Shown here in pieces: positions 1 to 39,285 of a DNA stretch of 39,285 nt. The notes beneath the pieces were generated by a model. That model did no database searches. It was not told the DNA's origin and saw nothing but the letters and a program-made list of their open reading frames with translations. The DNA is from Adlercreutzia sp. ZJ141 (GTDB taxonomy: Bacteria > Actinomycetota > Coriobacteriia > Coriobacteriales > Eggerthellaceae): NCBI RefSeq assembly GCF_011038965.1, contig NZ_JAAKEB010000020.1, positions 1 through 39,285 on the forward strand. Reading direction: 5' to 3'. The translations under genes were made by a program, and so were the position numbers. The stretch's first letter is position 1; the number at the start of each line of letters is the position of its first letter.

Positions 1-2
1 AC

Positions 3-86
3 TACGTGAGCACCGTCGGGCTGAACGAGGCCACGATAAAGAAGTACATAAAAGATCAGGAGGACGGCGGCGGGTTCGACCGGTAA
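3..86 (+). pseudogene. tnpA: IS200/IS605-family Y1 transposase TnpA, C-terminal end only
   Basis: The frame is open from the window edge and encodes 27 residues beginning YVSTVGLNEATIKKYI, then a TAA stop. This resembles the C-terminus of Y1 HUH transposases of the IS200/IS605 group, which commonly end with a 'TVG...I..YI..Q' helix. The gene is cut by the window edge, so it may be intact upstream. The hairpin-rich DNA that follows fits the right end of such an element. The family call rests on one short motif and its context. Confidence 0.6.
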
Positions 87-210
87 GGTGCGAACGCAGC
101 CCCTTTAGGGGCGGCCGGCAAGAGTGCGCTGGGCCATCGCGGCTTGCCGCCGCCGGCATTCGCGACCCTTACAGGGTCGCCCAATCAAGCCACCGGCTAT
201 GCCGGTGGTC
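87..210. mobile_element. Probable right end of the IS200/IS605 element with subterminal hairpins
   Basis: Three compact hairpins lie downstream of the transposase stop: GCCCC/GGGGC at 99-112; GCGACCCT/AGGGTCGC with a TAC loop at 162-180; and CCACCGGC/GCCGGTGG with a TAT loop at 190-208. IS200/IS605 elements carry subterminal imperfect palindromes that TnpA recognises as single-stranded hairpins. The last hairpin abuts the stop codon of the converging DUF2130 gene (TCA at 209-211). The exact element end cannot be fixed from one copy. Confidence 0.5.
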
Positions 211-1921
211 ATGACTCGTTTGTGTTTCCACGCTCAGTTGTTTTTTCGACTTCTTCGACGTCTTCGGCTTTTGCCACCTCGATCTCTGCGGCAGCCGTTC
301 CCTCGACCTCTCCGTCCACCGTTTCTTCAGCCTTCGCTTCTATGGCTTCGACTTCCACCGTTTCCGCTTCTACAACTTCCGCCTCCACAACTTCCCAGTC
401 TTTTTCGGATTGGTAGGGTGGCACGGCGCCGCTTTCTTTCAGCTCGCGCGCTTCCTCAAACTTTGCCTTCATCGTGGGGTTTTTGCGTGTGAGACGCTTT
501 ACGGTAAGGTCGTTCAGCTTGTTGTTGGCAAGGCGCAGGTTGTTGTCGGAGCTCATCAGCTCTTCACGGATCTTCTCGAGCTTCTTGATGGTGGCGTTGA
601 TGTCGCGGATGGCGTCCTGGAATTTGCGGCTGGCAAGCTCGCAGTTTCTCCCGAATTTGCCTTTGAAGTCCTCAAGCTGATCTTCGAAGTGGGTGACGTC
701 TATGTTTTGCTGGCGCACTTCGGCAAGCTCGCGGCGGAAGCTCAGCGAGCGCGTAGCAGCGTTTCTGATCAGCGTAATCAACGGAATGAAGAACTGCGGG
801 CGAATCACATACATTTTCTCGTAGCCCGAAGCAAACGACACATCAACAATGCCGGTGTTGTAGTAGTCGCTGTCGCGTTCGAGCAGTGACACGAGCACGG
901 CGTACTCGCAGTTTTTCGCGGTGCGGTCGTGATCGAGTTTCTTGAAGTGGTCTTCGTTGCGCTTGCGGTGGGTTGAATCGTCGGCTTCGTTTTTCATCTC
1001 GAACATAATAGACGTAATTTCGTTGCCATCTTCATCGAATTCGCGGTATATGTAGTCGCCTTTCGATCCGCCCGTTGCGTCGTTGTCTTTCTGGAAGTAC
1101 GCGTGCTGAAACGCTGTTGCGCGCAACTTGTTGAACTCGTCTTCGCAGAACTGCTCGAGGCTTTCGCCGATCATCTTCACGGTCAGCTCAGCGCGCATGT
1201 GCTTAATGTTGTCGATCTCGCGGTCGCGCGCGTCAATTTGTTCTTGCATAACGGCCATGCGAGACGCAAGTTCAATTTGGTGCTGCGCCTCGGCGCGTTC
1301 ATGCTCGGTGAGCTGCAGGTTAATCTGCGCTTTCAGCTCGTCGCGTTCGCGTTCGATAGTACGGCGCTGTTCTGCGGCAGATTCCGCCGCTTTCTGTAGG
1401 GCTATTTCTTGGGAAAGGCGCGCGTTTTCCTCTTGGGCACCCAAGCGCGCTTTCAGTTCGTCACGCTCGCGCTCGGCGTCTTGTGTAGCAGCCAAAAGCG
1501 CTTGTTCGGCAGCTTGTACGGCAAGCTGCTTCTCGGACTCGAAGCGGTCGGTCTGTGCAGCAAGCTTTGCAGTAAGGGCGTCTATCTCGCGGCGCGCATC
1601 CGCCAGCAGCGTCGTTTGCTCGTCGGACGCTTTTCTTACGGCCAGCTCACGCTCAGCTTCGGCTGATTGCTTCAGTGCGGCAAGTTTAGCGGCAAGCTCG
1701 GCCGCGCGTGCATCTTTCTGGGCAATTGTCTCGCGCAGCGTGCTTTCGGCCTGTGCGGCAATGAGCGCCTCGCGCGCAGATGCCGCTTCCTCAATTTGCT
1801 TAGTATGGGCGGCTACCTGACGCTCGAATTCCGCGTCGCGCGCTTGCTTGACAAGTTCGGCGTAGCCGCTTTCGTCAATGGCGAACGGCTTTCCACAATT
1901 CGGACAGGTAATTTCGCTCAT
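209..1921 (-). CDS. DUF2130 domain-containing coiled-coil protein
   Basis: 570 residues. The protein opens with a zinc-ribbon-like CPNCGKPF motif (residues 6-13; only one CxxC pair is visible). A long Ala/Glu/Arg-rich heptad region typical of a coiled coil follows (about 25-235), then a globular part of about 235-490 that matches the DUF2130 family (EFNKLRATAF, SIMFEMKNE, then a KCEYAVLVSLLE-like stretch). The last 60 residues are a very acidic Val/Glu repeat tail. DUF2130 proteins have no settled function; the EMKNE-like segment has been compared to nuclease folds, which I treat as unproven. The gene is transcribed away from the upstream small gene and converges on the IS200 end. Confidence 0.85.
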   Translation of the reverse strand: MSEITCPNCGKPFAIDESGYAELVKQARDAEFERQVAAHTKQIEEAASAREALIAAQAESTLRETIAQKDARAAELAAKLAALKQSAEAERELAVRKASDEQTTLLADARREIDALTAKLAAQTDRFESEKQLAVQAAEQALLAATQDAERERDELKARLGAQEENARLSQEIALQKAAESAAEQRRTIERERDELKAQINLQLTEHERAEAQHQIELASRMAVMQEQIDARDREIDNIKHMRAELTVKMIGESLEQFCEDEFNKLRATAFQHAYFQKDNDATGGSKGDYIYREFDEDGNEITSIMFEMKNEADDSTHRKRNEDHFKKLDHDRTAKNCEYAVLVSLLERDSDYYNTGIVDVSFASGYEKMYVIRPQFFIPLITLIRNAATRSLSFRRELAEVRQQNIDVTHFEDQLEDFKGKFGRNCELASRKFQDAIRDINATIKKLEKIREELMSSDNNLRLANNKLNDLTVKRLTRKNPTMKAKFEEARELKESGAVPPYQSEKDWEVVEAEVVEAETVEVEAIEAKAEETVDGEVEGTAAAEIEVAKAEDVEEVEKTTERGNTNES

Positions 1922-2092
1922 GGCGTGCCTTTCTTCGAGGGAACGTATCTGTCGTTATACCACCAACAAGTTCGTATGCTGCGCAAATGCATCGAAACCA
2001 TGCAGGGAGGCGGGATGATGGGATGGCAAGATAGCGGCCACTTTGCTTTCCAGGTGGCCACAAAAAGACACTTGACGGTGGTTTATACGCCC

Positions 2093-2359
2093 TCACTCAC
2101 GATCCGCTTCTTGATGGTCCATCGACTGTCGGTCCGCCGTCTGACGAGCTGCTGGCTGACGGGCCGCTTGACGAGTAGCTTCGCGTTCGGCGCGGTGCTT
2201 TTCTTCGTCTTCCCGTGCGATAGCATCCATCACCTGTTCCACGCGGCTCGGTATGCCGAAAAGCGTGCGTTGTGAACACACTACCGGCGGACGGTCGCCA
2301 CGCGCCTCGACACCAAGCATGTCCTGAATGCGCTTCCAGCGCTTCTCAAAATCGTCCAT
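2093..2359 (-). CDS. Small hypothetical charged protein
   Basis: 88 residues on the same strand as the DUF2130 gene and 171 bp upstream of it. An AGAAGG-like ribosome-binding site lies about ten bases before the ATG on the minus strand. The N-terminal half (MDDFEKRWKRIQDMLG) looks like an ordered amphipathic helix; the C-terminal half is a low-complexity Arg/Gln/Ala/Asp run (roughly residues 48-88). I do not recognise the family. It could be a genuine small gene or a spurious ORF; the RBS and the lack of a competing gene favour the former. Confidence 0.5.
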   Translation of the reverse strand: MDDFEKRWKRIQDMLGVEARGDRPPVVCSQRTLFGIPSRVEQVMDAIAREDEEKHRAEREATRQAARQPAARQTADRQSMDHQEADRE

Positions 2360-2463
2360 ATAACCGCGCCTTCTTTCCGCTGTGTTTGTTTCCGTTCGGT
2401 TAAACGTGCCGCGACGAATGTTTCCACTCGTTTAAATAATCAAATCGCCCATTTCCGTCAACC

Positions 2464-3845
<1,382 letters not shown>

Positions 3846-3899
3846 GCTCGAGTAATCTCATCACCGTTGTCGCGCACGACACATGCACGACGCATTTGG

Positions 3900-3930
3900 A
3901 GCCGCCTGCATCATGTGGGCGGCTTTATTT
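3900..3930 (+). terminator. Intrinsic terminator after gdhA
   Basis: Stem AGCCGCC (3900-3906) pairs with GGCGGCT (3918-3924) around an 11-base loop and is followed by TTATTT. It lies 55 bases after the gdhA stop. Confidence 0.75.
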
Positions 3931-4070
3931 GGCAGGTTCTTGGTTCTCTCGGGGTGCGGTGGGTTCGAAGTGTGCTTGCAGAGCTGAATTGAGAGGTTGT
4001 TGTACGGACAAGGTGAGGGAGCTTAGGAAGCTTAGAGCATTCCGTTCGTGACGCTTGCGTGGGGGAGTGC

Positions 4071-4097
4071 TTGAGAGCGGGTGTGAGCGGCTATAAT
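4071..4097 (+). promoter_or_regulatory. Putative uvrC promoter giving a leaderless mRNA
   Basis: TTGAGA (4071-4076), a 15-base spacer and TATAAT (4092-4097) precede the uvrC ATG at 4105 by seven bases. Transcription would then begin at or next to the start codon. No ribosome-binding site is visible upstream, which is consistent with a leaderless transcript, a common situation in actinobacteria. Confidence 0.5.
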
Positions 4098-4104
4098 CTC
4101 CCGT

Positions 4105-6270
4105 ATGAGAGACATCGAAAACGACAACGGAAACGATACTGGAATTGGTGGTGAAGCCCCCGCTCCCGCCGCTGCGTCTACGCCCGCCACCGCAGCGCCC
4201 GAGTCCGCCGAAGACAAGCTCGCGCGCATCAAGCGCGAACTTACCGCGGTGCCGACGCTTCCCGGTGTGTACCTGTGGAAAAACGCGCAGGGCGAAGTCA
4301 TCTACGTGGGCAAGGCGAAGCAGCTGCGCGCGCGCATGCGCCAGTACGTGAACTTCCAAGACGACCGCGCGAAAATTCCGCTTCTGGTCGACCAAATACA
4401 CAGCTTCGACTACATTGTGGTTGAAAGCGAGCACGAATCGCTGGTGCTGGAAAAAAACCTGATCAACCAGCATAGCCCCTTTTTCAACGCCGACTTTAAA
4501 GACGACAAAAGTTACCCGTTCATTGCGCTTACGAAAGGCGATGTGTTCCCGGCCATCAAGTACACGCGCGAAAAGCACAAGCCAAACACGCGCTACTTCG
4601 GCCCCTACACCGACAGCCGCGCCGCGCGCTCCATGGTGGACATTGCGCGCAAGGTAGTGCCACTGTGCTCGGCGAGCTGCGCCGACTGGCGGCGCTTGCA
4701 GCGGCAGCTGGCTAAAAGCGACTTGCGGGCCTTCCTGTCGGAAGCGGGCACGCGGCCATGCTTCGACGCTCATGTGGGCCTGGGGCCAGGCGCCTGCTGC
4801 GGAAAAATTACGCCCGAATCGTACGCCGAAAACGTGCGCCGCGTCGAGCGTTTCTTAGCCGGACACCATCGCGAATTCGTCACCGAGCTCACCGACGAGA
4901 TGCAATCCGCCGCCGCCGAACTCGATTTTGAGCGCGCCGCCCGCCTGAAGCAGCGCATCGACACCATCAACGGCTTGGCCTCGCGTCAGCATGCGGTAAG
5001 CACACACAACCTAGATGCCGACGTCATCGGCTTTTTCCGCGAAGAAACGGTGGCCGGCGTGCACGTGTTCATGGTGCGCGAAGGGCGCATTGTGAACAGC
5101 AACGAGTTCGTGCTTAACCGCGGCACTGACGTGCCCGATGCCGACCTGCAGCACAACTTCCTGTTGCGCTACTACGACGCCACCACCAGCATTCCGCACG
5201 AGGTGATCGTGCGCGACCTCCCTGAAGACGCAAGCGCCATGCAGGTGTGGCTCACCGACAAACTGGCAAGCCCGCACGGCGCAAAAGTGCGCTTCACCGC
5301 CCCCCAGCGCGGCGAAAAGGCCGAGCTTATAACCATGGCGGAAACCAACGCCAAGCACACGCTTGCGCGCTACAAAGTGCGTACAAATTACGACGATACG
5401 CGCATCAACAACGCGTTACTGCAGCTAGAAAGCGCGCTTGCACTCGACGCCCCTCCAATGCGCATCGAATGCTTCGACATATCCACCATCCATGGCTCCT
5501 ACACGGTAGCTTCCATGGTGGTGTTCACAAACGGCAAGCCCGACAAAAACCAGTATCGACGCTTCAAAATCAAAACGCCGCTCGATGAAGCGAACGACTT
5601 CCTAAGCATGCAAGAGGTTATGAGTCGCCGCTACGCACCCGAGCGCATGGCCGACGAGCGCTTCGGAAAAAAGCCCGACCTGATTATCCTCGACGGCGGC
5701 AAGCCTCAGCTTTCCGCTGTGATGGACATGTTTGACCGTATGGGCGTACGCGACATCGCGCTTGCTGGCCTGGCCAAACGCGACGAAGAACTGTTCGTTC
5801 CCTGGCAAGACACGGGGCCGGTGGTCCTACCCGGCGGCAGCGCCAGCTTGTATCTGGTGAAGCAGGTGCGCGACGAGGCGCATCGTTTCGCCATCACCTA
5901 TCACCGCGAACTGCGCGGCAAGGGCATGACCGCAAGCATCCTCGACGAGGTTGCAGGGCTCGGCCCGGTGCGGAAAAAGGCGCTGATGAAGCACTTCAAA
6001 AGCTTCCGCAATCTGAAAGCCGCGTCGCTTGACGACATCTTGGCCGCGCGCGTGCTGCCAGCCGAGGTGGCCGAGGAATTATATCGCGTGCTGGCGCAGT
6101 ATAATGAGAAAAGCAATGGGGAAACAAGCGGGAAATGCGATGGGGATAATAGTAGGGAACGGAATGGGGAAAACGAAGGGAAGAACGCGGCGCGCTCGGC
6201 ACCGGTTGGGCAGGGCACGTCGCGCATTGATTACGCCGTCGTTTCGACAGGCGAGAAATCGGAGGACTGA
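4105..6270 (+). CDS. uvrC: UvrABC nuclease subunit C
   Basis: 721 residues, about 100 longer than typical UvrC. This is the dual-incision nuclease of nucleotide excision repair. An acidic Ala/Pro-rich N-terminal extension (1-45) precedes the GIY-YIG domain (PGVYLWKNAQGEVIYVGKAK, about 51-70). A UVR helix pair that contacts UvrB follows (about 258-292), then the RNase H-like 3'-side nuclease domain (ECFDISTIHG, about 453-590) and helix-hairpin-helix motifs (about 612-670). The last ~45 residues are a Gly/Asn/Lys-rich low-complexity tail that looks disordered. The ATG is the only credible start because no other Met precedes the GIY-YIG domain. It heads the uvrC-rapZ-yvcK-whiA operon. Confidence 0.96.
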   Translation: MRDIENDNGNDTGIGGEAPAPAAASTPATAAPESAEDKLARIKRELTAVPTLPGVYLWKNAQGEVIYVGKAKQLRARMRQYVNFQDDRAKIPLLVDQIHSFDYIVVESEHESLVLEKNLINQHSPFFNADFKDDKSYPFIALTKGDVFPAIKYTREKHKPNTRYFGPYTDSRAARSMVDIARKVVPLCSASCADWRRLQRQLAKSDLRAFLSEAGTRPCFDAHVGLGPGACCGKITPESYAENVRRVERFLAGHHREFVTELTDEMQSAAAELDFERAARLKQRIDTINGLASRQHAVSTHNLDADVIGFFREETVAGVHVFMVREGRIVNSNEFVLNRGTDVPDADLQHNFLLRYYDATTSIPHEVIVRDLPEDASAMQVWLTDKLASPHGAKVRFTAPQRGEKAELITMAETNAKHTLARYKVRTNYDDTRINNALLQLESALALDAPPMRIECFDISTIHGSYTVASMVVFTNGKPDKNQYRRFKIKTPLDEANDFLSMQEVMSRRYAPERMADERFGKKPDLIILDGGKPQLSAVMDMFDRMGVRDIALAGLAKRDEELFVPWQDTGPVVLPGGSASLYLVKQVRDEAHRFAITYHRELRGKGMTASILDEVAGLGPVRKKALMKHFKSFRNLKAASLDDILAARVLPAEVAEELYRVLAQYNEKSNGETSGKCDGDNSRERNGENEGKNAARSAPVGQGTSRIDYAVVSTGEKSED

Positions 6271-7319
6271 TGGATCGAATCGTAGCGCCAGAAGCTATGC
6301 CTGAACTGGTTGTTCTTACCGGCATGAGCGGCGCAGGCCGCACCGAGGCCATGCATTCGTTCGAGGATTTGGGCTACTTCTGTGTCGACAATCTTCCTTC
6401 AAGCTTGCTTGGCGACCTGGTTGACCTTGAGGGCATGCCCGGGCAAGCTGACGCGCGCCGCCGCATTGCCGTGGTGTGTGACATGCGTAACAGCGAGTTT
6501 TTCTTCAACCTGCGTGATGAGCTTGATAAGCTGAAAGAACGCGGCGTGAAGGTTCGCATTTTGTTTCTCGACGCTGACGACGAGAAGCTGGTCGCCCGGT
6601 ACAAGTCGAGCCGACGCAGGCATCCGCTGTGCGCCGATGGCGGTTCCATTCTGCAGGGAATCCAGCGCGAACGTGAGCTGATGTATGGGCTGCGCGAGCT
6701 GGCGAACAACGTTATTGATACCACCGATTTGCTGCCGCCGCAGCTGCGCTCGACCATTCGCGCGCTGTTTGCGCCGGGCTCCGAGCAAGAAGGGCTATCG
6801 GTAACGGTATACTCGTTCGGCTTCAAGCACGGGGCACCCGCCGATGCCGACCTGGTCATTGACGTGCGCTTTTTGCCGAACCCGTACTATGATCCAGCGC
6901 TTCGCAGCTTAACCGGGCTCGATGCTGCTGTGCGCGATTTTGTTATGCTGCGCGACGAAACCATCGAGTTCACGAAGCGTTGGTATGCGCTACTCGACTG
7001 TGTAATGCCGGGCTATGTTTCAGAAGGGAAGCAGCAGCTGGCTATAGCCGTAGGGTGTACGGGAGGTCAACATCGAAGTGTCGCGTTGGCTGAGGCCACA
7101 GGGGATCATCTGAAGGCCCGTGGGTACCGGGTGAGCGTGGCACACCGCGATCTTGCATTCGCCGAGAGCGTAGCGCAAGCTGCCGCACCTGCTGACGTCG
7201 GCGACGCTGCGCATGTGTCCGCTACGCCCGCCGCTGCGAGCCCCGCTGCAGCCTCCGCGCCCGCTGCCGCTACGTCCGCGTCCGCCGCGGCAACCAATCC
7301 GGCGGCCGTGCAGCGCTAG
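6270..7319 (+). CDS. rapZ: RapZ-family nucleotide-binding regulator
   Basis: 349 residues; the family is usually about 285-300. The protein has the RapZ (YvcJ) architecture: an N-terminal P-loop domain (GMSGAGRT, about residues 18-25, then DLGYFCVDNLP) and a C-terminal domain with DVRFLPNPYYDPALR, the 'TGLD' segment and IAVGCTGGQHRSVALAE. In the P-loop the canonical lysine is arginine, as I recall for other actinobacterial members. In E. coli RapZ is an RNA adaptor controlling GlmS; in Gram-positives the role is less clear. The last ~55 residues form an Ala/Pro-rich tail. The ATG overlaps the uvrC stop by one base and has a GGAGGA ribosome-binding site at 6261-6266, so the two are translationally coupled. 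Confidence 0.93.
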   Translation: MDRIVAPEAMPELVVLTGMSGAGRTEAMHSFEDLGYFCVDNLPSSLLGDLVDLEGMPGQADARRRIAVVCDMRNSEFFFNLRDELDKLKERGVKVRILFLDADDEKLVARYKSSRRRHPLCADGGSILQGIQRERELMYGLRELANNVIDTTDLLPPQLRSTIRALFAPGSEQEGLSVTVYSFGFKHGAPADADLVIDVRFLPNPYYDPALRSLTGLDAAVRDFVMLRDETIEFTKRWYALLDCVMPGYVSEGKQQLAIAVGCTGGQHRSVALAEATGDHLKARGYRVSVAHRDLAFAESVAQAAAPADVGDAAHVSATPAAASPAAASAPAAATSASAAATNPAAVQR

Positions 7320-7327
7320 GGGCCGCC

Positions 7328-8470
7328 ATGGTCAAGCCATTCACCCACGACCCCTCGGCCACAGCCGCATTCGCAGCGCTGAGCGACCGCGACCTCGCCG
7401 GCCTGCCGCAATATGTATCCACAGCGCCCGGCAACCACGGCGAGCGCGCTCCCATGCGCCCAATCCGTGCGGTTGTCATCGGCGGCGGCACGGGCGCGCC
7501 GGTATCCATCCGCACGCTACTCTCACTTGGTTTCAGCACATCTGCCGTGGTGGCCATGGCAGACGACGGCGGCTCGACCGGCATCCTACGTGAAGAAGCC
7601 GACGTCACTCCGCCGGGCGACGTGCGCAAATGCATTGCAGCCATGGCTGCCAACCCCAACGACCCGCTCACACGCGCGTTCAAGTACCGCTTCTCTTTCG
7701 CGCGCAACCATACGCTGGGAAATCTCATGCTGTCGGCGCTCGAGGACGCGGCAGGCTCGTTCCCTGAAGCTATCGCCATCTGCGAACGCCTGCTCTCCGC
7801 GCGAGGGCACGTGTACCCCTCAACACTCAGCCGCGTGACACTCGATGCGGTCACCTGTGACGGCCAAACGCTGCGTGGGCAGGCGGTCGCGTGTCATTCG
7901 GGAACAGCGCTCTCGCACGTGTGGCTGCGCTCGCCTGATCGCATCGAGCCGTACCCGTCGGCTCTGCAAGCCATCCGCGAAGCCGACCTTATTGTGCTTG
8001 GGCCGGGGTCGCTGTTTACGTCCATCATACCAAACCTGCTGGTTCCGGGCATTATCGACGCCATCCGGCAGTCGGCGGGCGCCGTGGTGTTTGTGTGTTC
8101 GCTTGCCGATATGCAAGGGGAAACCTGGGGCCTTACCGCAGCCGAGCACGTGCAGGCGCTCATGAACCACGGCATGCGCGGTTTGGTGGACTACGTGCTG
8201 GTGCACACTGAGCACCCGCTGCGCTCGCCCGGCATGGGGCATGCGGAAGTGGTCGACGCCGACGTAACGCCCGCAACCGACCTCCAGCTGTCGGGAGGCG
8301 TGCGTCCCGTGCGCATCACTCATCAGGACGCGCGGGCCATTCAGGCGATGGGCGCCGTGGTTATCGCGCGCAACCTGGTCGATCCCGTTCGCCCCACGTG
8401 GCATGATCCCGCCGCCCTGCAAGACGCGTTTTTGGGGGTGCTGAAACTGTGTCGTTCACGACGGATGTGA
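7328..8470 (+). CDS. yvcK: YvcK/CofD-like gluconeogenesis factor
   Basis: 380 residues. This is the YvcK family of Rossmann-like UDP-sugar-binding proteins that influence cell-wall precursor balance and growth on gluconeogenic carbon. Signatures seen are the VVIGGGTGAPV loop (about residues 50-60), MADDGGSTGILREE (about 78-91), PPGDVRKCIAAM and HTLGNLMLSALEDA. Residues 1-45 are an extra N-terminal segment; an AGGGG at 7318-7322 sits six bases before the ATG and supports this start. A later in-frame Met (about residue 43) is an alternative. It sits between rapZ and whiA in the usual order. Confidence 0.94.
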   Translation: MVKPFTHDPSATAAFAALSDRDLAGLPQYVSTAPGNHGERAPMRPIRAVVIGGGTGAPVSIRTLLSLGFSTSAVVAMADDGGSTGILREEADVTPPGDVRKCIAAMAANPNDPLTRAFKYRFSFARNHTLGNLMLSALEDAAGSFPEAIAICERLLSARGHVYPSTLSRVTLDAVTCDGQTLRGQAVACHSGTALSHVWLRSPDRIEPYPSALQAIREADLIVLGPGSLFTSIIPNLLVPGIIDAIRQSAGAVVFVCSLADMQGETWGLTAAEHVQALMNHGMRGLVDYVLVHTEHPLRSPGMGHAEVVDADVTPATDLQLSGGVRPVRITHQDARAIQAMGAVVIARNLVDPVRPTWHDPAALQDAFLGVLKLCRSRRM

Positions 8471-9414
8471 AAGAAGAGCTCTCGCACGTAGAACCCACCT
8501 GCCCCCACTGCGAACGCGCGGTGCTAGCGGCGTTGGTGCGCATCGAAGGAACGTTGTTCGTCAGCGGGCAAAACCGCTATCGCATGGAGCTAGCCACTGA
8601 CGCGCCACACGCAGCGCGCCTGATCATCAGGTTGCTCCATGAGCTCTATCACCTGAAAACTAACCTGGTGGTGCGGCGAAGTGTACTGCACAAAACGCCG
8701 AACTACCTCATAGAAGTTCCCAGCCAGGAAGGTATGACAGAAGCGCTGTCTGACTTAGGTGTGCTTTCCGAAGGGAAGGGGCTTGAGCTAGGCATCAAGC
8801 CCGAACTGGTGGAAAGGCGTTGCTGTGCGGCGGCCTACCTGCGCGGTGCGTTTTTGGGCAGCGGTTTCGTGGCCGACCCCAAGGGTGATTTCCACTTCGA
8901 AATAACGGTGGAGAACAGCCAGCTTGCTGACGGCATTGCGGGCATCCTCGAGCAGCACGGCATCAACGCGCGCATCATGCACCGGCGAAGCTCGTACATG
9001 GTGTACCTGAAAAGCGGCAGCGCCATTTTGGAGTTTCTGGCGTTTGCCGGAGCGCACACATCGGCTCTTGCCATGGAAAGCGCCCGCGTGATCAAAAGCG
9101 TGCGCAACGATGTGAACCGCCAGACCAACGCCGAGGTGGCGAATCAGGCGAAGGCCGTCAGCGCCTCGGTTGATCAGCTCTACGCCATCCGCGCGGTGTT
9201 GGCGGCACACGGCATGGAGAACCTGTCGCCCGCGTTGCAGGAGTTCATTCGCCTGCGTGTGGCATACCCAGGCGCCACGCTGAAAGAGCTCGGCGAACGG
9301 GCGAACCCGCCACTTTCGAAAAGCGCGGTGTACCACCGTGTGCGCCGCATCGAGCAAATGGCCCGCGAAGTCGCCCAAGCCCGGCGCGGAACAACGGGGA
9401 CAACGGGGACGTAG
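8449..9414 (+). CDS. whiA: WhiA, sporulation/cell-division regulator family
   Basis: 321 residues starting at a GTG inside the end of yvcK (22-base overlap). WhiA has an N-terminal part related to LAGLIDADG homing endonucleases but without nuclease activity (CAAAYLRGAFLGSGF about 124-138; FHFEITVENSQLADGI) and a C-terminal helix-turn-helix DNA-binding domain (TLKELGERANPPLSKSAVYHRVRRIE). In Streptomyces it is a developmental transcription factor; in non-sporulating bacteria it affects cell division. The final eight residues (GTTGTTGT) and the TAG stop lie inside a perfect inverted repeat that seems to have been acquired. Confidence 0.94.
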   Translation: MSFTTDVKEELSHVEPTCPHCERAVLAALVRIEGTLFVSGQNRYRMELATDAPHAARLIIRLLHELYHLKTNLVVRRSVLHKTPNYLIEVPSQEGMTEALSDLGVLSEGKGLELGIKPELVERRCCAAAYLRGAFLGSGFVADPKGDFHFEITVENSQLADGIAGILEQHGINARIMHRRSSYMVYLKSGSAILEFLAFAGAHTSALAMESARVIKSVRNDVNRQTNAEVANQAKAVSASVDQLYAIRAVLAAHGMENLSPALQEFIRLRVAYPGATLKELGERANPPLSKSAVYHRVRRIEQMAREVAQARRGTTGTTGT

Positions 9415-9508
9415 CCTATTGTCCCGATTTAGATAACGGTTCAGCTTCCTGTTGTTCCATTACAAATCGGGACAATAGGCTACGTCCCCGTTGTCCCCGT
9501 TGTTCCGC
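9386..9508. repeat. Perfect 45-bp inverted repeat element overlapping the whiA 3' end
   Basis: The left arm 9386-9430 and the right arm 9464-9508 are exact reverse complements over 45 bases, separated by a 33-base loop. Each arm contains two copies of ACAACGGGG(A). The left arm encodes the last eight codons and stop of whiA. The size and perfect symmetry are like REP/MITE-type elements mobilised in trans by Y1 (RAYT) transposases, but no transposase is adjacent. It could also act as a transcription-stop or mRNA-stabilising hairpin for the whiA operon. Confidence 0.85.
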
Positions 9509-9653
9509 CCTCTCGGAAAACCGTACCTAAGCACACCACCGCGCAGCGCATCCGCCGATCGATAATGCCGTTTGTCGGCCTGTCGGTGGGCACTCGGTGT
9601 AAAATCTGTTCGTTTCCGTGCGCTCGCCTGCGGGCGCTCGGTCATGCTATCCT

Positions 9654-10783
<1,130 letters not shown>

Positions 10784-10831
10784 TTTTTGTTCCGCTGGCA
10801 TTACGAACGACCTGTGATCTGCGGTCTATGA

Positions 10832-10869
10832 AGCCCCCAGGACCGATATCGGTTCTGGGGGGCTTTTCT
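10832..10869 (+). terminator. Terminator-like hairpin between gap and pgk
   Basis: AGCCCCCAGGACCGA (from 10832) pairs with TCGGTTCTGGGGGGCT (to about 10864) with one bulged C and one G-U pair, followed by TTTTCT. It sits 17 bases before the pgk start, so it would act either as a partial terminator reducing pgk expression relative to gap or as an mRNA processing or stability boundary. Confidence 0.65.
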
Positions 10870-10885
10870 GTAAAGGAAGTGAACG

Positions 10886-12082
<1,197 letters not shown>

Positions 12083-12099
12083 CGGCCAACGGAACGTGT

Positions 12100-12223
12100 C
12101 GACGCTGCGAGACACCAAGGCGCGCAGCCTTGCCGCTCCAGGTTTGGCTCACGTACAGGAGTACGCTTCGCCAAACCTTCACGGCAATTCAGCACGTCTT
12201 GGCGTCTCTCGCTGACTTCGTCG
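12100..12223. repeat. Nested palindromic element between pgk and tpiA
   Basis: This stretch has no gene but folds on itself at several levels. Outer CGACG/CGTCG (12100-12104, 12219-12223) encloses GCGAGACACCAAGGCG against CGTCTTGGCGTCTCTCGC (12107-12122, 12195-12212, imperfect). Inside these are TTGCCG/CGGCAA (12130-12135, 12182-12187), then GGTTTGGC/GCCAAACC (12141-12148, 12170-12177), then GTAC/GTAC. Such an extended hairpin of about 124 bases resembles a dispersed intergenic repeat (BIME/MITE-like) or a structured RNA. Confidence 0.65.
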
Positions 12224-12322
12224 GATATATTACTTGGTTTTTGCTGAGAGAAAGAAAAACGTTCGCCGAGCAATGCGTAAGGGGCAAGACAGTGCGCATT
12301 GGTCTCGCGCAGCGGCAAGCCG

Positions 12323-12352
12323 TTCCGCCGTTCGGCAGAACGGCGGAAAGGA
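12323..12352 (+). promoter_or_regulatory. Hairpin touching the tpiA ribosome-binding site
   Basis: TTCCGCCGTTC (12323-12333) and GAACGGCGGAA (12338-12348) form a perfect 11-bp stem with a GGCA loop. The 3' arm ends in the first bases of the AAAGGA ribosome-binding site (12347-12352), seven bases before the tpiA ATG at 12359. It could tune initiation; the effect is inferred. Confidence 0.45.
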
Positions 12353-12358
12353 ATAATC

Positions 12359-13129
12359 ATGTCTAGAAGACCAATGATGGCTGGCAATTGGAAGATGAAC
12401 AACACCTACGGTGAAGCGGTGGTGCTCGCCCAAGAGATTTCAAACCGCTATGAACCGCGATGGAGTGACCGCATGGACGTGGTGGTGTGCCCGCCCTATA
12501 TTGACCTCAAGCCAGTAAGCACCGTGCTCGAGTTCGACAAGTCACACATTGCCGTGGGCGCGCAGAACGTGTACTGGGAGGCGTCGGGCGCGTATACGGG
12601 GGAGATTTCGGTTCCCATGCTCAAAGAGGTTGGCTGCACGTACTGCATCGTGGGCCATTCCGAGCGCCGGGGGCTGTTCGGCGAAACGAACGAAGACGTA
12701 AACCGCAAGGTGAAGGCGCTCATTGGTGGCGGCATTTCGCCGATCATATGCGTAGGCGAATCGCTTGCCGTGCGTGAGGAAGGCACCACTGACGAATTTG
12801 TGTGCGCGCAGGTGAAAGCTGCCTTCGCGGGGCTAGCCGATCATCAGGCGGCGAAGTGCGTGGTTGCCTACGAGCCCATTTGGGCTATCGGCACCGGCCG
12901 CACGGCCACGCCGGAGCAGGCTGAGGCCGTGTGCGCAGCTATCCGCGCCACCGTGGCGGAAATGTTTGGCGACCAGGTAGCCGAAAACATGCGCGTGCTG
13001 TACGGCGGCTCTATGAACCCGGGCAACGTTGAGGGTCTTATGGCGCAACCGAACATCGACGGCGGGCTCATTGGTGGCGCGGCGCTGAAGGCCGATTCGT
13101 TTGAGCAGCTTGTGAAAGCCTGCTTCTAG
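12359..13129 (+). CDS. tpiA: Triosephosphate isomerase
   Basis: 256 residues. It interconverts dihydroxyacetone phosphate and glyceraldehyde 3-phosphate. AGNWKMNN (residues 8-15) carries the catalytic Lys, GHSERR carries the electrophilic His, YEPIWAIGTGRTATPEQA carries the base Glu, and YGGSMNPGN closes the phosphate site. An in-frame upstream Met (12299) would add 20 residues, but those fall in the hairpin and the AAAGGA site points to 12359. It is followed 11 bases later by gpmI. Confidence 0.96.
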   Translation: MSRRPMMAGNWKMNNTYGEAVVLAQEISNRYEPRWSDRMDVVVCPPYIDLKPVSTVLEFDKSHIAVGAQNVYWEASGAYTGEISVPMLKEVGCTYCIVGHSERRGLFGETNEDVNRKVKALIGGGISPIICVGESLAVREEGTTDEFVCAQVKAAFAGLADHQAAKCVVAYEPIWAIGTGRTATPEQAEAVCAAIRATVAEMFGDQVAENMRVLYGGSMNPGNVEGLMAQPNIDGGLIGGAALKADSFEQLVKACF

Positions 13130-13146
13130 AAAGGGGAGCATTGGTT

Positions 13147-14862
13147 ATGTCTTCCTTGCAAGCGAAGGACACGGCTCCGTTCGCGCCGGCGTGCCTTATT
13201 ATCATGGACGGCTTCGGTCTTGAGCAGCCGGGGCCAGGAAACGCCATATCGCTTGCGGCCACGCCGTGTTTAGATGAGCTGTTTGCAAAACCTGGCGCGT
13301 TCATGAAGCTTGAAGCGTCAGGTGCGGCCGTTGGTCTGCCCGATGGCCAGATGGGCAACTCCGAAGTGGGGCACCTCAATATCGGTGCGGGACGCGTGGT
13401 GTTTCAGGAACTTACGCGCATTAATAATGCGTGTGCTAACGGCTTGCTCGCGCGAAACGACGTGCTTGCAGCGGCGTTTAAGGCGGCGCGCAAGCCTGGC
13501 GCGGCGCTGCACCTTATGGGGCTTTTGTCCGACGGTGGTGTGCATTCCAGCAACGCTCACCTATACGCTCTGTTGCGTGCTGCGCGCAATGCTGGCGTGA
13601 AACACGTGATGGTGCACTGCTTCATGGACGGCCGCGACGTTCCGCCAAAAAGTGGTAAGGGCTATATGGAAGAACTCGTGCGCGAAATGGAGGCTATTGC
13701 CGCTGAGGGTACTGGCGCGAGTGCTGCGGAAGGTGCCGACCCGGGTGCTGCTGAGGCTGTGAGCGAAAGCGCGGCCGCTTCCGCCGCGCCAGCGTGCCGC
13801 ATGGAAATTGCCAGCGTGTCGGGTCGCTACTACGCCATGGATCGCGATAATCGTTGGGAACGTGTCGAACGGGCCTGGCGAGCTGTAGTGGAAGCCAGCC
13901 CACTCGCCAGCGCAGTCAGTGCGGGCGACGCAGCCGATGCCACTGTGCCTGAAGCCGAAGACCGCGCCACCACCTCCGAAGCCCTCGCAGTCACCGCCAT
14001 GGCCGCCTCCTACGACGCCGGAATCACCGACGAATTCGTAGAGCCAGTGGCGCTTTCTAGCCGCGGCGTGCAAGATGGCGATGCTGTGGTGTTTTTCAAC
14101 TTCAGGCCCGATCGCGCGCGCGAACTCACGCGTGCCATTGTCGACCCAGCGTTTACGGGCTTTACGCGCACGAGTACCCCGCAGGTGGAATTCGTGTGCC
14201 TTACCGAATACGACCCCGACATTCCTGCGCCGGTGGCATTTGCGAAGGAATTCCCGGCCGACGTGCTAGCCGATGTGCTGGCACGCGAAGGGCTACGGCA
14301 GTACCACATTGCCGAAACCGAAAAGTACGCACACGTTACCTTCTTCTTAAATGGAGGCATCGAAGAACCGAAGCAACTCGAGCAACGCTCGCTCATTGCC
14401 AGCCCGAAGGTGGCAACCTACGACTTGCAGCCCGAAATGAGCGAACCTGAAGTGGCTGATACGCTGGCTGCTGCCATCGATGCGGGTGAAGCCGACGTGT
14501 ACATTGTCAACTTTGCGAATTGCGACATGGTGGGGCACACCGGCGTAATCCCTGCAGCAGTGGCTGCGGTCGAGGCGGTAGATACAGGAGTGGCGAAGGT
14601 GCTTGCCGCTATCGAACGTGCAGGTGGTGTGGCGCTGGTAACGGCTGACCATGGCAACGCTGATAAAATGCTCGCCGACGACGGCTCGCCGCACACGGCT
14701 CACACTACAGCGCTCGTGCCGCTTGCGCTGGCTGACTATACCGGTGCTGCCCGATCGCTGCGTGGTGGGGTAGGGGCGCTTTGCGACATCGCACCCACGC
14801 TGCTTAACCTTATTGGTGTGGAAGCGCCTGCCGCTATGACAGGAACAAGCCTTATCGCGTAG
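13147..14862 (+). CDS. gpmI: 2,3-bisphosphoglycerate-independent phosphoglycerate mutase
   Basis: 571 residues; most bacterial iPGMs are about 510. This Mn-dependent alkaline-phosphatase-superfamily enzyme interconverts 3- and 2-phosphoglycerate. Visible elements are LIIMDGFGL (metal-binding Asp), GQMGNSEVGHLNIGAGR with the nucleophilic Ser, the HCFMDGRDVPP segment, FFNFRPDRARELT, EKYAHVTFFLNGG and the late metal site VTADHGNAD. Two Ala/Glu-rich low-complexity stretches (about 189-220 and 255-290) interrupt the phosphotransferase domain on either side of SGRYYAMDRDNRW. A TTG at 13141 is also in frame, but the GGGGAG at 13133-13138 is better spaced for the ATG at 13147. Confidence 0.94.
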   Translation: MSSLQAKDTAPFAPACLIIMDGFGLEQPGPGNAISLAATPCLDELFAKPGAFMKLEASGAAVGLPDGQMGNSEVGHLNIGAGRVVFQELTRINNACANGLLARNDVLAAAFKAARKPGAALHLMGLLSDGGVHSSNAHLYALLRAARNAGVKHVMVHCFMDGRDVPPKSGKGYMEELVREMEAIAAEGTGASAAEGADPGAAEAVSESAAASAAPACRMEIASVSGRYYAMDRDNRWERVERAWRAVVEASPLASAVSAGDAADATVPEAEDRATTSEALAVTAMAASYDAGITDEFVEPVALSSRGVQDGDAVVFFNFRPDRARELTRAIVDPAFTGFTRTSTPQVEFVCLTEYDPDIPAPVAFAKEFPADVLADVLAREGLRQYHIAETEKYAHVTFFLNGGIEEPKQLEQRSLIASPKVATYDLQPEMSEPEVADTLAAAIDAGEADVYIVNFANCDMVGHTGVIPAAVAAVEAVDTGVAKVLAAIERAGGVALVTADHGNADKMLADDGSPHTAHTTALVPLALADYTGAARSLRGGVGALCDIAPTLLNLIGVEAPAAMTGTSLIA

Positions 14863-14932
14863 CGGTCATCGCGTATCAAACAGCGCTATCAGAGGGCCTA
14901 CAAACCTACCTTCAATAACCTAATTATCCGAG

Positions 14933-14972
14933 CGCTTGCGCCGTCTTACCGTGGACGGCGCAAGCGTATTCT
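14933..14972 (+). terminator. Intrinsic terminator closing the glycolytic operon
   Basis: CGCTTGCGCCGTC (14933-14945) and GACGGCGCAAGCG (14954-14966) form a perfect 13-bp stem with an 8-base loop, followed by TATTCTT. It lies about 70 bases after the gpmI stop. Confidence 0.8.
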
Positions 14973-15031
14973 TGTGTGTGAGCCGTATGTCGTAATGCCT
15001 TGAAAAAATGTCGAATTTCATTGACAAACTG

Positions 15032-15059
15032 TTGTTCAAGTGCGACATATCGGTATAAT
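15032..15059 (+). promoter_or_regulatory. Putative promoter of the polysaccharide operon
   Basis: TTGTTC (15032-15037), a 16-base spacer and a perfect TATAAT (15054-15059). A better -35 match, TTGACA at 15021, is too far from this -10 (27 bases). The site is about 320 bases upstream of loaP, leaving a long leader. Confidence 0.55.
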
Positions 15060-15065
15060 ATGGCG

Positions 15066-15244
15066 TCGAAAGTTCTTGAAACAGAGCACACAGATGCATT
15101 TGCACTGCGTGTTCTTGTGCCGCAGGTGTTGTGTTTATACAACAATCAGGCACGGCGACCGTAAGGCCGCAAGGGGTGACTTACCCCACCCCCATACATA
15201 TCTTGAGATGGCGAAATCGTCGCAAAGCGCGTTCCGTCGATCGA
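15066..15244 (+). promoter_or_regulatory. Long untranslated leader upstream of loaP, structure unassigned
   Basis: About 180 bases between the putative promoter and the terminator, with no convincing gene. Local foldable segments include GGGGT/ACCCC around 15173-15187 and GCGA/TCGC near 15211-15223. The arrangement of a long leader followed by a terminator and then a gene is that of an attenuator or riboswitch. I could not match it to a known aptamer class with confidence. Confidence 0.4.
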
Positions 15245-15326
15245 AGAGAGAGTGAATAGCTTCGTTGTGCTTAGGAAAGCAGCCGCCGCATGGGCGGTAG
15301 TGCAGCTATTCACCCTCTCTTTTTTA
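15245..15326 (+). terminator. Strong intrinsic terminator in the loaP leader
   Basis: AGAGAGAGTGAATAGCT (15245-15261) pairs with AGCTATTCACCCTCTCT (15304-15320), 17 bp with one mismatch. The loop contains its own CCGCC/GGCGG hairpin, and a run of T residues follows directly (15320-15325). It stands between the promoter and loaP, so read-through must be controlled for the operon to be expressed. Confidence 0.8.
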
Positions 15327-15381
15327 TTCGACGGACGTTTGACAAGCAAACAGTAGAGCAGCAGAAAAGGAGCAGGCGGGT

Positions 15382-15894
15382 ATGTGGTACGTGGCACAGG
15401 TGCAGGCGGGTCGCGAGACCGCCACGAGAAACCTGTGCAAGCTCATGGTTTCACCGCAAGCCATGGAAGATTGCTTCGTGCCCGAGTACGAAACCATGTG
15501 GAAAGTGCGCGGCGAATGGAGGCTGGTGCACCGTCTGCTGTTTTCAGGATATGTATTCTTCGTAAGCGACGACCCCAAAGAGCTACACAAACAGCTTTTG
15601 CGGGTGCCCATGCCTATCCGCATCTTAGGAAACGAGAAAAACGCATACTTCCCGCTTACCGATAAAGAACGCGACTGGTTTTTGTCGTTCATGGACGGAA
15701 ACCACGTGGTGCGCATGAGCGAAGGGTATATCACCGGCGATAAGGTAACGGTCACGCGCGGCCCGCTGATGGGGTTTGAAGGCAGCATCCGAAAGATCGA
15801 CCGTCACAAGCGTCGCGCATACTTAGACGTAAAGCTGTTCGGCCGCACTGTCCCTGCAAGCGTGGGCCTGGAAATCGTGAGGAAAACCGCATGA
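15382..15894 (+). CDS. loaP: LoaP-type transcription antiterminator (NusG paralogue)
   Basis: 170 residues. The N-terminal NGN domain begins MWYVAQVQAGRET and includes the LFSGYVFF segment typical of specialised NusG proteins; the C-terminal KOW domain is GDKVTVTRGPLMGFEGSIRKID (about 117-138). LoaP proteins in Firmicutes and actinobacteria promote processive antitermination of long polysaccharide and antibiotic operons and recognise an RNA hairpin in the leader. Its place as first gene of a long surface-polysaccharide locus fits that role. An AAAGGAG ribosome-binding site lies upstream, about ten bases before the ATG. The stop overlaps the next small ORF by ATGA. The upstream terminator suggests autoregulation, which is inference. 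Confidence 0.88.
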   Translation: MWYVAQVQAGRETATRNLCKLMVSPQAMEDCFVPEYETMWKVRGEWRLVHRLLFSGYVFFVSDDPKELHKQLLRVPMPIRILGNEKNAYFPLTDKERDWFLSFMDGNHVVRMSEGYITGDKVTVTRGPLMGFEGSIRKIDRHKRRAYLDVKLFGRTVPASVGLEIVRKTA

Positions 15895-16046
15895 GCGAAA
15901 CAACTCGCATGATCCAAGCGCAGCTCGGGGGGGGGGGCATTGAGAGCCAGCAACGCGCGATAGTGGCGGAAGCTATGGGGCGCAGGCTATCTGCGTCCCT
16001 ACTTATGCTCAGGACCAGGCTAAACCCACGAAACTCAGAAGTATGA
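15891..16046 (+). CDS. 51-codon ORF with an 11-G tract, coupled to loaP and the dehydratase gene
   Basis: An ATG that overlaps the loaP stop (ATGA) opens a 51-codon frame ending in TGA at 16044-16046, which itself overlaps the ATG of the next gene (ATGA at 16043). Residues 13-16 are four glycines encoded within an uninterrupted run of 11 G (15927-15937). The rest (IESQQRAIVAEAMGRRLSAS) is a mildly basic amphipathic helix-like stretch with no family I recognise. Double ATGA coupling argues that it is translated. Adding one G stops the frame at the TGA right after the tract; losing one G stops it about ten codons later. See the finding on phase variation. Confidence 0.6.
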   Translation: MSETTRMIQAQLGGGGIESQQRAIVAEAMGRRLSASLLMLRTRLNPRNSEV

Positions 16047-17926
16047 CAAGCAAGCTTACAAAACGAGGATTCTTGCGAGCTTTGCCACTCGTGCTCATAG
16101 ATACAGTGGCTACGTTTGCGGCCTACGCTGTGGCAGCGTGGGGCACACAGGTGGGTGGAGCGCTGGCGCAACCCAGCTCGTTTGGTCACATCGCCTTTTT
16201 CGCCCTGGTAAACGTTGTTGTCTACGCAGCGTGTCGCATGTACAGCTGCCTGTGGGAATATGCCAGCATTGATGAAGCAATGCGGCTCATTTCAGCATCG
16301 TTCTTGTCGTCGCTGGCGGGTAGCATCTTAGGTTATGGCCTGTTGGGAGCACGTCTTCCGCTGCGCGTGTATGTGGTTGCATGGTTGCTCTTCCTGGGCG
16401 TTACGGCGGCGGCGCGTTTTGCGTTGCGTGTGTACTCGGGACGTAAGAGCTGGTCGCTTTTCGGAGCATCATCTGAGGGTATGCCACGTACACTTGTGGT
16501 GGGTGCGGGGGAAAGCGGCTCTATGACGGTAAAGCGCATGCTGTCGTGCGATCAGAGCATCGTGGGCTGTCCAGTTGCACTTGTTGATGACAATCGAATA
16601 AAGCTTGGTACCTACGTGCATGGCGTAAAGGTTATGGGGACGTGTGACGACATTGAAGCACTTTCGAAGCGGCTCGGCGTCGAGCAGATTGTTATAGCGA
16701 TACCCTCCGCAACGCGGGAACAGCGCGACCGGGTTTTGGCGCAGTGCATGAAAACAGAGCTTCGGGTACTCACGCTGCCCGATATTAAGGACATCCCCGC
16801 AGGAGAGCTAGATCAAGCAGTGCTGCGCGAGGTTGAAGTGGCCGATCTGCTTGCCCGTGACGAAGTGGAGCTTAACCTGGGTCAGATGGCTTACGTGGCG
16901 GGCAAGCGTGTGTTGGTAACAGGTGGGGGAGGCTCCATTGGAAGCGAGCTCGTGCGTCAGCTGTTGCCCGCTAAGCCCGTGAAGATTGTTTTGTTTGATA
17001 TTTACGAAAACACCACCTATGAACTACTGCACGAGGTGAAAGGCCAGGCGGCTGATTTAGGTGTGCAAATTGCGGTGGAAATAGGGTCAATCACCCACAT
17101 GCCTGCGCTTCAAAAGTGCTTTGCCGACCACAAGCCACAAGTGGTGTTTCATGCGGCGGCACACAAGCACGTGCCGCTTATGGAGGCGAACCCGCGCGAA
17201 GCCATAGAAAACAACGTGTTTGGCACACTGAACCTTGTACGCATCGCACACGAGCAAGGCTGCACGCATTTCATCCTGATATCAACCGACAAGGCGGTGA
17301 ACCCTGTAAACGTTATGGGTGCTACCAAGCGCATGTGCGAAATGATTGTGCAGTGTTACGCGAGTATGAGTGACACGGTGTTTGCCGCCGTGCGTTTTGG
17401 CAACGTATTAGGTAGCCACGGTAGCGTGATACCGCTGTTCAAGCGCCAGTTGCGCGATGGTGGGCCTATTACGGTTACGCACAAGGACATTACCCGCTAC
17501 TTCATGACCATCCCCGAGGCAAGTCGATTGGTTATAGCGGCTGGTGCGCTGGCTCGTGGGGGAGAGATATTCATCCTAGACATGGGTGAACCTGTGCGCA
17601 TTTGGGATTTAGCGGAGAACCTGGTAAGGCTTTCGGGGCTTAAACCCGGCCGCGATATTCAGATTGTCGAGACAGGCTTGCGCCCCGGCGAGAAGATGTT
17701 CGAAGAGCTGCTGATGGATGAAGACGAGCCGCTGCCTACCGACAACCCAGGCATAACTGTAAGCCGTGCATCAGCACCTGAGGTCGATGACGTGCGTGCG
17801 CGCATCGAATTACTCGAAGGTAGCCTGAACGGTACGAACAACGCCATCAAGCGTGTGCTCGCCGAAGCAGTGCCGACCTACCAGCCCGAATTGCATGACG
17901 GGAAGACGGATACACATGCTGCGTAG
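16043..17926 (+). CDS. Membrane-bound UDP-GlcNAc 4,6-dehydratase (CapD/WbpM/PglF family)
   Basis: 627 residues. Four N-terminal hydrophobic segments (about 12-130) are followed by a nucleotide-binding-like domain (about 140-270) and a short-chain dehydrogenase domain with TGGGGSIGSELV (about 293-304). The catalytic region STDKAVNPVNVMGATK (about 414-429) has Met where classical SDRs have Tyr, as usual for this family. It converts UDP-GlcNAc to UDP-2-acetamido-2,6-dideoxy-4-keto-hexose at the inner membrane face. The next gene, a DegT aminotransferase, would act on the 4-keto product. Its ATG overlaps the stop of the 51-codon ORF and has only a weak ribosome-binding site of its own, so coupled translation is likely. 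Confidence 0.9.
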   Translation: MTSKLTKRGFLRALPLVLIDTVATFAAYAVAAWGTQVGGALAQPSSFGHIAFFALVNVVVYAACRMYSCLWEYASIDEAMRLISASFLSSLAGSILGYGLLGARLPLRVYVVAWLLFLGVTAAARFALRVYSGRKSWSLFGASSEGMPRTLVVGAGESGSMTVKRMLSCDQSIVGCPVALVDDNRIKLGTYVHGVKVMGTCDDIEALSKRLGVEQIVIAIPSATREQRDRVLAQCMKTELRVLTLPDIKDIPAGELDQAVLREVEVADLLARDEVELNLGQMAYVAGKRVLVTGGGGSIGSELVRQLLPAKPVKIVLFDIYENTTYELLHEVKGQAADLGVQIAVEIGSITHMPALQKCFADHKPQVVFHAAAHKHVPLMEANPREAIENNVFGTLNLVRIAHEQGCTHFILISTDKAVNPVNVMGATKRMCEMIVQCYASMSDTVFAAVRFGNVLGSHGSVIPLFKRQLRDGGPITVTHKDITRYFMTIPEASRLVIAAGALARGGEIFILDMGEPVRIWDLAENLVRLSGLKPGRDIQIVETGLRPGEKMFEELLMDEDEPLPTDNPGITVSRASAPEVDDVRARIELLEGSLNGTNNAIKRVLAEAVPTYQPELHDGKTDTHAA

Positions 17927-19160
17927 ACTTGAGGGCATTGTGCCTTTCGAGCAGAAGGTGTGGCTGAGTTCACCCACCATGCACGGTGATGAGCTGCGCT
18001 ACATCACCGAGGCATACGAGACAAACTGGATGTCAACGGTTGGCGAGAACATCAACGAAGTTGAGCGTCTCATCTGCGAAAAGGTTGGCTGCAAGCACGC
18101 TGTGGCTCTTTCGAGTGGCACGGCCGCACTACACCTAGCAGTGAAACTCGCCGGTGTGAAGCCGGGGGATAAGGTTCTCTGCAGTGATATGACCTTCGAT
18201 GCCACAGTGAACCCCGTAGTATACGAAGGCGGCGTGCCCGTATTTGTGGATACCGAGCGCGACACTTGGAACATGGACCCAGTTGCTCTTGAGCGCGCAT
18301 TCGAGTCGCACCCCGAAGCAAAGGCTGTGGTAGTGGCGCATCTCTACGGTGTATCCGGCAAGATAGACGAGATAGTGGCGGTGGCGAAGGCTCACGGTGC
18401 TGTGGTTGTTGAAGATGCTGCCGAGTCGCTCGGTGCCACCTACAAGGGCAAGCAGACCGGTACCTTCGGAGATATCAACTGCATCAGCTTCAACGGAAAC
18501 AAGATCATAACCGGCTCGTCTGGTGGCATGTTGCTTACTGACAAAAAGGAAGCAGCCGACAAGGTTCGCAAGTGGTCAACTCAGGCACGAGAAGCCGCTC
18601 CCTGGTACCAGCATGAAGAACTGGGCTACAACTATCGCATGAGCAATGTGATAGCCGGCGTAGTTCGCGGGCAGATACCCTACCTCGAAGAGCACATTGC
18701 TCAGAAAAAGGCTATCTACGAGCGCTACAAGGAAGGTCTCAAGAATCTTCCTGTTTCTATGAATCCTTACGACTCTGAGAATTCCGAACCGAACTTCTGG
18801 CTCTCCTGCCTGCTAATCGATGAAAACGCTATGTGCCGACAGGTGCGCGGTGAGCGGGATGTCCTGTATGTGAGTGAGCCTGGCAAGAGCTGCCCTCATG
18901 AGATTCTAGACGCACTGGCTGCAATCAACGCAGAAGGCCGCCCCATCTGGAAGCCCATGCACATGCAACCGATCTATCGTAGCAACTCGTTCGTAACCCG
19001 CAACGGCGACGGAAGGGCACGTACGAATGCCTACATCGAAGGTGAAACACTCGACGTAGGAATGGACATCTTCCAGCGTGGCGTGTGTTTACCCTCCGAT
19101 AACAAGATGACTCCAGAACAGCAGGAAGCGATCATTGAGGTCATCAAGAGGTGCTTTTAG
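17916..19160 (+). CDS. DegT/DnrJ/EryC1/StrS-family sugar aminotransferase
   Basis: 414 residues from the ATG at 17916. This is a PLP enzyme of the family that aminates 4-keto nucleotide sugars (PglE, PseC, ArnB type). Visible are LSSGTAALHLAVKLAGVKPG (PLP phosphate site), VVEDAAESLGATYKG, and the Schiff-base lysine in SFNGNKIITGSSGG (about Lys 196). It overlaps the end of the dehydratase gene by 11 bases. Together the pair would make a UDP-4-amino-4,6-dideoxy-GlcNAc. An alternative start 21 codons upstream lies deep within the dehydratase gene and is less likely. Confidence 0.9.
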   Translation: MLRRLEGIVPFEQKVWLSSPTMHGDELRYITEAYETNWMSTVGENINEVERLICEKVGCKHAVALSSGTAALHLAVKLAGVKPGDKVLCSDMTFDATVNPVVYEGGVPVFVDTERDTWNMDPVALERAFESHPEAKAVVVAHLYGVSGKIDEIVAVAKAHGAVVVEDAAESLGATYKGKQTGTFGDINCISFNGNKIITGSSGGMLLTDKKEAADKVRKWSTQAREAAPWYQHEELGYNYRMSNVIAGVVRGQIPYLEEHIAQKKAIYERYKEGLKNLPVSMNPYDSENSEPNFWLSCLLIDENAMCRQVRGERDVLYVSEPGKSCPHEILDALAAINAEGRPIWKPMHMQPIYRSNSFVTRNGDGRARTNAYIEGETLDVGMDIFQRGVCLPSDNKMTPEQQEAIIEVIKRCF

Positions 19161-19167
19161 TAGATGA

Positions 19168-19776
19168 GTGCTGATGCGGATCGTTAATCTGCTGATAAAA
19201 GGAATCTTCGATGTGGTTTTCAGCGCGTGTCTTTCTATTGTCTTGCTGCCTTGGTGGGTACTCATTGCTGTATTGATAAAACTTACCATGCCGGGACCGG
19301 TGTTCTTTAAACAAGTTCGTGCTGGAAAAAATGGCGAGGAGTTCGAGATACTGAAATTCAGAACGATGAGAGTTGACGTTGAGGCAGAGAAGGCCTTTGA
19401 CGTCTCGAAAGACACTGATCGGCTCACTGTTCTGGGAAGTGTTTTGCGACGATTGAAGCTCGACGAGACACCTCAGCTACTGAACGTCCTGAAGCGCGAT
19501 ATGTCTTGCGTGGGACCGCGTCCTACTTTCAAAAGCCAGGTAGAAGAGTATGACGACTTCCAGAGACGCCGACTCGAGATGCTTCCTGGTATGACCGGTC
19601 TTGCTCAGACGAACGGCAACGTCAGCTTGACCTGGGATGATAGGATTCTCTACGACGTCTACTATATAGATCATTTCTCGATTCTTCTTGATCTTAAGAT
19701 CCTTATGAAGACGGTCTTCATTGTCTTGTTCGGTGAGGATAGGTTCAGGCGACTTCCAATGAACGTTGAGAGATAG
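19168..19776 (+). CDS. Initiating sugar phosphotransferase (PglC/WcaJ C-terminal type)
   Basis: 202 residues, the small monotopic form. One N-terminal reentrant hydrophobic segment (about 8-38, ending in PGPVFFKQVRAGKNG) is followed by FEILKFRTM and the catalytic Asp-Glu pair in LKLDETPQLLNVLKRDMS (about 97-114) and by GPRPTF. These phosphoglycosyl transferases move a sugar-1-phosphate from UDP onto undecaprenyl phosphate, starting the repeat unit. By neighbourhood the substrate is the product of the two preceding genes. The start is a GTG at 19168; an ATG at 19174 is an equally possible start. Confidence 0.9.
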   Translation: MLMRIVNLLIKGIFDVVFSACLSIVLLPWWVLIAVLIKLTMPGPVFFKQVRAGKNGEEFEILKFRTMRVDVEAEKAFDVSKDTDRLTVLGSVLRRLKLDETPQLLNVLKRDMSCVGPRPTFKSQVEEYDDFQRRRLEMLPGMTGLAQTNGNVSLTWDDRILYDVYYIDHFSILLDLKILMKTVFIVLFGEDRFRRLPMNVER

Positions 19777-19806
19777 CCATTGAACGACCCAAGGGGTGTT
19801 TACTCG

Positions 19807-20706
19807 GTGAAAGTAGTGGTGATAGGCGCAGTTGTCTCAACGAAGGTTGTTGTCGAGCGGCTTATGCGCGCGAACGTGGAGATCGCGATGGTCTTTTGTT
19901 TGGATGAAGCGATCAGTGAGAACGTGTCCGGCTACTGTCCCCTGCATGAGTTGGCGGAAGCGAACGGAATTCCCTACAAGAAGTTCCGAAAGATCAACGA
20001 TGATGAGAACGTTCGGATCATGGAGGAAATCAAGCCCGATTACATCTTTGCGGTCGGCTTCTCTCAGATCGTCGGCTCGAGAATCATTAACGCCGCTAAG
20101 GGGGGTGCCATAGGTTTTCACCCGACGCCATTGCCGAAGTTCAGAGGACGTGCTGCGATGGTGTGGCAAGTGCTCCTCGGTGTTCGCGAAACTGCTTGCA
20201 CGATGTTCTTCCTTGATGAGGGAATGGACTCTGGGGATATAATCGCGCAGGAGTCTTACGAGATTGGTGAAGACGACTACGCAGAGGACGTTGGAAATAA
20301 GCTGCTTGAGGCCATGGTTCCACTTACGGATCGCGTTATCGAGAAGTTATCCCATACGCCTGTAGACGTCGTGAAACAAGACGAGTCGCAGGCGAGCTAC
20401 CTACTGAAGAGGACGCCCGAAGACGGGCTCATCGACTGGTCCCGGCCTGTTTGCGAAATCCATCGCCTCGTTAGGGGGGTCTCCCATCCTTATCCGGGCG
20501 CGTTCGGCATGTATGACGGTGTTCATAAGGTGACCATCTGGCGTGCTGACGCCAGGGAGAACAGCAAGTATATAGGAATTCCTGGCCAGATAGCCTACGT
20601 GGATCAAACTGGCTTTGGGGTTGTATGCGTGGACGGATTGCTGCACATCACCGACTTCGAGAGCGAAGATAACGTGCGTTTGCTTGTAGGACATAAACTG
20701 AAATGA
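19807..20706 (+). CDS. Sugar N-formyltransferase (methionyl-tRNA formyltransferase fold)
   Basis: 299 residues from a GTG with AAGGGG at 19791-19796. A TTG at 19780 would add nine residues. The formyltransferase N-terminal domain has GFHPTPLPKFRGRA (His near residue 105) and FFLDEGMDSGDI (Asp near 141), which bind N10-formyltetrahydrofolate and catalyse transfer. The C-terminal part (RTPEDGLIDWSR, about 203-214) matches the FMT C-terminal domain. In the usual Asn-x-His-Asp catalytic set the Asn position is Gly here. The genome context (after a 4-aminotransferase) indicates formylation of a 4-amino sugar nucleotide rather than initiator tRNA. Confidence 0.82.
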   Translation: MKVVVIGAVVSTKVVVERLMRANVEIAMVFCLDEAISENVSGYCPLHELAEANGIPYKKFRKINDDENVRIMEEIKPDYIFAVGFSQIVGSRIINAAKGGAIGFHPTPLPKFRGRAAMVWQVLLGVRETACTMFFLDEGMDSGDIIAQESYEIGEDDYAEDVGNKLLEAMVPLTDRVIEKLSHTPVDVVKQDESQASYLLKRTPEDGLIDWSRPVCEIHRLVRGVSHPYPGAFGMYDGVHKVTIWRADARENSKYIGIPGQIAYVDQTGFGVVCVDGLLHITDFESEDNVRLLVGHKLK

Positions 20707-21386
20707 CAGTTGGTGGACAAATGAACGTGCTCGTATTCGCACCTCACCCTGATGACGAGGTTCTTGGCTGTGGGGGAACCATTGCTAGATTAGCTCATGA
20801 GGGATGCAGTGTTTACGTTTGCGTAGTGACAAAGGGTGTGGAGCCCCTCTTTTCCGAGAAAGGTGTTAGTAGAATAAGGAACGAGCAAGCTGCGGCCCAT
20901 GAGATCCTCGGCGTTACTGACGTCTTCTACCTCGACTTTCCCGCAGCGATGCTCGAAGAGTCTCATCGCTATGAGCTAAACGGGAGCGTTTCCTGGGTGT
21001 TGGATACAGTGCGACCTGAATTGGTTTTTATCCCGCATTTTGGAGACATGCAGCGAGACCATGGTTTGGTTAGCGAGGCGGTCATGGTTGCTGTCAGGCC
21101 GCGTGGTGACTACTCTGTCAGAAAGATCCTGTCCTATGAGACTCTGAGTGAGACGGAATGGAACATTCCTCATTCCTCAACGTCCTTCATGCCGAATTGC
21201 TTTATCGACATCAGTTCGTACAAGGATTTGAAGCTGCATGCCCTAGCAAAGTTTGAGTCTCAGGTAGCACCGTTTCCATGTCCTCGATCCATCGAAGCTG
21301 TCGAGGCTCTCGCAAAGCTGAGAGGCTCTACTATTAATGTTCAAGCGGCTGAGGCGTTTTCGGTGATTCGTGAAATTGTGCGTTAA
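20703..21386 (+). CDS. PIG-L (LmbE-like) family deacetylase
   Basis: 227 residues. The family signature APHPDDEVLGCGGT (His15, Asp17, Asp18 from the first Met) binds the catalytic zinc together with a later His in HFGDMQRDHG. These enzymes remove N-acetyl groups from GlcNAc-type sugars or related small molecules. ATGA overlap with the formyltransferase gene gives the first start; an internal Met seven residues in (20721) may be the real one. The substrate in this locus is unknown; a glycan or nucleotide-sugar N-acetyl group is the reasonable guess. Confidence 0.85.
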   Translation: MTVGGQMNVLVFAPHPDDEVLGCGGTIARLAHEGCSVYVCVVTKGVEPLFSEKGVSRIRNEQAAAHEILGVTDVFYLDFPAAMLEESHRYELNGSVSWVLDTVRPELVFIPHFGDMQRDHGLVSEAVMVAVRPRGDYSVRKILSYETLSETEWNIPHSSTSFMPNCFIDISSYKDLKLHALAKFESQVAPFPCPRSIEAVEALAKLRGSTINVQAAEAFSVIREIVR

Positions 21387-21437
21387 ATCTAGAAAACCGA
21401 ACATGGTATATGCGTATTTTGGGACGAGGCGCTGCTT

Positions 21438-22640
21438 GTGAACGTCTTGTTTATGAGTGTGGCTGGAATAGGGAACTTAGACGGCCAAAGTATATATGGG
21501 GATCTCCTCAAGACGTTCAGGTTACATCAGCATCAAGTGTATGTAGTGAACCCAGTTGAAAGGCGATCTGGTAAGAATACTGAATCCCTTATTTCTCATG
21601 GGGTTCGAATTCTTGATGTTCGCACCGGAAACCTGCAGAAGTGTGGCTTAGTGGAGAAGGGGATCTCGCAACTGAGGCTTGAGAGACAGTTCCTGTCAGC
21701 GATAAAAAAACACTTTGCAGGGATTCATTTCGACCTCATCTTATACCCGACGCCACCCACCACGTTGGGTGGATTGATAGGGAAGCTTAAGGCAAAGCAC
21801 GATGCTATGACGTATCTTCTGCTCAAGGATATCTTCCCACAGAACTCCCTTGATCTGGGCATGTTGTCCAAGGATGGGGTTAAGGGCCTGATCTATCGAT
21901 ACTTCAAGCGCACTGAGCGGAAGACCTATGAGGTATCCGACTTCATCGGCTGTATGTCCGAGGCAAACCGTCGCTATCTCGTTAAGTATGAGTCTTGGCT
22001 TGATCCTGATAAGGTTGAGGTCAACCCGAATAGCCTGATTCCTCGGGATATGCCCGACGTTGACAGGGTTGCCTTGCGTGCGAGGTTTGGTATCCCCACC
22101 GATACTCGTCTCTTCACGTACGGTGGCAACCTCGGAAAACCGCAGGCTATCGACTTCCTCATTCGGGTATTGAAACTCAATGAGGTGCGTGGCAACGTTT
22201 ATTTCGCTATTGCGGGTGACGGAACCGAACGGCATTACCTTGAGGATTACTTTGATAAGGAGAAGCCGAAGAGCGCAAAGCTGTTTCCCTACCTGTCAAG
22301 AGAGGAATTTGACTCTCTTTTGCAGGCTTCTGACTGCGGCATCATCCTGCTCGATCATCGCTTCACTATTCCCAATTTTCCTTCTCGTAGTTTGTCGTAT
22401 TTGCAGGCAGAGATTCCCTACATTGCTGCGACTGATGAGGTGAGCGACATAGGAACGCTGGCTGAAGCTGAGGGGTTCGGCGTGAAGGTAGACAGCGTTG
22501 ATGAAGCCAAGTTCCTCAAGGCATGTGAAACCCTCTCTTTTCGGGAGTTAAGGCAAATGGGGGAAAAGGGTCGTCGGTACTTCGAGGAAAACTACACGGC
22601 AGAACGTTCATACGAGAAGATCATGGAGCACGTTAAATGA
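21438..22640 (+). CDS. Glycosyltransferase family 4
   Basis: 400 residues from a GTG. It has a GT-B fold pattern: an N-terminal domain beginning MNVLFMSVAGIGN; a C-terminal nucleotide-sugar domain with FTYGGNLGKPQAIDFLI, FAIAGDGTERHYLEDYF and LFPYLSREEFDSLLQASDCGIILLD; and PSRSLSYLQAEIPYIA in place of the usual 'P.K..EY.A.G.P' motif. Its stop overlaps the start of fnlA. Because WbuB-type transferases for L-FucNAc sit beside fnlABC in enterobacterial loci, transfer of L-FucNAc is a plausible but unproven role. Confidence 0.85.
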   Translation: MNVLFMSVAGIGNLDGQSIYGDLLKTFRLHQHQVYVVNPVERRSGKNTESLISHGVRILDVRTGNLQKCGLVEKGISQLRLERQFLSAIKKHFAGIHFDLILYPTPPTTLGGLIGKLKAKHDAMTYLLLKDIFPQNSLDLGMLSKDGVKGLIYRYFKRTERKTYEVSDFIGCMSEANRRYLVKYESWLDPDKVEVNPNSLIPRDMPDVDRVALRARFGIPTDTRLFTYGGNLGKPQAIDFLIRVLKLNEVRGNVYFAIAGDGTERHYLEDYFDKEKPKSAKLFPYLSREEFDSLLQASDCGIILLDHRFTIPNFPSRSLSYLQAEIPYIAATDEVSDIGTLAEAEGFGVKVDSVDEAKFLKACETLSFRELRQMGEKGRRYFEENYTAERSYEKIMEHVK

Positions 22641-23698
22641 TTGACTCTAAAACATTCAACGAAAAGACTCTCATGATCACTGGTGGAACCGGCTCGTTCG
22701 GCTCCACGGTACTGAAGCACTTCCTCAACTCTGATGTGGGCGAGATACGCATCTTCTCCCGTGATGAGAAGAAGCAAGACGACATGCGCCACAGGTTGCA
22801 GCGGGTAAGTCCTGATGCAGCTCGCAAAGTGCGTTTTCTCATCGGGGACGTGCGCGACTCACAAAGTGTTCGGGACGCCATGCGAGGTGTGGACTACGTG
22901 TTTCATGCGGCAGCACTCAAGCAGGTGCCATCCTGTGAGTTCTTCCCCATGGAAGCCGTACGTACAAACGTTATTGGTACTGACAATGTGCTTCATGCAG
23001 CTATTGCTGAAGGGATTAAGCGCGTGGTGTGTTTGTCCACCGACAAAGCGGCATACCCCATTAATGCTATGGGTAAGTCTAAGGCTATGATGGAGTCAAT
23101 CATTTACGCCAACGCGAGAAACGGGGCTGCAGCAGGAACCACCATCTGCTGCACGCGTTATGGCAACGTCATGTGTTCGAGGGGAAGTGTAATCCCGCTC
23201 TTCATCGATCGTATTCGTAAGGGTCTGCCACTTACGATAACCGACCCCAACATGACACGTTTTCTCATGAACTTAGATGAGGCGGTCGATCTTGTCTGTT
23301 TCGCTTTTGAGCATGCAAACCCAGGAGACCTTTTCATCCAAAAAGCTCCGGCTTCCACTATCGCCGACCTTGCCGAGGCGGTGCAAGAGGTGTTCGGACA
23401 CACTGGTACCCAAGTTATCGGAACTCGTCATGGTGAGAAGCTCTTTGAGACACTTATGACCTGCGAAGAGAGACTTCGCGCTGAGGATATGGGCAACTAC
23501 TACCGAGTACACGCTGACACACGCGATCTTAACTACGACAAGTTCGTAGTGGATGGTGACGTAAAGACAATGGCGACAGAAGCATACACCTCACACAACA
23601 CTACCCGATTGGATGTTGCTGGTACTGTCGCAAAGATCAAAACCGCCGAGTATATCCAGCTTGCTTTGCAAGGTCGAGAGTACGAGGCGGTGCAGTAG
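22637..23698 (+). CDS. fnlA: UDP-GlcNAc 4,6-dehydratase/5-epimerase (FnlA/CapE/WbjB)
   Basis: 353 residues, a soluble SDR with TGGTGSFGSTV (about 15-25). The catalytic STDKAAYPINAMGKSKAMMES (about 135-155) again has Met in the Tyr position. This family performs the first step from UDP-GlcNAc to UDP-N-acetyl-L-fucosamine. The two following genes encode the remaining two steps in order, which makes the assignment firm. ATGA overlap links it to the upstream glycosyltransferase. Confidence 0.92.
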   Translation: MIDSKTFNEKTLMITGGTGSFGSTVLKHFLNSDVGEIRIFSRDEKKQDDMRHRLQRVSPDAARKVRFLIGDVRDSQSVRDAMRGVDYVFHAAALKQVPSCEFFPMEAVRTNVIGTDNVLHAAIAEGIKRVVCLSTDKAAYPINAMGKSKAMMESIIYANARNGAAAGTTICCTRYGNVMCSRGSVIPLFIDRIRKGLPLTITDPNMTRFLMNLDEAVDLVCFAFEHANPGDLFIQKAPASTIADLAEAVQEVFGHTGTQVIGTRHGEKLFETLMTCEERLRAEDMGNYYRVHADTRDLNYDKFVVDGDVKTMATEAYTSHNTTRLDVAGTVAKIKTAEYIQLALQGREYEAVQ

Positions 23699-23699
23699 C

Positions 23700-24896
23700 G
23701 TGAAAGTTCTCGTTACCGGAGCCAAGGGCATGGTGGGAACTGCGCTTTGCCGTACGCTTAAGAACTTGCGAGATGGCAAAGATCGTACTCGACCGAACCT
23801 CAAAATCGACGAGGTATTCGAGTACGACTTGAACTCAACTCCTGAAGAACTCAGGGCTTACTGTAAGGCATGTGACTTCGTATTCAACCTTGCTGGCGTG
23901 AACCGCCCGAAGGATCCTATCGAGTTCATGGCGGGCAACTTCGGGTTTGCAAGCGATCTTCTGAACGAGCTTAAGGCTGCCGGAAACACCTACCCAGTCA
24001 TGTTGGCATCATCTGTCCAGGCAACACTTGCCGGTCGGTTCGAAGGGAGCGAGTACGGCCGTTCCAAACGAGCCGGTGAAGAGCTCTTCCTTACCTACGG
24101 TAAGGAAACCGGTGCCAAGGTTGCGATCTATCGCTTCCCGAACCTCATGGGGCATTCCCGCCCCAATTACAACTCGGCTGTGTCAACCTTTTGCTGGGCT
24201 ATAGCAAACGATGAACCCTTCGAGGTGAGCGATCCGAATGTAGAGCTTGAGCTTCTCTACATTGACGATCTCATTAAGGGCATGCTTGACCTTCTGGAAG
24301 GTAAGGAACAACGTTGTGAGTACGATGGGGTAGAGGTGGCGCCGACCGATGAAGGCCGCTACTGTTACGTGCCGATCACCCATAAGGTGACCTTGGGGCG
24401 TATCGTGGAACTCCTTCAAGTGTATAAAACTCAGTCCGAAACGCTTCTGATGCCGAAGATGCCGGAATGCTCTTTCGAGAAAAAGCTCTACTCACTCTAT
24501 CTTACGTACCTACCCGCAGAGAGGTTCAAGTACCCGCTCAAAATGAACGTCGACAATCGCGGAAGCTTTACCGAGTTGATTCATACCCGAGATTGCGGCC
24601 AGGTATCTGTCAACATATCTAAGCCTGGCGTCACCAAAGGCCAACACTGGCACAGCTCTAAGTGGGAGCTCTTTATTGTGGTTAAGGGTCATGGACTCAT
24701 CCAAGAACGCAATATCAACACTGGTGAAACAGCTGAGTTCGAAGTATCGGGCGACAAGATTGAAGCTGTATACATGGTTCCCGGCTGGACTCACAACATA
24801 ACCAACCTCTCTGACACTGAGGATCTGATTACGGTAATGACTTGCAACGAGGTTTTCGATCCGGAGCATCCCGACACATACTACGAGGAGGTGTAA
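23700..24896 (+). CDS. fnlB: Bifunctional SDR-cupin reductase/epimerase (FnlB/CapF/WbjC)
   Basis: 398 residues from the GTG at 23700, one base after the fnlA stop. The N-terminal SDR domain starts MKVLVTGAKGMVGTAL, and a C-terminal cupin (about 280-395) contains GVTKGQHWHSSKWELFIVVKG with the metal-binding His pair and VPGWTHNITNLSD. The cupin epimerises and the SDR reduces the 4-keto intermediate to UDP-N-acetyl-L-talosamine in CapF-type enzymes. A longer in-frame ORF begins inside fnlA, but the GTG places the Rossmann motif correctly at the N-terminus. Confidence 0.92.
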   Translation: MKVLVTGAKGMVGTALCRTLKNLRDGKDRTRPNLKIDEVFEYDLNSTPEELRAYCKACDFVFNLAGVNRPKDPIEFMAGNFGFASDLLNELKAAGNTYPVMLASSVQATLAGRFEGSEYGRSKRAGEELFLTYGKETGAKVAIYRFPNLMGHSRPNYNSAVSTFCWAIANDEPFEVSDPNVELELLYIDDLIKGMLDLLEGKEQRCEYDGVEVAPTDEGRYCYVPITHKVTLGRIVELLQVYKTQSETLLMPKMPECSFEKKLYSLYLTYLPAERFKYPLKMNVDNRGSFTELIHTRDCGQVSVNISKPGVTKGQHWHSSKWELFIVVKGHGLIQERNINTGETAEFEVSGDKIEAVYMVPGWTHNITNLSDTEDLITVMTCNEVFDPEHPDTYYEEV

Positions 24897-24900
24897 ACCC

Positions 24901-26064
24901 GTGGCGTCCTTCAAGAATGACGGCAGGCTGAAACTCCTCATCATCGTGGGCACCCGCCCCGAGATCATCCGACTGTCCGAGCTCATCAAGAAGTGTCGCA
25001 GGTACTTTGATACCCTGCTTGCTCATACAGGACAAAACTACGACTACAACCTCAATGGTGTGTTCTTCCATGACCTGGAGCTTGACGACCCTGATGTGTA
25101 TCTGGATGCCGTGGGCACCGACCTCGGCGAGACTATGGGCAACATCATTGCGAAGAGTTATCAGCTCATGACCGAGATCAAGCCTGATGCGGTGCTGGTG
25201 CTTGGTGACACCAACTCGTGTCTATCGGTCATCGGTGCCAAGAGGTTGCATATCCCTATCTTTCACATGGAGGCAGGCAATCGCTGCAAGGATGAATGTT
25301 TGCCGGAAGAGACGAACCGAAGAATTGTCGACGTCATATCGGATGTAAACCTTGCATACTCAGAACACGCCAGGCGCTACCTCAAGGACGCCGGCTGTGC
25401 TCCTGAGCATACCTATGTGACAGGAAGCCCCATGGCTGAGGTGCTGAGCAAGAATCTCAGTAAGATCAACTCAAGCAACATTCATACAGAGCTCGGACTC
25501 GAGAAAGGTCACTACATCCTACTTAGTGCCCACCGGGAAGAAAACATCGACACTGAGACAAACTTCGAGAGCCTGTTCTCTGCCGTAAACGCCATGGCTG
25601 CCAAGTATGATATGCCTGTCCTCTACAGCTGCCATCCGCGAAGCCGCAAGCGCCTGGCAGCTTCCGGTTTCAAACTTGACCCCCGCGTGCGCATGCATGA
25701 ACCACTGGGTTTCCATGACTATAACTGCCTGCAGGCAAACGCCTTCTGTGTCGTTTCCGACTCAGGGACGCTGCCCGAAGAGTCTTCTTTCTTCGCGAGT
25801 GTCGGCCAGTCTTTCCCAGCGGTATGTATAAGAACGAGCACCGAGCGCCCTGAAGCGCTTGACAAGGCATGCTTTATTCTCTCGGGAATCGATGAACGGG
25901 GCCTGCTGCAAGCGGTGGATCTAGCTGTAGCCATGGAGACCGACGACCACCATGGTATCCCGGTCCCTGACTATACCGACAAAAACGTCTCCGACAAGGT
26001 GGTCAAGATCATCCAGTCCTACACGGGCGTGGTGAACAAGATGGTGTGGAGGAAGGTTCTTTGA
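24901..26064 (+). CDS. fnlC: UDP-GlcNAc 2-epimerase-like enzyme (FnlC/CapG/WbjD)
   Basis: 387 residues from a GTG with AGGAGG at 24886-24891. The epimerase_2 fold signature is clear: LLIIVGTRPEIIRLSELI (about 13-30), HTGQNYDYN, VLGDTNSCLS, HMEAGNR (about 124-130), LPEETNRRIVD and LSAHREENID. As the last of the fnlABC set it performs 2-epimerisation to UDP-N-acetyl-L-fucosamine. Confidence 0.93.
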   Translation: MASFKNDGRLKLLIIVGTRPEIIRLSELIKKCRRYFDTLLAHTGQNYDYNLNGVFFHDLELDDPDVYLDAVGTDLGETMGNIIAKSYQLMTEIKPDAVLVLGDTNSCLSVIGAKRLHIPIFHMEAGNRCKDECLPEETNRRIVDVISDVNLAYSEHARRYLKDAGCAPEHTYVTGSPMAEVLSKNLSKINSSNIHTELGLEKGHYILLSAHREENIDTETNFESLFSAVNAMAAKYDMPVLYSCHPRSRKRLAASGFKLDPRVRMHEPLGFHDYNCLQANAFCVVSDSGTLPEESSFFASVGQSFPAVCIRTSTERPEALDKACFILSGIDERGLLQAVDLAVAMETDDHHGIPVPDYTDKNVSDKVVKIIQSYTGVVNKMVWRKVL

Positions 26065-26112
26065 AGTGGCAATGATGTTGGGCATTGAAGACTGCAATGA
26101 TTGGGAAAAATG

Positions 26113-27261
26113 ATGAGTGAAGAACGAGAATACCAAGTTTGTAAGAAATGCGTCATGGATACGACCGACGAAGATATTTCATTCAACGTCAATGGTGTAT
26201 GTAATCGCTGCATCGAGTATGAAACCCGAATTTTGCCCGAGTGGAACTACGGAAAGGGCCATGAAGAAGAACTAAGCGGGCTATTGAACGAGATCAAATC
26301 AAAAGGCGCGAGCAAACCTTATGATTGCATCCTTGGGCTAAGCGGTGGCCTGGACAGTACTTATATGCTCCATCTTGCGGTTAGAGAATGGGGGCTTCGA
26401 CCGTTCGTGTTCCATATCGATGCGGGATGGAACCTCCCTGTTGCCGAGGAGAACGTCAAAAGAGTAACCGATAAACTAGGCGTAGATCTTCATGTCGAGA
26501 AGATGAACTGGGATGAGATGCGGGAAATGCAATTGGCTTGGTTTCGCACTGGAATGGAGAACCTCGATTCTCCCCAGGATCACGCGTTTATTGCCCTTAT
26601 TGACAGGTATTCTCGAGAGCTTGGGGTCAAATACATACTCAACGGCTACAACATCTGCACCGAAGTCGTTGCCGACCCGGCCTCCTGGGGAAAAGACGGA
26701 GGTCCTACGGGGGATAGTACCTACATGAAGGATGTGATCAGAAAGCACTGTACTATACCCATAAAAGAGTACACGTTTACCAATGGTTTCAAGCACAAAG
26801 TTGTTCTTCCTTATATATACGGCGTGAAAACGATCAAGCCGTTGAACCTCGTTCACTTCACAAAAAGGCAGATGGTGGAAACCCTTCAAACCGAATACGG
26901 ATATGTTCCTTACGGGCAGAAGCATTTTGAGGATTTAATTACGAAGTTTCTTGAGGGTTGGTGGGTTCCCACGCGTTTTGGGCACGATATTCGCAGGGCG
27001 CAGCTGTCGAGCTTGGTTATGACGGGACAAATGAGCAGAGATGAAGCTTTGCGTATTTTGGAGAAGTCTCCCCTGACGGACGAAGAGGCGAAAGAGCTGT
27101 TCTCCGAGGTTGCAAAACGACTTGAAATAAGCGAAGACGAGCTGATGGAATACCACGAGATGCCAAAGTGCTCGGAGCGTTTCCGAAGCCAGAAGGCGCT
27201 TTACAATACCGGAATTAAGCTGTTCGAGGCTCTCGGCATCGAAAAGCGAATTAGGAAATAG
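26113..27261 (+). CDS. N-acetyl sugar amidotransferase (WbpG/LegG-like)
   Basis: 382 residues. N-terminal Cys pairs (CKKCVMDTT, CNRC) are followed by an ATP-pyrophosphatase loop LGLSGGLDSTYML (about 74-86) and conserved downstream segments FHIDAGWNLPVAEENV and NGYNICTEVV. This family replaces an N-acetyl oxygen with ammonia-derived nitrogen to form an acetamidino group on a nucleotide sugar. Known members work with HisH- and HisF-like partners that supply ammonia; none is present in this window. Starts at 26101 (TTG) or 26110 are also in frame. Confidence 0.85.
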   Translation: MSEEREYQVCKKCVMDTTDEDISFNVNGVCNRCIEYETRILPEWNYGKGHEEELSGLLNEIKSKGASKPYDCILGLSGGLDSTYMLHLAVREWGLRPFVFHIDAGWNLPVAEENVKRVTDKLGVDLHVEKMNWDEMREMQLAWFRTGMENLDSPQDHAFIALIDRYSRELGVKYILNGYNICTEVVADPASWGKDGGPTGDSTYMKDVIRKHCTIPIKEYTFTNGFKHKVVLPYIYGVKTIKPLNLVHFTKRQMVETLQTEYGYVPYGQKHFEDLITKFLEGWWVPTRFGHDIRRAQLSSLVMTGQMSRDEALRILEKSPLTDEEAKELFSEVAKRLEISEDELMEYHEMPKCSERFRSQKALYNTGIKLFEALGIEKRIRK

Positions 27262-27328
27262 GGTTCGAAAAAAAGCGGCCTTTTCCGGGCAGAACAGCCG
27301 AAGTGGAGCTTCTTAAGAGGGTACATGA

Positions 27329-28489
27329 ATGAGCGGATACGTTCAGATTCACAGTGACTCCTACAGCTGGTTCAAGCCGATAGTTTACGATCGTCACTTG
27401 TCGTTGCTGGCTGATGGTGTGGATTCTTATGTAGCTTGGGGACGAGGACGCGAGTCGGGTGATGAGTTCGGCGCAAGCGGACAACCTCGTGAGTTTAAGA
27501 TATCAACCAAGGTGGGGCTCTGGCGAGATGCAGCGCTCTCGCGCCTTGATGATCGAGATGGTTTCCACTCAAAAGGCGAGACAAAACGGCTTTTGGAGTG
27601 GCTTGACGCGATTAATCCTGACACCGTGCATTTGCATCAACTGCACGGTTACTACATGAACGTAGAGATGCTGTTTAACTGGTTGGCGGCGCAATCATGC
27701 AATGTCATCTGGACATTACATGATTGTTGGGCTTTTACGGGTCACTGCACGTATTTCACCATGGTTAAGTGTGAGCAGTGGCGCTCCTGTTGTGCATGCG
27801 AAAGATCTTGCCCTCAGTTGAGGGAATATCCCAAGGCATTTGGACGAGGTGCGTGCAAGAGAAACTTCGAGGATAAGAAGAGACTCTTCACGATGATCTC
27901 TCCTGAGCGAATGACGATATATACACCTTCGCGGTGGCTCGCGGATCTCGTAGGAGCGAGCTTTCTATCAAAGTATCCTGTAGAAGTGCATCACAATCAG
28001 ATTGATCATACCGTATTCAAGCCTACTCCGAGCGACTTTCGTGAACGATACGGTATAGACGACCGATTTATGATTCTCGGTGTGGCGAATCCCTGGACCG
28101 AACGAAAGGGTCTTGATGACTTTCTTCAATTGGCAGCAGAGCTGGACGAGCGGTACGCTGTTGTACTGGTGGGTCTTTCCAAAAAGCAAATTAAGGAACT
28201 ACCAAAGTGTATCGTAGGCATCAAGTGCACTGACAGTCCGACGGAACTTGCTGAGGCGTACACCGCTGCTAACTTGTTTATAAACCCGAGCATTGAGGAA
28301 ACCTACAGCATGACAACTGCCGAGGCAGCTGCTTGTGGCACGCCTGTAGCTGTTGTTGAGGGCACAGCGTGTGTTGAAGCTGCTGAAGACGCCAAAAAAT
28401 ACGTTATACACTTAGGTGATTTGAAGTCTGTCGTAACGCAAAGCTATCAAGATACGATATGCACTCAGTGTGTCTCAAAACAAAAGTGA
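27329..28489 (+). CDS. Glycosyltransferase family 4
   Basis: 386 residues; AAGAGGG sits just upstream of the ATG. The N-terminal part has DTVHLHQLHGYYMN and WTLHDCWAFTGHCTYF, followed by a Cys cluster (CEQWRSCCACERSCPQL, about 148-164) found in WcaL/WcaC-like transferases. The C-terminal nucleotide-sugar domain has ILGVANPWTERKGLDDFL and INPSIEETYSMTTAEAAACGTPV (E-x7-E motif). The C-terminus after CGTPVAVVEGTA is rather short. The acceptor and donor are not predictable from sequence. Confidence 0.85.
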   Translation: MSGYVQIHSDSYSWFKPIVYDRHLSLLADGVDSYVAWGRGRESGDEFGASGQPREFKISTKVGLWRDAALSRLDDRDGFHSKGETKRLLEWLDAINPDTVHLHQLHGYYMNVEMLFNWLAAQSCNVIWTLHDCWAFTGHCTYFTMVKCEQWRSCCACERSCPQLREYPKAFGRGACKRNFEDKKRLFTMISPERMTIYTPSRWLADLVGASFLSKYPVEVHHNQIDHTVFKPTPSDFRERYGIDDRFMILGVANPWTERKGLDDFLQLAAELDERYAVVLVGLSKKQIKELPKCIVGIKCTDSPTELAEAYTAANLFINPSIEETYSMTTAEAAACGTPVAVVEGTACVEAAEDAKKYVIHLGDLKSVVTQSYQDTICTQCVSKQK

Positions 28490-29600
28490 GAATACGTTGG
28501 GTTCAGTTGTAAAAATGTATAGCTTGGCGTATGGGTTATTCTTTATGGGGATAGCTTTGCTGTATTGTAATAGTCTTATTGCGTATACGAACGTGAGCGT
28601 TGCGTATAAGGATCCTGCTAGGATTGTATCAGCTCTTTTTCTGGTAGCGTCTTCTCTGTTGAATTTCAATCGTCTTAGAATGCCAGTTCCTGTTGTGCTT
28701 ATCGCTATTCTCTCATTTATCTCTGTTTTGCTTCATGGGCTTGTGGCATTGAATTTTCTTCTTATTGTTTTGTTTGTCTTGAGTTCTAGCGCTTTTGAAA
28801 AGCATCTGGTAATTAGGGCAATTGCTTATACTACGGTAATATCTATCGTTCTGTATGGTGTGCTCTATATGCTTGGGCTAATACAGTGGAATTATACTTT
28901 TTGGGATGGCCGCCTGAGAAACACTCTTGGCTTTTATAATGAGAATGTGGCTGCAACTTTCTTTTCGGCAATGCTTGTGTTGCCTTATACATTTAGGCGT
29001 CGAAGAATCTTATGGATGATCGCATTGATGCCACCTTACTTCATTGTCTATTTGCTGACGGATTCCAGAAGTACCATTGTGATTGGATTTATAATGCTGC
29101 TCGCTTGCGCTCTATTCTATATACTTGAAAAACAAGGTAGAAGAAAAACGAGCGCCATAATAACAAGTCTAGTACTGTATGGTACTTTAGTAATCTCCTT
29201 TTTGTTGCCATATGTTGGGACGAGTTCACTTGACCTGATTTTGAGTTATAGACTCACTGTTTTTCGGCAAGCAATCAATGCTTTGTTTGGAACTCCTTTT
29301 GCTTTTTGGATTGGCTTGCCTATTGAAATAGATAACTGTTATATTACGCTTCTAGCAAATTACGGCATTCTACTCTTCTTGCTTCTCTTTTACTGCATCC
29401 AGAAGGCAATAGTAGTCTATTCGAAGGGTGGAGGATGGATGGAGCTCGCTCTTATCTTAACCATGTTGGTTTACAGCATGGTTGAAGGTAATCTATTTCG
29501 TCCAGAGGTAATGTTAACTCTTGCATTTTGGTATTTTGTCCTTGGGTGTAATGGCGAATCTGGATATTCAGAAATTAGCATGGATTCAATCAAAAGCTAA
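28470..29600 (+). CDS. wzy: Wzy-type oligosaccharide repeat-unit polymerase
   Basis: 376 residues, almost entirely hydrophobic, with about ten membrane helices and a large middle loop (about 140-165: LGLIQWNYTFWDGRLRNTLGFYNEN). The pattern of an O-antigen polymerase is supported by its place between glycosyltransferases and a flippase. The gene is markedly richer in A and T than its neighbours, as is typical of wzy. The GTG at 28470 overlaps the upstream gene; an ATG at 28515 (MYSLAYGLFF) is a plausible alternative start. No good ribosome-binding site is visible for either. Confidence 0.75.
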   Translation: MSQNKSENTLGSVVKMYSLAYGLFFMGIALLYCNSLIAYTNVSVAYKDPARIVSALFLVASSLLNFNRLRMPVPVVLIAILSFISVLLHGLVALNFLLIVLFVLSSSAFEKHLVIRAIAYTTVISIVLYGVLYMLGLIQWNYTFWDGRLRNTLGFYNENVAATFFSAMLVLPYTFRRRRILWMIALMPPYFIVYLLTDSRSTIVIGFIMLLACALFYILEKQGRRKTSAIITSLVLYGTLVISFLLPYVGTSSLDLILSYRLTVFRQAINALFGTPFAFWIGLPIEIDNCYITLLANYGILLFLLLFYCIQKAIVVYSKGGGWMELALILTMLVYSMVEGNLFRPEVMLTLAFWYFVLGCNGESGYSEISMDSIKS

Positions 29601-29644
29601 GCTTGTCCTGCGATGATGGATAAAATAATCCAATCCGATAGTAT

Positions 29645-30913
29645 TTGAGGTTGCGAAATTACAAACATATAACTTTCTACAGAAACACCGCATGGCAGTA
29701 CGGCCTACAGGTTGTTAAGTATCTCTTCCCGTTGATTACTCTGCCGTATCTCACGCGTGTGTTGGAACCGGACGGGTATGCAGTCTATGCTTACGTTCTA
29801 TCGCTAATGACATTTGCTCAGGTGTTTATCGATTTTGGGTTCAACCTATCGGGCACTAAGCAGATAGCTGCAGCTGTATCTGTCAAGGATGAGAACTATA
29901 CGATCGGCGCTATAACGCAGGCGCGACTCGTTCTGTGTGTAGTATCAGGTCTCGTTGTTTGCGCAGTGGCCAGTCTCATTCCGATTACGGCCACAAACCT
30001 AGACTATACCATGCTCGCATTCGCTGCGGTGTGTGGGAGGGCGATGGCTCCTGACTTCGTATTCCAGGGACATGAGGACATGAGGCCAATTACCGTGCGC
30101 TACTTCGTATCCAAGGGTATCTCCACCGCTCTCACTTTTGTGTTTGTTAAGTCAGTTGCTGACCTCATGTGGATCCCCGTGTTGGACATCCTTGCAAGTG
30201 CGATCGCTCTCGCTTGGTCATTCGCGACTTCAAAGAGGCTCTTTGGGACGGTGATTATGTGGGTCACGATGCGCCGGGTTCTCTCCGAGCTGCGCGACTC
30301 GGCACTCTATTGCTTCTCGAACATGGCAGCATCAGTGTTTTCTGGTTTCACAACCTTACTGATTGGCGTGGTTGTGCCAGACGCTGCGCAGATATCGTAC
30401 TGGTCTCTTGCTATGACCGCAGTGTCCGCTGTACAGTCCCTCTACTCTCCGATAGTTGACAGCATGTACCCCCACATGGTTAGGTCCTGCGACTTCGGTT
30501 TCGTCATGAAGACGGCTCTTGTCGCTCTACCCACAATTCTGGCCGGGACAGTCTTTTTTGTGGATCTACGTGACATCATTGTGCTTGTCCTGGGTGGTGA
30601 GGCGTACCTCGAGGGCACGTGGATTCTAGTCGCGGTGTCACCTGTGCTCCTTTTTTCTTTCTTTGCGATGCTGTTCGGTTGGCCTGTGCTGGGTGCGGCG
30701 GGCAGAGTGCGGGAGGTGACCTCTACTACAGTGGGATCAGGCATATTCTGTATTACAGCTCTACTGGTTGTTTCCTTTCTAGGCATGGCGACTATGCCCA
30801 TCATCTGTGGTATACGAGTGATAACTGAAGTTGTTCTATGTCTGAGTAGGGTGTGGTTTTGTAGAACTCTGGTTTTTAAAAGTGGCGCAAGGCTTCGTCA
30901 TCGGTCTAGATGA
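29645..30913 (+). CDS. wzx: Wzx-type polysaccharide flippase
   Basis: 422 residues of the MOP/RfbX superfamily with about 12 membrane segments. The N-terminus (RNTAWQYGLQVVKYLFPLITLPYLTRVL) is characteristic of O-antigen and teichuronic-acid exporters. It would flip the undecaprenyl-linked repeat unit for Wzy polymerisation. The start is a TTG with no strong ribosome-binding site; alternative starts further in would delete the conserved first helix. Confidence 0.88.
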   Translation: MRLRNYKHITFYRNTAWQYGLQVVKYLFPLITLPYLTRVLEPDGYAVYAYVLSLMTFAQVFIDFGFNLSGTKQIAAAVSVKDENYTIGAITQARLVLCVVSGLVVCAVASLIPITATNLDYTMLAFAAVCGRAMAPDFVFQGHEDMRPITVRYFVSKGISTALTFVFVKSVADLMWIPVLDILASAIALAWSFATSKRLFGTVIMWVTMRRVLSELRDSALYCFSNMAASVFSGFTTLLIGVVVPDAAQISYWSLAMTAVSAVQSLYSPIVDSMYPHMVRSCDFGFVMKTALVALPTILAGTVFFVDLRDIIVLVLGGEAYLEGTWILVAVSPVLLFSFFAMLFGWPVLGAAGRVREVTSTTVGSGIFCITALLVVSFLGMATMPIICGIRVITEVVLCLSRVWFCRTLVFKSGARLRHRSR

Positions 30914-30940
30914 CGTGGAACGATATCAGATGAGTGGGGT

Positions 30941-31804
30941 GTGTATATTGAAATGAGGGATGAATCACATGAAATTCAGAACAGTCAGCTATCGAAAACC
31001 GAACTAAAGCAATGTCTACTTGGTATTTTAGGAGCTTTTGATAAGTTTGCCGATGATAATGCTATTAGCTATAGCTTGGCATATGGCACTCTGATTGGTG
31101 CTGTTCGCCATAGGGGGTTTATCCCGTGGGATGATGATATAGATGTTGTCGTACCTCGCCCGGACTATGATCGCATTGTGAGTTTTGCTCGTAAAGATAG
31201 AATGATCGGCCCCTATGCTTTTACTGGTTACAGTATAGATGCTTTCCCGATGCCCTTTGTAAAACTTATTGATACGAGGGTGATCGTAAGGGACTCGAGT
31301 ACCGATCAATCGATAGTACAGCATCCTTGGATAGATGTTTTTCCTCTGGATGGGTGTTTTGCTGACAAGTCGAAACACGCGCGCATTGCGCGAGCTTCTG
31401 CTCGCAACATCCTTATGATTACAATTGGGAATTTCAATATATATGGCAGTAGTCAGACGCGATTGCGTGCATTGTTAAAGCGAGTGCTTACACCAGCTGC
31501 TCGCGTATTGCACATTAACAAATGGGCAGAACAGAGACTCGTTAATCTTGCACAAAAGGGACCCTCATACGAAGAGGCCCAATATATCGCTAATGTTATA
31601 TGGGGCCCTTATGGAAAGCGGGAACGTTTCAGAAAAAAGCTGTTCAGCTCAACGGTACCACTGGAGTTCGAAGGTCGTATGTTTCCTGGAATGGTCGGAT
31701 GGGATGAATACCTAACAAGCATCTACGGTGACTATATGCAAATTCCTTCTATTGAAGAGAGACGGAATCATGGAATCATTGCTTACATTAAGGACGGTGA
31801 CTAA
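30941..31804 (+). CDS. licD: LicD-family phosphotransferase
   Basis: 287 residues. The LicD signature is intact: YSLAYGTLIGAVRHRGFIPWDDDIDVVVPR (about 43-72), with the nucleotidyltransferase-like GxxxG...DDDID metal-binding aspartates, and later PWIDVFPLDG. LicD enzymes move phosphocholine (or a related phospho-group) from the CDP-activated form onto cell-surface glycans. The stop overlaps the start of the fused LicC-LicA gene. The start is GTG 30941; ATG at 30953 is possible. Confidence 0.88.
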   Translation: MYIEMRDESHEIQNSQLSKTELKQCLLGILGAFDKFADDNAISYSLAYGTLIGAVRHRGFIPWDDDIDVVVPRPDYDRIVSFARKDRMIGPYAFTGYSIDAFPMPFVKLIDTRVIVRDSSTDQSIVQHPWIDVFPLDGCFADKSKHARIARASARNILMITIGNFNIYGSSQTRLRALLKRVLTPAARVLHINKWAEQRLVNLAQKGPSYEEAQYIANVIWGPYGKRERFRKKLFSSTVPLEFEGRMFPGMVGWDEYLTSIYGDYMQIPSIEERRNHGIIAYIKDGD

Positions 31805-33393
31805 TGAGTAGCAAGAAAGCCATCATTCTTGCTGCCGGCAAATCATCTAAATTCTTTCCTCCGCTCTACGATAAGCCAAAGGGTTTGTTTGAATATCGCG
31901 GCGAAGTCCTTATCGAGCGGCAGATTCGTCAACTCAAAGAAGCTGGCATCAACGATATAACCGTTGTAATTGGATACGAGAAAGAGCAGTTCTTCTATCT
32001 TGAAAAAGACTTTGATGTGAACCTCGTAGTAAGCACACGCTATAACGACGAGTCAAACCTGTCATCACTTGATATTGTGCGTGATAGGCTTGGGAACAGC
32101 TTCCTATGTTGCGCGGACCACTGGTATGAATCAAACCCGTTTCTCATTGACGAGCCGGATCGATCGATCCGGCTCGTTTCAACTATAGGCGATGCGGCTC
32201 GCGAACTCGTGGTGGATCGAGATGCTGAGGGCAGGCTGAGTAACCTCCGCTCTGGTGCTCTCAATGGCCTATGCATGGTGGGGTATGCCTATCTTACCCA
32301 AGGTTTCGTTGACTCGCTTTTCAAGTTCTACGACGCTGAGCGTGGCTACGTGGGGGTAAAGGGTATGCTCTGGGAGCAGTTCTGGGGCAGGCACGCGTGT
32401 GAGTTACCTCTCTACGGCAAGCTAGCCCCCGAAGGCTTTCGCGAGTTTGACAGCTTGGCTGATTTTAGGGCAGATGACGTAGGAGTACTTGCCAACGTGA
32501 GTCATCGGGCTATCACTAACATCTGCCGCTTACTGGAATGCAATCGGGAATCAATTCTCGATATCGAACCCTTAAACAAAGGGCTTACCAACGTTTCGTT
32601 CTCGTTTGTCGTAGATGGAAACAGGTACGTTTATCGCCATCCTGGGGCGTCAAGTACGAACATGGTTGTGCGCGATGCTGAAGTGATAGCCCAAAAGGTT
32701 GCTGTTGATTTAGGTATCGACTCCAGTGTTATTGCAATTGATGAGCAAGGTTGGAAGTTGAGTCGCTACATAGAGGCAGTAGACGAGTTTTCCTACGAGA
32801 ATCCTGAGCATCTAGCTCGTGGCATTACTCAGATAAAGGAGTTTCACGCTTCGGGCGCAACGTGCGAGAATTGCATTAACCTCTTAGATGAGGGCGACAG
32901 GCTTCAAGGTCTTGCTTGTAGTAAAAAGGGTGATCTGCAGTCTCGTTTTGCTTACTTGCATGATGCCTTAGTACGTCTTTGGCATTATGTAGAGTTAGAT
33001 GGTGTGCCCAAAGTGTTGTGTCACAACGATACCTATGCGGTGAACTGGATTGTCGGTAAGGATAGCCTTTGCCTGATCGACTGGGAGTACGCCGGCATGA
33101 ACGATCCCTACAATGACATTGCAACGCTTACCATACGCGATGGTCTCTCTCGTGAGAAAGACGAAGAGATACTGCATCTATTTGTGGGCGGGGAACCCAC
33201 TTTCAAGCAACGCCGTCACCACTACGCGGTAAACACCCTGTGCGGATGGTACTGGTTTAACTGGAGTCTGTTCAAAGATACTCTTGGCGAAGATGGCTTT
33301 TTCATGCTTCCCAGTTGGCGTGGCCTTAACACATATCTGCCGCTTGCTCTTGATATGTACGACAATCCCGACAAGTATCAAGAAAGAGATTAA
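31804..33393 (+). CDS. Fused LicC-like nucleotidyltransferase and LicA-like choline kinase
   Basis: 529 residues with two domains. Residues 1-235 are a nucleotidyltransferase (AIILAAGKSSKFFPPLYDKPKGL, about 6-28; CCADHWYESNPF). Residues about 255-529 are a choline/aminoglycoside-kinase fold with LNKGLTNVSFSF, the catalytic loop CHNDTYAVNWIV (about 405-416) and the metal site LIDWEYAG (about 423-430). Together they would phosphorylate choline (or a similar amino-alcohol) and activate it to the CDP form used by LicD. No choline importer (LicB) is in the window. The ATG overlaps the licD stop. Confidence 0.85.
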   Translation: MSSKKAIILAAGKSSKFFPPLYDKPKGLFEYRGEVLIERQIRQLKEAGINDITVVIGYEKEQFFYLEKDFDVNLVVSTRYNDESNLSSLDIVRDRLGNSFLCCADHWYESNPFLIDEPDRSIRLVSTIGDAARELVVDRDAEGRLSNLRSGALNGLCMVGYAYLTQGFVDSLFKFYDAERGYVGVKGMLWEQFWGRHACELPLYGKLAPEGFREFDSLADFRADDVGVLANVSHRAITNICRLLECNRESILDIEPLNKGLTNVSFSFVVDGNRYVYRHPGASSTNMVVRDAEVIAQKVAVDLGIDSSVIAIDEQGWKLSRYIEAVDEFSYENPEHLARGITQIKEFHASGATCENCINLLDEGDRLQGLACSKKGDLQSRFAYLHDALVRLWHYVELDGVPKVLCHNDTYAVNWIVGKDSLCLIDWEYAGMNDPYNDIATLTIRDGLSREKDEEILHLFVGGEPTFKQRRHHYAVNTLCGWYWFNWSLFKDTLGEDGFFMLPSWRGLNTYLPLALDMYDNPDKYQERD

Positions 33394-33397
33394 GAAG

Positions 33398-34147
33398 ATG
33401 AATGTTGTCATTATTCTTGCCGGTGGAGTGGGCAGCCGTGTTGGAGCTGATGTTCCTAAGCAATTTATTAAGGTGCTTGGACGAGAGGTTCTTTCTTACA
33501 CCTTAGAACGATTTGATCAGCATCCTGAGATTGACGCCATTGAGGTGGTATGTCGCAAAGGTTATGAGGATGTTCTGCAGGAAATCACTAAACGAGATGG
33601 CATTTCCAATGTACGCTGGATTGCAGAAGGTGGAATAACGTTTCAGGATTCTGTTATCAGTGGCATCGATAATCTCAAAGGTAAGATTTCCGATGACGAT
33701 CAGATTCTTATTCACTACGGGGCATCTCCTTTTGTAAGCGACGAGATCATTAGTGACGCCATTCGCGTATGCGCCGAACATGGCAACGCAAGTCCTGCTC
33801 ACAGCCAGGTGTACCTGGCGGCTTCCCGGGGTGACGGCGTGAGCACTACTGAGTTTATCGACCGTGATCAAGTTATGTGCCTCAATTCCCCCCAGGCACT
33901 ACGTTTTGGTTACGTTTGCTGGCTTTACGAAGAGGCGGTGCGACGTAGCTTGCTGAAGGTGGTCGAGCCTCACACCACCAGCCTCATGCTTGCAATGGGG
34001 GAGCCCATCTATTTCTCCAAAAGTTCCACGAGTAATATAAAGATAACAACAGAAGACGACCTGCGGTTGTTCAAGGGCTGGTTGCTAGCAGGTCGGTCTT
34101 GTGCGAGTATTGGTGTTGGGGAAGAAAATGGGTTTGACATTAGTTAA
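33398..34147 (+). CDS. IspD/TarI-family cytidylyltransferase
   Basis: 249 residues from the ATG at 33398, five bases after the previous stop. The N-terminal CTP-binding motif VVIILAGGVGSRVGADVPKQF (about 3-23) is intact. At the site where IspD and TarI have HD-x-x-RP the protein has IHYGASPFVS (about 104-113), so the conserved Asp and Arg are missing. That makes a role in isoprenoid synthesis unlikely. Given its place beside licD and licCA, activation of a polyol phosphate or other alcohol phosphate for surface-glycan decoration is more likely. Confidence 0.78.
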   Translation: MNVVIILAGGVGSRVGADVPKQFIKVLGREVLSYTLERFDQHPEIDAIEVVCRKGYEDVLQEITKRDGISNVRWIAEGGITFQDSVISGIDNLKGKISDDDQILIHYGASPFVSDEIISDAIRVCAEHGNASPAHSQVYLAASRGDGVSTTEFIDRDQVMCLNSPQALRFGYVCWLYEEAVRRSLLKVVEPHTTSLMLAMGEPIYFSKSSTSNIKITTEDDLRLFKGWLLAGRSCASIGVGEENGFDIS

Positions 34148-34694
34148 AGCAACTATTTGTGGCGTAATTGGTATCGTTTCAGTAGTTGGTGATTTACTGT
34201 TGTTGTTGGCAAATATTGCTACGTTTCTTGGTCTTCCAATAGCGGCGTATGAGCTTCATAGTCAAGCAAAGACAGCGCGCGAGTCATTCAATCGAGAGAA
34301 AAAGCAGAAGACGCTTGATAAGTATAACGAATTGGTTCACTTTCAAATAATAAAGAAAGCAAGAGAATTGGACGAGCATCTCCACAAAATGTCACTTGGG
34401 GAGCTTGGAGAGAGCAATCTATCGGAAGCTCAGATTGAACCTGATGGACAGCTTGATATGCTTCTACGCGATTATTTTAGCATCCTGGAGCCGTTTGCGA
34501 CTGATATAAATGAAGGAATATATGATCTCGAATTCTTTGATAAGTTGTATGGGGTGGAGTTGATAAAAGCTTGGAAAACCGTAGGGTTTTATCCAGCTTA
34601 CCTTCAGAAAAGAACCCAGTTGGATGACATATATTTGCAATGCGTTCAAATGATGGATAAGCTGCATAGTCTACATGCAGTAGGTAAGTCTTAA
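34128..34694 (+). CDS. Membrane-anchored DUF4760-like hypothetical protein
   Basis: 188 residues from the ATG at 34128, preceded by GGGGAAG and overlapping the cytidylyltransferase end by 20 bases. Two closely spaced hydrophobic stretches occupy residues 5-45; the rest is a charged cytoplasmic helical domain including RDYFSILEPFATDINEGIYDLEFFDKLYG, which resembles the 'YFE..A..I..GIYD' pattern of DUF4760 proteins. Function is unknown. It does not look like a polysaccharide enzyme and may belong to the accessory edge of the locus. Confidence 0.65.
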   Translation: MGLTLVKATICGVIGIVSVVGDLLLLLANIATFLGLPIAAYELHSQAKTARESFNREKKQKTLDKYNELVHFQIIKKARELDEHLHKMSLGELGESNLSEAQIEPDGQLDMLLRDYFSILEPFATDINEGIYDLEFFDKLYGVELIKAWKTVGFYPAYLQKRTQLDDIYLQCVQMMDKLHSLHAVGKS

Positions 34695-34740
34695 TTCGTG
34701 TGGGAAAAATAGCCAAATCTAATGTCTGAACAGGTAAAAC

Positions 34741-34792
34741 AGGGCACACTAACCCAAGCCCTTCATAGAGCAGCTTCAAAAAAGATGAGGGT
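34741..34792. repeat. Degenerate ISL3-end-like segment
   Basis: GGGCACACTAACCCAAGCCC...TTCAAAAAAGATG resembles the segment at 34901-34950 (GGGCGCACCTACCTAAGCCCC...TTCAAAAATAGTG) over about 50 bases with scattered differences. The second copy adjoins the ISL3 element, so this first copy is probably the decayed end of another, related insertion. Confidence 0.45.
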
Positions 34793-34850
34793 ATCCAGGA
34801 TTTAACGTGGACGATACGAGCAAAAGCTTAGCCTGACCTGCGATAATGAA
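34789..34850 (+). repeat. Scar resembling the 3' end of wzy and its downstream spacer
   Basis: Bases 34789-34850 align with 29562-29620 (end of wzy and the start of the wzy-wzx spacer). The block CAAAAGCT(A/T)AGC..TG.CCTGCGAT.ATG is the best-conserved part. Upstream of it the translations GYPGFNVDDTSKS and GYSEISMDSIKS match in reading frame, with one codon inserted. In this copy a TGA lies immediately upstream in frame, so it is a fragment. The remainder of 34695-35016 holds no gene. Confidence 0.5.
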
Positions 34851-34900
34851 AGCAAAACACATTAAAGTCGATGGTGAGTCACCTAAATTAGCCCGATATT

Positions 34901-36222
34901 AGGGCGCACCTACCTAAGCCCCTTGCAGGGGAATTTCAAAAATAGTGGTGTTAAACCTTAAAAATCTAGACCAAATGCCTCACCTCCAAAAGGTTGGAGG
35001 GTTCGCAATTTGCGGCCTACTTGTTGTGGTTGGGCAGTGCCACTCCTCCCTTATCGAGTGCGGGATAGCCATATGCAAGCAAAAGGCGACGTCTCATGCT
35101 CTTGTAGTTTGTAAACCCGCAAGCTCGGCGTTTTATGTCCTTGATCTTGCGGTTGACGTTTTCGGCATAAGCGTTGGTCTTTCCCGTCATATAAGCGTTT
35201 ACGATGTATTCCTTTACACCCTTGATACTGTTTGCAGCAGTAGCAAACTCTTTAATCCCGCAGTTTTGAGCCTGGCTTATCCAGTTACCAAGAGCTCTTT
35301 TCATTTCGCGTTCGTTGTCAAAGTCTGTATCTGCCCACACATAGAAGGCCTGAAGCATCAGATATGCCATACGCAGTTCTCGGTGGTTGGCATCATCACC
35401 TGTAAGTACACTGGCGATTCTTTCAAAGGCTGTGTTTCGCCGTGTTGTTGCAGCTCTATCAAGTGCTGCTTGGTCTTGCCAAGTTCGCGCTTGAGGTGCT
35501 TGTATGAGCTTTGCACGGTTAGCAACAAGCAACTTCCAGATGGCTTTTGTATCAGCTGTACTTTTCCCAGGACGCTTCGCGATGCGTCGTCGCGCCTTGT
35601 CGAATGCGTCTTTTACAAGAGATGCGACATGGAACTTGTCGATACAAATAACAGCGTTGGGAAGCTGCGTCTTAGCTGCGCGCCAGAAGGCATCAAACAT
35701 GTCACAGGTGAAGTACTCCACCTGCTCTCGCTCAGGCTTAGGAATGGATCGAAGCCACGTTTCGAGAGTTTGTTTGTCATGTCCATCAAGTGCGTCAATG
35801 AGTCTGCCATCTTGACCATCCACACAAATTGTCCAGTACTGACGGCTGCCTTTAAGATACGCCCTCCTTTTACTGAATGCATGGAATTCATCAACGCAGA
35901 GATGTTTTGGCAGGTGAAGCTTGGGAAGCGGTGCTGCTTCAATTGCCAAACGAGTGATATCAGCACTAGCACCGCATTCTCTTGTTATCTCGGCGAGACT
36001 GCGCCCAAGCCTTATCTGATAAACAATCCACTGCTCAAGATCAACTGTCATGTGCGGGCTGCATTCAGATACGATAGATTGCGGCTCGAAGAATGTCTTG
36101 CCACACTTCTTGCATTGGTAACGCCGCAGGTCAATGACGAGTACGCAAGCCGATACGGTTACGTGACCGTATTCTTGGTATTTAGGATTCACGCAAGAGC
36201 TTACGTCGGAGCTATGCTGCTG
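34901..36222 (-). mobile_element. 5'-truncated ISL3-family insertion sequence
   Basis: The transposase 3' end and a terminal region (GGGGAATTTCAAAAATAGTGGTG around 34928-34950, preceded by a CCCC/GGGG hairpin) mark one end. At the other end no matching inverted repeat is visible before the large membrane-protein gene starts at about 36222-36231. The transposase N-terminus is also missing. The element therefore looks truncated on its transposase-5' side. Exact ends are inferred. Confidence 0.6.
35017..36222 (-). pseudogene. ISL3-family transposase, N-terminally truncated
   Basis: About 400 residues of clear ISL3 DDE transposase: the second zinc knuckle YQCKKCGKTFFEP, the first catalytic Asp in LCVDEFHAF, the second in YFTCDMFDAFWRA followed by ICIDKFHVASLV, and the Glu in TNAYAENVNRKIKDIKRRACG. 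The first zinc knuckle is not recognisable. The open frame continues up to 36417 through about 65 residues of sequence unrelated to ISL3 that is antisense to the next gene. Without its native start it is probably inactive, although the catalytic triad is intact. Confidence 0.75.
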
Positions 36223-36230
36223 TGTTGAGA

Positions 36231-38753
36231 ATGGATGAAAAAATGGCAAGACGATACCAGATTTATACCTCTTCTGATGAGTGGAACTTGTTAGCCAAAG
36301 GACTTTTCGCTGCGCTCGCGATGCTCCTTGTCGGCTTTGTTGCCCTGAATGCGTTTTGGTTTTTTGGTGAGTACGATCCTCGGCTTCCAGGACTTTACGA
36401 TTACTATGCGGCGACATGGGGCGATGGCTTGTTTCTTACCGTTGGAGCTGGCACCCTTGTTGCTTGGACTTGCGCAAACCCTACGTCGGAAAGGATTAGA
36501 CATGTCTCGAGTATCCTTGCAGTTGCAGCTTTTATCGGGGCTCTTTTCATACAGTACACTTGGATTGCTGATGATGAGATTGGGTTGAACTGGACTATTC
36601 CACAGGCACATTATTTCAATGCAGCAGGGATATACCATGCGCTCTACTTCTCGGCCTGCTTTGCCTTTTTTTCGTATTACTTATCTCGATTTTTCCTAAC
36701 GGGAGTGCGTATCTACCGTAGGCACGAGGCTGTACATTTGAGAGATAGTGAAATGCTGATCTGGTTCGCGGTTATGGGCTATTATTCTATGCATGTACTT
36801 GACGATTGCGCAAGTGTCTTGCCTCAACCCTGGCTTTCAGTTGCGGCAATGACTCTACCGGCTATCGTGATCATCATTATATATATAATGATGAGAGGGC
36901 TAACTGAGGGTCTGCGCGACTCCCTGATGATCGCCCCGGGCGCGCTGTTCTCCTTGGGTCTATCTCTCGTGTTGTCTATGCCGGGCGAATCCGTTCAGCC
37001 GTATGCGGTGTTTGGCTTTTCCTTGGCATGTGTATTCTCTTCGGCCTTTGCGATTCCCTTCTCGTCGCTTCGCGAAATCTCAGGCAACTATATCTTTGCA
37101 GTTTTGTCAGGAGTGGGGCTGTCTCTTGTTGTTCTGGCAACTGCTGGGTCTGGTCTTCTGATCGGGAAAGCACTCTTTTCAGGGGCTGTTGTCTGCATCG
37201 TGGCAATTCTGCTCTTTGCAGCAGCAGCTGCATTTGTATGCACGAGTGGAGGAGGAGATCGAAAGCATTTGCTTATGGGTGTTCTGACTGCGATAGCCGG
37301 ATTGCTCTGGGGAGAGCTCGCAGGAACCTCGATCGAAGGAGAAGCTATCGAGGCTCTGGCACATTTCTTCTTGACCTTTGTGCTGCTCGGATTAATGATC
37401 TCCCGATTTAAGAAAGCCGTTGACCTTGTTATGACTGTCGAGGCGGAATGTGACGGCAAAATTGATTGCCGATGCCAGACCCTACAAGCGCAAGCGGCAG
37501 TATACCCGTCAATTTGCCTCATGTCGCTAGGTGCATTGTTCATGCTTCTGTTCGATATGCTCTCTCTTCGACCTAGCGATTTCAAGGTGTTGTCGCTTGT
37601 TGATTCCTGTTCTGGAAACATCTGGGTTGGCTTTGCTGCGCTAGTAGTCCTTCTCTTCATGATTCTTCTGGGTCTTTTTGTCGCGAGGCGTACCAGCGGG
37701 TCGATTCGCCATGCGATATCCCTCTTCCTGCTTGTTTTGGGATACAGTACATTGTTCTTCTATTCCACGGGACTGCGTAAACCTCTTCTTTTCGACTGGT
37801 GGTTTGCGTGGTCGCTCCTAGTACCGATTGGTGCGGCGGTTTTTCTTGGTGAGTCGTTCGTTTCTAATTGCGCACTGATTAGGGGGCGAGATAGCAGCGC
37901 TGGTACTCTGCTGATCGCAGCAGTAATAACAATTGGGAGCTATCTTGCTGCCCTTGGAGCCATAATGCCCACAACGGGAGCAGGACGAAGCTTTTTTCCG
38001 ACGTTCGCTTCGCCGGGGATAGGCATGCTCGGAATTTTGTTTGCGTTTGTCCTTCTTCCAACAATGGCTGCGGCATTGATGCAGATGGGCATAACTGAGC
38101 ATGATTCCCTTATCGTTTCGAACAGCCCAGTGTTAGGTGCGCTTCAGAGCGGAGCCTCTGCAACGGTTATCGTAGTTTTTCTCGGCATGCTTCCCTTAGA
38201 GCTTTACGCATCAGCCTCGGAGGAGGCACATTTTCTCCTGCTCGTCCTAGCGGCGTTTCTTGTGCTCGCGGCGTTTAAGATAAGTAGCCTACTCTTTCCG
38301 CTTCGTAAAAACGCAGAGCACCTCAGCATGCAAATCTTAAAATACGACGTGATGCCGAAAGATCAACGGGCACAGGTGCAAGCGCAAGACGAGTTAAGGC
38401 GTCTATCTCGGCATCTTCAGCGTCAGAATCTAATTGTGGTGACTTCACTTCTTCCCTGGGGGTTAGTTGGCTTGGCCGTGTGGTGGGTAAAAGATTATTT
38501 CGGCAGGAAAGTCAAAGGGCAGGGTCGAAGGGACGGCGGCATCTCGCATGAACTTTGGGATTCTTTTCTCCTTCGCTCTCCGTCGCAGGACGCTGCCCTG
38601 CTTTTTGTCGAGCTGTTTCCAGGTGGGAAGGGTCGATACCAATCTTGTCTTAATGCTATCGCAGATGATGCGATTTCCCTTAGGAGAAGGTTGCAAGAAG
38701 GGGGTTCTGGCAAATGGGACGGAAAACAAACGGCAGAAGTGAAAGAGAACTGA
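36231..38753 (+). CDS. Very large polytopic membrane protein of unknown function
   Basis: 840 residues from the ATG at 36231 (a GTG at 36222 and an ATG at 36243 are also in frame). About 18-20 hydrophobic segments span residues 25-690, then a charged cytoplasmic tail (about 695-840) containing one more possible helix (SLLPWGLVGLAVWW). Near the N-terminus YDYYAATWGDGLFL and, later, PQAHYFNAAGIYHALYFSACFAFF are the most motif-like stretches. I recognise no transporter, polymerase or enzyme signature. No convincing ribosome-binding site precedes it, and its upstream region is the truncated ISL3 element, which may have replaced its promoter. Confidence 0.75.
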   Translation: MDEKMARRYQIYTSSDEWNLLAKGLFAALAMLLVGFVALNAFWFFGEYDPRLPGLYDYYAATWGDGLFLTVGAGTLVAWTCANPTSERIRHVSSILAVAAFIGALFIQYTWIADDEIGLNWTIPQAHYFNAAGIYHALYFSACFAFFSYYLSRFFLTGVRIYRRHEAVHLRDSEMLIWFAVMGYYSMHVLDDCASVLPQPWLSVAAMTLPAIVIIIIYIMMRGLTEGLRDSLMIAPGALFSLGLSLVLSMPGESVQPYAVFGFSLACVFSSAFAIPFSSLREISGNYIFAVLSGVGLSLVVLATAGSGLLIGKALFSGAVVCIVAILLFAAAAAFVCTSGGGDRKHLLMGVLTAIAGLLWGELAGTSIEGEAIEALAHFFLTFVLLGLMISRFKKAVDLVMTVEAECDGKIDCRCQTLQAQAAVYPSICLMSLGALFMLLFDMLSLRPSDFKVLSLVDSCSGNIWVGFAALVVLLFMILLGLFVARRTSGSIRHAISLFLLVLGYSTLFFYSTGLRKPLLFDWWFAWSLLVPIGAAVFLGESFVSNCALIRGRDSSAGTLLIAAVITIGSYLAALGAIMPTTGAGRSFFPTFASPGIGMLGILFAFVLLPTMAAALMQMGITEHDSLIVSNSPVLGALQSGASATVIVVFLGMLPLELYASASEEAHFLLLVLAAFLVLAAFKISSLLFPLRKNAEHLSMQILKYDVMPKDQRAQVQAQDELRRLSRHLQRQNLIVVTSLLPWGLVGLAVWWVKDYFGRKVKGQGRRDGGISHELWDSFLLRSPSQDAALLFVELFPGGKGRYQSCLNAIADDAISLRRRLQEGGSGKWDGKQTAEVKEN

Positions 38754-38860
38754 CTTGTAGTAGACCAGGCGATTTGGACTTGCTGTATGGTTTGGATAGG
38801 GAGTGGGGTAATACCTTACGTTGAATCTCTTCGCCAACACAAGGGAGGATTATAGAGAGA

Positions 38861-39172
38861 ATGAACGGCTCTGTATTTATTTATTTTATTGACAAGGCTC
38901 CTGATTTCCTACTTGTAATTGTAGGAATCGCTACCGCGCTTGTGTACTTTTTTCAAAAGAGGGATTCCAAGCGAAATGCTGCACGTCTCATTACGTTGCA
39001 AATTGACGAAATATGTGACGGAATAGAGAAAATTGCGACATATATTGTGGATGGTCAATTGAACAACGTTGCGTTTTACGAATCGTTACCGCTGATATCG
39101 GAGGATTACTGGGCGAGATACAAGCATTTCTTCGTACTAAACATGGATGCAACAAGCATTAGCGCCATGTGA
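38861..39172 (+). CDS. Small membrane-anchored hypothetical protein, probably truncated
   Basis: 103 residues with a GGGAGG (about 38841-38847) upstream. One N-terminal membrane segment (about 10-32, PDFLLVIVGIATALVYFF) is followed by a basic stop-transfer (QKRDSKRNAARLI) and a helical domain (QIDEICDGIEKIATYI, YESLPLISEDYWARYKHFF). The protein ends abruptly at NMDATSISAM, and the TGA stop lies five bases before an IS200-like hairpin. It has the look of the first half of a longer protein whose 3' part has been separated by an insertion. Confidence 0.6.
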   Translation: MNGSVFIYFIDKAPDFLLVIVGIATALVYFFQKRDSKRNAARLITLQIDEICDGIEKIATYIVDGQLNNVAFYESLPLISEDYWARYKHFFVLNMDATSISAM

Positions 39173-39177
39173 GAAAC

Positions 39178-39285
39178 CCACAGGCTATGCCTGTGGTGCG
39201 GTAGACGGTTAAACCGTACCGCTGACATGAGAATCAGAAAAAGGCTTTCCTGTCCTATGATGGGCCTGCGATGGTCCAGATCGCA
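39178..39285. mobile_element. Probable left end of an IS200/IS605-like element
   Basis: CCACAGGC/GCCTGTGG with a TAT loop (39178-39196) has the same 8-bp stem and TAT loop as the hairpin at 190-208. A second hairpin GCGGTA..CGGTT/AACCGTACCGC follows at 39198-39222. Such paired subterminal hairpins are usual at IS200-type ends. An ATG at 39227 opens a frame to the window edge (MRIRKRLSCPMMG), but I cannot recognise it as a transposase. Confidence 0.45.

Follow-up and report, generated by a model that had tools for sequence, protein, structure and literature searches.

How does transcription reach loaP, which heads a capsule operon in Adlercreutzia sp. ZJ141, when a strong hairpin abutting a run of T's stands between its candidate promoter and its coding sequence? 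LoaP proteins are widespread, and the only LoaP RNA target that we found in the literature is the dfn/mln hairpin of Bacillus. There, LoaP binds to a hairpin in the leader and blocks NusA-enhanced termination (PMC12691694). We addressed the question in the contig NZ_JAAKEB010000020.1 (39,285 nt; hereafter, the window), in which a capsule operon of roughly 18 kb follows loaP (Table 1). The first-pass annotation had named the gene loaP, and profile searches bear this out: the encoded protein exceeds the cut-off of 125 bits for the LoaP model and has NGN and KOW domains that are both above cut-off, and it fits LoaP (169 bits) far better than UpxY (NF033644, 51.1 bits against a cut-off of 100), placing it in the former family and outside the latter. 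The genome (2.29 Mb in 57 contigs) holds two loaP genes led by the RNA element described below, each heading a set of polysaccharide genes. It contains 11 NusG-like genes, including four tandem pairs without the element (C53, C13, C14, and C7), and AAAAGTGTACTTTT-like sequences lie upstream of several NusG-like genes.

Table 1. Features of the loaP leader and the operon that follows it, in window coordinates
Feature	Position	Strand	Basis or remark
-10-like TATAAT (candidate promoter)	15054..15059	+	Sequence; weak -35 TTGTTC at 15032-15037
Operator-like dyad, TGTTG-N8-CAACA	15127..15144	.	Sole such dyad in the window
64-nt structured RNA element, P1 enclosing P2	15196..15259	+	Covariance model, 68.7 bits; covariation; fold
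Intrinsic terminator (attenuator)	15243..15325	+	5' arm includes the 3' strand of P1
loaP, NusG paralogue (NGN + KOW)	15382..15894	+	NF033641, 169.1 bits; PF02357, PF00467
11-G tract, possible slippage site	15927..15937	+	Just 3' of loaP
Capsule or surface polysaccharide operon	16043..33393	+	Sugar dehydratase, aminotransferase, sugar transferase, flippase-type PF01943, LicD, others

The first-pass annotation had described a consensus -10 box, a leader of roughly 180 nt, and a 17-bp terminator with a T run, and all three hold. The -10 box is a perfect TATAAT hexamer, and a start near 15066 would give a leader of about 177 nt before the terminator stem. The promoter itself is only plausible, because it has no good -35 box and the hexamer is not listed in a promoter scan of the window. 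The -35 candidate matches the consensus at 3 of 6 positions with a 16-nt spacer, and a TTGACA at 15021-15026 lies too far from the hexamer to serve. The TATAAT region could not be aligned in relatives, leader DNA matches mostly starting at query position 156. Further downstream, the dyad has counterparts in six close relatives, where it likewise precedes the element (with N6 in L057), and in some relatives a divergent gene with an HTH_3 domain (Pfam) stands beside it, a gene absent from that spot in the window. The dyad is probably the site of an Xre/Cro-type regulator. A one-to-one Xre partner within the genome was sought and rejected, the best homologue being 43% identical with no such dyad nearby. 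On the upstream side, a 15-bp hairpin with a poor T run (14932-14967) lies 3' of a phosphoglycerate mutase gene, and transcription of the glycolytic genes may continue past it into the loaP leader. Elsewhere in the window, at 9386-9508, two 45-bp arms form a perfect inverted repeat around a spacer of 33 nt; it draws a spurious Rfam microRNA match on each strand and resembles the hairpin of a repeat element.

The terminator consists of 18 pairs and one A.C mismatch (15243-15250/15315-15322 and 15252-15261/15304-15313, within a stem of 15243-15261/15304-15322), a structured apical loop, and six T's (15320-15325) that abut the stem. Its hairpin is the strongest before a T run in the whole window, at -38.3 kcal/mol compared to -26.9 kcal/mol for the next best, a gap of more than 11 kcal/mol. 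The region from 15230 to 15330 folds at -40.3 kcal/mol, which was equaled by none of 200 shuffled sequences. A simple terminator scan missed the hairpin because it allows loops of only 3 to 8 nt. Among nine sequences of the window's clade (the window and eight close relatives), 125 of 126 pairs in the arms are kept, and the loop diverges in both length and sequence; at pairs 1 and 7 of the window's terminator, both sides have changed, from A-U to G-C, in compensatory fashion. This pattern supports selection on the terminator, and expression of loaP should therefore need read-through, as had been proposed.

A conserved part of the leader begins upstream of the terminator and runs into it. Matches between the leader DNA and 138 family genomes fall chiefly on query positions 156 to 220 (15195-15259 in the window), a block that is 89 to 92% identical in the best matches and precedes loaP in other genera. 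Recognizable versions also occur in the leaders of distant loaP genes (about 40% protein identity). The first-pass annotation had passed over this element. It is built of an outer stem, P1 (15197-15199/15252-15254 and 15201-15204/15246-15249), and an inner stem, P2 (15210-15223 with 15227-15238), with two bulged U's and an AAA triloop (15224-15226) in the window; P2 loops vary over the family, with UUCG in a few copies (L121 and L023). One locus (L121, 470-1014) carries two copies 482 nt apart before a single loaP, both with UUCG loops and each with downstream sequence complementary to the 3' strand of P1, without a T run.

Covariation among copies supports an RNA structure. RNAalifold found none in a mixed MAFFT alignment (A1) because the outer stems were misaligned, and a cleaner subset (A2) with a hand-set structure was used in its place. 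With this two-stem structure, 91% of cells are paired in 17 copies, against 34 to 61% when one strand is slid; over 71 distinct copies, the corresponding values are 91.0% and at most 56%. Both sides have changed at 14 of the 19 pairs in the larger set, in which double-change cells number 148, compared to 54 in shuffles. The minimum-energy fold of the element alone recovers P1, a short extension of P1, and P2, and in the window, where P1 is short, the element alone is no stabler than shuffled sequence (z = 0.02). Searches of the window and 29 related loci against Rfam 15, EAR and riboswitches included, gave no relevant match, permissive thresholds adding only chance matches; the folded RNA is missing from this library of families.

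The covariance search in related genomes that the first-pass annotation had called for ties this element to loaP. A covariance model (R1) built from 17 copies, all from loaP leaders, was run on whole genomes and returned 49 matches in 137 family genomes, which are related copies and not independent events, though the model was free to match anywhere in the sampled genomes; 48 of them lie 26 to 571 nt upstream of a loaP gene on the same strand. Across the class, sampled with 396 genomes, matches occurred in four families, and each of the 34 that were fetched from outside the window's family is likewise followed by loaP on its own strand; in a phylum sample of 396 genomes, every match fell inside the window's order. 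A refined model added nine weaker matches in the class: four were fetched and all precede loaP, four lie between tandem loaP genes by their coordinates, and the ninth, at a contig end (G302), was left out of the neighbor check. Altogether, about 90 places are listed in the class. Those checked all precede loaP, save a single one at the head of a capsule operon, and at none of them does the element lead a transporter gene or an unrelated biosynthesis gene. This association cannot be treated as wholly independent of descent, because the model derives from loaP leaders and the element is inherited with loaP. Conversely, no element match accompanies 16 of the 60 best family matches to LoaP or 8 of the 10 loaP-like genes in the window's own genome, indicating that not every LoaP needs the element. 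The orphan copy (G125:C1:2370801, L120) has no loaP and stands before a sugar transferase gene (PF02397, 222 bits) followed by glycosyltransferase- and dehydratase-like genes. It differs at few positions from the copy before the loaP of the same genome, a pattern expected of a second LoaP target acted upon in trans.

The position of the element relative to the terminator suggests how the leader might work. The 3' strand of P1 (15246-15254) lies within the 5' arm of the terminator (15243-15261), such that P1 and the terminator exclude each other, and a fold of 15196-15325 retains P2 and replaces P1 with the terminator. As modeled, this overlap is the geometry of an attenuator. Coupling to a terminator is seen only in the window's clade, and this terminator is absent from most other leaders that bear the element, suggesting a loading element of general occurrence to which the window's lineage has added the attenuator. 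We consider it reasonably likely that the RNA at 15196-15259 is a leader element dedicated to LoaP, a loading site of the nut or dfn kind, which in the window's lineage is coupled to the terminator and through which LoaP promotes read-through into its own operon.

Under this scheme, RNA polymerase coming from the upstream promoter would first make the P1/P2 element, and LoaP would bind it and join the elongation complex. With LoaP bound, P1 may stay closed and hold part of the 5' arm of the terminator, and the polymerase would pass 15320-15325 and go on to transcribe loaP and the capsule operon. When LoaP does not bind, the terminator would form, P1 would open, and transcription would mostly stop before loaP. 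Leaky read-through would be the source of the first LoaP, which would make the circuit positively autoregulated; loaP probably helps to switch on its own operon. That LoaP acts on its own leader had been one of two suggestions in the first-pass annotation, and the occurrence of the conserved RNA almost only before loaP favors it; LoaP as the ligand, the read-through, and the feedback are what we infer. In an alignment with 8f5g, the window's LoaP has W-K where 8f5g has E-R, which we take to correspond to the RNA-contact residues E40/R41 of Bacillus LoaP. Recognition of RNA must therefore differ in detail from that by Bacillus LoaP, and since most copies of the element also have no UNCG loop, a different RNA specificity is expected.

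A second motif bears on whether the RNA fold is what matters. In 44 of 76 distinct leaders, none of them in the window's clade, a hairpin with an invariant GCGAAG[C/T] tip, (T)GGCGAAGCC, lies 20 to 50 nt after the element (mode, 27 to 32), where the window's clade has the terminator. The motif was noted in a set comprising L043, L051, L122, and about 70 other loaP leaders, and it may give LoaP a second point of contact or act as a pause hairpin. At a similar offset, in the terminator loop, the window has GGCGGTAG (15290-15297), which we take to match the enterobacterial ops sequence; as a working ops site it was set aside, not being kept in the window's close relatives. The conserved sequence might act chiefly by making the polymerase pause and by way of the non-template strand of the DNA, recruiting LoaP in the manner of ops, or by binding another elongation factor, with the RNA fold secondary. 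The precedent is RfaH, a NusG paralogue of surface polysaccharide operons whose recruitment goes through a leader element, the ops DNA hairpin (PMC7819879), and the invariant tip and the window's ops-like sequence also speak for this reading. However, ops is a hairpin in non-template DNA with a pause site, whereas compensatory changes in both P1 and P2 point to pairing in RNA, and with the tip missing from the window's clade and GGCGGTAG missing from its close relatives, we view this explanation as unlikely.

The other suggestion of the first-pass annotation, a ligand-sensing RNA, fares less well. A small molecule, such as a sugar nucleotide, would stabilize P1/P2 and prevent the terminator, LoaP being only the regulated gene. 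A riboswitch would suit the compact and strongly conserved fold, in which some unpaired nucleotides are invariant, and the competition of the outer stem with the terminator, as in a classical aptamer with its expression platform, but in leaders from outside the window's clade the stretch from the element to loaP usually holds no such platform. Because the element heads no unrelated genes, a metabolite riboswitch is less supported, and the copy before a capsule operon is evidence against one specific to loaP; a ligand-sensing riboswitch is quite improbable. Least probable is that the terminator attenuates constitutively or marks the end of an operon, LoaP feedback playing no part and control lying with the Xre-type operator or with transcripts reading through from the glycolytic genes upstream, which would accommodate the dyad and the divergent regulator gene of some relatives but leaves unexplained both the conservation of a 64-nt RNA with covariation across four families of the order and its overlap with the terminator arm.

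The preferred reading, a LoaP loading element, has counterparts in known systems. As in dfn/mln of Bacillus velezensis, a NusG paralogue of the LoaP family accompanies a structured leader RNA, an intrinsic terminator downstream of it, and a long biosynthetic operon (PMC12691694). The dfn element is described as a small hairpin of the UNCG type that precedes antibiotic operons; that of the window is a two-stem RNA of 64 nt with two bulges and a non-UNCG loop, stands before loaP itself, and shares a strand of P1 with the terminator. In Bacteroides, the NusG paralogue UpxY is likewise encoded first in a capsule operon and prevents termination in the leader upstream of upxY (PMC7819879). The window's arrangement combines the two designs, having a LoaP, as in Bacillus, with an RNA element and a terminator before its own gene. 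EAR RNA, found in Bacillales capsule and biofilm operons and cited in PMC12691694, is also a leader or operon RNA that promotes antitermination in polysaccharide operons, but the window's element is without any Rfam match.

Sequences just behind loaP vary in ways that could affect the operon. The first-pass annotation had argued that positive feedback together with the G tract would render the operon bistable. The tract of 11 G's is real and has counterparts of 10 to 12 G's in most close relatives, in which its length decides a frame of 263 to 282 amino acids, one length in three opening it. In the window, at each length tested (10, 11, and 12), the ATG at 15891 stays separate from the next long frame, and the bistable operon is therefore unsupported there on these grounds; bistability as such is possible. 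In Eggerthella and relatives, inversion junctions adjoin loaP and affect phage sensitivity. The study of Eggerthella lenta capsule inversions next to loaP (PMC13174815), whose text does not contain the word "leader," describes no leader RNA. The gene layout at these capsule inversions is the same as in the window, and the published 16-bp inversion repeat, GATAAGCGCGGTTATG, is situated in L051, L164, and L165 (position ~2250 in loaP orientation), about 100 nt past the stop codon of a loaP that the element leads. It can be read in L051 and L164 in a frame starting ATG TCT GAT AAG CGC. The repeat was rejected as the conserved block of the leader, being downstream of loaP. The window has no GATAAGCGCGGTTATG repeat and carries its G tract at a similar place. 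A variable site just after loaP in both cases is consistent with a cassette of promoter, element, and loaP that acts on whatever follows.

More tentatively, and with rather less than an even chance of being correct, this RNA family, previously undescribed and found over the window's order, could be a general LoaP loading signal, with loaP and its capsule operon forming a portable, self-activating cassette. Self-limiting termination in the window's clade, and G-tract slippage or DNA inversion behind loaP that chooses among capsule genes, might then generate heritable on and off states of the capsule. The element, present in dozens of loaP leaders of gut bacteria, provides a testable LoaP target site and predicts the operons under each LoaP, including one in trans, and it suggests a molecular basis for how Eggerthella and its relatives switch capsules.

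Follow-up and report, generated by a model that had tools for sequence, protein, structure and literature searches.

The question raised by this locus is whether a long run of G residues, placed between an antiterminator gene and the first sugar gene of a polysaccharide operon, can switch the genes behind it. The window (the whole stretch of DNA analysed, 39,285 nt of Adlercreutzia sp. ZJ141, here G000:C10) contains such a run, and a sequence-only reading had proposed it as a phase-variation switch acting through a small spacer ORF.

The tract and its operon in the window

The G run occupies positions 15927-15937 of the plus strand and is 11 nt long in the one assembly that gives its length, homopolymer lengths in assemblies being liable to error. 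The direct count agrees with the earlier reading, which had placed 11 G inside a small ORF. No other run of at least eight G or C is found in the window. Only one of 100 dinucleotide shuffles equalled the window's four overlapping G8 matches, and the 2.29-Mb genome (57 contigs) has six runs of at least nine, the window tract being one of two with 11.

The tract ORF (15891-16046, plus strand) has 51 codons at 11 G and is a coupled spacer between loaP and a dehydratase gene. Its ATG overlaps the loaP stop and its stop overlaps the dehydratase start, in both cases as ATGA. This layout had been described from the letters alone and is found at these coordinates; the outcomes claimed for 10, 11 and 12 G were likewise obtained when tract lengths of 8-14 were read in silico. 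With 8, 11 or 14 G the ORF has 50-52 codons and reaches the ATGA overlap with the dehydratase gene. With 9 or 12 G it ends right behind the tract at CAT-TGA, 100 nt before the dehydratase start; frame reading places the CATTGA that holds this stop at 15938-15943 on the plus strand. With 10 or 13 G it ends at a TAG located 8 codons past the Gly codons and 80 nt before the dehydratase start. The distance from the tract to the dehydratase start is 105 nt. Because the TGA at 15941-15943 lies in the dehydratase frame after the tract and the first later start codon is at 16043, the dehydratase is not made as a direct fusion. The locus has two features of a contingency locus: a slip-prone homopolymer (11 G) in a coding frame, and a read-through that is altered by the gain or loss of a unit.

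The loaP gene (15382-15894, plus strand) encodes a NusG-family antiterminator paralogue with the Pfam domains PF02357 (NusG N-terminal) and PF00467 (KOW), distinct from the housekeeping nusG, as is characteristic of the LoaP type. This gene is one of eleven NusG-like matches in the 2.29-Mb genome, several of them side by side, and the most distant (25% identical) is on C56. The leader of the loaP operon (15196-15328, plus strand) comprises ACATATCTT, a small hairpin (GGCGAAATCGTC) and a long hairpin at about 15245-15328, with a U run next to it. In an alignment of nine leaders ACATATCTT is invariant, the small hairpin and the long hairpin with its U run are present in 9 of 9, and five of 37 consensus pairs have changes on both sides. 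The leader is intrinsic-terminator-like and a plausible LoaP target, which would fit a LoaP that acts on the operon encoding it.

Behind the spacer, the first sugar gene (16043-17926, plus strand; Polysacc_synt_2 in Pfam) encodes a nucleotide-sugar dehydratase-like protein, its start overlapping the tract ORF stop. The co-directional ORFs at 17853-34694 on the plus strand, 12 of them with Pfam assignments, presumably form the rest of the operon and include genes for an aminotransferase, a sugar transferase, a formyltransferase, a glycosyltransferase, a Polysacc_synt_2 protein, an epimerase, a flippase-like Polysacc_synt protein and LicD, among others. A long co-directional row of biosynthetic genes behind a terminator-like leader is a further LoaP-type feature, the operon itself being presumed. 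Within this row, positions 30941-33393 hold a LicD-family gene and, behind it, a nucleotidyltransferase/choline-kinase-like gene, a pair that recalls phosphocholine decoration; such decoration is phase-variable in Haemophilus. At the far end of the row a DDE_Tnp_ISL3 transposase gene is found on the minus strand (35017-36417).

Related loci and the variation of tract length

Some match to the window loaP is present in 117 of the 138 family genomes, and nine relatives reach 76% identity. In eight relatives the orthologue is intact (76-80% identity to the window loaP), and all eight carry G10, G11 or G12 at +15 to +19 nt after the loaP stop. Counting the window (+32), all nine intact loaP genes of the window type have the tract behind them; these genes share descent and are represented by one assembly for each species. 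The comparison of relatives suggested by the earlier reading therefore gives a tract whose place is kept, as in a contingency locus, and whose length is not fixed (10-12). The presence of a tract in the window thus has the support of all eight intact orthologues, and its exact length has no such support. The genomes G052, G055 and G069 are placed in Eggerthella or Gordonibacter by genus label only.

The surroundings of the tract are also shared. In 8 of 8 relatives the tract ORF begins with an ATG or GTG on the loaP stop (ATGA/GTGA), and in all eight one phase of three joins it to a PF02397 sugar transferase. The tract length is in the passing phase in three (L032, L034, L035) and outside it in five (L030, L031, L033, L036, L037). 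The motif G7TGCTGACC occurs in 8 of the 138 family genomes, once in each and always at the loaP tract. In the ninth relative (G067) loaP is split over two frames and no G9 run was found in 12 kb; the DNA behind this loaP looks, by eye, unlike that of the other relatives. No tract follows the 66% identical loaP of G011. Outside the family, the best match to the window-type loaP among 396 sampled genomes of the class is 51% identical, and no G8+ tract was found behind nine loaP genes from outside the family.

The survey was extended to 102 distinct loaP-like genes, those in the examined loci for which the sequence continued for 200 nt or more downstream. A sense-strand G10+ run lies within 250 nt downstream of 12 of these genes and a C10+ run downstream of one; upstream the corresponding numbers are two and zero. 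The 12 loci consist of the nine window-type loci and three paralogous ones (G066, G068 and G020), where the tract lies behind a paralogue that shares 41-43% identity with a different loaP, used as query. The three share one descent. They repeat the coupled-spacer architecture of the window: one frame of the tract ORF ends in an ATGA/GTGA overlap, 34 codons (102 nt) past the tract. In G066 and G020 the next gene encodes a PF02397 sugar transferase; its G068 counterpart ends after 75 codons, has no family match and so is broken. All three are outside the passing frame by DNA length. The codon-position test showed no clear third-position bias in the paralogue spacer peptides, and the idea of a conserved spacer peptide was dropped for lack of a clear codon-position signal. 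A second module is present in the window genome itself, with 9 G at C13:16700 and a GTGA overlap to a sugar transferase gene; by eye, its tract follows an apparent C-terminal (3') remnant of loaP.

Each of the 12 loaP-linked G10+ loci has one passing and two stopping frames, and four of them, including the window, are in the passing frame by DNA length while eight are out. Between species the tract thus stays in place while its length drifts across the frames. Taken together, these comparisons make it probable that the tract is a conserved slipped-strand contingency locus at the junction of loaP and the capsule genes, and a candidate switch. Replication slippage would add G's to the tract or remove them. 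In the window the tract ORF, with a Shine-Dalgarno of its own, starts on the loaP stop, and one length in three reaches the dehydratase gene; in the relatives the passing length runs directly into the first capsule enzyme, and the other lengths stop at once or soon. A slipping population would then be a mixture of ON cells, which translate the first enzyme, and OFF cells, which do not. In the latter, the lack of translation over this stretch may in addition allow transcription to end early and lower the rest of the operon. Because the switch lies behind loaP, production of the antiterminator would be untouched and only the genes that it drives would vary.

The ratio of 4 in 12 fits drift among three frames; it also fits frameshift decoding. 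In that alternative, RNA polymerase or the ribosome would slip on the tract and yield the frames in the same proportions at every DNA length, the variation in DNA being incidental. Most relatives are indeed out of frame by DNA length, and the downstream frame is open: differences show a third-position excess in the sugar transferase frame in 27 of 28 pairs over the 240 nt past the tract. Since much of this stretch lies beyond possible internal starts, the excess shows the frame of the enzyme and not translation across the tract. Against programmed slippage, it requires neither a hypermutable run of 10-12 nor a TGA directly after it, and tract length changes where the flanks hardly do: between G055 and G054 the 520 nt before and the 800 nt after the tract contain no indel and are 91-93% identical, yet G055 has 10 G and G054 has 11. 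Programmed slippage is accordingly regarded as unlikely.

Ribosome-binding sites and controls

The Shine-Dalgarno of the tract ORF is GAGGA at 15879-15883 on the plus strand, within the final loaP codons, and AGGA is found at this site in 8 of 8 relatives compared. The duplex energy is -5.7 kcal/mol for the tract ORF and -7.2 kcal/mol for loaP, against a median of -2.7 kcal/mol for a background of 500 random 17-mers. For the dehydratase start the value is +0.1 kcal/mol and no Shine-Dalgarno is detectable, which bears out the claim that this gene has little ribosome-binding site of its own, though two other starts in the operon are equally poor: the GTG at 17853 (+0.1; a mechanically called start that may be wrong) and the GTG at 28470 (+0.3). 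The dehydratase gene is therefore not unique in the operon in this respect.

Coupling through the spacer ORF, as proposed earlier, fits the absent Shine-Dalgarno of the dehydratase gene, and the arrangement recurs in the paralogues. The next gene in the paralogous loci and in the C13 copy has a moderate Shine-Dalgarno, however, so coupling need not be absolute; judged from these start sites, the window is where strict coupling has the best support. The earlier interpretation is upheld in part. Comparison strongly supports a slip-prone switch: the place of the tract is kept, its length differences break the frame and one frame passes while two stop. The coupling is not necessarily absolute, polarity across more than 15 kb is a prediction, and the general idea has precedent.

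In a few loci the tract is close to a possible start codon. An in-frame ATG is found 10 nt past the tract in L078, L080 and L081 (a TTG in L085), and this ATG could bypass the tract or use its G's as a Shine-Dalgarno. With a duplex energy of -13.3, such an arrangement speaks for the G run as an oversized Shine-Dalgarno whose length tunes initiation at a nearby start codon. That explanation is very improbable for the locus as a whole: the dehydratase start in the window is 105 nt past the tract, and in L134, L163, L083 and L084 the first in-frame start comes no earlier than +25.

Long G runs are common in the family, and several controls bear on whether the one at loaP is special. A run of exactly 10 is present in 102 of 138 family genomes, and 30 and 34 G10+ runs were counted in G053 (E. 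lenta) and G066 (Gordonibacter), respectively. When the flanks of the 30 tracts in G053 were compared with those of 33 of the 34 in G066, the sole in-register blastn pair was the loaP tract. The translated flank search found the same loaP pair; its matches to the second loaP locus of G066 were displaced by 61 to more than 1000 nt. The L144/L152 pair (61 residues, 44% identity) was not counted as matched, being 43 nt out of register and apparently unlike in DNA. A TGA at +4 to +6 follows 12 of 12 loaP-linked G10+ tracts and none of 60 other tracts in G053 and G066, a rule that was noticed after looking and that covers two descents (nine and three tracts). The C13 copy breaks the rule, with its TGA at +8 to +10. 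The upstream CCGAC alone means little, as the 24 occurrences of CCGACG9 in the family comprise 10 at loaP and 14 elsewhere, the latter about equal to the 13 of a reversed-pattern control. The motif G8TGCTGACCGC on a viral contig was taken as a coincidence after inspection of its surroundings gave no sign of loaP.

The shuffles, the genome run count, the two-genome flank comparison and the TGA rule rule out a chance run. That the tract is an unselected or mis-assembled homopolymer without a role, which the scatter of G10+ tracts through the family might suggest, is hardly credible when only the loaP tract is matched in position and flanks between G053 and G066, when every intact window-type loaP gene has it and when the TGA separates loaP-linked from other tracts completely.

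Other G runs of the window genome lie at or near genes of their own. Ten G (G000:C13:28751-28760; L022:3752-3761) are found inside an Acyl_transf_3 gene (395 aa at the present length), likely a further phase-variable sugar-modifying gene, which shares its contig with the second loaP-tract module. Eleven G (G000:C8:21587-21597; L020:5588-5598) stand just before an in-frame ATG in the gene for an HD- and GGDEF-domain response regulator, where they might act either as an N-terminal switch or as a variable Shine-Dalgarno. A run of 10 G (G000:C35:875-884; L023) is located about 60 nt before a TetR-family ORF, likely in its promoter region. In four other places (L041, L042, L045 and L050, in four genomes) G10-G13 runs occur 428-490 nt before other loaP starts, in differing surroundings.

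Known systems and capsule variation in the family

The specialised NusG antiterminators of the LoaP, RfaH and UpxY types are encoded at the head of long biosynthetic operons with a structured leader, and the window operon resembles them in this; they are not known to carry a contingency tract at the junction. The siaD switch of Neisseria is a poly-C tract and works by Rho-dependent polarity. In Neisseria meningitidis siaD/csb, as described in the available text, mononucleotide-repeat slippage switches a capsule gene off, the tract lying inside the polysialyltransferase gene and not, as here, at an antiterminator junction (PMC8893959).

A closer parallel is provided by the sortase-pilus operons bbr_0113 and bbr_1889 of Bifidobacterium breve, where, according to the accessible part of the report, a G11-G12 tract in the first gene decides by slippage whether translation continues, and where the authors propose polarity on the genes downstream (PMC9187656). 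Both cases have a G tract near the head of a surface-structure operon in a gut actinobacterium. In what the source describes, the Bifidobacterium operons encode pili, with no antiterminator, whereas the window operon encodes a polysaccharide and stands behind loaP. The Bifidobacterium tract also joins two ORFs, as it does in the Eggerthella-type relatives, while the window and the paralogues use a short spacer ORF with a 4-nt overlap. The general idea is thus not without precedent, since slippage of a G tract within the leading gene of a surface-structure operon is published (PMC9187656, in the part available). A literature search found no description of a G tract at a loaP-capsule junction.

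Within the family, a 2026 preprint describes capsule switching in E. lenta by a megabase inversion adjoining loaP, with a 16-bp inverted repeat (PMC13174815). Phase-variable capsule operons tied to loaP are common to that system and the present one, which differ in that the first uses the inverted repeat and the window locus would use a G tract; the available main text of the preprint does not mention a homopolymer, poly-G or frameshift. G-tract slippage and loaP-linked capsule switching are thus already known separately, and the G tract at the loaP-capsule junction appears to be new. Three copies of the repeat were found in G053, at spacings of 32.5 kb and 2.06 Mb as in the accessible text of the preprint, and by this agreement G053 is probably E. 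lenta DSM 2243. In a search of nine genomes the published repeat was absent from the window genome, and in four, all of g22 (G052, G053, G054 and G055), one copy lies 106-121 bp behind a different loaP; in these four, two types of switch would therefore be present at the same kind of junction. Inversion at the tract locus was rejected, as the published repeat is in none of the tract loci examined.

Sequence identity also changes near the tract in some pairs of species, with shifts within 0-600 nt after it (L059-L066). Identity before and after the tract is 82% and 95% for G055-G076, 98% and 85% for G066-G068, and 92% and 64% for G053-G052. The change is gradual in the first pair, comes about 500 nt downstream in the second and falls within about 100 nt of the tract in the third. 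This pattern suggests that capsule cassettes are exchanged behind a constant loaP head, with a breakpoint that is not at the tract itself.

A wider reading, put forward tentatively and given somewhat less than an even chance, is that a family-wide module of antiterminator and contingency tract heads exchangeable capsule cassettes. LoaP would sustain the transcript only if ribosomes follow, so that a slip in the tract ORF would uncouple translation and switch the whole operon, and Eggerthella would have two different phase-variation devices, the G tract and the inversion repeat, placed alike behind two loaP genes. According to the available text of the preprint (PMC13174815), E. lenta shows a link between capsule state and sensitivity to phages. 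A conserved G-tract switch would add a second and probably faster level at which the capsules of common gut bacteria vary, one that would be readable from existing sequencing data. The locus also offers a natural test of whether NusG-type antiterminators shield an operon from polarity once translation breaks.
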